Shown: piece after piece, positions 1 through 64,000 of the stretch
How positions within the stretch are numbered: the stretch's first letter is position 1
Layout: each line of letters begins with the position of its first letter
Source: Ceratodon purpureus
Taxonomy: Eukaryota; Streptophyta; Bryopsida; Pseudoditrichales; Ditrichaceae
NCBI GenBank assembly: GCA_014871385.1
Contig: CM026429.1
Location: forward strand, 10,569,640-10,633,639
Reading direction: 5' to 3'
Length of the DNA stretch: 64,000 bases
Notes under the pieces: generated by a model
Databases searched by the model: none
What the model was told of the DNA's origin: nothing
Seen by the model: only the letters and a program-made list of their open reading frames with translations
Translations under genes and position numbers: made by a program

Positions 1-1828
1 GCTTTTCAGGACATACAATGCTATTCTTGCATTTCCAAAGTGAGACAAATTTGAGAATCAATATAAGCAATTTAACCAAAAGATCTTTGAAAGTAGAGGG
101 CTACCAAAATCTTTACCAAATTTTGGGTTTGGAGAAGCAACAAATTGGAAGATTATAACATAAGAAGTTTGGAAGATTTGTGAATTTCTGAAATACTAAC
201 AGTGAGTTTCCGAGTTTGACTAAAAATTGCTAATTCAAAAATTTATAAAAACTTGGCAACTAAAGCTAATTATCTTCTCTAGTATATTAGGAACATGAAG
301 ATTTTTTTTAGATTTCTTCAAGTTACCAATTTGGAGAAAACGGGTTTGACATAAGTGTCACTCTAAATTTTATTTTTTTCAACATGGCACTTTTTGCAAA
401 ATTCAAAAGGGTTTCTGATAAATCCAAAATAGTGAAGCGATAAAAGAGTGGTCATACAAGCATTCCTAAGAAAAAAAATGCTAAAAAAATAAATCCACAA
501 TGAGAGATCTTCATTTTAGTTTTCAATGTGCTCAAAGTTTGGTAGAAACATTTTCACTGTAGAAACACTAACTTCACTGTAGAAACATAGGACCGACTCA
601 TGTTATTTTTTTTTTCTAAAATCAGGGCTTCACTTTTTCACCAACATTTTAGCGTATTCTTATTGCCAACTTGATTCTAAAGATGTTAGGAACAAAAAAC
701 ACTCAAATCCGACTCTTCTAGGGCATTTTACGGGGTTTTCAATTTCTTACGCAACCCAAAAGTGGTTGCTTCGTCCTTTAGGTGATTAATATAAGGTTTT
801 GTATCAATTTTCTAATCACATAAAAGGAATTTTTTATTTTAAATTTTATTACAAAACAAATTTTTATGAGCTACAAATACATTAATCGGTGCAAAATACC
901 TTGATATTATTAATGTGTAAGGATTATTTAATGTATAAATTTATAATGATGCATTAAAATGATTCTGGATTGCCGCCTTACATGTTAATGATTTGTAGTG
1001 ATCGATAAGCCACCAAATAATTTAGTTAATTTAGAATTTCAATTATGGAGTCATAAAAAGACTATTTATAAATTATTATTTTATTTCATAAATGATAAAG
1101 TTAAATTGGATATTTGGTGTACTTTTTTACAATGGTTCAAAATAGTATTATCTACGGTTATATTGACCAAATTATACAGTAGCTACTGCAAATCATTGCC
1201 ATCTCCAAAGCAAAAACATAAACATTTTTTATAAAAAATTATAAATATATATAGAGAATTAAAACAAATATATAATTTTTCTCTACAAAAGTGTTCTTAG
1301 AACAATCAAATAGTAAAATAGTGATAACTTCTAAGTAATTTGAATTATGATAACATTAATTTATTTTTATTTTTTCCAAAAACAAATTTCATATCAAGAA
1401 ATTATTGATTAGAAAAATACATGAATGAAAATGAAAATATACATATCATAAAAACATACAAAGAAATATATAAGAGATATATCATATGCCATAATCATTT
1501 TGTATTGGCTATGTTTGTTTTAGATTTCTATTTAGTATTTTGTAAATTAGACAAAAAAATTTAAATTAATTTAAATTTTAATATTTATGAGATTTTAGAA
1601 AAAAAAATCGATTTAATTTTTAAAGATAATCACAAATAATACAATTCTAATTTCCAAAATATATAATAAATAAACATAGAATTCCAAACAACATGTAAAA
1701 TCATCCTTGAAATTGTTGATAATATTGTGTGTTTGGAAAAGACATATAAAATAGGTTTCATGTGAGATCTCTTGTGGAATTTTGACATGAAGATGGACAT
1801 TTAGACTATTTTTATTTTTACGATATAA
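1..1828. other. AT-rich intergenic DNA
   Basis: No gene, RNA or complete mobile element is recognisable. The stretch is strongly AT-rich with many A and T runs. Open frames are short and low in complexity. Confidence 0.6.
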
Positions 1829-1849
1829 AATTGTTCAAAACTATATTTT

Positions 1850-2308
1850 GATACTAGCTCAGTGCTGTATCTCTTTCCCTTGGCCTCAGATGGTCTGGGA
1901 AGTGACTTCCGCTACAACCCTGGTTGTGCAAGGTTACTCTATCTACATTGACAGCTTTTAGTTGTTGGCTCTGTGCTTAATGCTAGATTAATTGGCAATT
2001 CTGCCTGGTTCAGGCTCTGTGCTGGATCTCTTTGCCTTGGCCTTGATTGGTCTGGGATTTGACTTTGGTTTCAACTCCGGTTGTACCTGGTCACACTGCT
2101 CCTTGTCTGTCTGCATTGACAGCTTTTGTTCTCTGTCTGCATTGATGGTTAACAATTTAGTTCTATGATAGTTTGGCTCCCTGCTATCTGTCCGGCTTCG
2201 GCCGTGGGCTCCCCGTCTGTGGGGGGCGTGACATCCCTCTGGGCCTTTCCGGGTTTTGCCCGTTTGTGTGTTCTTTCATTTCAATTAAGCCGAAGAGGCG
2301 TTTCTGAG
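1850..2308. mobile_element. Short non-LTR retroposon (SINE-like) with 21-bp target duplication
   Basis: A 459-bp GC-richer insert lies between two identical 21-bp direct repeats (1829-1849 and 2309-2329, beginning AATTGTTCAAAAC). Perfect duplications of this length are typical of target-primed retroposition, so the insertion is fairly young. Inside, a head unit of about 120 bp occurs twice: near 1857-1980 (GCTCAGTGCTGTATCTC) and near 2010-2130 (GCTCTGTGCTGGATCTC). The right part (2180-2308) is a GC-rich unique region ending in TTTCATTTCAATTAAGCCG and GAAGAGGC. No protein is encoded. The tail is not a clear poly(A), so the orientation is uncertain. It could be a dimeric SINE or a 3' piece of a larger non-LTR element. 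Confidence 0.65.
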
Positions 2309-2429
2309 AATTGTTCAAAACTATATTTTTTTTATCAACCAGTTCCACAATAAACCTTATATGAATTCTAATTAATATGTGTCTTTTCAAAACATTCAAC
2401 CATTTTTACCACTTAAAAGATTGTTTAAG

Positions 2430-2765
2430 TGCCCTTCTAGTGGTTTGAGTCATGGCACACCATTGAGGTGGTTGTGAGTTCGAATCTCTGTGCCGACGTG
2501 GTGCTTACCATCATGGTCCACCCAACTATGGTGGGGGGCCTTGAGACCTCTTTGTATGGGTACCCTAGAAGACCTTGGGGGAGATGACATATTGGTTGTC
2601 TTCAAGGCACTTAGTGTAGAAAAGTGTTTACCTTCAAAAGGGGGGAGTAGCTCTAGATTCATTATCCTTTGTCTAGAGGCCATCGGATTTGTGAATAGAA
2701 TGAACAAACACTATATTCACGTCGGCCTCTTCGGGGCCGGAGTTCTTCTTCTTTTATTGTCCTTT
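2430..2765 (+). mobile_element. tRNA-derived SINE
   Basis: The first 70 bases resemble a tRNA gene. They include a CTAGTGGTTTGAGTCATGG stretch in the place of box A and GTGAGTTCGAATCTC matching the RNA polymerase III box B (GGTTCGANNCC type). A GC-richer body of about 250 bp with no coding potential follows. It ends near a GCCTCTTCGGGGC stretch and then TTCTTCTTCTTTT. The body shares with the neighbouring retroposon at 1850-2308 an inverted form of the GAAGAGGC tail block. No convincing target duplication was found, so the right end is approximate. A diverged tRNA pseudogene followed by unrelated sequence is the alternative. Confidence 0.5.
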
Positions 2766-5246
2766 GAAATTCTCCAATTATGTAATACATATCTTTTGAC
2801 ATATAATGTGAAGTATAAAATATGAAATTGGAATCTAAAATCAATATAATCTATGCAAAACAGCTTTGGCGCGTCATGAAAATTTTACATATTTTCATGT
2901 GTTTCTTATAAAATGTATACATACATTCATTATTTTCTTTAATTGTAGAAAATTCACAATTTGAAAATAAAAAATAAATTTAAGTCTTAAAATTTATCAT
3001 ATCTTAACGTAAATTACTTAGAAGGTGTATCTACCTTATCATTGGAATAATACCTTGAAATAGGTCTAGGGGTGGAACAATCATATACGAATTCACGTTG
3101 GTCTCCTTAAAAGACCAATTTTTTTTCTTTTCATTTGATCATGGATTTTGAGCCTATAACACCTTAAAATCTCTACCGCAATTAAACAATAAAAAAGTGA
3201 CAACAAAAAGACACTAGCAATAAAAACCACTATGGTACTAAAGGCGCCAGGGTACCTAACCCTCAGGGCACCCGACTGTCCGATTCTCGGGACTTGACTA
3301 TAAGATAGACGTGAAAGTCACTGTCCATTTTTTCATCCTACTAAGTTGCTATGTTAACAATCTGTTGCTATGGGATTTTCTGCTGGTCACGCTACTCAGA
3401 CTGTGTCTAACTGTGTTGTTGTCTGTGTGGTGAGGTTGTGTTGTGTTGGTAATGGGTTGTAAAAGGAAGTCTTCTTGGTGTGTTGTTGGTGTCTTGATCC
3501 TTGGCTTGTGCTACTCGGGAGTGAGGAAGTTGCATTCGATTGGAGTTGAGGTGTCTTGATGACACGCCTCTTCTTGAGCGCTCCTTAACTTTCGAAGGTG
3601 CGATGGCGACCGTCTCCCCGAATGCCGATTGGTTCCTTGGTTTGTCCCGATCTTCCTCTGCCCGTAGGTCTTATTCTCTCTTGCTCTTGTAGGTGGTTGG
3701 GGACTTGAAACTTGTCTGCATGCATTCTAACAGACTAACGTGGATCTGGTATCTTCATGTGAAATAAGTACTTACTGTTCAAGGCAAGCCCTATCTCTTC
3801 AAAATTGACGTGACCTATGATGATACACAAGATGCTTAAATGGAAATAAGAGAGGAGGTTCGGGTTTGGAGTGGGTTGAGGAGACTGGTGGGTTTGGTGC
3901 CGTCGCACGGAATTTTGAGCTCTAACACTAATGATTAGTGACGTAGTAATTTTTTATGTTTTTTTTTGTTTTTTATTTTTATATTTTAAGATAAAAATAT
4001 TAAGAACTATAACTTTGAGATTCAATTTTAAAATTAGATTCGATTCAACTAAAGTATGTGGTGGCCTATTAGCCATTGTAGGCCTGCAACTCCAATGTTG
4101 TCAATTTTCCATCAAAGTCATTTTAAAAACTACTATTTATAATCAAAAGTGAAATAACTAAAGTAAAGTTTTTTTGCATCTCCAACCTTAGGATCTTAGC
4201 CAAAATTTAGAAGATCATGCATTAAAAAATTCAATCAATTCAACCGCAAAGATTAGATGATTATTAGAGTAAGTTTATTTTTTTATTTTTTTTATCATTG
4301 CAAAATAAGATTAGCAGACTTTGAATTCTCACTGTGTCAAAATTAAGTTGGAGGTTTTATACTAGTGTGGTGTACATAATGTTACTCAATTGTTACTATA
4401 AAGTTACAAAGGGATGTAGCATTGTGAAAGGAATATAAATTCCTATCATTATTATTACTCACTTGATTGTTTTTAAAACTCATATATTTTTAGAACATGT
4501 ATCCATGTAGTCAAAGTAGCAGGAAAGAACAAAGAACAATATCTTTATCTTTTGTGTCATAAAGAAATCCTTTTCGCGTCTTTAGTAAAACTTTGAAATT
4601 TATGGAATTAAATAATTTAATAGAAAATATTTTTATTTTAATAATCTCAAAGCAATCATGTTAGTTATTTGTATTAATAAAATCTCAAAAGTTATTGAGG
4701 GGTGTATAAAAAATTTGGAATTGTTTGACTAGTAGAGAATTTGCTCTGGCCACCATAAAGACTTTTTTCCAATGCCTCATGCAAAAAAATTGTATTCCAA
4801 CAAATCTCTTGCAATTCCATACATCTACAAATTTATTCCCAAAATCACATCCAAAATTGAAATTGTAGGAACTTGTCCGGAATTTCAAAAAACCCATTAT
4901 AGATTATGAATGAATCTAATCATTTTTCTTGGTCATTTTTGCTTATATTTTATGTCCATCTAATTTTTTTAACTCTTGTGCTTCTTGGCTGCAATTTCTA
5001 AGATGCACATTTTATATTAGATTGATTTGTATGTTTTATAAAGTATAACATGAAAGTTAACATCAAGGTGGACACCTTTTCAAATTAGGTAAAATAATAT
5101 TGTATTAGGAAATTTTCATATTAGCTACATCTACTTTTGAACCAATCTTCAAATAAAATTTGTTGATTTGAACATACAATTAGCTTCTACAGATAATTCT
5201 TTAATATTTGATTTTAAATTATTGGGAACCAATATAGCCATTCCAA
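2766..5246. other. Intergenic DNA with a GC-richer unknown segment
   Basis: Mostly AT-rich with no gene. The part from about 3230 to 3910 is richer in G and C and of a different texture. It is bracketed by two similar strings, ATTTTGAGCCTATAACACC near 3144 and ATTTTGAGCTCTAACAC near 3912. It may be a decayed insertion, but no family could be assigned. Confidence 0.4.
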
Positions 5247-5262
5247 TGACAGAGATATTTCA
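5247..5262. repeat. LINE target-site duplication, left copy
   Basis: TGACAGAGATATTTCA is repeated exactly at 11811-11826. The two copies bracket the LINE, next to its poly(A) tail on this side. Confidence 0.93.
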
Positions 5263-5460
5263 TTTTTTAATTTTTTTTTGAAACAAATGAAAGGAATTTC
5301 ATTGCAAAAAGTAGCACAAAACAGACCGGGCCAGCCACAAGTGGCCTGGCCCGCAAACCAAACAGACCAAGACCCGACACAGGGAGGGGGGAGAACAAGC
5401 CACAAGGCAAAGAGCGCAGAGAGGGGCGGAGCCCCCCCCCCGGCCCTGCCGGGACAAGGC

Positions 5461-8400
5461 TCACGGGGGCTGAAAAACGAAGCCTTCCATAGGCGCCGAG
5501 AGCACCCACCGAGGTTTCCCGAGCCCCATGGAAGCAAAAATGCCGAAACGACACCTCCTATCTATAAAAAGCCCCAGACTAGCAGACCAAGGCTCCTTAT
5601 CCCCAGGCCTAATCCTCGTGAGATTGTCCCATTCCACACGTCTATAATCGATGATCCCCGTCCACACCTGTTGCAGTAGCTTCGCTGGAGGCCATCGCTG
5701 GTTGTTGAATACAATGTCGTTCCGCTCAATCCTCAATGTCCATAGGACAACAGAGCGTAATTCTAGCCAAATCCGTTTGAAGGCATCGAATTTGCGAGGG
5801 ATGCGATCAGAGAAGATACCTTGCTTCCACGAGAGGGATTGCCAGGGTCCTCTCACATCCTTCCCCTTCACCAGCTGGTTCACGATGTGAATAGCGAACT
5901 GCCACGCCCTTTGCGAAGACTCAGACTCCCAAAACCGGTGAAGAACCGATTCCTCCGAGCCACGGGGGCAAACAAGGCTCCGGATGTCCACGTTGCCATC
6001 AATGCGTCCACGCCAGTGGTTGACCGCCACGGCCCTATGCCAGATCAACCACATCAAACCCAATTCCTTTCGAGTTCTCTCCTTGGGCCACATTGTTTTC
6101 CACAAGAAGCGGTAGTCCCCTGGTAGCACCCCGCTCCACTTCCGAACAACAGGGTTCTGAACAACGTGGTGCTTCTTCAAGAGCTCTCGTCCCTTGGCCG
6201 CTATATACCCCATGAGGTACATGGGATTCTTCCCATTAGGCCACTCAAATTTGTTCGGATCCCATCTAAGAGAATCCACTCGGCCATAATAGAGGCGGAC
6301 AAGGGCCCGCTGCGCACCTCGAGCCATGTGCGTGAGTGTCACTCGGTGAAAGGTCCCCCTCCGATTAACGAGTTGGAGGTCCTCTTCATCAGGAGGAACC
6401 TCCCGCAGGGTGTAAGAAGCCGCGAGGACGGAGAATCTTTGGCCCGCGTATGGCTCCAGCCACTGCTGGACTGGTTCCCCGATTTGTATTATGGCCCCTA
6501 CAGGAACTTGTGTGACTGCCATCGGCTCGTCCTCTCCTGCACCAAACCATCCAACCCACTCTCCCGGTTGAGCAAGCGGAGGTTCCTTGCCAAGAAGATC
6601 GCTCCATTGGCTGCTTAAGGCCGTAACCAGTGCGTGCCATGCTCCAGCTTCCCCGGGCAGCATGCCATAGCGCACGCTCACTTCGTCCAAGCTGAGAAAT
6701 CGATCAGTAGTCCACGCATCCCTTACCTGCCTCAGACTTCGTTTGTGCAGCGCTGCCGCTCGGGTTCTTGAAAAGCCTGGGCCTATGGCCGACACAAAAG
6801 CCGACCACCAAAGAGGTTCTGAGAGGACATCTTCTGGCACCTTGGGCCGAACCGGGAGCAACTCCGACCTCAGTTTCCTCCATGCTGTACCGACTGTGTT
6901 CCAGGTTTTGAAACCTCTGTGCGCCTCGAAGTTTGGCCTGGTAAAGTATTCCAAGCTCGGGGACCATTGGCCTCCCTGGTACGGCTGGAATCTACTCAAG
7001 CGGTGTCTGAGCATAATATGCAGATTGGATGCTCCAGGTTCACAGGCTTTCATTATCCATTTAACCATAAGGGCGGCCATGGCATCTTCAGAATTGATAA
7101 TGTTGAGCCCCCCCTTATCCTTATGCTGGCAACACTAGATCTTCGACACTTTGGTCCTTGCACGGTGCATGGCACCAGACCACATGAAGTTGTGGATGGC
7201 ATTCGTGGCTTTCGTCACCCCAGCTTTAGTACCACCCCAGATGGAAACAAAATACATAATAGAGGAGAGTAGAACACTGTTCACAATCACCCCTCTGCCT
7301 GTAGAATTAATTTTTGTAGTACACCAGTACTGCAGCTTCTTCATAACTCGGTCTCTCAGGAATTGGTCCATCGAGCTAGTTGACAGGTGCATCCCAAACG
7401 GGGTCCCCAGGAGTTTACTAACGTTCTCTCCTTCTACCCAGACGATGTTGAGCTGCGAAGTCCAAGGGGGCCGCGGTGCTCCATCCGCCGAGCTCCAGTA
7501 CCCACAGGACTTGTTCCAATTGAGGACAAGTCCTGAGGCAAAGCAGAAGCCATCCAGCGTTGCAACCAGAGCCTTGACCGGCACCTCCTCCCCGAGCAGG
7601 GTGAAGGAGGTGTCGTCTGCAAATTGGGCGAGCACCTGTTGCCGAGTCCCGCCAGGGAGCCGAATGCCTTGGACCAGACCGGAAGCCACATCCGCTTTCA
7701 CCATAGCGTTGAGGGCCTCGGCCACAATGAGAAAAAGGTAGGGTGCGAGGGGGCAACCCTAACGCACCCCACGCTGAATCTGAAATAACGGGGATTGGGA
7801 TCCATTTACTTTGACAGCGGCTGCGGCGTCTGTAAACAACAGTTGCGTCATTTGAATGAACTCCACTGGAAGCCCAATTTTTGCCATAGCCCGAAACAGG
7901 AATGACCAATCCACCATGTCATAAGCCTTCGAAAAGTCGAGCTTCAAGAAGATCAATGCCTGTTTCGAGTGCTCAGCCCAAGCCATCGTTTCATGGGTTA
8001 GAAGAATGTTATCTAGGATAAAGCGCATGGGAAGGAACGCTGACTGGTCGAAGTCGATGACCTCCATCAGAACCGGTTGGAGACGGATCTGCAAAGCCTT
8101 TGCGAACACTTTGTATGTGACGTTTAAAAGGATTATCGGCCGCCAGTTAGTTAGCTTCTTCCTAACATCTCCTTTGTGAAGGAGCGAGATGAGGCCTCGT
8201 GTAACTCCTGGCGGCAGCCTCTGGTCAATCATGGCCTGAGCCACCATGGCGGTGTAGTCCCCTTTAATGGTGTCCCAAAAAAGTTTAAAGAACTCCGAGA
8301 TAACCCCGTCTGGGCCCGGGGCATTACCCGAGGCCATGCTTTTTACCGCCTTGCCGAGTTCTTCTTCTGAGAGAGGGAGGCTAAGGGCCTTCTTCAACTG

Positions 8401-9764
8401 TTCGGGCACCTTCTCCCTGAGGCAAGCCAGAGCTCTGTCAGCAGCCGCTGCTTGTTCAGGGGAGCTAGCGGGGGCGCGGTACAGCTTTGAGTAATAATCC
8501 GAGCAAGCTGCCTCCAAACCCGCTTGGTCGGAGCAAGTTGTACCGTCCTCTAATTCCAGCTCAGTAATGTTCGAGGCTCCAGTGTGTGGGCGAGAGGCGC
8601 GGAAGAATTCCTTGGAGCAGGAGTCGCCAACTCTCTTCCACTTGACTCTGCTCCTAATCCTCTGTCCCTCTACCTGGTACTTCTCAAAGTCACCGAGCTT
8701 TTCCCTGGTTAAAGTAACCTGTTCCTGCAATGAGCCATCCTGAGGGTTGGCATGTAAGGCCGCCTGGTCCCTGGCCAGCTGTTGCCTCAGCAATAGTTCC
8801 GCGGCCTTGCGTTCCAAGGCTTTTTGCACACAGAAAGCCCAGTAAAATTTGACCACCTTCCGTAACTTGCCAGTGAAGCCCAAGAGGGCATTAGTTTCCC
8901 ATATTTTCTTCACGCCCTCCTTAACCTTGTCATTGGTGACGTAAAAGGCGTTCATCTTATAAGCCGACTGTTTTTGCCTTGTAGGTAGAAGCTGGACCGA
9001 GTGGCTCACCGGGAGGTGATCAGAATGCCGGCAGTTGCCATAGATGAAGTACGCCGTGACTGGAGAGGGCCCAGCCCCAACTTGAGAGAAGGAATAACAC
9101 CGATCTAGTCGGGCCATCAAGCGCGGGCCCGCTCTGTGCCCGTTGTGCCAGGAAAAGCGAATCCTTCCTGAGGTCGGGAAGTCTTCTCCCACGGCCAACG
9201 CATCCTTTAGCAGAGAAAATACACGGCTTTCTCCGGCCGAAATAATATTGCCTATGGGGTTGGACTTGTCCCTCAATCTTTCCACAAAGTTCGAGTCGCC
9301 GCAGAGAATCCACCTACAGTCTCTCTCCAACGTCCCGAGGAGCTCTTCCCACAGAGCGCATCTCTCGTGGGGCCTGGTCGAGGCATAAATGTTGGCGATG
9401 GAAATACCCCCCCCCCTTGGCAAGCCGGAGAGACGAACCCACTGGGCTCTCCCACAGGGGGTGGAGCCAGTATGAGAAATAAGATGGGAGATGCGTGGTG
9501 AAACCCACATGCAGACGCCTCCTGTCCCGGCCCTTTCATCCCCCACCCGTGACCAAATCCAACAGCTGCTTCCAGTCCGACAAATGTTGCTTGGGGCCAG
9601 AAGTTGTTTTTGAGAGATTCCAGCTTCGACCCTCTCAAATGGTGCTCCTGAAAGCATAAGATCTCCGTTTCTGCAAGTAATGGCATGAAATAATTTTTAA
9701 CTATACCTACTTTCAAAGGGTCGTTAATCCCTTGTACGTTTTGTGTGATAGTTGTAATCTTCAT
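5461..9764 (-). pseudogene. LINE ORF2: endonuclease and reverse transcriptase (broken)
   Basis: This is the replicative protein of the LINE. It nicks the target DNA and copies the RNA in place. Starting at the ATG at 9764, the APE-type endonuclease shows QNVQGIN, QEHHLRG, WILCGDSNF, a RLDR motif and HSDHLPVS. The reverse transcriptase follows with NAPGPDG, NWRPIILLN, KLDFSKAYD and the catalytic FADDTSF (YxDD variant). A zf-RVT-like region near 5900-6050 contains SLVCPRGSEESVLHRF, with some of the expected cysteines missing. Breaks: one frameshift near 9530-9560 next to a G run; a TAG at 7759-7761 in the QRGVR/GCPLAPY block, where the family has Gln; and a TAG at 7135-7137, where the family usually has Trp. 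Both stops fit single C-to-T or G-to-A transitions. No RNase H domain was recognised. It ends at 5461. Confidence 0.9.
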
Positions 9765-11738
9765 GGATGAGGTTGGGGTTGGGGGTTGTCCGGAAACAGC
9801 TCCGTGTTGCTTAATCCAGTTCCATCCTCATCTCTCCTCGGTGTGACGCGGCTCTGGCTCAGAAGGAGTGACCTTCTACGTTGAGCTGACTCGGAGATTG
9901 CCTCTCTGCGAGCTAATTGGTTCGGCGTGAGCCTCTCCTTACGAGACTGCGGTGTGCACTCAGGGCCTCCTTGCCTCTGACGCAACCAGTCAAAGAATTC
10001 AGCTTGCAGGTCGTCCGGGATACCGCTCCGAGCAGGGGTATGCGGGGTGGTGACACCTGAGGGTGCAAGCGCCTGATCGCCAGGAGGGGCAAGCACTCGG
10101 AGGTGTGAGGGGTATGCCTGGGAGGCTGTGCCCCCACTAACGGCGTGCAGCCCAGACTCTGACGTTGCTGCTAAAGCGTTAAGGTCTAATTGTCTTCCCC
10201 CGGGCGAGCCATTTTCCCCTATGTTGGCAGCTGGAGGGGGGGCGGGGGCATGAGGTCACCAGGGGATCGCTGCGCTAGCCGAATTTGCCCTGCTAGGCCA
10301 AAGAGACCCTGGCTCAGGTTCCTGCCCCCAGCATCTTCAGCTTGTTGCGTAAGCTGGATCAAGAGGGCGTCGATCTCCATTTCCGAGCTGGTGTCAACTG
10401 CCGGGTCAGCTTGAGTCACAGAGGGACTCGGGATGCTGGGGCTCGGGCCTGCAGCGCACACTGACTCACTTGGAGCCGGGGCTGCAGCAGGCGTGCTACT
10501 CGATGGAACCCGCAGGCCATTAAAGTCCACGGGTGCTGCTCGCGGTAGTTCGGAGATGCTCTGTCCCCCACCGCATGGGGGCCGGGCCGTCCTTGGCCGG
10601 GCTGCCCCTCTCATGGCAGGGTGCTGTCGATGGAAAACTGGTGTCGCCGAGGACACCGGCTGCTGCTTCACTCGTACTCCGACTTGTGGAGCAGATCTGC
10701 TTGATGTGACCTCGATCGTACTCCTTCTCGTACTCTTCTTACTGCGTTGCACTTTCTCCCAACCATTCCACTCATACTCGGGGGTCTCTCGAGACTCCCC
10801 GTTTGAGTGGTGGTTTTCCGATCGGCTGTCTGGTTCTGTGTGTCCGGATGATTCGTCGCTATCCAGGAGAATGGTGGGATTACTCCCGTCTAAAGGTGGA
10901 GGGAGAGGAGGGTCGGTCGGAGGGACCGTTGCAACATCCTCCGATCCATTCTCCCCTTCACCTGATTTGGTTTTGAGCGCAGCGCTATCGCAATCCTTCC
11001 CGTCCTCTGAGCTTTGCGGCCACTTGAAAATGGGGCATTCCTTAATCAGATGCTCCGTGGAGTGGCAGAGCCTGCACCTGATGGGCAGGTTACAATAATC
11101 CACGGAGATCAACACCTTCTCCTTCGTACTTTCATTCGTGATAGAGAGTTGCGTGATCCACCCTGCCCCTGTCTGCAATGCCACGCAGAAGCGTTGGTCT
11201 GCTACCAGCGCATTCCGCTTGTCATTGCCCAGCAGTTCTCCGAGGCCTCCCGCGATCTCATTAGCAACTCCTAGGAATTCCCCGGGATGCCTCTTAAGGT
11301 CACCCATGTCGGGACCTTGAGGCGAGTCGGGTGACTTGCGTTGAAGCCTGTTGCCCAAGTCTGCAAGATGCATGTACCCCACCGCGATCGGTGTGGGGTA
11401 CGCATTAGCAGCTTTTGGGTGGCCACAGATTGGCGCGTCAACACCTGGAAGAAACCTTGGCCGAGATCCCTCCCGAGTCCGACCCATTCGCCAATTTCCT
11501 CCCTCAAAGCAGCAACCCATTTAGTCAAATTTATTTGGGGCTGCCTCCCCCCAACAAAGTACGCGACAACTGCATGACTCTGCAACCGATCCGTTTCTTT
11601 CCGCACAATCTTTTGATCGACCTTCACTTCTAATGCGGTGTTACAGATCAGGAACCCTGTGGAACTCCTCGCATAACCCACCGGCAACTTCTCGCCTGGG
11701 GTGGCCACAGTAGGGTGAATCGCTGCGTGACGCCCCAT
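9761..11738 (-). pseudogene. LINE ORF1: RNA-binding protein (broken)
   Basis: This is the nucleic-acid-binding partner of ORF2. A DUF4283-like domain spans about 11280-11640 (AVVAYFVGGRQPQINLTKW, then LKVPTWVTLRGIP). After a frameshift near 11280 it continues with GEFLGVANEIAGGLGELL, and then a CX2CX4HX4C knuckle (CRLCHSTEHLIKEC). A long Ser/Pro-rich tail follows, with a second frameshift at a G/C run near 10245, and the tail then ends NPQPQPHP. The stop TGA (9761-9763) overlaps the ORF2 start as ATGA. The start is taken as the ATG at 11738, because it is the first inside the element. An in-frame ATG at 11837 lies in the flanking host DNA. Confidence 0.8.
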
Positions 11739-11810
11739 ACTCGTGACCGCCGCTACGAGTTCCGGCTCGACTACGTCCTTCCGGTCAAGCTTACTCTGTT
11801 CCAGATCTAG

Positions 11811-11826
11811 TGACAGAGATATTTCA
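11811..11826. repeat. LINE target-site duplication, right copy
   Basis: Exact copy of TGACAGAGATATTTCA at 5247-5262, at the 5' end of the LINE. Confidence 0.93.
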
Positions 11827-13619
11827 AACACTATCATACTACCAAACTTTTAAAGGTTAATTCGAATTCCCAATTTTGAGAAGGACATACAAGTTAATTC
11901 CAATTACAAGCATATTAGGAGAAGGGCATGCAAGTAGAAGATGTAGCCATGTGTCTACAATTTGTGCAGTATCTCCTAACCCCTAATTTGACTCTAGTTG
12001 GAACTATTGGATTCCACTAAAACCAAAGAGAGGTGCCACTATAATCTCACTTGTGATTGGTTGTTTTATAAAGATCAATTCTCTTTTCAGCATAAACCCC
12101 TGGATTATCCCCCAAAGCGGTTTGGTAACTCCTAATCTTCACATGGGCCTGCAACCTGCAACAAGTGCATGGGCTCCCTAGCCCTGTAGGTAATCATACT
12201 ACCCAACTTACAAATTGGAATCCCATTAAAAATGGAGCTGGAGCCACACAAACTGAAAGCACAGAGATCGAGAGTACCCAACTTGCCACCTGGCAGGGAC
12301 CCAGATCCATGAACGGAAGAGCATGCATCGATATTCTTTGAAGGTGATATCCATGTGCAGGTAACTTAACCATACCATTGCGCAGTGGGTACTGGTCCAC
12401 TGGGTGTTGACAGAAAAGTAACCAAAAACAGAACGCTCCCCTTCGCACAAAGGAGTTTGTAAATGATTAAAAAGGCGGTCTCGGTGTACTTGGAAGGCCT
12501 CCTACACACTCTCAAGGGTCAGCCTAAAGGTACACTTACTTGATTAAGTTGATAAGCTCGCTAATCAGAGTTCCAGTGGCAAATATGTGTGGGTTTCTCG
12601 CAAAGTTGCGATGCCATTGGTTCTTTGATCCAGGGTTTTGGACACATGATTTGCCTAACCTGGTCAAGATGTACCCTCATAATCTAGAAGGGGAAGAAAA
12701 TTTGGAATCCTGGGGCTCAGAATGGAGGTTACAGCCAAGATTGGACCACATAATCACTTCATGGTTCATGTTTAGCCCTACTAATAGGTGTATTAAAAGG
12801 ACAATGACATGATACTAGTCAAGACATGAAATCATGAGAATACCAAATATAGTAATCCCTGGATACCATATCTCTTCCTTTTTGGGTTTGATGTTTTATT
12901 CCTTCCATCCACAATTTCTATTTTTATTTTAGAAACAATCCAAAGAGTTTATTAACATGGCAAAGATACAAGGAATTACAAAGATACAAAGGACATTGCA
13001 AAAGATGCAAAAGGCATTGCAAAGATACAAGGCAGAAACAAACCAGCAAATGAAATCCAACAGAACATCCACAATTTTTCCAACGAAATCAATTCCCTCT
13101 GTCTGGCCAGGGATTTTGGACTATGTATTTGGTCTACAAGTGTGATATTTCTTTGTACAGTGAAAGGAGGTTCCTTTATTTGTGTAATTAATTAACATAT
13201 ATATGTTTCCTCCACTTTTGAATATACATAAATTTCCAAAACTGATTAAAGGTAATCTCTCACTAGTACAACTTACAATTCTACAATTAAAAGCATGACA
13301 TATTCATTTCTGATCCATTTTTTCTTTTGTGCTGAAATGGCATTTCATTTACGTTTTTCCTTTGAAGCACAACCAGTGAACATATTTGGAACCAAAATAT
13401 TACACAATGTAGTAGGTACTAAATAGCGCTTGCATCAAATTAGTCTACCTTTCTTTTTCTTTTTCTTTTTTTCTTGAAAATTACACACCATTTTCATGTA
13501 GAAATCCAAAGAATTTTAAGATTCCAAAGACACCTCCATTTTTAGAAACTAATCAAGAAAAATGCCAAATTATTTTGTAAGGATGTGCCAGTCGCCTTGG
13601 TCTCCAATCGAATTCCAGC
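11827..13619. other. Intergenic DNA, no gene seen
   Basis: Moderately AT-rich. A short A/CAAAG-type simple repeat lies near 12955-13040 (AAGATACAAGGAATTACAAA and variants). It produces a lysine-rich open frame that is not a gene. No RNA gene or element end was recognised. Confidence 0.55.
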
Positions 13620-13623
13620 TTAA

Positions 13624-14543
13624 CCCCTAAATTTCCTTGTGTTTTTGAGAGCTTGAATCCTCAAAACTGCGATTTTTTACCACTATGCCCTCCCGAGGAT
13701 ATGAAACAAATTTTTTATCTTTTTTTGGAAATTCAACCGTAAGATCTTGTACCTAACCCTACTTGGAAGAACTGATTCAAATTTCAACCGTTGGATGTTT
13801 TTATAAGTGAGATCGTAGTGTTCAAAGTTTCAGCAGATACTTTTTTGGGCCTTGGCCGAGAGGCATGGTGCAAATGGGCCAAAGGGAGACTTGATGATTA
13901 TTACTTCAAACATTTTGGTCACATTTTTTTCCATGTAGCTAACTAGGTTAGGTATGCTCATGCAAAAATTTAGGCCAAAAAAACGCTTTTTAGACCTTCA
14001 TAAAAATTATTTTCTGTAAGAAGGTATAAAATTGACAAAATAGTAAAACATGCATTACAAAAACAATTTGTGAGCTAAAGAAAAATTGAACGGTGAGTAG
14101 ATACCTTCATAAATTTGTGATTTTCAGAAGAAAACAAAATTCAAAAATCTCGAATTTTGACAAATTTTTAAAGGAAAACTTCAAAAATTACTAAAAACTT
14201 TGAAGCTTGTCTTTGTAAGTTTTGGAGGCTGCCCTTGTAAAATTGGTAAACTTTTTGACTTGGGTCACTATGAAATTTGAGTAGTGATTTGGTTATGAAC
14301 ATATTTCAATTTTTGGTTTTTTAAAAATACCTAATTTTAGACTGCCCGTTTTGGACTTGAAACCTAAAATTTCTAGATGAAGGTTCTAAAATTGGAATTT
14401 GGCTTCAAAATTTTTACTACATAGACCTTACCGTAAAGGGAGCATCCAGTAAAAATCTTGAAAAAAAATATTACTTTTAACCCCTCCATCTGGGCTGCCC
14501 GAAAGTGCAAAAACCCATTTTGGGTTTTAAGGATAGTTAGGGG
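13624..14543 (+). mobile_element. TTAA-bounded MITE, family A (copy 1)
   Basis: A 920-bp non-coding element between TTAA at 13620-13623 and TTAA at 14544-14547. It starts CCCCTAAATTTCC and ends GGATAGTTAGGGG, so the outer inverted ends are short (about 7-8 bp). It is nearly the same as 16762-17694; by eye over 90% identical. It contains the internal motif CAACCGTAAGATCTTGTA and the block GGGAGCATCCAGTAAAAAT near its right end. It has no coding potential. A TTAA target duplication with a CCC start is the piggyBac-superfamily signature. Confidence 0.8.
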
Positions 14544-14547
14544 TTAA

Positions 14548-15661
14548 CCATTCTGTGGCTAATCCCGAGCATAGCCCCCAAAACGAATTTTCTTGTCACG
14601 GTTATAATTTAAGAAATGGATAGAAAAACACAGAAGAGAGAATCCTCCCTTTCTACAACAGAAGAACCATTCATTTGTCCTCTTTAATAAAAATGAAAAA
14701 TAATAAAAACACAAAATACAAAATACAAATACGAACACTAGACTCTACAGATGAAGCCAGAAAGGTCGATGACTAGGCAGGGTAGGCACCCAGTCAAAGG
14801 GCAGGTAGTAAGTGAAGTTAGTAGGAGCGGTGGGCTATACTAGTGAGTAGTGAGGCTGAGCCATTGAATACAGTGTACGTAGTAGGGGGAGGACCGCGTC
14901 TACCGGGTACGTAGGGGGACATGTCTGCTGTAGGAGAGACCAGGCCCCCGCCTCCGGGACAGCCCTGGCGACCCGCTTCGAGGAGGAGCCTCGTATTACG
15001 CTGTACACGACAGCGTAGGCTCCACTTTTTCTCATACTGCCCAAGTATTGTACGTATTCTGTCCGAGTAGTTGAGTATTTGGCACTGTGGGGGTTTGCCA
15101 TGAATGCTCTCCTCCTCTTTTGCTCCTTGGTATGGCATGGGCTCTTTTCGGAGATTTTTGCTCTGGGTTATTGGTATTGGTCAATACCAACACTCGATGG
15201 CGTGTGGGCGGCACGGGTTCGTATTGTACATCTTGGCTGAATTGGAGTTACATCATCATCGGAGAAGGGTGGAACGCATTATTTTATTATTTTATAATTT
15301 GTTTTGTTTAGTTTTTGTAGTTTATACAAAGTTCAAACTTATGTGATTTTCTTTTTGGTTTGACTGGTTTTGCTTTGACCAGCTAGGGTACTTAGTGTGA
15401 CAATATTGCTTATCAGGAACGAAGCATATGTCTCAATTTTTTCATGAGGAAGAGTGATGTTTTATTTGGTTTCTGCGCACATTGCGAAAAAATAAAATAA
15501 AATTGCCTCATCTGTGTTTTGTTGCATGCATGTTCGTCACTGGGAAATATGTTCATTGTTACCCAAATATCAAATGAAAAATAAATTAGACTGTGATGAT
15601 TTGATTAACCTTCAAACATGCATCAGGACCTGGTGGGTTATTTGGGTCATTGAAATTCCAT
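14548..15661. other. Intergenic DNA containing a GC-rich island
   Basis: AT-rich flanks surround a GC-rich core at about 14750-15250, which is described separately. No other feature is recognised. Confidence 0.5.
14818..15138 (-). other. GC-rich open frame of unknown nature
   Basis: A 106-codon frame on the minus strand lies within a GC-rich island that stands out from the AT-rich surroundings. Its composition looks coding-like (runs such as GRQGCPGGGGLVSPTADM, YVPGRRGPPPTTYTVF). A second minus-strand frame (14835-15101) is equally open, which argues that GC content alone may explain both. No domain is recognised. It may be a gene fragment, a captured exon or chance. Confidence 0.25.
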
Positions 15662-15665
15662 TTAA

Positions 15666-16757
15666 CCCCTAAAGTTTTTGGCCATAAAATCCCAAATTCT
15701 GCCTCAATTCTGCCCTCTTTTAGTTCAAGGTAGAATTATGGAAATTCAAACGTATTTTAAGAATCTAACCGTATGATCTAGTACCTAACTTGTACATGTG
15801 TGTACACAAAATTTTAGATTGTAACTCCTCACCGTTTGGAAGATCGTAAGGTTTGAACTTGAGAGAAAAGTTGTTTTTGGTACTGCCCGGGAAGGTCAGC
15901 CACCCTTCGGACAGTGAAATAACAATTTTTTGAGATTGTGTGGTTAAAGGCTCTTCAGTTTTGGATTCTAAAGTGAGTTGGGAGTATGCTCAAAAAAATT
16001 GAAGACAATAAAACACACAGAAGTATTGGAAAACCACATTTCCAGTGACAAGAGTCAAATGAAATGCATATACACTAGCTTTTTTTCCACACTACAAATG
16101 CTTAAGAAGATCATTTATTTTTTGAAATCTGAACAGTGTATATATGCATTTGTATGGAAAAGAAATTGTAGAGGAAAGAAATCCAAAAAATAAATAAATC
16201 CAAAGTAGATATGAATTTTACAGCATATACTATGGTTTAGGAGGAGAAAATGGTGAAGGAAAAATGGGTGACGAAGGTGACCCAACCACTGTTGATCTAT
16301 GTGAAAGTTTTTATAAAACTTGGAACTTTGACTAAATATATCTCAAGATCCGTACGGTCAAAATTTACAAAACTTGGTACGTAGACTAATTGGATGGCTC
16401 TAAACAAGATCCTACGGTTAGATTTTTCAAAATCAAGTTTAAAAAATAACATTGAAACAATTTCAGAAAGGATCATTTGGAAGTCACTATAGACTGTCAC
16501 AGATTTGGTACACCACTCCCATCAGCCACAAACCTGCCCCCGCTGCCCAGAATTGAATTTTGATCTTTAAACACAAATTATTTCTTAACTACTGGCCTGA
16601 TGAAAGTAAAATTTGGTCTTGTTAGAAAGATATGAAAATTTCCCATGTTGTGCCAAAGTTACAATCACATCCGGTAAAATTTTATTCACAGGGAGCCTAA
16701 CCGGAGCCTGACCGGACCTTAAATCATACCAAAACTGTTGAGTTGATGCTTTAGGGG
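15666..16757 (+). mobile_element. TTAA-bounded MITE, family B
   Basis: A 1092-bp non-coding element between TTAA at 15662-15665 and TTAA at 16758-16761. It starts CCCCTAAAGTTTTTGG and ends ACTGTTGAGTTGATGCTTTAGGGG. It contains TAACCGTATGATCTAGTA near its left end and CAAGATCCTACGGTTAGA near its right end, so the internal motif occurs in both orientations. Its right TTAA is shared with the next element (16762). Related partial copies lie at 30959 and 43961. Confidence 0.75.
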
Positions 16758-16761
16758 TTAA

Positions 16762-17694
16762 CCCCTAAATTTCCTTGCGTTTTTGAGAGCTTGAATCCTC
16801 AAAACTGCGATTTTTTACCACTATGCCCTCTTGAGGATATGAAACAAATTTTTTAACTTTTTTTGGAATTCCAAATATAAGATCTCGTACTTAACCCAAA
16901 TTCGAAGAACCGATCCATATTTCAACCGTTGGATGTTTTTCATTAGTGAGATCGTAGTGTTCAAAGTTTCAGCAGATATTTTTTTGGGCCTTGGCCGAGA
17001 GGCATGGTGCAAATGGGCCAAAGGGAGACTTGATGATTGTTACTTCAAACATTTTTGTCACATTTTCTCCCATGTAGCTAACTAGGTTAGGTATGCTCAT
17101 GCAAAATTTTAGGCCAAAAAAATGCTTTTTAGACCTTCATAAAAATTATTTTCTATAAGAAGGTATAAAATTGACAAAATAGTAAAACATGCAATACAAA
17201 AACAATTTGTGAGCTAAAGAAAAAGTGAACGGTGAGTAGATACCTTTATAAATTTGTGATTTAAAGAAAAAAAAACAAATTTTAAAAAATTCAAAAATCT
17301 TGAATTTTGACAAATTTTTAAAGGAAAAATTCAAAAACTACTAAAAACTTTGAAGCTTGTCTTTGTAAGTTTTGGAGACTGCCCTTGTAAAATTGGTAAA
17401 CTTTTCGACTTGGGTCACTATGAAATTTGAGTAGTGATTTGGTTATGAACATATTTCAATTTTTGTTTTTTTGAAAAGACCTAATTTTAGACTGCCCATT
17501 TTGGACTTGAAACCTAAAATTTGTAGATGTAGGTTCTAAAATTGGAATTTGGCTTCAAATTTTTTACTACATAGACCTTACCTTAAAGGGAGCATCCAGT
17601 AAAAATCTTGAATAAAGAGTATTACTTTTAAACTCCTCATCTAAGCTGCCTGAATTTGCAAAAACCCATTTTGGGTTTTAAGGATAGTTAGGGG
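16762..17694 (+). mobile_element. TTAA-bounded MITE, family A (copy 2)
   Basis: A 933-bp element between TTAA at 16758-16761 and TTAA at 17695-17698, in the same orientation as 13624-14543 and closely similar to it along the whole length. It starts CCCCTAAATTTCC and ends GGATAGTTAGGGG. It abuts family B on its left with a single TTAA between them. Non-coding. Confidence 0.82.
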
Positions 17695-17698
17695 TTAA

Positions 17699-19605
17699 TG
17701 TCTCAAATGTCCATTCTAATTGAACTTTCAAACTACAGCCTTAAAGAAAAATACATTGCTCATCTGATAGAGTTGGTTGTTTTAATTTTAGGCACGTTTA
17801 CTATAGGTTCTATCACTACAACATTTTAGTATTTATAATCATCGTTTGAGTGAATTATACGTGTATTATTGTGTGAGCAATTTGGAAAGAAGTTGTATAC
17901 CTTTGAGGCCTTGGGAAAATGTTTTAATTCCTAAATGTTGTATAGACCTAAATTGGACTTCTTACATGTTTTAAAGTTAAACTTCACATTAGAACGTGAT
18001 TATCAATCTTTTGTGAAGAGGCCCTTATAATACTCCAAATTTGCTCTCGAAAACTTTTTTTTAATTTTTTTTTTTTTGATACATTGGATGAAAAATATAT
18101 AAATGAAATGTCGATTTTAAAAGTCAGCAAATCTTTGACCAATGATAAATCCACAAGTTTTGCCAACTTTTCCAATCGGAGGCTTAATTTGTTGTTTGGT
18201 TTTGAGAGAAGAAAAATTTCACATAATATCTTTGCAATGGATAAAAACTGATTAATAAACTATCTGAAATAAGTTTCAACATTTTTGGAATTATATTGGT
18301 ACAGTAGGTTACTAGCAGCTTAGGCAGAAAATAATTATTTTCATGTCTCCCTAAATTTTCTAGAAATTCTTGACTCTATTTGCCCAACTTTGAGATATTA
18401 TTATCTGACTTTGAGATATTGTTTGCCAAACTTTGAGATATTATTTTTCGGACTGCCTAACCACTTTTTGCACTTTGATTAATTAGTAGGCAAAACAGTG
18501 CCCAAGCTGCTAGCTAAGGTATATGTTACAATGTGGAAAAATTTACCAAAATCATGATGATGAAGTGGTAAAATGAGGAAAAGGCGGTGACGATTTTGGG
18601 TCAAAACATACATCTCTCTTGAGTCTTCTCCACTAAAGCCGCGGCATTACTGGTCAGCGGTTTGTTCTTGAAATCCAGAGGGAAGAAATGGATTTGTACT
18701 GTTTGAGATTTTGGATTCTCTAGTCAGTGCAGTCAAGTGATGGGTACTCTTGAAGAGTCCTTCACAGAAGACTTTTGATTTGTTTCGTTAGTGTCTGTTT
18801 AGTGCATTTGCTTCTCGTCACAAATATCTTATTCTCATTAGACTGGACTGCTGTGAATTTTCCATGGTCAAATGAAGAAGAAGACTGTTTGGCAAACCAG
18901 CATGGGCAGCAAGGTTGGGAGGCTCTTGGAAAGATGAAGAGCTAGCCCTCCTTCTGCAATTTCCATGCTTAAGTACAAAAGTTATGATTATCTACCACTT
19001 ACCTTGTTTTGATGCCATTACATGACAAAGGCAACATGGTTGGCATTCGAGTGCTTAACAAGACCTTAAATCACAATAATTTAGAACACTATTGATTGTA
19101 TCTAAGCTATGAATATAAGTGCAGTTGCTTTACCCAGAGGCCAATGTAAGATTGGATGAGCATGACTGTTGTTTTCTCTTGGGAATGTAAGAAAATTATA
19201 TTTTAAGTTCATGACTTCAAAAAAGTGAGTAATCTACTTGTTCTTGGATTATTCAAATCATTTAATTATATACAGTAAATAATACTTGAGTCAAGAAAAC
19301 CCAATAATATGAAACCAGACAAATGAAATAGAATGTGAATCGTAGCAGAGTATTTGGGTAGCTACTTCAACTACACTCTAACCTCCTTTTTGTCACTTTC
19401 CTTATTTTCACATCTATGGTATATTCTAAGAATTAGGGCTAGGGTGGGCATTTACGATTGGCCAGAGTACAGGTGTCACACTCCAAAGCTGTTATATTAC
19501 AAAGGGGGTGAGACCCAGTGTGTGACAATAAGGGGGTTAGAGTGTACACATATTATAACAAAATTCTCTTACTAGAAGTACAGACATTGATTTAATTTAG
19601 GAGGT
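17699..19605. other. Intergenic DNA, no gene seen
   Basis: AT-rich. Three short imperfect copies of the phrase CTTTGAGATATTATTT lie near 18388-18450. No gene or element boundary was recognised. Confidence 0.5.
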
Positions 19606-19609
19606 TTAA

Positions 19610-20540
19610 CCCCCTACAAGTCCAGGAAATCCGATAGTAGTTTTTGCCATTTTAGCCTAGATGAAGAGGTTAAAAGTAATATTTTTGCCTAACTTTTTTA
19701 CTGTTTGCTCCATGTACCGCAAGGTGTCGGGGTAAAATTTGCAAAGTCAAATTCCAACTTTAGGACCTTCATCTAGAAAATTTTGGTTTCAAGTCAAAAA
19801 AGGGCAGTTTAAAATTAGTTTTTTTTAAAAAAAAAATTAAGAAATATGTTCACAACCAAATCACTACTCAAAATCCAAAGTGAGCCAAGTCAAAAACTTT
19901 ACCAATTTTACAAGGGCAGCCTCTAAAAATTTCATGAAAAAGCTTCAAAGTTTTTTGTAATTTTACATTTTTTCCTTTCAAAAATTGTCAAAATTTGAGA
20001 TTTAGGAATTTTTCAATTCTATTTTTTTCTAAAATTCATAAACTCATAGATGTAACTTTTCATTGTTCACTTTTTTTCCAAACCCAAAATCTTTAACGTT
20101 ATTTAAGTTTGACCATATTGTGGGGTTTGTACCTCCTTCTAGAAAATAATTTGCATGAAGGCCAAAAAAACAAAATGAGTCTCAAAATTTTTGCATGGAG
20201 GTGCCGAACTTAGTCACCTACATGGAAAAAAATATGAGCAAAATGTTTGGGGTAACAATCATCAAGCCTTCCTTGGCACCATTTAAACTATGCCTTTTCA
20301 GCAAAGCCAAAAAAAATAAAAAATAAATAAATAAATAAAGAACGTTATAATCTCACAAATGGTAAAGATCCAACTGTTTAAATTTATTATGGTGTTAGTG
20401 CAGGTAATTAGGTTGAAGATCTTGCGGTTAGAAATACCAGAAAAACAAATTTTATTAGAAACATACATAATTTTGATAAGGTGGTCAAAATCTGCAGTTT
20501 TGGGTTTTGGAGGTCCCAAAACACGGTGGACCTTTAGGGA
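19610..20540 (-). mobile_element. TTAA-bounded MITE, family A-like, diverged
   Basis: A 931-bp element between TTAA at 19606-19609 and TTAA at 20541-20544. On the plus strand it reads CCCCCTACAAG at the left and CCTTTAGGGA at the right. Read on the minus strand it follows family A: the block before the end (GAGGTTAAAAGTAATATTTT here) and the TTTTGGACTTG and AGGGCAGCCTC regions are recognisable. It is clearly older than the two close copies. Non-coding. Confidence 0.72.
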
Positions 20541-20610
20541 TTAATCTTGTACCAAATAATAATACACTCCTTGTCATGACTGTGATGTTTTGTTCTTCTA
20601 AAGCAATGTT

Positions 20611-20700
20611 TTCAATTTTGATATCAAGATCATGCACTTTTTTAATATGTAATTTTTCAATTTTGATATCAAGATCATGCACTTTTTTAATATGTAATTT
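20611..20700. repeat. 45-bp tandem duplication
   Basis: Two adjacent identical 45-bp units, 20611-20655 and 20656-20700, each starting TTCAATTTTGATATCAAG. They start about 65 bases to the right of the preceding MITE. Confidence 0.85.
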
Positions 20701-23247
20701 TAATAAATTAAGCACCATTTTCTAAAATCAACAGAAGTTATTGAGAGGAAAATACTATAACTTCTTTTTAATTTAAAAACCACCCTTGTTGATTTTATAT
20801 CAAAAAAGGAAGTGATAATTATTTGAGTAATATTAATTATTGATATTTAAAATTTATATTTTATACAAGAATACGCTTTGTACATTGTAAAATGTCTATC
20901 TCATTTGAAAAATCCCAATGCTATATTCTCATGAATGCTAGCACCTTCAACAATAATCTTCAACAAAACACTGTCTCTAATTGCCTACTCCCATACACAT
21001 GTGGCACCCAAAGATGCCACTGCAACTCGAGATTTAGACTCGACGTTCTATGTGTCAAAGGTTTCTTATACCAAAGTAAATAACATACAAACATTGATCA
21101 AAATCTCACCATACAATTTATTGAATCACATATTGCAACAATAGATTCTCATCGGAAACACTTGAAGCCAAAACTAACAAATACAAACCACTAATTCATA
21201 GTGTTGTTGCGGAGGCTGGAAATTTGATCCACTTGTTGTCATTTTAGCTGCCGCTCGATCCGCTCTACATATTCCTTCAATAAAACTACTTCAAAATAAC
21301 TTCAAAATATCAATATCACATATTAGAAATATTGTATGCCTTGCCTATCCTCCTCGACAAAAGAAGACTAGAAAATCATCGACCGTTACGTCAATTACAA
21401 GATCCCCTTAATTAAAACCAAAAAGTTTTAGAAGCCAAAGCTACTTTATTGAATGTTAGCATCGGGTGTAGTGTTTTTTGTCATGCATGTGATGGGCTGT
21501 TGATTGGCATAGCTTCTTTCCTACCTGCCATTCTTCACTCAATAGTGCCAAGCTACTACATTTCTTACATGTGCTCAAATGAGTCTAACTGGGTTTAAAT
21601 CTAGACTAATTACTTGAGATAAATACATGGGTATTTTAAGGTTATAAAAAATTTAAAACTTAACTTATGTATTGACACTTAACCCATGTATTGACACTTA
21701 AAACTTAACTCAATTCAACATGTTATGAAGATTAGCAAAATTTTTAGAACGGCCCAAGGGGTGGAGGTTGATGTAGTTTTTGGAAAGTCAAATTTGAAAC
21801 TCGGTTAAATGTTTAATATACAATGATTTATTATAGGATCTAAAATTAAATGCAATAAGTTAAAACAGATTTACAAAGAGAAACTTTGGTTTTCCAAGGA
21901 GACCAAGGTGAATGAAATGTCTATTTGTTCCACCCCCAATCCAATGCCCACAAAAGAGAGGAATGGAAGCTATGAACTACTCAATCCTTTCAACTGTAAA
22001 CAATGTAGTCACAAGGCATCACAAACTAAAAATACAAGCTAGATGCTTAGAGTTTTAGTATAAGACTAGTTTTTCTCGAGAGTTGATCGTTAAGACATGA
22101 GCTCATTGTTAATTGAAGATACATGGGTATTTTAAGGTTATAGAAAACCTTATCATTGATGTATTCTAGTAGAATGAGATAGCATTATATTTTTTTTCTT
22201 GAGAAATATATTTTTTCCTTAAATATATAAATATTTGTTTGGAGGTGCATGAACTTGCTATTCTACTACGGTATACTATTTGAAATGAATTACAGTTTGT
22301 AAATTTTAATTTATAAATTATAATTAATACATAATTTATGTAATTTTTATTTTGAATATGATTCATACTACATCCATTTTATTCATGTAAACATATAAAT
22401 AATCATGGAAAGTTGAACTAAACATACTGTGGTCAAATGGCATGCTCTTCTATCTATGATTGTTTTTTTAAAATATAAAGTGCAACAATCACATTCATCT
22501 CTTAATGAGAAAATTATGTTATATACATATAATCGTAATTAAATAAATAAAGTATGATTACATCATGTTTTAAGTCTTGTAAAGCTTATATTTGTGCAAA
22601 TTCTATCATGATAATATTGAAGTCATACGACAACGAATATCAAAGTATCATTAAAAATATGTTTTTGATTTTTGTTTTTTACATTAAAAGAAATGTGATT
22701 TTTTAATTATTTTTATTAATCTATAATGTTTTTACAATGAAAATAGTTTGAGAATGTAGTTATTACGATGAAGTCTATGTAGTTCATTATATAAATAAAT
22801 TGGATAATAAAATTGAATTATTAGGAGTCATTGGATTAGTTTTCTTATTTGCAAATAGAACTATCCTTTGATTTTATCATGTGGTTATAAAACACTATTA
22901 TTGGCTATTGTTGTTGTAGTTTATCAGATTATTTCATTTATGGTTTTGAGATAGTGGAAAGAGACTAGTTTTTATAAATTCATAAGATTCTTCAAAAATC
23001 CCTTTGAATACCTTCTCAAAGGCATCTCTCAGGATCTATGCTAAATCAATATTCAATTGAAGACGGAGCTAATGTAATCTATGCACTTTGCTTCTTTTAG
23101 TCCCTGTCAAGGGCATTGAATTGTTTAAGAATATCATTTTCATGTTACATTAACTTTAAAATCAATTTTTGACAAAAAATATGATTAACTTAATCCTAAA
23201 AGGATATGCATACGTAGTTGTTGAGGAGTGTGTTCAGGGTTTACAGG
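20701..23247. other. Intergenic DNA with minor repeats
   Basis: AT-rich, with no gene recognised. A 24-bp identical pair (ATACATGGGTATTTTAAGG and five more bases) lies at 21623-21646 and 22119-22142. The phrase ATGTATTGACACTTAA occurs twice near 21667-21700. No boundaries of a larger element were found. Confidence 0.5.
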
Positions 23248-23255
23248 GTTTACAC

Positions 23256-23399
23256 CAATGTTGGTCCGTTATGGCATCTTTCTACAGTGAAATCTTGGAC
23301 AGTGGTTCATTCTAAATACCCGTGTGAGGTCCACAGATATTTAGAATGAACCACTATCCAAGATTTCAGTGTAGAAGATGCCATAACAGACCAACACTG
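23256..23399. mobile_element. Foldback MITE, hAT-like, 8-bp target duplication
   Basis: A 144-bp near-palindrome between direct repeats GTTTACAC at 23248-23255 and 23400-23407. The ends are CAATGTTGGTC and, reversed, CAGTGTTGGTC. The arms pair over about 65 bases with a few mismatches and leave a loop of about 15 bases near 23320-23336. An 8-bp duplication and a CA(G)TG start fit hAT-type MITEs. The transcript would fold into a strong hairpin. Confidence 0.8.
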
Positions 23400-23407
23400 G
23401 TTTACAC

Positions 23408-23750
23408 ATGTATTTATGCATTGAAGACTAGAAAAAATGATGTTGTGATGTTCAATTTTTTTGTGGAAAACAATGTCAATACTATAAATGGTATATATTT
23501 TTCCAGATTTTTTGGAGTAATTTAGAGCAACTCTACCACCGCATGTATATGCTGCAAATACGTATAAATGGGCACAAAAGACTCCACATAATACACATAG
23601 TGACTCCAATTTTATTTTTGAAGGTTTCACAATTTTCCTCATCTTTGGGCCCATCTTTTGCTTTTTGGTTGCTTCAAGTAATATGCATTGCAAGGTTCCT
23701 CAATTCATGTTACAATTCCAGCCAAGACCATATTCCACCCTCGAGGCCCT
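23408..23750. other. Intergenic DNA between two MITEs
   Basis: No gene, RNA or repeat recognised. Confidence 0.5.
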
Positions 23751-23754
23751 TTAA

Positions 23755-24675
23755 CCCCTAAACTCCCAGGCAACCAAAATGTGGTCGCCAGCTATTTTGG
23801 GCAGGGTCCCACAGTGTCAAAAATAACTTTCAAGTTTTGAGATTTTGCATGTGGATTCTCTAGGTCATTACGTACTTGCCAAACTTTGTTTCATAAGATT
23901 TGGATATGTAATGCAAAAGTTATGAATGGTTGAAGGTAAAAAATCTCAACGCGGGCAGCCACAAAAAATTCCAAATATATTTTTAAAAAATAATTAAAAA
24001 TATTACCATTTTGTAGAGATTCATATTTAAATTGAATGCTTTGATTCATTCCATTCCAACAAGTGAGGTAAAAGATATGACAATTCATGTTATGCAAGTA
24101 GTTTGGTCAAATCTTCATGAAAAAAAACTTTAAGTGCTCATTTTGAATACAATTTTGACAATCTTTCAAAAATAAAAATAGGAAAAGTTTTTTGTTATGT
24201 ATCACATCATTTTTACCGTTGAAAGTAACTTTATCCACTTTTATGTGAATGTATTAGCAATTTAGTTTTCCCTTGTATTCTATAGTGTATTTTGACTTAC
24301 ATATCTTTTGAAGATGAAAATTTAAGTTTTTTCTTTTGATGTTTTTTGTATAGATTCTCAAGTCATTTTTATGTTAGAATATGGAGTTGCCCATTTCAAA
24401 TTTGTAAAGCATATTTTTTGAAAATTCATTGAAAGTGAGATTTCAGCTTTTTGAAGGATTAAAAAAAACGTGTTTTTTAACTTTGAACACTATGATCTTG
24501 CAATTGGTGTTGTATTTTTCTTTAAATTTCGGAAAAGAATGTCTCAATAAGCTAGCTATGAGATCCTACGGTTGAAATTGCAAAAACATGCCATAAAATT
24601 GGAAAAACTAACTTGCTTCACAAATGAGTGTTGAAAGGCAGTTTTTGATGTGAATTCATGGTGGGCATTTAGGGG
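23755..24675 (+). mobile_element. TTAA-bounded MITE, family D
   Basis: A 921-bp non-coding element between TTAA at 23751-23754 and TTAA at 24676-24679. It starts CCCCTAAACTCCCAGGC and ends GGTGGGCATTTAGGGG. It carries GAGATCCTACGGTTGAAAT near the right end, matching the internal motif shared with the other families, and ATGATCTTGCAATTGGTG, which is also present in family E. Its length matches family A although the sequences are far apart. Confidence 0.72.
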
Positions 24676-24679
24676 TTAA

Positions 24680-26969
24680 GGGTTAACCCATGAACATTTA
24701 TTTAACATTTAATCACACACTATATATTATTGTCATAGATGATCCCTAAAAAACATACATAAGTAGAAGCAATACATGGTGGAAGTGGTATGGAACAATA
24801 GAAAATCAAGACCTGCAAGCAGGTTTGATGCTTTGACCAGTTAACCCAGTTGTAAAATTGAGCTAAGATCCACTATGATTTGGACTTTTTATTGTGTTAT
24901 CATTTTCTGAACAAGTATTAAATTGAAATAACAGGAGGTACACAAAGATAGTTCAACATGACCGGTCTATTGCTTTCCACGGAGATACAGTCAGCCTCTA
25001 TTTAAATGACAGAGTGTATCAACTTTAGAGTAAGAAGGCCGGCCACAGTTGAGAGTCTTACCTACAACTTGTTCCCATTTACAATACTAAATATGTCCAG
25101 GCAAGCAATTCCCGAAGATAATAAAAAGAATAATTAGCTAATTTTCCTAAGCCTATGGCCACTTGGCCATTCAGTGTCTTCCACATACTGTACTGTGGCA
25201 CAAGGTACAATTGAATTTACATAATAAAGCATGGCACATGCAAGTTTAACTTATGTATGTTAAGCATGCTGGTCACTGCAAGAAGAGATCATGCCAACAA
25301 GTTACAACTGCAAAAGCAAACATTGCGCTCACTTTCAACAACAATATCTCTTTTTTGCGGATCTTGTATGCTTGGAAATCATATGCAAACCCTCGGCCAG
25401 AAGTTTAAGTTTTGCATAGAATCTCCGGGCACCCACTACACCAAAACATTTGGAAAAGTCGTAGTACAATGGTATGATTTGAGTTATTCATGACAGTTTG
25501 TAACTTGGCAGAGTTTGTGTTTAGGTTTGAGTTAGACTGTACTAGCTCCCATGTTGCTTTCACCCCGTAGAAATTTGAAGAACCCTCATGCCTCCAGTGT
25601 GGCGTTTTTGATTCACACTAGCACACAACATGTATAAGTTCTTTCAGAATAATGAAGGAGCTGGAGCTGTCATACCCCGGTTTGACACGTGGAGAATTCC
25701 TTCGGCTGGAGTCAACTACTGAGATGTGAAATGGGTCTATATTTTCAATACATGCGTATGTGCCTGCTTCTATCATTTTGCTAGAAACAAACTAACGCTT
25801 TTTACAGGCCATTCATACATCGGGCTAGTGAAAATGACTGGCAGTCTAACATAGTTCTAAATGAAATGGAATTGACAAGGCCTCTGAGTCGTATATTTTC
25901 AACTCATCACCGAAAGCTATGCATGACAGTGCCCAATTCATGTCAAGTATAGGGTCAGTAATTTCAAAAAAAATCTGTCATGTTGTTTAATTTTGCATAG
26001 TTCATTATAACTAAGTGCTTCATGCAGAGGCAATTTGTTTACCGAGGTTGCAGCACCAGAGACCGCCACTTTCAGCTCCTTCTGTTCAAATGGCACACTT
26101 GGTATTGGGGTTGGCCAGGTATTGACCGGGGATTGACCGGGGATTGACCGGGGATTGGCCGGAATTGGCCGGTGGTGTACATGGTAGTCAGTTAATTGTG
26201 CCTGTATGAATCCTTATTCCTACCCTTATGCCTACCTTGCAAATCGCTTATGCTAAACCACAACAAAAGTAATAGTCAAATATCAGATTTAATTGCTATG
26301 TACCACAGCATGTATGTGCTTGAGATAAGCACTATGAGACAGCCATGGTCAGAGTATTGTGTACCTCTACTTGTATGTATGTGGTGCGTCTTTTCATATC
26401 AAATAATCAAACAGAAATTTGGCAAAATTGTTGACTAATTATGTTGACTGAGAAGGTGTTGAACATCATTGCCAGAACTTTGAAGAGTCTACCAACATCC
26501 ACTGGCCCAATTAAAATACAGTATACCTCAAACTGAGAATTCATGTTATGGAGGCCGGTGTCTACCATAATATGAACTCCTTGATCAACCTTATGCTAAT
26601 TGTAGGAACCTAGTCATTGCTGATCATAGGTGGGATGTGGTTCAGTGGTCTGGGCAGTCTGCATCAATCAGCAAATATTCAAGGCAATATATGAACATGT
26701 TCATATTATTGAGAGGTAAATAAATTACCGCACGTCCATAGCAAGTTCGTTCATAAATTGTTATTATTTCTGAAATTTTTAAAAAAATTGTAAAAATTAA
26801 GGATGAAAAAATGAAAACATAGCATATTTTTTATTTGTAAATTATATTATTTTTAGATGAAAGCTTAAAAGTCAACAATATCCCCATTTTTTAACCTATA
26901 TTTAATCTAATATAGCCTTGGACTTATTGTAAATTCAACCTTATAACAATTCAACAACATACGTATTCC
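24680..26969. other. Intergenic DNA with one short tandem array
   Basis: No gene recognised. From 26121 to about 26174 the 11-mer ATTGACCGGGG is repeated three times, followed by degenerate ATTGGCCGG units. A frame at 25257-25493 is open but unrecognised and probably chance. Confidence 0.5.
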
Positions 26970-26973
26970 TTAA

Positions 26974-27833
26974 CCCCTAAAGGACAATCTGCCACATTTG
27001 GGCTTTTTTGGAATTTGGGCATGTACCTGTGAATGCAATTTATATCATGATTTTCTGAAATTTTTATTGAAGGTGGGCCGTTCGGAGATCTTCGTGTGGG
27101 TATTTTTATTTTTCAATTCCGACATCGGGATCAAAAGTTATGAAGGTTTAAGTGTCAAACGCTGCTCATTGGGCAGCTGCTGAATTTTTCTAAGCCACTG
27201 TGAATGCAGCAAATTCTGCCCAAAACTGCCCAAAACTGCCCAAAACTGCCAAAATCTGCCCAAAGACAAAACTTTGAAATTCCACCAAAAATTGAGATTT
27301 TGATATTTTTCAAAAATAAAAATTTCTATGTATAGAGAAGGCAGTAGAGCATGTTCCCACCGTTTGGATTTTCAATCCATAATTTTTTCATATGCTATTT
27401 TTATTGTCAAAAAACGGCCTTTGTTTGTGAATTTCAGTATACCCCCTAGCGGAAAATGATTTTTTTGGCAACTTTCCACAACTTTTTTGAATATAATTTT
27501 CTAAGTACAATTAGCTAACTCAGTTTTCTTTGACGTGCATCAAAACCACCAAAATCCATAATGCAAAAAAATGGTTTTTTGGGCCTTCAAAACTCTGTTG
27601 TCCCCTTTTTTTGCAGGGAAAAAAACTTGTTTTTCTACTTTGAACGTTATGATCTTGCAATTGGTGAAGAATGAGTGTGTGATATTTGGTGGACATGTAG
27701 ACATAGAAGTTAGCTACAAGATCTTACGGTTAGATGTTCTAAAAAAGACCCCAAGTTTGCAAAATCCACCTTGCTTTGAAGAGGGGCTGTTTTGAGGCAG
27801 TTTTGATGAAAAATACCCTCAGAACTTTAGGGG
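26974..27833 (+). mobile_element. TTAA-bounded MITE, family E
   Basis: An 860-bp element between TTAA at 26970-26973 and TTAA at 27834-27837. It starts CCCCTAAAGGACAATC and ends CCTCAGAACTTTAGGGG. An internal array of the 10-mer CTGCCCAAAA (about five units) occupies 27216-27265. CAAGATCTTACGGTTAGAT near the right end is the shared internal motif. A reverse-oriented shorter relative lies at 29369-29944. Non-coding. Confidence 0.78.
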
Positions 27834-27837
27834 TTAA

Positions 27838-28251
27838 ATTGTTTTTTTGGATATATTCTAGTATATGTGTATTATTTAATTAAGAATTAAGTTGTCTTAT
27901 AGGTTCCAAGCACTACTAATACGACATGCATAATAAAATTTCAAAAATTAATTTAATTTGTACAAAACTTGCTTCTCAATTAAATTTCTTTTTAAAGCCT
28001 TTTAAGGCTTGTACCAATATATTTATAAATAGATCCATATTGACATTTAAAAATTAATAAAATTGCGACATAATTAACAAAGTCTTAAAACTATAGTGTT
28101 GGTTTAGTAGTTTTAATGAGACTGTATGATCATATCAAATCTAATAGCTATAAATTTACACGGTCAGATTATAATGAATATCAATTTCTATATAAATAAG
28201 AATCTAATTCTTTCTTCACACTGGCCTCTAAAATACACAACGATTCCTTTT
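27838..28251. other. AT-rich spacer between MITEs
   Basis: Very AT-rich. Nothing recognised. Confidence 0.6.
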
Positions 28252-28255
28252 TTAA

Positions 28256-29172
28256 CCTCTAAAAATCCAGCGGTTTTTGGAAGCTCCAAGTTCCAAAACT
28301 GTCATTTTTGACCGCTTTGTGGGAATGACGGCTTGGACCAGTTTTTTTCTTTTTTTTAAACATCTAACCGTAAGATCTTGTACTTTATCCTCTTTAGAAG
28401 TACTGATAAAATTTTCAATCGTTGGATGTTTATCATTTGTGAGATTATAACATTCAAAGTTGCAGCAAGAGTTTTTTTTGGTATAAACTGAACAACATAG
28501 GGTAAATGGTGAAAATGGGGACTTGATGTTCATTATCCCAAACATTTTGCTCATATTTTCTTCCATGTAGGTAATCAAGTTGGGTACCTTCATAAAAAAA
28601 TTTAGAGACTTATTCCTTTTTTAGGACCTTCATAAAAATTATTTTCTAGAAGCGGGTCTAAAAACGTTGATATTGTAAAACATGTATGACGTTAGGCATA
28701 CTTGGTTTTAGAAAAATCTAAATGGTGGTTAGGTGCCTTTATACATATTTTATTTTTGGGCGAAATTATTTTTGAAAAATTTCAAAATCTCAAATTTTGA
28801 CGAATTTTGAAAGAAATAATTCAAAAATTTGAAGATTGTCTTTGTAATTTTTAGAGGCTGCCCTTGTAAAATTGGTTTATTTTTTGACTTGGGTCTCTTT
28901 GGAATTTGAGTGGTGGTTTGGTTATGAAAATATTTCAAGAATATTTTTAAAAAAAAACCCTAATTTTTAGCTGCCCGTTTTGGACTTGAAACCTAAAATT
29001 TCTAGATGAAAGTCTTAATATTGGAATTTGGCTTTGAAAATTTTACCACATTTACTTTGCAGTATAGGGAGCATCCAGTAAAAATCTTATGCAAAAATAT
29101 GAATCTGAACCCCTTCATCTTGGCTGCCCAAAACAGCAAAAACCCGTTTCGGCTTTCCTAGATTTTTAGGGG
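28256..29172 (+). mobile_element. TTAA-bounded MITE, family A-like (copy 4)
   Basis: A 917-bp element between TTAA at 28252-28255 and TTAA at 29173-29176. It starts CCTCTAAAAATCC and ends CTAGATTTTTAGGGG. It carries TAACCGTAAGATCTTGTA, TTTGGACTTGAAACC and GGGAGCATCCAGTAAAAAT in the same order as 13624-14543, but is well diverged from it. Non-coding. Confidence 0.76.
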
Positions 29173-29368
29173 TTAAATATTCATTCATGCTTCTGAAGAA
29201 GAGGCTAAAACTATTCTTGTTTTTTACCCAGACCAAATCCAAGGAAAAACAAAAGATTTTGTGTAAGCGCTTGGAGGAGTAAGACATCCATGTTAACCAG
29301 AATTTCACTTAAAGTAGATGGTTATCAATAAAAACAGGTTGATATTGCTAACTATATGTCATACTTAA

Positions 29369-29944
29369 CCCCTATTGTTCTGAGGGTATTTTTCATCAAA
29401 ACGGCCTCAAAGCAGCCCCTCTTCAAAGCAAGGTGAAGTTTGCAAACTTGGGGTCTTTTTAAGTACATCTAACCGTAAGATCTTGTAGCTAACTTCTATT
29501 TCTACATTTCCATCAAATCTCACACACTCATTCCTCACCAATTGCAAGATCATAACGTTCAAAGTTGAAAAATAAGTTTTCTCTATGTATAAAAAATTTT
29601 ATTTTTGAAAAATATCAAAATCTCAATTTTTGGTGGAATTTCAAAGTTTCGTCTTTGGGCAGATTTTGGCAGATTTTGGCAATTTTGGGCAGTTTTGGGC
29701 AATTTTGAGCAGAATTTGCTGCATTCACAGTGGCTGAGAGCTTGCCCGAAGTTTGGCTGAAATCTTTAAAACGCTCTAACTCATGAACCGTGAGTCCAAA
29801 TGTTGATTTTTTTGGCTCTATGGAAAGCTACCGTCCACATCTACCACCCGAAAAAGTCTCAAAAATTTATAAAAATAGAAAGCACCCACAGTGGTCTGAC
29901 CAGAATAAAAAATGGCCGTTTTGGTCCTCTTAGAACTTTAGGGG
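29369..29944 (-). mobile_element. TTAA-bounded MITE, family E, short reverse copy
   Basis: A 576-bp element between TTAA at 29365-29368 and TTAA at 29945-29948. Its left half is the reverse complement of the right half of 26974-27833, including TAACCGTAAGATCTTGTAGC and a complementary GGGCAGTTTTGGGCAATTTT array near 29660-29710. Together with 26974-27833 it forms a large inverted pair about 1.5 kb apart. Non-coding. Confidence 0.76.
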
Positions 29945-29948
29945 TTAA

Positions 29949-30621
29949 TAACATCACGCTATTTGAGTTCGTTACTATTATACTGGTTAGGTGAAAAAAA
30001 ACTATTTAAAAAAATGTGTTGTATGTAATCATTATAAAAAATCCAAAAATTTTAATTCATGAAAATAATTTCCCTTCAAAATCATGCATTACTAAAATTC
30101 AAAATAGAAATCAGATTAATTATTCTGAAAAAATTCCAAAAGCCTACCAAATTTTAGTTTAAAAAAATAAAACTCCATTTTAGGTGAATTTTTGAAGCCA
30201 ATTTCCATGGTTTTACATGACAATTTTCTACAAATTGTTAAAACAATACATATATCTATATTATAATTAGATTTTTATTTTTTCCCTTTGTGTGGTAATT
30301 AAGTTCATACACTTGAGCATGATAGCACAATTTTTTGCTAAATCTAATTAAAATATTAAGATATGTATTTCACAAAGTTTGGTCATATAGCACGTTATGT
30401 TGAGAGTTCTTACCAGGAGCTCATTTTTGATACTTGATGCAATATTGTTGATATGAAATTTGTGATATGAATGTTTCCTACATATGTATGCATTTGAATT
30501 AGAAAAAAATTCATCACCAATTGTTTGCAATAAAACATTATGTAAAAGTATGAAAATTGACTTTAAAAATTCATCAAAACTAGAACTTTGCTCTTTTAAA
30601 ATTGAAATTTAGAATGCTTGA
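29949..30621. other. AT-rich spacer
   Basis: No gene or repeat recognised. Confidence 0.55.
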
Positions 30622-30625
30622 TTAA

Positions 30626-30954
30626 CCCTTAAAGGTCATCCCTAGCCTAAAGGGTTGGGTTTCCACAAAATCTTTTCTGTGGCGCTTCCTGTATTCAACT
30701 TTTCACTTATTCTTTTATATCATTCTAATCACCTTTTTATGATGCATTCACAAAATGAAATTTTATAATTCAATTCACAATTTGTATGAGTGATTTATGC
30801 TTTGAAAGAATTATGGTAGATAGATTAGGGTTGCACATAATCTTGTAAGAGGTTGCAAGCTGACTATTGATTGGTTCCTTCATGATGCCCAAATACAAAA
30901 ATGTTGTGATCCAATTTTGGCTGCCCTTCCAGGTCCCAAAATAACCTTTAAGGA
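30626..30954. mobile_element. TTAA-bounded MITE, family H (small)
   Basis: A 329-bp element between TTAA at 30622-30625 and TTAA at 30955-30958. It starts CCCTTAAAGGTCATCC and ends AATAACCTTTAAGGA, giving an inverted end of about 9 bp. Its right TTAA is shared with the next element. Non-coding. Confidence 0.6.
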
Positions 30955-30958
30955 TTAA

Positions 30959-31186
30959 CCCCTAAAGTCGAAATCGACCCAATCCCTGTTGATCTGCCTG
31001 AAAGTTTTAGGAACTTAGACTGAATATATCTCAAGATTCTTATGGAAAAAATTGATTAAACTTGGTAGAGAGACTAATTGGATGGCTCTTTACAAGATCC
31101 TACGGTTGGATTTCTCAAAATCAATTTAAAAATAAATAAATTGTGCTACAATTTCAGAAAGGATCGTTTGGAAGTCACTGTAGACA
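30959..31186 (+). mobile_element. TTAA-bounded MITE, family B, partial
   Basis: It begins directly after the shared TTAA with CCCCTAAAGTCG and then follows family B (compare 16255-16497): TATCTCAAGATTC, GACTAATTGGATGGCTC, CAAGATCCTACGGTTGGAT and AATTTCAGAAAGGATCG. The left half of the family is missing, and the copy fades out near 31186 without a right end. Confidence 0.6.
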
Positions 31187-32613
31187 TGTGGTCGAGTTCG
31201 ACTTTAGAGATTAAAAGTGCGTTAGGATGCAATGATAATTATGCAAGACAAAAATTCCAACATTTTTCTACAATATGCAATGAAAAATGGATTGGCTCAA
31301 ATAGGCTTATTGTATTCATCTCAGACCCAACTGTACAGAAAATGCTAGGTGCATTAGATCCTTGTTGATGCTGTCCCAGTTTCCTCCGATGAACAAGGAA
31401 AACCATCACAAGTTCACAACCTACATCTCAGTTCTGATTTAACAGAAAACTACCAGACAAAAGTGTGCATGGAACTGGAGCCATGATGTCTTTGATGCTG
31501 GTGTTGTTTTTTTATCGAATGTTTTACCCTTCAACAAGTTCAGCAGCATTTTCACTTATACAGCATAACCTCTTCATTAAACATCAAGGTCACCTCATGA
31601 TGAATGTTGTCATTAGTGAGGCTAGCCTGCTTTATACTCCCTGTCTCTTTTGTGTTGTAAAGATGTCCTTGTAAGAATTAGGCCAATTATCAACTTCTTA
31701 ATCACTTCCTAAATTAGGAATTGTGAAAGCACAAAGCAGGCCTGAAATTTGCGATATCCTTGCACTGCACAGTGGCATGAAACACAAAGCATGCACAAGG
31801 ATCAGAAGCTCATGGACAAATTTATTGCTAAATTGCCAAATAAATACCATTTATATAGCTGAAGGGCCACTCACTCTCATTTTCCGAGTACACCTTTGAA
31901 GGTGGCATTTTTGTGGATGATTCACCAGGAGCAAAGGCCTTTTAGTGCTCCCAGTTTCTTATATCAGTGTAAAGGATTTATCATACTTGTAAATCATAAA
32001 GATGAAGGGCATTCAACAGATCAACCCAAGAGGTATGGGATCCATAATAAAATAAGATTAATTCCCAATCATGTGAAAGTGTATAATCTAAATATACACA
32101 ATATTAGCATTTATGTACTTTTCCTTTGAATGCTATGGAGCTGGCCTCAGCATACCATGATTGTTTGATGTAAAGGGCCTATTGAAAAACACAGAATTAG
32201 AACATGCAACGCTCTAATCATCTGAAGTGATCAGTTTCAGTTGTTTCGCAGCTTGTGATTTGTGTGGGAGATGGAACTGTACTAGGCTTGCCATATTCAG
32301 ATGTTTGCTTTATTACAAGAGTTATCTGTAAACTACCTCTGACAAAATTACACATAGATTCAAGGCACTGCAACATTTACATGAAATTTTAATGATACCA
32401 AAGCAGGGAGATTTTTAGTGTATTTACAACTCATAGTCAAACTCTTGGTTCTTTACAAGATAATTTTGTTTTTTTAGATTTTGCATTCTTGAGTTTCTAA
32501 TTTCATGCTGGAAGTGTCAAGTGAAAACCTTGTTTCATTGCAAAAGGGTACCAACATGTTGAGGAGCAAAGTGCTAAGCGGCTAAGCCAATACTGCAAGT
32601 TTTCAGAATCCAA
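31187..32613. other. Intergenic DNA, no gene seen
   Basis: Short frames near 31190-31370 and 31465-31674 look slightly coding-like but match nothing recognised and are broken by stops. No RNA gene seen. Confidence 0.4.
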
Positions 32614-32667
32614 ACAATCAGGGTTATGACTTACTCCCTCTGTTTCCACAATCAGGGTTATGACTTA
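32614..32667. repeat. Solo Stowaway end between 20-bp direct repeats
   Basis: ACAATCAGGGTTATGACTTA occurs at 32614-32633 and again at 32648-32667. Exactly between them lies CTCCCTCTGTTTCC, the same 14 bases that form the inverted ends of the Stowaway MITE at 33060-33289. This looks like a scar left by a Stowaway element. Confidence 0.7.
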
Positions 32668-33059
32668 AGGTATACAGGCCTATGACTGATCACTTAAGCA
32701 TTTCAGCATAGTAAATCTTGGGTCTTCAATAAGGAGTTATTTTTCGTGTGTAGTATCATAAGGTTCATGAAGAATGAACATTTTTTCAAAATTAATTCAG
32801 TAAAATTCAAATTACTACAAATTTTTTTGTCCAAAAGTGGCACTGACCCATGAGTGACATATAGGTGTACCAATTACCGACCATACTCAAATTAGTGAAC
32901 AACAACATGTCCATAACACTCACAGAGGCATTCTATTGGAGGATGCATTCTAAATCTACTGTTCATCAATTATTGGTCATTGGTTTCCCATTGCTCTGGA
33001 ATGGGGAAGCCTACATATCAGTCATGGGTAAGTGACCCCTCATGGGTGTGTATACCTTA

Positions 33060-33289
33060 CTCCCTCTGTTTCCAGGATTAAGCACAGTGACGCCGCCTTT
33101 AATTTTTCTTATTTTAGTTGAAAGTGTCATTTGGCTTAACACGGATTTCAAGTGCCATAATGCCATTTGGCTTAACACGGTTTTCAATATGTATATTGAT
33201 GGTTGACTTCCTGGTAATAATGAAACAATGGTTTCTTTGTGAAACAAAGACTTTGTGGAAACCATGGTTTCTTTTGGAAACAGAGGGAG
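33060..33289. mobile_element. Stowaway-type MITE (Tc1/mariner)
   Basis: A 230-bp element with perfect 14-bp inverted ends (CTCCCTCTGTTTCC at the left, its complement at the right) and flanking TA dinucleotides (33058-33059, 33290-33291). CTCCCTCYGT with a TA target is the known Stowaway signature of plants. The interior shows duplicated phrases such as CATTTGGCTTAACACGG. Non-coding. Confidence 0.9.
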
Positions 33290-33291
33290 TA

Positions 33292-34289
33292 TTAGCCTGA
33301 GAAGAATTTGTATTTAGAAATAACTATTCAAGATCCACACCTCTATCTGGGTTCACATTTCTAGTGTACAATACACATCCCCATGGTTTCAAAACTCCAG
33401 CCAAAACAAACAGAGTAGAATATTCCCGTGCTTTAAGAATTGATCTATTCCTTCTGATCATGATTAGTTGCACATGATTATATACTGTGAGTGTAGTGCA
33501 CTATTCACAATGGAATACCAACTGACATTACTTGATTCGTCACAGCATTTCTATGAAGAATATTTATTTATATTGTTCCACCTGAGAAGCAATCATATGG
33601 TAAGTGCTTTCGGAGGGTGGTAAAAGTGTTCCTTCAATTGTCAACCCACTCGTGAGGTCTTCTGCGTGTTCATGTTGCGAAGCTGGTCCCATGAACATAT
33701 CATGAGTCATGACATACAGAACCTTCCACTTTCACCAGCAAGTAATACGTACTAGAACAATGGACCCATGGACTGCCCCAAATTCAACCCAGACACAAAT
33801 TCCTGCACTCGTTTCATAGCTTCCCATCACTGTCATATAAAATAAAAATCCACTTGCAAAATTGATTCTCAAGCCCCCTACTTTTGATGTATGGATCCTA
33901 TTTGCCCCAAGTAAAAACCTCTCACTATCAAGAAGAAGTGCTCATTAAACCCAAAAGAAACCATGTTGTCCCAACTACCAAACTCAACAAAGATACAATC
34001 GGCCTTTTCCACCGCCCCAACATCGAAACCATGAAAACCACTCCTTCTATAGACACGTGAACGACAATTACAAGAATAATATCACATCGCGTCCCTTGAC
34101 AAAAATCAAACATATGAAAAACATTCACAACACTCGCAGACTAACAGCTGCCACGCGTACTCACAACAAAGAGACAACTCAAACCAACACAGCGACTGCT
34201 GTTTACTTCCTTCCTTCAGCCCAAGATTTGATCTCCATAACCCGAACTACGCAACCCAACAGCAACAAAACCAACAAAACCACTAGGGC
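33292..34289. other. Intergenic DNA upstream of the WRKY gene
   Basis: No gene recognised. The composition shifts from AT-rich towards CA-rich as the WRKY promoter region is approached. Confidence 0.5.
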
Positions 34290-34760
34290 AGTGTGAAACG
34301 ACCCATCCCAAAACCCAAACCGCGAACAGCGGATGTGACCGGCAGCAGAATCGACCGACCAAACGAGCCAACCCAAAATACGTACCGCGACCGCCACGAG
34401 GCGGTCACCATGGTTGGCTCCGCCGGTGCGCGGAGAGCCCCGCGGTTTGCGCCAACGTTATGACGCGACTTTCCTGGCCGTCGGGCAGCGAGCAGCATCC
34501 GATCGGCCGGGCAGCCGGACAGCAAAGAAGACAAAGGGTCGGGTCCCACCGACTGACTGCCCCTGAAAGTCCTCCCCTGCATCCCATGCTCCCTGGTTCC
34601 CCCCCTTATAGCCCCCGTCGACGCAGTCTTCCATAGATAGTCATCCCCCTCTCGCAACGCAACACAGCTGCTCCTCTTCTGCACCTGCTGTGAACCTCTC
34701 CATCCGAACTCCGCATTGCTCTCTCCATCCAACGCCGCTTACCTGCCTCGGTATCAGTGA
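34290..34760 (+). promoter_or_regulatory. GC-rich, CpG-rich promoter/leader region of the WRKY gene
   Basis: The base composition changes sharply to GC-rich with many CpG. The second half is rich in C and T runs (CCTGGTTCCCCCCCTTATAG near 34595), as expected around a plant transcription start. The start point itself cannot be fixed. The leader to the start codon would be about 0.6-0.7 kb. Confidence 0.4.
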
Positions 34761-35196
34761 AGAACCTTTCGCTGCTTCCCAGACGGTCGTTTTTTTGAAG
34801 AATCTCGTGCTTTCTTCGGAGCTAGCGGTTTGCTGAACTCGTCTTCGCTCGGAACTTGGTTCGAGGTTGTGTCTACAAGACCTGGAAAAGTTTAGAGAGT
34901 ATCCCACTGCAGAGAAGATATTGAGTACAGAAGGTGGTTGTTGTTGCCATTTTGTTACGTTAGGTAGTCTAGTTGAGGCTTGAGGTGGCCTTGAGGGTGC
35001 TTGAGGTTGAAGGAATTTTTTTTTCGAGAAGAACTAATTGATTCGTTCTAGACAGTGGGTTTGAACTACTTGAGGAAGACGGACCCAGATAGGAGACTTG
35101 GAGTGTTAGATGATTTAAGTTTGACGAGCACTAAACTGTGTTGTTATCAGTTGCTGGAGACTGGACTCGACGTGACGTGTTACTGTACGGAAGCAA

Positions 35197-35265
35197 ATGC
35201 TCAGCAAAACCAGCTTGAGTAGTGGTGTAAGAGGTCTTGTTGGTAAGAAGGCTGGAGGACCGTGA
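35197..35265 (+). promoter_or_regulatory. Upstream ORF in the WRKY leader
   Basis: A 22-codon frame (ATG at 35197, TGA at 35263-35265; starts MLSKTSLSSGVRG) lies 92 bases before the WRKY start codon. If it is in the mature leader it would lower or condition translation of the main ORF. Its use is inferred. Confidence 0.4.
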
Positions 35266-35357
35266 TTTGAAGGATTATTCTGCAATCCGACTTGTGTGTG
35301 GGTGGAGTACAGTGCGTGAGGTCAGGACTCCGATTGACTAAAGAACCTGCTTTCGGA

Positions 35358-38338
35358 ATGGAAGGACCAACTCGTCCAGTGGGCCAGCAGGGAGGGAGTG
35401 CTAGTACAGGTAAAGAGGTGGAAGTGGACTATATTCAAAGAATTATGCGCTCCCTGACAGACTCATCGACGTCATCGCAAGCTGCAGTGCCGTCTCAGTC
35501 TAACGAAGACGAGTCAGGAATTGGCTCAAGCTCCTACAGTTTCAATGATTCATATGCTCGGATTCCTGATGTTAGCCCAGGGCTGAACCCTTGGTCATAC
35601 TTCCCACCTCCACCTGAGCTGCGAGGGTTGGTTGCGGATTCATCTGAGCCTAACTGGAGGTCTACTTACGGCAGTCCGCAGATTCTGAGCCCCATCCAAC
35701 GGGAGATTCTCGTAGACTTTCCATGGTTGAACGATGAGGTTGAGCAGCGGCGCTTGATCAGTAATAGTGTGGGTGCGGTGTCATCTTCCGAAGTGAACTT
35801 TCCTAGATTAACCTCCTCGAGGGAGGAATCCGATGCTTGTACTACATCCGTAAGTGCCCTGGAGCCGTCGATCGAAACTCCCACCGATCAAGTCGCATGG
35901 GCTCAGTCGATGCTGGAGCTTCAAGCATTTGAGAATTCAGCACCTGAAGAATTGCCCTCTGCTAGAGATTCATCGAAGGCTCAAACTCGGTTTCCTGATC
36001 AGGCGGTGTTCCCCGAGCGCTCTACTACGCCGACACCCGCGAATTCAGAGACGCCGTTTAATTCGGAGTCTCTATCGTCATCCCTGAGCGACGGAGAGGC
36101 CGAGCTCAAGAAGGGTAGCCGAAAGAAAGGAGATGATGCTGCAGGCACCTCCGCTCAGAGTGGGAAACGGAAGCGGGCCGCTGCTGAGCAGGAGGATGGA
36201 GAAGATGATAAAAGTGACGACCAGGACACGAAGAAGCCTATGTAAGGAACTGCAACTAAAATGTGAATGAGTTCGAACCAAGTTATGATCTGGGTACTAG
36301 CTTATCAGGGATTAGGATCCAGTAGTGATATTTGGAGATTGTGCTTCTTTTCTGATCGAGTTTGTGTAGGGCTCGTGTTGTTTGCAGAAATCGGCTACGG
36401 AAGAAAGGGGGTGTGAAGCGGGTGCGTGAGCCTCGGTATGCGATTAAAACCAGGACGGACACCGAAGTAATGGACGATGGGTACAAGTGGCGCAAGTATG
36501 GACAGAAAGCCGTCAAAAACAGCCCTCACCCCAGGTACCACTCTCACATAACCTACTACTCTGCTGTGATGTTCATTGTTTCACTATTGCATGCAGTAAT
36601 ATCATGCAGTCTTACAGTCGTCGATTTCGAACAATGCAAGATGCAGCTTATCAAAGTAGTATTGTAACAGTGCCCAAATGTTTCTTAATTGTCAGACTGT
36701 TCTCTTGTAGAATGATCGACTCTTAGACTTCTGTCTGTGGAACTTTCTTGACGCTTAGATTACCCTTGAGGCTTCTACATATGCCGAAGTAGATGATCAC
36801 TGTAACAGTGTCAAGTGAGAGTGACAATGCTGTAGTAGTTGAAGAACCGGTAAGAGTGACTATGTGAGAGTGATATCGTTCATTCTCAAAAGTTTCCGAA
36901 GAGGACGACCCTTGTACGGATTCAGGTCTTATTTATGAACTAAGAGGTTAGATCCAGGCATGCACTCTCATGCTTCAAGAGGACCGTAACCTGGAGATGA
37001 CCTTTCAGGAAAGCTGTGAGGCATAATCAACCAATGATGCTGGCCTTCACTGAGACGAGCATTGCGCAGCCTTAAGTATGACAACCTGTACAGTAGCTAA
37101 ATAGGGAAACATTTATGTACGGAGTGAATCCCGCTTCGAATATTCTCTTTGTAAATTCATTCCTGCGTACAGCAAGCTACAGTGGCGGCTGGTCGATTGA
37201 GTAGCAATTGTACCACAAAGTGATCTATCTTTTTAGACACGTCGACTGAATGCGTTAGGAACAAAACCCAGTCTACGTTATGTTTGAGTATACAAAGCGT
37301 ATACATATACATACACATAGATTCCATTTCTCCAGTAACTCTGTCAAGTTGGTGGGAGGAATGTCTTAATCTCTAAAGAGTCCATGCTTCAATATTGGGT
37401 CCACTAACCGCATGTTTCACATTTTTTCTCTTTAGTTGTACTTCTCCTGTTGCGTCCAACCGACTAGGCACTGTAGTTAAATGTATGACCCCTTGACGAC
37501 TGTGACTAATCAAATCTACATGTTAAAATGTTGCAGGAACTACTACAGGTGCACTACCCCAAACTGTCCTGTGCGCAAGCGCGTGGAGCGCTGTTTGGAG
37601 GATCCGGGGTTGGTGGTGACGACCTACGAAGGAACTCACACTCACCAGTCACCGAGCTTCCTGCGAGGACCACCGGGCTACCCGGGTGGATTACAGGCGC
37701 TCCTGGCCACTCTGAGCCACCATTACATGCTCGCAGGCAACCCACCATTGCCACCGCTTAATTCACCCCACAGTAGCACTGGCTTTCCCCTGTCCGGCTC
37801 GGACCCTTACCGGTCATCGCCACTGTGGCTATCGCAGCTGCAATCACAAGGCGCCATTCAAGAGAATTTGAATCTGGTCCGGGCGCATGAGCAGCTAGTA
37901 AGACTGCATCAGGCCGAGGCCGAGGCCGCCTGGGCTTCGTCCATCAAGAGTGAACCTAGCTTCCAGTTCCCGGGACAGGCTCATGGACCCAGTTTCTCCA
38001 ATTTGAGTTCACTGTCAGATCTTACCTATGACTCTAGAGTGAGCCATTATGATACCCTTAACAAGTCTTCCGTTTCGGATCAACTAGGTGGTGGCCAGAT
38101 CAATCACTTAGATTATAGCTCTTTGATTAGCGGCGCAGGACCATTCCCTTCTGTCCAGCAGCAGCACGCACCTTTCGGTCGGCGGTCGGAATATGTTGAA
38201 GCTGGAGTTCTCTCAAGAGAGGATGAAAACTTTAGAGCTGCCCCTTGTAGTCAAGACTCATCCGGGGCTTCTAGTGATCATGGTGGCCTTTTAGAGGACA
38301 TGTTCAGACCCTCAAATCCCTCAAATTCCAGAGCTTGA
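35358..38338 (+). CDS. WRKY transcription factor, group IIc
   Basis: A nuclear DNA-binding regulator expected to bind W-boxes (TTGACY). Three exons: 35358-36241, 36388-36534 and 37537-38338. The donors are GTAAGG and GTACCA; the acceptors are TTTGCAG and TTGCAG. The product is 610 residues. Residues 1-294 are Ser/Pro/Glu-rich and end in basic stretches ([14 protein letters not shown]) likely to act as nuclear localisation signals. The WRKY domain has WRKYGQK at 329-335 and a C-X4-C-X23-H-X1-H zinc ligand set (C349, C354, H378, H380). The second intron splits the Arg codon after SPHP, the conserved R-type position. The C-terminal 230 residues are Ser/Gln/Pro-rich. The start is the ATG at 35358 (G at -3 and +4); the frame stays open upstream but has no ATG there. 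The [17 protein letters not shown] lead-in fits group IIc. Biological role unknown. Confidence 0.92.
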
Positions 38339-41295
38339 ACGTATTCAACGATTCATTTTCTTACTGTATATTTAAAGATAATGTACATTCGATGTTCAAT
38401 TCGAACACTCACTTTATTCACATGATAGTATCCATGTAAAGATCATATTGTTCCATTTCTGTTATCATATGCACACACATACACACATACTTTTATACAA
38501 GGCATGGCTCGAATGGATATATTATTATACTGCTTCGGAGCTGAGTGCAGCTAGCACAAGGCATATCGATATGAAGCTTAGGTGTGCCACCACAGGGATG
38601 AATCATTAGCTTCTACGTTGGTATACGTTTGTCAACTCTTTTTAGATCAGTACAACGCAAGAGGCGCCGACCCCAACTGCTTCTCCTACCTTCAATGATG
38701 CATTGTGAGCATCTTACATGATACAGAATTGAAGTCGGTCGCCAGAGTCTACGCCTTGCAAGCATGGGACCACGTCCAATTCTCTGAAACTGCAGTCTCA
38801 ACCGTGTGGTTCTTGAGTCAACTTCAGTATTCCTTGCGACCAGTGTTAGGAGCAAATGAATAATTAGAGTAATTAACCCTGGGAATTTCATCAATTGTTT
38901 TTGGGAAGCAAGATTGACTGCTAATATGAGCACTAACTGGATAAACTTGTAAATTAGTCCCTGATTTGGCTGTATAAGACGATCAGTATAATTCTCTAAA
39001 ACTAGCTGCTTTTTCACATGATGTTCATCTTGATTAAGGGATTGCAAGTATTGTCTCTGCTATCACTGAGATAAGTACCAATTGGAAATCTAGTAAGTGA
39101 TTGGAACAGAATTAATCTTGGGATTCTCGGAACTCCGCGTTTCAGAAGCTGCCACATCACTTCTACAGAGCAACTTTCCCGTACACTCCTGGCCGGCGTA
39201 GTCCTTTTTCAGTTCAAAGCTGGAAAGGACCACTTCGAAGGAAACTTTAAGTAGTCGAACTCTTTGCAGGGACTGAACTAGAAAGTGTACCGGACCCACG
39301 ACCATCACTGGTGATATTTGCTTGAATATTCTACAGTCTTGTTTTTGCCGTGTGGACTCAAGTATGTTGTTTCCAAGTTCTTTGCTGCGCTGCACGACCC
39401 CATCATAGAATGAGTGCTTGATTTCACCAAGGTTGAGGCCTGCGGTTCGTGCAAGAAGTTATGACTTTTAATTTACTAATTCATCTCACTGCCACAACAT
39501 CGAAATAAAATCATGTTTAAAGCAAGTAATAGAAAAGGTAATAGGGACTAACATTCGGCAATCTGCTTTCTCTACTGATCTGGCCCCACCATGATCTCTG
39601 TATTATCTCCTGCATGTAGATGCTGAATCTAGCTTTCGATCGTTGTCATTAACAGTGGAACTGAAGGCCCCTGTTATTCGAGTTTTCTGGTACATGCATG
39701 TTAGGCATATACTCCTCTTCTGGGGACCCTCTGCTTGCATTCACTTTCTGCAATGAAATCGTCTTTCATCTGGGCCAAAAAGAAGAAAAAATGGCTCATG
39801 CTAATCTTGCTGTTCCTCAATTTCTTGAGCCTGATTTCCTACAGACAGAATCTGGCATATTAGAATAAAAACGGTTCATTCAAGACACCCTTCGTGCAAA
39901 TTTGCTATTACTTTGCACAAACGAATAAACTCAGAGCCAATAAACTCTAGTATCTGAAACAAGCATTCTGTTTCCATACAGATACTACATAGCCTTACAT
40001 GCATTGGACCTCAACAAACGCATCGTCGCCCCGCCCCGCCTCAGTACAAGTAAGGGCTTTCCGGAACTATTCACCTCGAAAGGCCAATTTTAGAGAATTA
40101 ACCAATGAATACCAACCCTATCCCCATAATCATCATAATAACCCCCCAAACATCATGCTGTGGCTAACTGCTTAGAATCCCACCTTTCAAATTAGTATTA
40201 ACTACCAAAGCGATCATAGTTACTATTCTTCCTCGAAAGGTGAATCTGGATTAATTAATAACGATTCGATGACCATTAAGTGTTAAATTACGTTCTCCTG
40301 GCTCCTACACATCATCCTCTGATCTTAACACACACAGCTAGCTCGTGGCCTTTCAGCTCTGTGGGTGCGGCACAGAGGCGACGTCGACAATATAAGCAGC
40401 TTTAACCTGATGATGAGGTGATTGACACCCCTGCGGACTGAAAATCCCAGTCAGACCAGTTGCCCAGAGGCCTGTACGATTGTCCCTGCCCCGCTAGAAA
40501 CTAGTTGTAAGGCTGCACGTTGGGCGATCAGTGAACGAGTCAGAATTTGACTTTGAATGGAATTTTCACCGTTGGAGCACATGCTCTGCGCTCCGCAGGC
40601 TGAAGGGACGCGCAGGCAAGACTCCCCGATTTGATCCGCCCCCGGGGTGGAAAGCTGGAAACTGGAAAGTAAGAAAAGCATGATGCGCATGTGGGGTCCT
40701 CGATGTGGAAGCTCAACGTTTACATGATGATCGATAATTAACCTCACAGTTTGAACCGAGCTGGTTCACTGGTCGCTTCTTCCTCGCCATCCCTTGCCAG
40801 CTCCGAGTGAAAGTGGATTAACTTAGCACGCTGGACGATCGATCGATCCACAGCTAGCTAGCCATATGATCTGGTGCGATCAGCGATCTAGCGAGATCGT
40901 GATGATTTTCTGTGGTACTGTTTCCGTTCATGGGCGTCAACAGACACTTTCTACTTCCAATCGCTGTGCGCGTGCAATGTCCCTCGGCTGTACAGGTTCG
41001 TGCGAGAAGTCGTTGCACGCTTGATTGAGTGAAAATGGGAATTCGAATTCTCCCTCCGGCCTCGGGCGCCTCAACGGCAGAAAATCTAGGAGCTGCATGA
41101 TCTAAGTTACCTTTGCCCGCCCGCAAGGAATTTTGGGGGACATTCACCGCTGCAACTGGGCCAATAGATCTGCCTGAATTCCCTCCCTCGGGTCCTGGAC
41201 CGGGACATTTTAGAGACTTGAACCAACTGGGAAAAACAACTGGAATCGTTGCTTAGATGCCTGAACAGAGGATTTTAAAATTCCCTATGTGCAAG
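38339..41295. other. Downstream of WRKY; no gene seen
   Basis: Roughly balanced base composition for this window. Several unrelated minus-strand frames of up to 144 codons (38613-39047, 39090-39395) are open but show no domain and no splice-consistent continuation. The AATTCGAACACTC to TACACACATAC stretch near 38400-38490 is probably the WRKY 3' end. Confidence 0.45.
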
Positions 41296-41334
41296 CATGA
41301 ATCGAGACCATGAATCGAGACCATGAATCGAGAC
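41296..41334. repeat. 13-bp tandem repeat, three units
   Basis: CATGAATCGAGAC is repeated three times without change. Confidence 0.9.
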
Positions 41335-42554
41335 CACATTGATTTCTGATTTCTTGTTTTATGGGATACGACGATGGAAAAAAAAAAAAAAGGTGTTAAA
41401 AGAGTGGTTACCGTCACTGGTCAATTGGGAAGTAAATTTAAAATGGGAAAATGGAAGAAAATGGAGGAAAATTATTCTCATTTTCTGGTTGTGCTTCTCA
41501 TTGTTCTACTAGAAACAAAACACATGTTGTGAGAACAAATCATTCATAGAAATTTAGTACATTAATATTTATATTAAATCTAATATCAAAAAATTCTATA
41601 TACTTTTTAGAATGCAGAAGAGACTTCAGTAACATGAAGTCACAAGTGTCGTGATGTGGAGATTGGAAAGTCCATTCACAAACGCTAGTCTTTGTGGTAG
41701 GCAAGTATTCAATGCCACCAAATGATCTAATTGCTAAAGAGGTTTGTATTGGAATACCTTGATAGTTGTATGGTAAGGTGTACCACTTTGACTATCAAAG
41801 ATATGTGCATTAAGTGCACTATATGGATTTTTGAAAAACAAATTTAAAATTTTTGGAGATAATTTAGATAGAATCAAACTAATAAGCTGTAAAATTGATA
41901 TATAATTCAAAGATTTTTTTAAAAGTCACCAGCTTTGTTTAAAGAAATATGAAATTTCAAAACTACCTTTTTCAAACAAAGAATTTTGTGAATGCAAAGA
42001 AAATTCAATGATAAATATTGTCTGTGATACCTTTTTTTTTTGGATAAGTTCAATACATAGTCAATTGTGTAACTTATCCAGATTGATTTAATTATTTTAA
42101 AATTATTCAAACTTTTTGTAATATACTTAAAAGTACCAAACGTTTTAATGTATTATATTACAAAAAAATTCAATATATAATATATTATTGAATAAAATTT
42201 TACAAAAAAATTTCAATGAAAAAAATCTTATATAAACCAAAACAAATTGGATTTCAAAATTCAAATAGAACACCGTAAAGAAAGTACTTTTTCTCAAAAA
42301 AAGAATCATCTAACTACATTAAATTTTTAGTTATGCACAAAGTTCTTTAATCTAACAACTTCCTTTAAAATCAAACCTATATTTGTAAATAGAGAATTTA
42401 TTTATTTTTAGTTTCAAAAATATTTTTTTATCTAATAAAACACTTACTAAGTTTAAAAATCTTACAAAACATTGATAGGTGTACATGGTCTTCAACATTT
42501 TGAAGCACACCATATATCTAACTTGGTAAGGCCTCTTTAGACTCTTAGTCCACC
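41335..42554. other. AT-rich intergenic DNA
   Basis: Very AT-rich with poly(A) and poly(T) runs (for example 41375-41390). No gene recognised. Confidence 0.55.
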
Positions 42555-43250
42555 TCCACCTATTGAAATTGAATTAGATTTGGGCAAAATTGAAATTGTG
42601 CATGTTGTTTGTCATAGGAGAAAATGGTGTGGAAAAACAACTATTTCTACTATCCTTAAAAGTCTCACATATGCTATAGATTGTAAAATTGTAGTGAACA
42701 AGTAAAAAAAAGGTTTTGAGATTGATTGTTGAGAAGTTGACAATTCTTTAATAATTGCTCAACTGTTTTTGAAGGAATTAATATTACGTCAATGCTGGAA
42801 GAGATTGAGGTTGCTCTAGAATCAAATACACGTGAATTTTAATTGTGATGCCAAAGAAGTGTTGAATTGTTTTAAGAGTCTTGACAATGTAACAAATTTA
42901 TATACCTCGATGCAAAGACTAGATAGATCTCTTTTATCATCAAGGAGATTGTTGCCATTGCAGAGGCTGGGTGTCCTCCCTACATTGGATATGTGAAAAC
43001 AAAAGTTTGTGCATACTTTGAAACATTTTTCTTCAAGCATGAGGCATTTTGTAAAAATCTCAAGGCACATATTGAAGTGAAGGAAAACAAATGTATGGAG
43101 ATAGAACATCAAGAGGAGGTGATAGAGAAACAATACTTGGAACATGTGGATCAAGAGGTTTTGTTTATGGTTCCAAACAATCAATCAAACATGCTTTCAA
43201 TTATAAGGCCTTTTATTTTTTATTTTGATTTATTGACTTATTTGTTGTAG
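42555..43250 (+). pseudogene. Possible decayed P-loop NTPase-like pseudogene
   Basis: Read across frames, the start resembles a protein segment with IEIELDLGKIEIVHVV followed by a region close to a Walker A loop (GENGV, then KTTISTILKSLTYAID in a neighbouring frame) around 42615-42660. Several stops and frame changes follow. The last part (42993-43250) is open and Lys/Glu-rich. If real, this is a long-dead copy of a nucleotide-binding protein. The family cannot be named and the resemblance may be chance. Confidence 0.28.
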
Positions 43251-43956
43251 ATTTTGCTAACACAAACATATTGCACATTTGCTTACGCATAAAAAACATA
43301 TAGTGTTTACAATCATTCTTATGTGCACTCTACAAATGGGTCTTCAAAATACCACAAATATGCATAAAGTGTAGTTGTTAAAATGATGTTTTTTATTGAA
43401 CATGTAACAAACATGAATACAATTTCCTATTGCATGGCACTCATGTTGCATAGTTTGAGCTAGTTGCATGTAAAAAACAAGTATTAGACATCTTAGTGCG
43501 GAATTTGATGACTGTAATTTGAAAGACAAATTTGTCGTTGGTTTTCACACTTCAAGTCAATCTAGATGGGTCCAAGGTACAAAAAGTGTTTTAGAGTGCA
43601 TTTTTGAGAAGAATTGAATTTACTTATCAATGTTAAAATGTATTTTAGAAGGATTTGCTCAATACCCGTGTATAAACTATGATGACATTAACTATATTGT
43701 AGGCCTTTGAAAGCAAAAAGAAAGTGATATCTACATAAGAAATCTATTGTTCTAGTGCTCACATATTGTATTTATTGGGCCTTATTGAATAAATTGAAGA
43801 TTATCAAATCAAGCTAAATTACTTTCTAAAAACATCTTTGGATTTGAAAAAATGTAGCCAAAATGCGGGCAATAGTCTGAACATTTTGAACATTTCTAGA
43901 CCCACATTTATTTTTCTATTCTTGTCAATCTAAATTTAGAAAAATAAAATAATAGT
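43251..43956. other. AT-rich spacer, no gene seen
   Basis: Nothing recognised. Confidence 0.5.
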
Positions 43957-43960
43957 TTAA

Positions 43961-44205
43961 CCTCTAAAGCATCAACTCAGCACTTTTGGTATGATTTGGG
44001 GTCTCGCCAGGCTCCTTATGATTCATTTTTTAGCGGATGAAGCTGTAACTTTTGGCACATCAGGTCCAATCCTCATATCTTTCAAACAAGACCAAATTTA
44101 ACTTCCATCCGATCCGTAGTGTAGGAGTTATTTATGTTTGAAAATCAAAATTTAATTCAAGGCAGTTGGGGGAGGTTCATGGCCAATGGAAGTGAGGTAG
44201 AAATT
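43961..44205 (-). mobile_element. TTAA-bounded MITE, family B, partial reverse copy
   Basis: It follows TTAA (43957-43960) and starts CCTCTAAAGCATCAACTCAG. It matches the reverse complement of the right end of 15666-16757, including the GGTATGATTT and CTTTCAAACAAGACC regions. Similarity fades near 44205 and no second end is present. Confidence 0.65.
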
Positions 44206-45143
44206 CTGCCCTTCTTGGAGGAAAGGAGGTTTAATTAAAGGGTTGGGCAGCATTTGTAGGGGATGACAGCAGGGGCTAATTATGGTTCTTTGTGTCATGG
44301 GATTCCAAACGGTTGACCTTGTTAGTGAACACTTCCCCATAACCACATAATACACAAGGCATGCAAGTTTAGGGTGCAAATAATGAAAAAATCAAAGATG
44401 CTAATCAACAAGGTTAGGGCTGACTGCCGACACTCACAGCCATTACTCATTAGTCACAGACATGAGTATACAAATAATGCACTCCCCAGAGTGAACCATC
44501 ATCACACTAAACCAACATCATGACACATAGCAGCAACACTAAATCCACATGGACACAAGGTTCTGCATCATAATAGAGAGGAGTGGGAAGGGGGGTCACT
44601 ATGATCGTATTGATCTGCGGCGTTTTGCATGGCTATCGACATCAGCTGCAACTGAAGAAATCCGATCGTGAGTTCACCGTCAATGAGGTCGGCGGTCAAC
44701 TGCAAGGGCATACCGACATCGAGCCGGAGGTCAAGAGGGAGGCGGAACGGCAACTGCAAGTGATAGGAGGGACGGCAACTACAGGTGAGAAGTCGGCAGT
44801 CGACAGGGAAGGGATATCACAAGAGGTCGACAACTCACCTTGACTCGAGAAGGGCGGTCCACAGCAAGGGGAGATCGGCGTCAGAAGTTGGGAGGGAGGC
44901 GAGACGACGACTACAGCCGAGAGGTAGACAACAAGAGAGAGAAAAGGAGGGAAGTCGACGGTAGGGGGTCCACTTCAACAGGGGCTGCGGAGTTTTGAAA
45001 TGAGTCTGCAACCTCAGCGTTTCGGCAACAGATTCTTCCGTTGGAGGCGACATTCTTGTGGGTGACTTCAAAGAACCCTGCAGTAGTGGAAGTAAGCGTG
45101 ATTTGTCAAAGGTAGAAATAACTGCTTCTACGAATCTACACTA
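44206..45143. other. Spacer before the piggyBac relic
   Basis: The region from 44580 to 45080 is purine-rich and GC-richer, with repeated CGGCAACTGCAAG, GTCGACA and GGAGGC phrases. It may be the 5' part of the piggyBac element, but neither a TTAA end nor inverted repeats could be matched to the right side. Confidence 0.35.
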
Positions 45144-47854
45144 ATGGCGCCAAAACCGCGTTACAAACACCATGCTAAGGTGGTGTGCAGGAGCATGCGC
45201 CTAGCAAATCTGGAGGATCATTCTTCTACCTCATCTCCACCTCCTATTATTCCACCAACCATCCACTCCACACCACCACGTCCTCCCTCTTCCATTTCCG
45301 AAGCGGATATGACAGTTATGAGGAATATTTCTTGCAGTTGAAGGTATTTTACAAAATAACAATACGAATGAAGAGGAATGGGGGAGGGAGTCCTCTTGTG
45401 ATGTTGAATCTAAATCTAACAATGATGAGAGAGTCATGCAAGGAGGTGGATTAGAGGACATTACCTAGCCTCTAGAGCTTCTTCACAAGCCACAGTCAAG
45501 ACGTCGAAAACACAACAGTAACACTGCAAGAGAAGAGGAACGTGGAGGAGGTAGACGTATAGAGGGAGTCGATGGCGTTGATGATGGGGAAGGAGAAAGG
45601 GGTGTGGGGTTACATGCAGGAGGCACAGGTTTGCGATTCAAAGAGTAGAGGGGAGCTCTGGGCGGAGACGAGCATGCAGGGGAATGGACGGGAGAAGACA
45701 TGCATGTTGAAGACGAAGAGGGAATGAACAGGGGGCCGGGTTTGGAGAGAGAAGGGGGGGTTACAGTGGGGGAGAGCAAGGAGGGAGGGGGCGAGGGACC
45801 GGGATGGGAGAGTAGGGATTGAGGAGGAGGGGTTACGGTGGGCGGGACCGGGGAGGGAGGGGGTGAGATAGCGGGCGGGGAGATCGGAGGTCGGGGACGA
45901 GGGAAAGCAAAGGGCAGGACCGGGGAGGGAGCGGGCGAGGAGATTGGGGTTTGAGGAGGGGTGGGTATAGTGGGTAGGACCGGGGAGGGGGGAAGAGAGA
46001 GAGAGCGGGCAGAGAGACCGGAGGATGGGAAGGGGAGTGGAAGACATCTTGATGTTGGAGCACCCGAAGATAATGAGAATTTGGATAGGCGTGAAGGAGT
46101 TGCAAATGATGGCATGCCTAATGAGATTATACGAAGGGCAATCAGAGGGAGATACAGACGGACAGGAGCATTTGTGGCACAATTGAGTGATGATTCCATG
46201 AGTTCATACAATGAGTATGAAAGTGAAGATGAGAGTGATGGAGTTCTGAGTGAGGGATATGTGGGTGAAGTTGTAGAGGAAAATGTATAGTTGGAAAATG
46301 GGAATGAATTTTGGGGACATGAACACTATACATATGAATCAATTCTAAATGCATTTCATGGAGTTAGTGGAACTACTCGCTTGTTTGAAGTTTTACCGAC
46401 TATTATGCAACTTTGGGATTTATTTTGGCCCTACAACTTACTACGGAGAATTGTTAGGGAGACCAATCGATATGCTAACTGCTTCAATGAAGTTTTATGG
46501 AGGACAATTGGGGGGCGAAATTTGGCCATTGCAGATTTTAGGGCATTTTTGGCTATCTATATCTATATGGGAATGAAGAAGCAACCAAACATGAAGACAT
46601 ATTGGGAGAGAATTGTGTCTATTTTTCATTGCCCCATAATTTCCAACATCATGACTTTGGCAAGGTTTAGGGAATTGAGGCGGTGTATGCATATTTCCGA
46701 TCCGGATACATACCATAATGTTGAGCGAGGCCAAGTAGGATACGACAAGATGAGGCAAGTTCGATGGCTGGTAAATGATATTAGAGAGGCATGCAAAAGA
46801 AAGTGGGCATTAGGGGAGTATATCATTATAAATGAGATGATGATCCGATATAAGGGATGATATTGCCCTGCAAGACAGTATATGCCGAAGAAGCCGCAGA
46901 AATGAGGCATCAAGGTTTGGTACTTAGCGGATTCTAAATCAAAGTTTGTGTATAGCTTTTATATCTATAGTGGTCGTGACATTGAAGAACAAATTGTGGT
47001 GGGGGTACCTCAGGGTAGACCAAGTATACCGCATAGGGTAGTTCTGAGATTGGTTGAAGGCTTAGAGAATAAGGGCCATTGTGTGGTCATAGACAACTAC
47101 TTGACATCCGTGCCTTTGTTCAATGAATTAGTAACCATGGGGATTTATGCAACAGATACCGGACGATCTAACCGCGTTGGGCTTCCGACATATTTGAAGA
47201 CACTTCGGAATTTTAGAAGATCACCGTAAGGATTCCTAAAGTGGAGAATGCATCGCAGCCGTGGCATGTCCTGTGTTATGTGGAAGGACAAGCGGCCAGT
47301 CCTTTTATTGTCTTCTCACGCGAATCCTATTACTTCTCCAAATGAGCCACGAGTAGTGGTACCTCGGAGAAACGAAGCCATTAGAGAAGACATTCCCACA
47401 TCTCCGATTTTAGTAGAGTATACGAAGTATATGCGCAAAGTAGATGTGGCGGACCAACTCCGCGCATCGTACTCTAGTCAAACACGGAGCCACAAATGGT
47501 GGCATCGTGTGTTCTGGTTCTTGATTGACAGTGGACACAACGGTAGTCAACATATATGTGATGTACCTCAACCAAGTTTCTTGTGGTAGAATTGTAGAGC
47601 TTCCTATGACTCACGTGCAGTTCAAGACCAAGTTATGCGAGGAGCTTCTAGAGCATTATGAGTTGCGTTCAGACCGCGAGAACACATTTTGAGCACACAG
47701 ACCGCGTGTTCACGTATTGTCTCATTCAGATTTGAGGAGAGCATGTGTGGTATGCAGGGCACGGGCAGTTCGTACTTATTGTTTTCAGTGCGACAGACAA
47801 TTCATGTGTTGGAGAAATCCTAATTGTTTTGAGTTGTTTCACACAAATATGTAA
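45144..47854 (+). pseudogene. piggyBac-type transposase, broken
   Basis: A cut-and-paste DNA transposase of the DDE_Tnp_1_7 (piggyBac) family. From about 45540 to 47540 a single reading frame carries: a Gly/Glu-rich repeat region (45540-46020); an acidic stretch (DDSMSSYNEYESEDESDG); the catalytic core with TNRYANCFNE, MGMKKQPNMKTYW, IINEMMIRYKG, YMPKKPQK, GIKVWYLADSKSKF, VVIDNYLTSVPLF, then YMRKVDVADQLRASYSSQ; and WWHRVFWFLIDSG. After a frameshift near 47545 the C-terminal cysteine-rich domain follows (RACVVCRARAVRTYCFQC, then MCWRNPNCFELFH). In-frame stops include 46288 (TAG), 46858 (TGA), one near 46903 (TGA, in place of the Trp before GIKVW) and 47227 (TAA). The first catalytic Asp (DE in the family) reads NE here, so this copy is dead. 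The N-terminal boundary is uncertain. Confidence 0.88.
45769..46020 (+). repeat. Imperfect minisatellite, GGGACCGGGGAGGGAG core
   Basis: About four diverged units of roughly 60-75 bp around a GGGACCGGGGAGGGAG core. They lie in frame with the transposase and would encode Gly/Glu/Arg-rich repeats (such as GGTGEGGGEIAGGEI). The other strand gives long Ser/Pro-rich open frames that are shadows of this composition. Confidence 0.7.
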
Positions 47855-48819
47855 AAATCTCCATCATTATGTGGTTTTATATTTACTACGTAAGTCATTT
47901 CTCCCCTAAATTTATTGTTCATAGAGTAGTGAATGGATATTTTTGCATTTTATCCTCATTCCCTCTAAAAATCAAGTTACTATTATTATGCATTTTTATT
48001 TTATTTTTTTCACTAGGTAATTACCTCTTTATATTTTTATATTTTCTCTTTTAAAATGTGCTTCATATCTAAAAAATAAATTATTATCTCCAAAAGGGTG
48101 TGTCTCCGTTAGCATGCCCCAAATCTTGATATGGTGCAAGGGCTAAGGCATTACTCTGTTCCAGGCCGCTTTGACTGGAAGGGTGCATTTTTTTATTGAT
48201 TTATTTTTATTTAGTACAGAGGGAGGGGGCCGGGCTCCGCAATCACGGCCAGGGCACCTACAGTGGGCCACGGAACGGGGTCGACAGGGAGGGGCAGTGA
48301 ACAGCAGGACCGGGCGAAGGCGGAACTGGCCCATGAGGAAGCGGGGTCGGGTCGGGACGGAACGAGAGCTGGAAAATAAGGGAGGGGGGGGGGGGGGGGG
48401 CGGGACTAGGTGGTCGCAAGGGGCGGAGTGGGTGAGCCGGGGAGGGGAAGAGTGGGTGAGTCAAGGAAGGGAGGAGTCAGTGAGCTAGAAAGTGGGTTGG
48501 GCCGTTGAGAGAGTGGGTCAGATTTAGGGGGATAAAGAGTGGGAGTGAGGTGGCAGTGAATAATTTTAGGATCTCCTGTACTAACATGGTGGGTACACAT
48601 GCATGGGGCAACGACTCTTCTCTCTCTCCCTAAATAAAAGTTCATTGAAAAATTTGAAATTAGAGTTCATTGCTCATAATTATGGCTTTACATTCATCTT
48701 CCTAGTTTTCCTTCATTAGTTGGCAGTTAGTATTTGCACCACTAACGTCGGGTCACCTTCTCCACCCTTTTTTCCCACATTGCCCCACACCAATTTACTC
48801 TACTAAATCACATTATATG
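47855..48819. other. Spacer with a GC-rich block and a G run
   Basis: AT-rich to 48160. A GC-rich block at about 48220-48500 is introduced by TTTTTTTATTGATTTATTT and AGTACAGAGGGAGGGGGCC, which looks like the 3' end of a minus-strand non-LTR element. It contains a run of about 17 G at 48384-48400. No coding region is supported. Confidence 0.35.
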
Positions 48820-49385
48820 CTAGAAAATTCATATCTTTTAGGGATTTGATTTTTTTCGGGTTTTTTTTTTTTTTTTTCCTAATTTTTTTTAGTAGGAAGG
48901 GATGTTTTCACCATTTGGATTTTGCAAATAAAAAATTGAGGTTTGGCATTTCTACTCTCACAGAAGAACCAGTGTATGTGTGTTTCTTGTGACCCCAATC
49001 ACTTCAAATGTGATTTTTGTATACTTCCGACTGTTGTATGCTCTTCAAATTTGGGGAGTATACTCCTAACTGACTTTGAAAGGGAATCCGTTTTGTCTCC
49101 ACCCATATTAAACTTGAAATATTGGTTGATTCAGTGTCTGAATGGTGGCTGTCCTTGCCGGGCAATACCAAAAAAAACTTTTCTATCAACTTCAGAGTTT
49201 ATGATCTTGCAAATGGTGAAGACTTACAACCTAAATTGTTTTTTACACATACATAAATAAATTAGGTACTAGATCCAGCGGTCAGATTCTTCAAAATACG
49301 TGCGAATTTGGCAAATTATACTTCAAACAAAAACAGGGCTGTTTTGAGGGAAAATTTCAGGTTTCCAGGCCAAATGCTTTAGGGG
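48820..49385 (+). mobile_element. TTAA-type MITE, family E-like, left end missing
   Basis: The right part follows family E: TTTATGATCTTGCAAATGG, CTAGATCCAGCGGTCAGATT, GGGCTGTTTTGAGG and the terminal AATGCTTTAGGGG, followed by TTAG where TTAA would be expected. The left boundary is approximate and no CCCC start was found. Confidence 0.5.
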
Positions 49386-50440
49386 TTAGTATACAATCAA
49401 AATGTGAACATAAACAAAGAATAATAACAAAAAACTTATTCTTCTAGTTGTTGGCATCATTGTTTCTGTTCTTATAGTAACAATATTTTCCAATTTTTAG
49501 ATAATTATAAGAGGAAATGGTGAAATCTACATATAAAAATGTAAATTTACAAAAAATACTACTAATAATTGTGAATATAACATGTTCAAATGAATGCATC
49601 TTTGTGTTAATATGCATGTTGTATCACGGATAAGCAATTAAAATAAAAAGTTATACTATTTACAATGATTTGATAATTTTTTGGTAAATAAAAAGATCCA
49701 CACCTAGAATTTTTATCACCACAAAAGTCCATATATCTATCTAAAAATAAAAACTATTGTATCTCAAGTATTTAACTACGGTATAATCACAATCTGTAAT
49801 TGCATTTTTGACCCTACTACACATTAGAACCATTCATGCCAAGTTTGAGATTACAATCAGATGATGAATGATGCAATTTTAGTGGGAGTCCTTACACCAC
49901 TTATGCGTGTCAAGTATTTCTTCAAACAAATTTGTAATTGAATTTGCATTTTTGGCTGAAAAATGCGCCTTTAAAAACAATATTTGGTTCTATACAAAAC
50001 AAGCCACTTAACGGCTGGATCTTGTAAACACATATGTATGCGGCCCCTTCCGAACAAATCTCTAGGTGGAGGTCAATCTTATCTACTCTTCTTGATAAAA
50101 ACTCTTGACAAATATGGATTTTTTTATTTTTATTTTATTTTAAAAGACAAATTTGAGTACCTTTTTCAATTCCAACATCTTTGACTAAACTTGATGCTAC
50201 TATAGGAAGATGCATTCTTGCCTTGAGGGGGCACCAAACGTTTCACTCGTACATCACGTGCGATAATCGGGTATTTTAGAGAGGGTATTTGATTAACTCA
50301 CTGGAATTAATGATATGCTTTAATTATCTATTTTTCTACTTTTTGTGAATTTCAAATGCCCTATTAGTAGTTCTAATACTTAGGTAACGTTAATATATGT
50401 CACCCTAAGTTACCTACAATAATTAGAATTAGGCGGGAAA
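49386..50440. other. AT-rich intergenic DNA
   Basis: No gene seen. The phrase TTAACGGCTGGATCTTGTAA near 50009 recalls the internal motif of the TTAA MITEs and may mark a very old copy. Confidence 0.4.
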
Positions 50441-51268
50441 AAAAAAGAAGTTTCTATCAGGTCAAGTGTAAAGGCTGTGCTTACAAGAAACATAGATGTA
50501 TTAAGTTTGTGCTAGGAAAGAGTACTGATGTGGTGAAGGAGAGTTGTATACTACTATTATGGACATACCAAAAATGCTATCGTGAATTCAATTATAACCT
50601 AATACAAGTTAACATTCAATTACTCAAAAAACAAGCCAAGCATTCAATCCACAACTTCCAGAAAACAAGCCAAGGTCCAACAAAAGCATGCATAGAACAA
50701 TCAAAGACAAAGGACATTGCACACTGCTACAAATGTGAACAACGTTACAAGAAATGAACAAAACTTAGACTCAAAGAAACTAAGGACTTGGACAATAGTG
50801 CTACAAGGACCACCATTGCACATGAGACATCAACCCAAACATCCAACATGATATCGTGGCTTAATTGCAGGCAGTGAAAGAATTACAACAACACAACAGA
50901 CAAGTATATAACCAGAATTCATGTCAAGCTTCCTTGCCGTTAGCATTAGAAATTCAAAGGTGTTAACGAACACATTTCAGGGTTCAATTACAAGAGTGTC
51001 ATTGTACTCTCTCATCGAGCACACGGAGGGCACCATTGTATGCCTATTTCCGGCCAAATGCGTCCATCACCATCAAAAGCAACACACATTTACAATATCC
51101 ACATGTGGTCTTCAAAACCCTAGGCAACAAGTCACTCTAGATGCTCTCCCACAATCAAATGAAGCCAAGTACGTGAACTTGAGAAACAACATCACAAAAG
51201 ATATCATGCGCGCTAGGCTAGACAAAACCAAGACATCGGAGTTGGCTCAAACACTTGCCCCAAATTAG
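50441..51268 (+). other. Two unrecognised open frames
   Basis: A frame ending at 50757 (KCKGCAYKKHRCIKFVLGK onward, Lys-rich, with CX2C pairs) and a frame at 50921-51268 (115 codons) are mildly coding-like in composition. Neither shows a known domain, and no splice sites link them convincingly. They may be pieces of a decayed element or chance. Confidence 0.22.
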
Positions 51269-52929
51269 GCTTTATCTCTTCGCTCCAACCTTCCGCCAGC
51301 ATGATGCAAAGCTCTGCCAACATGATGCAAAGCTCCGCCAGCTCAGCCACGGTGAATTTTCCAAGGGGTGCTGGGAGGAAGCACAAACAAGTGGACCAAA
51401 AAAGTGCTTAGCTATTTGCAAGTTTCAACCCTTCTGTAGAAATTGTACAAAAGCGATGGAAAGATGTAATTAAAGTCAATATTTTATGCTAATATGGATT
51501 CTCAACTTGTTTTTTTACAACTTGGAAAAGTTTTGTGCAAAGTGGACACTTTAAAGTTATTATGTGAAGGCTTTAAATCCAAGCAAAGTGAATGCAGTCA
51601 TTTGAAAAAGTGACTATAAATGAATAAAAAACTATCAAGAAATCACTTTTAATTAAGTAGTGTCCTCTGTATGTTGAAGAGGTATTCTAAAATAGTCAAT
51701 TCATATACTCATTAATTGGTTTAGGGTTCCAAAAGTACCGCAAGGATGTTTTTTAAGAGGGTCTCTTCCGCGGTACTTTTTGTGCGTTTATTTTCACCAA
51801 AAATTATTTTTTAAATTGAAAAAAAATCCTCTAAAGACTATAGAGGGCACCAAATGAAGAAATTAAGACTTTGGAAAATTTCATTTTCATGATTTAGAAC
51901 TAGTGGTCAAATTAAGTTTCAATTGAAGATGTTTTTTTTAGGAAGATGCATTTAAGATACCTTATGATACCCTAGAAAGTGACTAAAATGCTCAAAAACT
52001 ACACGAAAATGCTCAAAATTAGCTTTGAGCTTTAAATAATAGCACACTTCATATTCACTTCTTAGTGATCACATTTTGCACTTTGTGGTCCACTTTATTG
52101 TGCTCTCCCCCAGCCATCTTCAATTGCAGAGACATCATCTCGAAAGTCAAATGCATACTCCAAAACCTCTTTTGATTCAAGAGTCCTCCTCAACTGTGCA
52201 AAGGACTCCACCTCCTCAACATGAAGAGGCCCAAATAGAGTCGGAGCAGCGTCCTCGTCGGACAAAGTCCACAGCTTCATTCTCCCTATTCTATTGAAGC
52301 CTAGAAAAGAAACCATTGCATAGCGAGGACACCATACAAAAATCAAGGGCAAAACATCTCACCTCAAAGTTGAGTGCTTCCAGATTTAGCCGCACCCCTC
52401 TCGCGACGCCGCTTGATGTTCTCCCACATCCGGACTTCCACACACAACGAGATGAAGCAAATTGAAAATATCAAGTGTCTACGGCCCTCTTCGCTAGCGG
52501 CCCTGATAATGCACCAAACCCTAAGCGTAGGCGCAAGCCATTAAGTCGAGCGCGTCGACAGAACCAGTCATCTAGCCCCAATTTTTAAATGTCATCCTCT
52601 AATTTTCATCCACCCTCCCAAATCTCAGGGCAGATATTTTTAGTTATTTTTGGGCATTCTTTTTCTTCACATTGTATTATTTGTATTTTTTTATGAATCT
52701 TGCATCTTTTCACTAAGGCTATGTTACTTCTAATTTGTCACTCTTCATTTAATCCTTCATTCTTTATATCTAATTTTTTTCTAAAAAATTCTTTGCTTGA
52801 ATTAAATGCTCCCTATGTTTTATCACACGTAGATTTCTTAATTACCGCCAGAGCCCCCCTCCTCCCCTCCTCCCCACGGGCCATGAAGGCATATTTGTAG
52901 CATGATGGAAATATCACTCTTAGACATTT
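51269..52929. other. Intergenic DNA
   Basis: No supported gene. A 21-bp near-duplication (CATGATGCAAAGCTC) lies at 51300-51340. A small hairpin with AAAAGTACCGC and GCGGTACTTTT arms lies at 51731-51780. A short plus-strand frame at 52110-52290 has a basic, Pro/Gln-rich texture without a recognisable domain. Confidence 0.4.
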
Positions 52930-53880
52930 ATGGGGAACTGTCATCTTGATCAGCATGAACGGTGTTACCGCACATGCATTACTCTATTGCAAAGGTCGTT
53001 TGCCTTTGTCGTGATGATGATTACGAGAGGACTGATGAGATCAGGAATAATTGTGGGAAGAATAACGAGAGGAATGACGAGAAACAAGATGTCAATGATT
53101 ATCACGACGAGGTTTGGTGTAGTCCGGGACCAATGATCAGGAGCACCGCACATGTAGTACAAGGTGCGTGACTGAAGCTCCTTAAGATAGGCTCTATCCT
53201 GCTCACGTTTCTCCAATTTAGACATCTTCTTAGTAGCAAGTTACGCACGAGTAAAATAGGCTGAATTTGTTAAATTCTTGTTGTCTTGTTGCCTGAGGAT
53301 GTGTTCTTGCTATAAGAGCCAAGTAGTGATCGTAGAGATGGTTTGTTGAGTAGTTGACACATTTGCCCAAGCGGCTACAATACTATTGTATCCAGGAGGC
53401 AAGCTCATACAAATCTTGGTAATCACTTGCGTATAAGTAAGAGGTTCATCTAAATCCTTTAGAATGCTAGCTTTATGTTCAATATTATTAATGTGAGCAT
53501 TAATCAAATCAATTTTAGACATCTTATAGTCATAAAACTCTACATGAACCATGTACATTTTCTCTGCTGATTTCAACTGGTAAATGGAACAAAGTTTTGT
53601 CCACATTTTAGCAGCAGTAGTGCAGGATATCAAATCTTCCATCATAGTAGACGTGATTCCTTGCATGATCAGCATACGAACATGATTATTCTTCTCTTCC
53701 CATGATGTAACCTCGGCAGGAGTAGAGCCAGTACGAAGCTTCTTCTGAGTGCCATCAACAATCTTATATACCTTTTTGTAAGCAAGAAAAATATCCATCA
53801 AACTCTTCCATACCTTGAACTTTGTGCCATCGAAAACCTTAATTCCAGCCATCTCAAATTTCTCCATGACCAGTCTTACG
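52930..53880 (-). mobile_element. Copia-type LTR retrotransposon fossil (gag part)
   Basis: The minus strand carries a gag-like segment of the Copia (UBN2/DUF4219) type, beginning near 53867, followed downstream by a region recalling the gag zinc knuckle. No integrase, reverse transcriptase or long terminal repeats were recognised next to it. It is a broken fragment and cannot be dated without its ends. Confidence 0.75.
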
Positions 53881-54260
53881 AAAAAACTTCGAGTGATTTG
53901 TTTAAATTAAAAAGATTTCTACTGCTTGAAGAGCAAATGAAGATACAAAAAGCTAAAAATAAAACTAATAGGAAACTAACACGCTTCAGCTAAAGCATTG
54001 GAACTAAACAATCATGCTTCTGCTTGAAAGTATAAAATCAAAGGAGAAAAAACATGTGAAAAAAAGAGTAAACATAAGAGAAAAGATTAGGTTATCGTAC
54101 CCTAGAGCATAGTAATGCGCCATGGTTTGTATAACACAATCACGTAGAGATTGGAAGAACCGCCAATGAAAATGAATGTAAGAAAAATGCGTCGCTCCAT
54201 GTGGTGGTCTCCAATCAAAAAGAGAAATAAAGAAATGTAAAGTTGTGTGTAGAGAAAAAA
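53881..54260. other. Spacer
   Basis: AT-rich. Nothing recognised. Confidence 0.5.
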
Positions 54261-54268
54261 ATTCGTAG

Positions 54269-55088
54269 CACGGGGGGGTCACTTCGTGTATATTTGGGGA
54301 CCCACGTGCGGCGGTAGGGTATTTTTTGGGGGCCTATTTACCTCCTTAAAAGCATTTTAAAGACCCCTATTATTACATAAAGCAAAAAAATTGCCCATAT
54401 TATCATACCTATCATTACTTATAATATGTATGTCACGGGAATATATTAGAGGCTATTTTCTTTGTAAGGAAAAAAACTAACTTAAAAAATAATGAGAGTA
54501 CAAGTGAGTAACAAATACCTTATGGAAAAAAGGTTTAAGTTAAAACAATGCATGAATACAAATACATGGCAAATACATGCATGAATAACAAGACATTAGG
54601 GTTGAAGAAGTTTTGAAGAGATTGTAGGCAAAGTATGTGTTTAAAAACACAGACATGAAGTGCATTTATCAAGTATGAACAGAAATATATGCCTAATTTT
54701 TAAAAAATTACATTCTAATGCCTCGAGGAAGTGCCTTCTTGAACTTGTCAATGATATCCACTCACATAGCCCTCAGTCCTCTTTCATTCCTCCTGCAAAG
54801 CCAATATGCACTAAAAATTAACCCCTGATTTGCTACTACTTTCCATAGTAGAACACATCAAAGATGAGATTTTTTTTAGGATCCCATTCTTTTGCCCCTA
54901 AATTATATCTACCTAAAATTTAAGAGACCATATTTTCCGGTTCTCTATATTACTTATAAAGGACATATCACTTTTAACGTCCCCTAATTTATATATACAT
55001 TTCTTATAAATTTTACCCACAATTATTTAAATGTACCCTATATTCCGCCGTACGTAGGTTATTAAAAAACGGGAAGTGACCCCCCGTG
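54269..55088. mobile_element. hAT-like MITE, 820 bp
   Basis: The terminal inverted repeats begin CACGGGGGGTCACTTC (right end reversed; the left end has one more G). They continue with gaps for about 60 bases, including ACGTGCGGCGG against ACGTACGGCGG. Flanks are ATTCGTAG (54261-54268) and ATTTGTAG (55089-55096), an 8-bp target duplication with one mismatch. The interior is AT-rich and non-coding. Confidence 0.72.
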
Positions 55089-55096
55089 ATTTGTAG

Positions 55097-55407
55097 AACC
55101 TAAAGAAGCGATAGGCATTAGGAGACACGGCCTATAACCTATTAAATTTTGCTATAGCACAATTAACACACACTCAAAGAAACACAAGAAGACACACTCA
55201 ATTCTTACACACTTACAGAATGAATGCTCTAGATAGAGCTTGTTTTATTGTCAATGCTCTAGATAGAGCTCTCTTTATTGTCAACTACAATTGGTTTACA
55301 CCAAGGTCTAATCACCTAAACAACTAACACACATTCATCAAATGTACTAAGCTTTCATGAAGAACAACAACATACATGCTTACAATAGAAAAGACAAAGA
55401 CTGAAAG
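55097..55407. other. Spacer with a 30-bp tandem duplication
   Basis: Two 30-bp units at 55223-55252 and 55253-55282 (each AATGCTCTAGATAGAGCT plus twelve bases) differ at a few positions. No gene seen. Confidence 0.6.
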
Positions 55408-55808
55408 CATTAGGTGCAAAATCGGGTCACGAAAAGGCCGTGTAAGCGGCACGTGAGAGAAAAAAACGGGCGCTGCCCGCGTACTTTTTGACATGGCACC
55501 GGCTGTGCCACCGTGGTGCCAGCAACCGCCACGGGGGCTCGAACCAGTGACCTCCGAGCAAGGCATGTGGAAGGCACAAGCTACAGTGTCGGGCTGACAC
55601 AATCTGCCCACTTGGGACCAAACCCCGAGCCAAGGCTTTCATGTCTCAAGAATTATTCCTTGGAGCATTAATCAGAGTGCGCCACGCAGTTCTGTGCGGG
55701 CAGCGACTCTGGCACCCGCTGCCAGCGACAGTGCGGGGGGCAGCAGGGAGTTCACCTAGAAAGGGCAGGCTTACACGGCCTTTTCGTGACCCGATTTTGC
55801 ACCTAATG
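55408..55808. mobile_element. MITE with perfect 40-bp inverted ends and a tRNA-like core
   Basis: The first 40 bases (55408-55447, starting CATTAGGTGCAAAATCGG) are the exact reverse complement of the last 40 (55769-55808). If TA is the target, the element proper runs from GGTGCAAAAT to its complement. The core is GC-rich. On the minus strand it shows GGTTCGAGCCC, a good polymerase III box B, preceded at a tRNA-like distance by TGTAGCTTGTGCC in the box A position. This may be a tRNA-derived sequence inside a DNA element. No protein is encoded. Identical ends suggest a young insertion. Confidence 0.7.
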
Positions 55809-57509
55809 AGGAGGAGAGAATGAGAGAGACGACAAACATCGGTCTGAAAACCCTAATTGTCAACTTGACAAAGAATATCAAGAGACTTTTGTCTTTAGGA
55901 TGAAACTGATGAACATTCAACATTAGGACTCAATTTCATATGCTCCTATAAACTTCTTTACGTTTATTTTTAACTTCTCACAATGCAATAAGGCATCATG
56001 TATTGCTTTAAACATTTGTCTATATATTAACTTCTTCGTTTTACATGTCCCCTACTAAAACTTCAAACATATTTAAAAGACTTATAAAAAATTAGGATAT
56101 TAATTCCCTATAAACTATAAACAAATATATCATTAACGCATCTGCATCATTCCTATTTCTTTTAATTTTTTAATTATAGTGGAATGAAGAATGTGGCATA
56201 TACTTCAACTTCTTCTTCCGTCTTCTTTACTACAATTAAAGAGAGACTATATCATATGTCACAACCTCCATCTTGTTTATTTTTTAAAAGTTGGATGAAG
56301 GATATAACATATGTCACCCCCTTGTCGATATTAAAAATTGAATTGTTAAGTAGTACTCCGTACAATGGACTTTAATTTTTTTTAAATCCAATAAAATATA
56401 CTACAATACATTCATACCAATTTAATAAATTCACTTATGAACAACAAAAACTGAAATCAGTATTTTTATTACAAAAAAAATCAGTTCAAACAAATATTAT
56501 TATACATTGCAATGTGTTACATTAAAGGTTTATACCTTAAAAAATTTAATACTATAAATTTTAGAGGTAGAAAAAAGATGTAGCAATTGTAAAAATAACA
56601 TGGATTCATATCATTGCTAGTACTCATTTTATTTTTTTGCAAACTTTTATTTTCTTAAAATATCATGTGGTCAAACCAAAAGTTCATGTCTATACTTGAA
56701 TTAGAAAAAAATAGGAGGAACAAAAAAAAAAAATCTCTATTTTTTATGTGATAACAAATTTTCTTTTTATCTTGACCAGAAAGGGTGAGAAAAATATGAC
56801 TAATTCATTGAATAAAAAAATTCCACCATAGATGACTTTTAAAATTTTTATTTTTATTTATTTATTTATTTTTATAATCTCAAAGGCCATCATGACAATT
56901 AGTTGCATAAAAAATCCCAAATATAGTTGAAGGGTGTAGCAAAAATCTGGAGCTACCTGAAAAATGTAAGATCTGCTTCGAGTACCATAAACATTTTTTT
57001 GGATGTTAGGTATAAAAAACAATTATATCCCCGCAAAACTTTTGCAATTCTCTATGTCCTCAAAAAAATTTCAAGAACATCACATCCAAAATTAACATCC
57101 TAGAAACTTGCTCAAAATCTCAAAAAGTCCATTACAGGACAATGGCCGATTAAGGGCTAATGTGGTGACTCCATCTATGGATTTCTCAGAACTTGCTGAA
57201 TAATGATTTTTCGTGAGATTGTTCAAGGGTTCTCTAAATGACATAATGTACGTAAAGTATGTTTAGATTGTATGGAACAAATTCCCTTGACTACGACATG
57301 CACAAGTTGGGCTTTTCTTCCAATGACAAAACAAAATTCAGTGTTCAGTGAAGAGTCTGAATTCATGGTGATAGGCTGAGTTATATATTAGTAAATAGAG
57401 GCAGCTCCACCTAATGAATAATGTTATCGATCCAGACATGGTTGTACTATGCATTGGGAAGATCAAATTCGATCACCTGTGATAACTGTAATCATCGGAG
57501 GATTGAAAA
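55809..57509. other. AT-rich intergenic DNA
   Basis: No gene or element recognised. Long A/T runs and TTTATTTATTTATTT simple sequence lie near 56850-56870. Confidence 0.5.
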
Positions 57510-57722
57510 TTAGAAATTGTATTGCACTTGGAGTCGGTTGCGAACTTCCAGTGTGTCCGAGTGAAGGGCTGGCAATGCTTTCAGCATGATTCGAATAGCT
57601 GAAGCCAACTGCAAGTTGGGTGTCACAGCTTTGAGAAATGAGGTTTCAACACCTTTCAGGACGAAAGAGTACAAAACAAAGTTTTCGAGGACGCAATCAA
57701 CTGCCATAGGAGGATAATCCAT
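57510..57722 (-). other. Possible terminal exon or gene fragment, unrecognised
   Basis: A 70-codon minus-strand frame (starting MDYPPMAVDCVLENFVLYSF, ending with TAA at 57510-57512) has a natural amino-acid mix and could be a last exon. No domain is recognised and no partner exon is proven. The plus strand has a consensus donor (CACAGGTAAGAATC) just beside it, so the strand is not certain. Confidence 0.3.
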
Positions 57723-59056
57723 TCCTTGTCACAGGTAAGAATCAGGCTCTATTAGGAGTGTCCCCAAGCCCAATGACTATTGTATTAGTACTGAGTTTAT
57801 TGTTATAGTCCCAGGATCAGCCAGAGACTTGATGTAAACTTCTAAACAGCACACACAAACTCTTGTCAGCGGTGAAATTCGTTGGTGGCAAATTCAAACA
57901 GCATTCACCATCCAAGTTAAAACTAGTGGCAATCTGCCCATATTCAACAAGTCCGTGCATCAAGGAGGTCACACTTCCATATCCAGTCCTATTATATTGA
58001 CCTTCTCAGAGTTCAATGGACGGTGTTCCTCACCCAACTTTTCTGTGAGATTTACTCCTTACGTTCGGGCAATCTCCATTTACCACGATCATCATGATAT
58101 TCTTCTTGCTGTGTTCGAGGTCGTGGCTGTAAAATCAGCTACTTGCCGTAACAAGGATCTCTCAACCAATTACTGTAAGTTTAGTCTCCCAAATGATCTC
58201 CAAGTTTACAAATGGCCTAATCAACAATATATTCACAGCAACGATAAGGTGCATGTGTCGGGCGATAGTTTTAAAACAATCAATCAACCTTTCGGGTAGA
58301 ATTGAGACCTGACTTGCACCAAGAAATCTCCAAACTAATAGAACGCATTTCACATGTTAAGGCATTGCACCCTAGCAAAAATCTGAGAAAACAACATGAC
58401 CAAAACAATCTGCTGTATGTGACTGTCCAAAAACATTATCCCAGAAGAAGATGACAAGAACAACGTTCATACCGATGCCAAGGCATATTCTTGAACACTG
58501 AACGGCCTAAAATGAGCACGGAACCCTACAACAGACCAAAGGCATTCAAACCGCTAATTCAGCAGGAAAGAAGACAAATACTGCACGCTGCCAGGCATCT
58601 CTTCAGGATCTGACTATTGCGTGGCAGAACAGCACAGGAGTGCACAATCGGGATCCCAAAAAAACTCCCGATTGTGCTCTGAAGGCTTGACCGCTGAGCC
58701 ACTCTAAGAGATCCACCGGGAGTCTTCGTTCAATAATTCAATGCTACAATCCCTATTTTCTCGTAAAAACGACGTATTAGTGTTTCATGTAATGCTTTTA
58801 CCCCAATGTTGCCTGGGGCGAATTTAAATTTCGAAAAACTAAGCCAATTCGTCCCAAGAATGTGAAAAACATAGTGGACACTACAAAATTTTAAAAAGGT
58901 ATTTAACAAAAGCTCTGTCCGCTTGCCGCGGATTGCAAAAAAGAATCCATGTGCTGACACAAAAAAAAAAAAAAGAAAAAAAAAAGAAAAAAAAAAAGCT
59001 CTCACCAGACATCCTTTATGCAACTTGCGAAAGATAAAAAACTAGTTATCTTCTTA
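57723..59056. other. Mixed intergenic region with a hairpin
   Basis: A perfect 12-bp hairpin (GCACAATCGGGA, arms 58642-58653 and 58666-58677) is followed on the minus-strand side by AGTGGCTCAGCGGTCAAGCC (58684-58703), which resembles a tRNA box A. No box B was found, so a tRNA gene is not called. A plus-strand 114-codon frame (57955-58299) is open but unrecognised. Poly(A)/GAAAAA simple sequence lies at 58960-59000. Confidence 0.35.
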
Positions 59057-59163
59057 CCTGAACAATCGAGCTCCAAAAACCTTCACGATGTTGTCGGATA
59101 TGCTCTCGAGATCAGCTCCCCCAACCACAGTCCCCATCAAGGCATCTCCAAGACACTGCCACC
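59057..59163 (-). other. Exon-like segment, minus strand
   Basis: Bounded by an acceptor (GTGGCAG) and a consensus donor (GTTCAGGTAAGAAG), with one fully open frame that reads CLGDALMGTVVGGADLESIS and continues NIVKVFGARLFR. Sequence quality and splice sites look like a real exon. The SAM synthetase gene begins close upstream, leaving little room for earlier exons, so this may be a fragment of a duplicated gene. Function unknown. Confidence 0.35.
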
Positions 59164-59928
59164 ACTCATACAGCAACAATGATCAGCACATAGTTCATTA
59201 ATTGACACATATAAAACAATGTTACATCAAGATTCTCAATAAAATCGATTGCTCAATAAAAAATCATAGAAAATATCAATTAAAGACAAATGCAATTATT
59301 CATGCAAAAAAAAAAATTCTTACAGAATACAACTTCAAAGATACTCAAAGGGCAAGCTCCTACCACAAATGATGTCACAAAAAATATATACAAATCACCG
59401 TCAAACAAACGCAGACTCTATCACATCATGGGTTACAATCCATAAAGACTAGCAACTGCACAATCAAATAAAATTGAACAAACTACAATCAAAACATCAC
59501 TGAAAATCACCACAGCTGCAAACCCCGGCCATTCCATGTGGCAAGAGCATGCACCAGCCCCTGATGCTTCAGCTTCGCCGTAAGCATCAGTGTTCCATCA
59601 CATTTACAAATGAATCAATCAATGTATCATCAAAATCCGCAAGCCTCTGTTCATAGGTAGAAAATACAGCAAGATCCTACTAATCCTAAATCCTCTTCAC
59701 TGCATTCCTGCCTACCTTCAATCTGACAGAAGCCAAAAAAATATCAACTATTTAATAGGCAGCCTATTTTTCATTTTCAACTGGGGGGAGCTCGTATCAC
59801 CCCGTCCCCTGTCACGGCCACAAAATAATACTCGCGTCCTTGGACGCACACATCTTCAAGCAGCACACCCGAGCATGAGAATACATCCTCCACACCTCAA
59901 GCACCATAGCATTATATCACCCGAACAC
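59164..59928. other. 3' flank of the SAM synthetase gene
   Basis: AT-rich, non-coding. It presumably holds the 3' untranslated region and polyadenylation site of the minus-strand gene. No gene recognised. Confidence 0.5.
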
Positions 59929-61110
59929 CTAAGCCTTCAAATGCTCCCACTTCAGGGGCTTTACAATCTCCCATGTGAAGTCAGGGTCCTCACGTCCGAA
60001 GTGCCCGTACGCTGCCGTCTTCTGGAACCTCTTGTTCCCTCCTCTCTTCAGGTCAAGGTTGATGCACATCATTCCCGGCCTGAAGTCGAAGTTCTCCTTC
60101 ACGATCTTCAAGATCTCCGAGTCGTGGATCTTCCCAGTCCCGTAAGTGTCCACATGAACCGACAACGGCTCCGGCACTCCGATCGCGTACGACACCTGCA
60201 CGATGCACCGCCGGGCCATGCCCGCGGCCACAATGCTCTTCGCCGCCTGACGCACGATGTAAGCCCCGCTCCTGTCCACCTTCGTCGGGTCCTTGCCAGA
60301 GAACGCACCTCCTCCGTGTGCGCCCCACCCTCCGTACGTGTCGATGATGATCTTGCGACCCGTCAAACCGGCATCACCGTGGGGACCTCCGATCACGAAA
60401 CGACCCGATGGGTTCAGGTGGAAGATCGTGTTCTCGTCCATGTACTTCTCGGGGATCACCGGCCCGATCACGTGCTTCTTCAGGTCCGCCGCGATCTGGT
60501 CGTTCGTCACCGTCTCGTCGTGCTGCGTCGAGATCAACACGGTGTGCACGCGCAGAGGCACCATCGCGCCCCCATCGTTCTTGTACTCCACCGTCACCTG
60601 AGTCTTACCGTCGGGCCTCAACCACGCACAAGTTCCGTTCTTCCTCACCTCAGTCAGCTTCGCGCCCAACTTCGTCGCCAGCACGTGGGTCAGAGGCATC
60701 AGCTCCTCTGTCTCGTCCGTCGCGTACCCGAACATATGCCCCTGGTCACCGGCACCGATCTCCTCCGGCTTCTTCGTGAAGTTCCCGTGCACGCCCTGGG
60801 CAATGTCGGGGCTCTGCGCCTCAAGGTTCATCAGCACCTTGCACTTGTCCGCGTCCAGACCCACATCGTCAGACACGAACCCGATCTCGCGGCACGTATC
60901 CCTCACGATCTTCTCGTAGTCCACCACAGCCTTGGTGGTGATCTCTCCGAACACCATCACCATGTTGGTCTTGGTGCACGTCTCGCACGCCACCTTGCTG
61001 TCGGGGTCCTGCTCGAGGCAGGCATCCAGCACCGCATCGGACACCTGGTCGCACAACTTGTCGGGATGCCCCTCGTTTACAGACTCGGAGGTAAACAGAA
61101 AGGTCTCCAT
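59929..61110 (-). CDS. METK: S-adenosylmethionine synthetase (methionine adenosyltransferase)
   Basis: A cytosolic enzyme that makes S-adenosylmethionine from methionine and ATP, feeding methylation, polyamine and (in vascular plants) ethylene synthesis. The single coding exon gives 393 residues, the standard plant length. Visible motifs: EGHPDK (13-18), GAGDQG (119-124), the flexible-loop region near 110-120, and [19 protein letters not shown] (266-284), which holds the phosphate-binding residues. All three domains are intact. The start is the ATG at 61110 (METFLF), conserved in plants. An in-frame ATG at 61143 is rejected because a splice acceptor (TTAAAGTGCAG) ends exactly before METFLF. 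Codons strongly prefer C or G in third position, unlike the AT-rich surroundings, which fits a highly expressed gene. Confidence 0.97.
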
Positions 61111-61581
61111 CTGCACTTTAACATCAAATCCCAAATCAGACATGAAAAGTCTATGAAAACCACTCTAAGCCAGATGACTCATAAGCTCCACTACATCTCC
61201 ATTGCAGCACATGTTTATTCTACAACACTAAAAACGCCCAAGAAATCTAAGTATCCAGAACACAACCTCCCAAAAGAACCCAAACCCCATCACACATCCT
61301 CAGATCTACAACAATAACAGCAACATCATGCCACCACTACAAAAACCCTCAATACCCCATCAAACCCTGAACCCAACCCCATCTCCATAAACAACACATA
61401 GAACGAAACCCATCGCCATCATTGAACGCACACCCACATTCCAACCATAAAAATCAACTTCAAAACCCCCTAACCACTTAACCCTGGTCACTAAACCCCA
61501 CGTAAAAAATAATCCACACAGCAAAAAAGAAATGAAAAACCCACGTAGGGAATGAACCAAGGAATTGGCATGAGACGTACC
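61111..61581 (-). other. METK: Intron in the 5' leader of the SAM synthetase gene
   Basis: The predicted 471-bp intron runs from donor GTACGT (61581 downward, preceded by CCTCACG) to acceptor AAAGTGCAG ending at 61111, immediately before the ATG. The interior is AT/T-richer than the flanking exon. Leader introns are common in plant SAM synthetase genes and often boost expression; that effect is inferred here. Confidence 0.7.
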
Positions 61582-61700
61582 GTGAGGGGTTGATGCGGCG
61601 ACGGAGAAGTGCAGCGACGGGATGCGGAGCGGGAGCAGGGAGGCAGAGAGCGGAGGATGGCTCTACCTGGAGCAGCGACAGAATGTTTATACCGGCTGCT
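61582..61700 (-). promoter_or_regulatory. METK: SAM synthetase core promoter and 5' leader
   Basis: On the minus strand TATAAAC (61691 to 61685) is followed, after about 25-35 bases, by a C/T-rich leader (CCTCCGCTCTCTGCCTCCC region) down to the donor at 61582. TATA box, pyrimidine-rich leader and leader intron together make a convincing strong promoter. The exact start site is not visible. Confidence 0.65.
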
Positions 61701-63586
61701 CCACGAGATTAGCACGGCGCTGCTAAGATGGGATCGGGGCCGTGGGATGGGGGATCGACGGCTGTGCGGAAGCGCGGGGTCCAGTTGGATCCAGGGGGTG
61801 TAATTTGGGGAGGCGAAGGTTGGTGCGCTCCACGACAGGGCCAGGGTTGCACTCTGGAGCCACATGCTGCCATGCCCACTTCATCATTCTTCTCTCCCCA
61901 CTAGTCAAGTTTCTTACGTTTTGCTCTCTTGCCCCACTTCAGTCTCTGCCTCAATGATTGTGAGCGCGTCTCCGGGCTGGAAGTTTAGTTTCTTCCCTAC
62001 CACTGTAGTTTCATGGTTTTTCTTTTTCTTTTGATGATTTTTGCACAGATTGAACCATAGTTCGGTTGGTTTATTTTTGCTCTTTGGAGTTCAAACCCTA
62101 AATTTATTGTTGGATTTTGTGGATTCTACTTTTTTGGGTTTATGGGATGGTACTGTGATGTGGTATTATGAAGTTGTTTTTTATTTTAGCTCGTTGGTAT
62201 GGGAACCCTAAATTGGCAGTGTAATGTTTTCGAGAAATAGTGTTGACAGTAGAATATTTCTTGTGTGGTACTGTGATGTGGTAAAATACTATTGGTTTGA
62301 TTTTAATTTTCTTTTTAGTGTGAAACCCTGAATTCGTTTGAATGTTTTTGGTTTGGTTTAACTTATGGGGAGTTTATTGTAAGTGCAATGAGATTGTCAT
62401 GCTGTAGTTTTCTGCTACTGTGTGATTAGGAGCTCATTGTGGGAATTCCTGTGTTCACAGTTAGGAGCTGATTTGTTGTGTGGTCCAGGAATGTCACTTG
62501 GCATCTAAATAGACCAGGCTTGGACAGTATCAGTGCTTTTGGAGGAAAGAATACAAGCTCTATGTGATTATAAAAAGAATAATCGTTTTAACAATAGTGT
62601 TAATAATCAATCCCAGGATTCCATCAGGTGTAAAACATCAGGTGTAGGATTGTTGGTCGAAGTTGGAAGTTGGAATGCCTACAGATTCTTGAGGAGGTGT
62701 CATGCATGCCAAGTTCAATTCCTGTAGTCAAGCTCAATCCGTGTCACTTCTCTGGTAATTTGACCACATGTGATCAATATGTTCCACTTCATTGAAACAT
62801 CCTGGGTGTAGAGATGTGTAATATGAGGAAATCAACAAAGAGCTAAACAGGTAGGTTCAATATGAATGTGTGTATTTTTATTTATTTTCAACACATTTTT
62901 AGTAGGGCCCTGGTTTCTGCAAGGGAGTAGTATATGAAGTGACAGTATTTTGGTTATTTATGTTGAAACATTGCATGTAGACACCATGGTAAATATAGAT
63001 CCTGTTCTTTATGTCGACTGTAAATCGAATTGGAGAAGCTCAGAAGCAGCTTCTCAAGGCCAGGTATGAACTGCCCCTGCTTGAGGACCCATGCAAATTG
63101 GATGGAAAGTAAATATTTGTATGGTAAGAGGTGAAATAAGCAAGTCAAGGTTGGAGTCTCCCTGGAAGTTTGTCATCATAATGTCATCATCCGGCTGCTG
63201 CTATCCTGGATTGATCAAAGACCCAACCTTCCAGCCAGTGCCAGAACCTGGTTTACAACAGTGACTTTGCATTGCAGCATAGGCAAGACTGTAGTCTATT
63301 ATTTTAACAGTTTTTTTTTTGCATACTTGTAGTGTGGCTATAGTTACAGCCTGTATTGTCGATTCAGACATACCATGTAGCACCTGAAGCACCTGCACCT
63401 GAATGGAATGAGTTACAGTATGACAGGTATGAGTGGTATATCATAAATTTGCAATTGAGATTGGTACAGTTAAGGTGTAGGAGTATTTGCTTCTTCTGTA
63501 GGTTCAATATACTGGAAACCAAATTAATTTTTATTCCATGAAGTTGTTTTTTTAATGTACAGCTAAGTTATTTGTAGACTAAATCA
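61701..63586. other. Intergenic DNA right of SAM synthetase
   Basis: No gene recognised. The near part (61720-61870) is GC-richer and belongs to the upstream promoter region of the synthetase gene. The rest is AT-rich. Confidence 0.5.
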
Positions 63587-64000
63587 TCAATTTTTAAGCA
63601 ATTTACTAAAATGCTTTCCTATTTCTACAATCCTTATAATTTCATTGATAGTAAAAGCTTCATAATCAAGTCTTTCAAGTTGTATAAGAAAATTTTCAAT
63701 GATTTCATTTTCCACCTTGATATCCTTAAGTTCTGAAGCTTCATGACTTAAGTTTTGGACAACATGAATTTTAATATTTTCGCACAATTTTTCCAAACAT
63801 TTGACACTTCTATTTGTATCAATGTCCAAAAAAGATATTTGTACTTTCAATAAATATGACTTGATTTTGTCCTCGAGAAGCTTCATTTCTTTTCGAGATT
63901 GCTCAACTTTAGGAGAATAAATGACATCATAATGGCTACCATTTGTCATTGGAACAATATTATCATTATATAAAATTTCTTTTAATGTTTCAATGATTTT
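63587..64000 (-). CDS. Unknown protein, 3' part of an ORF running off the window
   Basis: The minus-strand frame is open from the right edge (64000) to a stop at 63587, at least 137 codons. It is rich in Lys, Glu, Ile and Asn, with helix-like stretches (KEMKLLEDKIKSYLLKVQI, IKVENEIIENFLIQLERLDY). A Met at 63949 is internal, because the frame continues upstream without a stop. No domain is recognised. Its AT-rich codon use differs from the WRKY and SAM synthetase genes. It could be the last exon of a larger gene or a chance frame in AT-rich DNA; the even amino-acid mix favours the former. Confidence 0.45.
   Translation of the reverse strand, partial: KIIETLKEILYNDNIVPMTNGSHYDVIYSPKVEQSRKEMKLLEDKIKSYLLKVQISFLDIDTNRSVKCLEKLCENIKIHVVQNLSHEASELKDIKVENEIIENFLIQLERLDYEAFTINEIIRIVEIGKHFSKLLKN

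Follow-up and report, generated by a model that had tools for sequence, protein, structure and literature searches.

A 17.6-kb interval of the Ceratodon purpureus genome (positions 13620-31186 of the window, the 64,000-nucleotide stretch of contig CM026429.1 that was analysed) carries ten short TTAA-bounded elements, which we read, with a probability of about 0.94, as MITEs of the piggyBac superfamily, that is, as non-autonomous cut-and-paste transposons mobilised by the transposases of 4-7 kb elements elsewhere in the genome. The sequence-only reading had taken their TTAA target and CCC start for a piggyBac signature, and this is supported by the occurrence of the piggyBac DDE domain (PF13843) at no fewer than 116 places genome-wide, by such ends at six of six transposase loci, by the alignment of MITE ends with those of transposase elements, and by a filled and empty pair of sites at a single TTAA. 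What the sequences themselves give is a transposase family, common ends, a TTAA target, a single-TTAA empty site and a conserved box on one side of the elements; copies may still be moving today.

Elements of the interval

Element coordinates count the TTAA at both sides, and the strand of a MITE is the orientation that places its boxed, 3'-side end at the left. Ends were paired by script for nine of the ten elements; e4 was paired by reading and by alignment to e1, e3 and e7, since three mismatches separate its left end, CCCCCTAC, from CCCCTAAA. Family A and its relatives comprise e1 (13620..14547, + strand, 928 bp; end pairing, copies genome-wide), e3 (16758..17698, + strand, 941 bp; end pairing and alignment), the A-related, reversed e4 (19606..20544, - strand, 939 bp) and the A-related e7 (28252..29176, + strand, 925 bp; end pairing and alignment). 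The others are e2 (15662..16761, + strand, 1100 bp), e5 (23751..24679, - strand, 929 bp; end pairing), e6 (26970..27837, - strand, 868 bp; end pairing), e8 (29365..29948, + strand, 584 bp), whose boxed side is e6-like and whose other side has diverged, e9 (30622..30958, orientation not assigned, 337 bp), with tips of the CCCTTAAA/CCTTAAAG type, and e10 (30955..31214, - strand, 260 bp; end pairing). Two pairs abut and have a single TTAA in common, at 16758-16761 for e2 and e3 and at 30955-30958 for e9 and e10. The largest listed open reading frame (≥100 aa) within the ten elements is 113 aa, in e7, and none of the at least 116 genome matches to PF13843 falls inside them, so that all ten are without a transposase gene.

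The sequence-only reading had counted ten elements with CCCCTAAA-type ends filling about 44% of the interval, which the present coordinates bear out (7,803 of 17,595 bp, 44.3%). Its statement that several families share this architecture but hardly align holds in part; there are fewer families, since e1, e3, e4 and e7 align at 72-93%, e8 matches the boxed end of e6 at 93% over 216 nt, and e10 matches e2 at 80% over 219 nt. The right-truncated copy that it placed at 30959 is e10, a complete 260-bp element that ends TTTAGAGATTAA and has a 25-nt imperfect inverted repeat; truncation was rejected.

Transposase genes and shared ends

The best PF13843 match in the genome has an E-value of 5.3e-84, and 93 of the 116 matches are free of stops within the match. 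Six full-width loci were read, and all six lie between TTAA-CCC inverted repeats, with the caveat that at L059 unrelated TTAATTAA runs pair too. Each of the six has a long open frame (660-1151 aa stop to stop), and their proteins match PF13843 at E-values from 1.7e-75 to 2.3e-81. The L060 protein aligned to Trichoplusia ni piggyBac (PDB 6x67) with an E-value of 6.5e-27 and with all three catalytic Asp residues in register; according to the available text of PMC7351741 these are D268, D346 and D447. The triad was compared by eye in the remaining proteins. The zinc finger PF13842 scored 21.4 bits in L060, below the cut-off of 24, and was not detected in the other five of the six. Cysteine-rich tails were seen by eye at the protein C-termini.

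The MITEs have ends in common with piggyBac elements of the same genome: both ends for e2, one or both for e1, e3, e4, e5, e6, e7, e8 and e10, and weakly for e9, which matches the 3'-side end of L062 over 40 nt at 82.5%. The non-boxed end of e5 resembles that of L064, and the non-boxed end of e6 resembles L072 and L071. For family A the best partner is L070, at 66-74% end identity; no 5' end of L070 was found in the 1.3 kb read upstream, and this pairing therefore rests on one end.

A decayed piggyBac element of about 5.4 kb also lies inside the window (43957..49389, + strand; left end TTAACCTCTAAAGCATC, right end GCTTTAGGGGTTAG), with the target on one side reading TTAG. The first part of its DDE domain (46291..46860, + strand) covers PF13843 positions 3-139 with an E-value of 1.5e-23, and a later part (47248..47589, + strand) covers positions 264-342 with an E-value of 3.4e-8; by eye, its translation has Asn at the first catalytic Asp position. 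Because both ends of e2 align with those of this element, e2 is an internally deleted relative of it.

Asymmetric ends and the subterminal box

At the end that lies 3' of the transposase gene, a palindromic box, AACCGTARGATCTT, is found 107-118 nt inside. The box was predicted beforehand and then found in eight of eight further loci (about seven distinct). When one mismatch was allowed at positions 100-125, it was present at 11 of 12 3'-side ends and 0 of 7 5'-side ends of transposase-bearing elements of this clade; with MITEs added, the counts were 21 of 23 and 0 of 17, and since the MITEs were oriented partly through the box itself, their 3' and 5' counts are not independent, the loci being kin as well. 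Shuffled controls gave a mean of 0.035 of 23 and a maximum of 2. Set aside ahead of the count of 23 were e9, L061, L062, L063 and the MITEs n_L004 and n_L008, as other lineages, and L028, which is the same place as L064. At this threshold the box is absent from e3 and from the decayed window element. Where 3' flanks were scanned for ends, 10 of 23 had none within the DNA read; L009-L011 have an end there, in which 3-4 mismatches must be allowed for a match to the box (CCGT at 109 being retained); L014 has none.

Within the interval the box reads CCGTAAGATC in e1 (13737..13746, + strand, position 118 from the end), e6 (27720..27729, - strand, position 109), e7 (28368..28377, + strand, position 117) and e8 (29473..29482, + strand, position 109), CCGTATGATC in e2 (15769..15778, + strand, position 108), CCGTAGGATC in e5 (24562..24571, - strand, position 109) and e10 (31096..31105, - strand, position 110), and, with one mismatch, CCGCAAGATC in e4 (20418..20427, - strand, position 118). 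We regard it as a putative internal binding site of the transposase, possibly contacted by the C-terminal zinc finger.

Under the mechanism that we propose, the transposase would bind the CCCCTAAA tip together with the palindromic box at one end only, excise the element and insert it into TTAA, which would be duplicated. The element e2 arose by internal deletion of a piggyBac element, and the other MITEs probably did likewise. The local swarm may reflect accumulation in TTAA-rich DNA, aided by the re-use of TTAAs from earlier insertions.

Genome-wide ends, copies and empty sites

The end pattern TTAACCCCTAAA occurs 9,407 times in the genome (4,663 forward and 4,744 reverse), against 128 for the reversed pattern (70 and 58), which exceeds chance. 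Among 100 listed ends from the first 3.25 Mb of C1, 27 of 36 neighbour pairs in left-then-right order were no more than 1.5 kb apart, against 4 of 35 in right-then-left order. The local cluster is dense: the interval holds 11 exact ends, and 17.6-kb stretches starting at those 100 ends hold at most 5.

TTAA borders both ends in 29 of the 30 best matches to e1 (window copy included), and the 20-nt outer flanks of these 30 copies have a mean identity of 27-29%. The sequence-only reading had named similarity running past the TTAA borders, or a lack of such copies elsewhere, as what would speak against it, and it came through this check. The elements are thus short and high in copy number, with TTAA at both ends and unrelated flanks. 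The 30 best family A copies are 97.2-99.9% alike. In one 99%-identical pair of filled and empty sites the sole difference is one TTAA-bounded insertion at a single TTAA; the empty member would fit either a pre-insertion site or a seamlessly excised one. Where such pairs are older, the lone TTAA of the empty site has itself undergone mutation. On this sequence evidence, the MITEs have been amplified recently.

Alternative explanations

Kolobok and Sola3 also target TTAA, so that another superfamily with convergent borders might account for the elements, and Sola1 is listed for Physcomitrella in the available portion of a 2022 review (PMC9033089). We consider this very improbable, because the six full-width partners scanned, which have the same ends, encode PF13843 (with PF13842 weakly in one), and at E ≤ 0.001 their scan gave no further transposase domain. 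A Tc1/mariner origin, in which the target would be TA and TTAA its favoured setting, would draw on the TA contained in TTAA and on the Stowaway MITEs that are common in plants, yet it appears extremely improbable: the partner elements encode PF13843, and the outer base beside TAACCCCTAAA is T at 9,407 of 9,852 places. The same end with a non-T base in front was found 210 and 235 times on the two strands, against 74 and 87 for the reversed control, and the target is therefore TTAA rather than a TA with a free outer base.

A third reading accepts the piggyBac assignment and takes the MITEs for relics, copied recently and now left with no working transposase. The decay of the window transposase and the stops within 23 of the 116 PF13843 matches (both this and the stop-free number were counted from the listing) speak for it; the near-identity of the best family A copies and of the filled and empty duplicate, together with the long open frames at all six transposase loci read, speak against it, and on balance we hold it to be unlikely, though of some weight. 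The piggyBac MITE reading can be carried further, to a land plant in which no fewer than five deep piggyBac groups have open transposase frames and MITEs number in the thousands. A single transposase clade would there serve many MITE families through a two-part code, the CCCCTAAA tip and, at one end only, a palindromic zinc-finger site some 100 nt inward, and the system would still be moving; as a joint claim this is tentative, and its chances seem to us somewhat short of even.

Relation to known systems

PiggyBac is a leading gene-transfer transposon that has been documented mainly in animals, and piggyBac-linked MITEs with TTAA have reportedly been found in two coral genomes, and so in animal hosts (PMC2872659); the moss MITEs are likened to these by description. 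The moss elements are like T. ni piggyBac (PDB 6x67/6x68) in their PF13843 DDE/D transposase, three catalytic Asp residues and TTAA target, and, as far as the T. ni ends are described in the available text of PMC7351741, also in that the ends are asymmetric and an internal site is palindromic. They differ in their plant host, in frames that reach 1151 aa between stops, compared with 594 aa for T. ni piggyBac, and in a box that lies 107-118 nt inside one end only, whereas the functional T. ni ends are given in that text as 35 bp and 63 bp with an internal repeat in both. Of the two PDB matches that L060 gave, piggyBat of Myotis lucifugus (PDB 9c0f) came second (E-value 5.7e-25); it is described, in the accessible part of PMC8086355, with simple 15-bp inverted repeats, unlike the conserved subterminal box of the moss elements.

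Both piggyBac elements and their MITEs are already known kinds. The expectation that piggyBac-type MITEs in a land plant would be new proved too strong as a claim about the class, since PiggyBac already figures as a MITE superfamily of angiosperms in the available portion of a 2023 review (PMC10004981); the moss MITEs are likened to these by superfamily label alone. A 2025 paper calls piggyBac occasional in plants, with red algae as its example in the text available (PMC12732532), and the word piggyBac is absent from the main text of the 2022 land-plant transposable-element review as far as that text was available (PMC9033089). No piggyBac in a moss was found among the papers listed in the literature searches, where the one paper that combined the term with Ceratodon purpureus proved to use the word piggybacking, and no description of a one-sided box layout for piggyBac ends was found in the text available. 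What appears to be new here is this one-sided box, and with it the asymmetry of the ends; novelty is not proven.

In a land plant, piggyBac seems to have undergone a wide and recent spread, and an abundant, young and many-branched population of this kind changes the picture of piggyBac as animal-centred. With dozens of natural ends to compare, why piggyBac ends must be asymmetric becomes testable, and the moss elements offer plant-adapted piggyBac enzymes that can be studied. In the annotation of moss genomes, repeats flanked by TTAA merit re-examination.

Genome searches with single elements

The search with e1 gave 40 scored matches at 96-100% identity and that with e6 gave 40 at 95-100%, each with the query itself among them; e2 gave 42 rows from 40 scored candidates, in the window and elsewhere. 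Copies on contig C6 account for six of the 40 e6 matches and four of the 42 e2 rows.

Novelty of the population

The piggyBac superfamily and its MITEs are already known; what we rate as new is that a land plant has a young, abundant piggyBac population of many branches, marked by a distinctive subterminal box on one side only. piggyBac is stated to occur in plants (PMC10140906, PMC8086355), is listed for plants in two reviews (PMC10004981, PMC10794571) and is termed occasional there in a 2025 paper (PMC12732532). A fern repeat table gives 1,230 PiggyBac entries as 0.00% (PMC6890710), and the word piggyBac is absent from the main text of a review of land-plant transposable elements (PMC9033089). 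Among the literature records listed by the searches, none shows piggyBac in a moss.

TTAA-bounded elements of the interval

Ten TTAA-bounded elements of 260-1100 bp (e1-e10) occupy 7,803 of the 17,595 bp at 13620-31214, which bears out the figure of about 44% in the sequence-only reading. Ends were paired by script for nine of the ten (inverted-repeat alignments of 13-25 nt); those of e4 (19606-20544), which has a diverged left end (CCCCCTAC), were paired by reading and by alignment of e4 to e1, e3 and e7. Several hardly alignable families had been proposed: e5 (23751-24679) and e9 (30622-30958) do stand apart, and the remainder fall by alignment into e1 (13620-14547), e3 (16758-17698), e4 and e7 (28252-29176), which are 72-93% alike, e6 (26970-27837) with e8 (29365-29948), and e2 (15662-16761) with e10 (30955-31214). 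The last of these, which had been taken for a right-truncated copy at 30959, proves complete at 260 bp.

The pairs e2/e3 and e9/e10 each adjoin on a single common TTAA, as expected if a later insertion took the target of an earlier one. The genome has 41 exact back-to-back sites (TTAGGGGTTAACCCCTAA), including that at 16751-16768; the reversed control has none. Beyond the right end of e5 (24668-24690) stands TTAAGGGTTAACCC; this short stretch is rich in TTAA and may be left over from the tip of a further element. The tip CCCCTAAA/TTTAGGGG includes the plant telomere repeat unit (CCCTAAA/TTTAGGG), probably by coincidence.

Transposase genes

PF13843 was scored at no fewer than 116 places genome-wide (998 first-look candidates; best E 5.3e-84). 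In all six transposase loci read at 9.5 kb, which were selected largely for frame length (660-1151 aa between stops), PF13843 is present and TTAA-CCC inverted repeats enclose the transposase at a spacing of 3.9-6.8 kb, with 0-3 mismatches in 14 nt. The transposase of locus L060 matched T. ni piggyBac (6x67) at E 6.5e-27, with the three catalytic Asp aligned. A midpoint-rooted tree of 24 domain rows separates at least five transposase groups in this single genome; its join of L022 and L061, between long branches, is unsure. The window's row in the tree consists of two frames placed end to end. The decayed transposase element of the window (43957-49389) holds two PF13843 pieces.

A box on one side of the elements

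Different families have in common a subterminal box, AACCGTARGATCTT, at a near-constant distance from one end. Its 10-nt core was found outside the elements of the window 0 times exactly and three times with one mismatch (50,764 bp scanned). The boxed end lies 3' of the transposase gene in L059, L060 and L064 (3/3), and a 3'-side box was predicted beforehand for eight further 3' regions. All eight show a TTAA-CCC end and, at 107-118, the box, which is exact in six of them and differs by one mismatch in the other two; about seven of the loci are distinct, L021 and L025 being near copies whose box regions had been obtained before the prediction but scanned only after it. Among transposase-bearing elements of the clade, the box (≤1 mismatch, at 100-125) is present in 11 of 12 3'-side ends, the lone exception being the window element, and in none of seven 5'-side ends. 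With MITEs included, the count is 21/23 against 0/17, part of which is not independent, some MITEs having been oriented by the box itself. Shuffled ends gave a mean of 0.035 of 23 with the box (maximum 2); the loci are kin, so these are counts and not probabilities.

T. ni piggyBac requires asymmetric ends, and its C-terminal zinc finger dimer binds a palindromic internal repeat (PMC7351741). The moss box core, AAGATCTT, is likewise a palindrome, and by analogy we propose the box as a putative zinc-finger binding site like that repeat, although it sits farther in. About 75 nt inside it lies a second conserved box, AAGATTATAGCGTT-like (e.g. in e6 near 27650), which by eye resembles the first in inverted, incomplete form; the two could form a two-site array.

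MITE ends and transposase-element ends

Both ends of e2 align with the window's transposase element (70% over 645 nt and 74.5% over 263 nt), which makes e2 an internally deleted relative. At E ≤ 1e-4, comparison of MITE ends with transposase-element ends paired e1, e3, e4 and e7, by their boxed ends, with the 3'-side end of L070 (66-74%, ~300 nt). The non-boxed end of e6 matched L072 (80%) and L071 (76%) at their 5'-side ends, and the other ends of e5 (67%) and of a MITE nested in L059 (73%) matched L064; an e6-like MITE in L063 matched L071 at 94.7% over 207 nt. Every boxed-end match listed is to a 3'-side end and every other-end match to a 5'-side end, with the exception of e9, which has a 40-nt match to L062; orientation is arbitrary for e9 and for the MITEs n_L004 and n_L008, which are without the box. 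In e8, an e6-type boxed end (93%) is joined to a diverged end whose only match listed is L071 (63% over 97 nt); e8 may have arisen as a hybrid or be an old form with an internal deletion.

Abundance, empty sites and age

Across the assembly (362,488,568 bp, 151 contigs), TTAACCCCTAAA occurs 4,663+4,744 times against 70+58 for its control, and VTAACCCCTAAA 210+235 times against 74+87; the outer T is thus conserved, which points to a 4-bp TTAA target. Among 100 listed ends in the first 3.25 Mb of contig C1, left-then-right neighbours lie 229-1364 bp apart in 27 of 36 pairs (823-934 bp in 19 of them); of 35 right-then-left pairs, 4 lie within 1.5 kb. Extrapolated to the genome from this single stretch of C1, the count of short elements exact at both ends would be roughly 3,000.

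Thirty copies of family A (the family of e1), taken as best matches to e1 and not as a random sample, are 97.2-99.9% identical pairwise. Similarity past the TTAA borders, which would speak against the sequence-only reading, was not seen in them: flanks are unrelated, with TTAA at both ends in 29/30. Empty sites were sought with the joined flanks of short elements having 120 nt on both sides, from 47 candidates. The best concerns a family-A copy on contig C9 (L032): its locus also contains an unfilled duplicate, 99.2% identical over 244 nt, in which a single TTAA stands where the filled site reads TTAA-element-TTAA. In older pairs, changes have also affected the single target: paralogue L023 (89%) is without the MITE nested in transposon L059, and the copy in L050 has no counterpart in repeats of L007 (87%) and of the window (84%). 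Joined-flank matches of L001, L013 and L042 (66-72%) gave no clean junction, and the query 14477-16761 of the window, which covers two elements, is no valid empty-site test.

Density and distribution

GC content is 33% in the interval and 42% elsewhere in the window, and TTAA occurs 9.3 times per kb as against 5.5, a difference for which the elements' own composition accounts in part. The local swarm would most likely reflect tolerated accumulation in TTAA-rich DNA together with re-use of existing TTAAs. Elsewhere in the window, from translations, we take frames at 5461-11837 (minus strand) to resemble a non-LTR (LINE) retrotransposon encoding an endonuclease and a reverse transcriptase, and 35292-38338 (+) and 59929-61143 (-) to be likely host genes for a WRKY transcription factor and an S-adenosylmethionine synthetase, respectively.

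Published values for Ceratodon purpureus are 358 Mb (R40) for the genome and ~30% of it for the UV sex chromosome (PMC13120521); contig C6 (110.5 Mb, 30.5% of the assembly) is probably that chromosome. Among best matches to C9 copies, which are not random samples, C6 holds 1/40 for family A (binomial P 9e-6 if copies spread by length) and, by hand counts from listings, 6/40 e6 matches, 4/42 e2 rows and 19/116 transposase matches.
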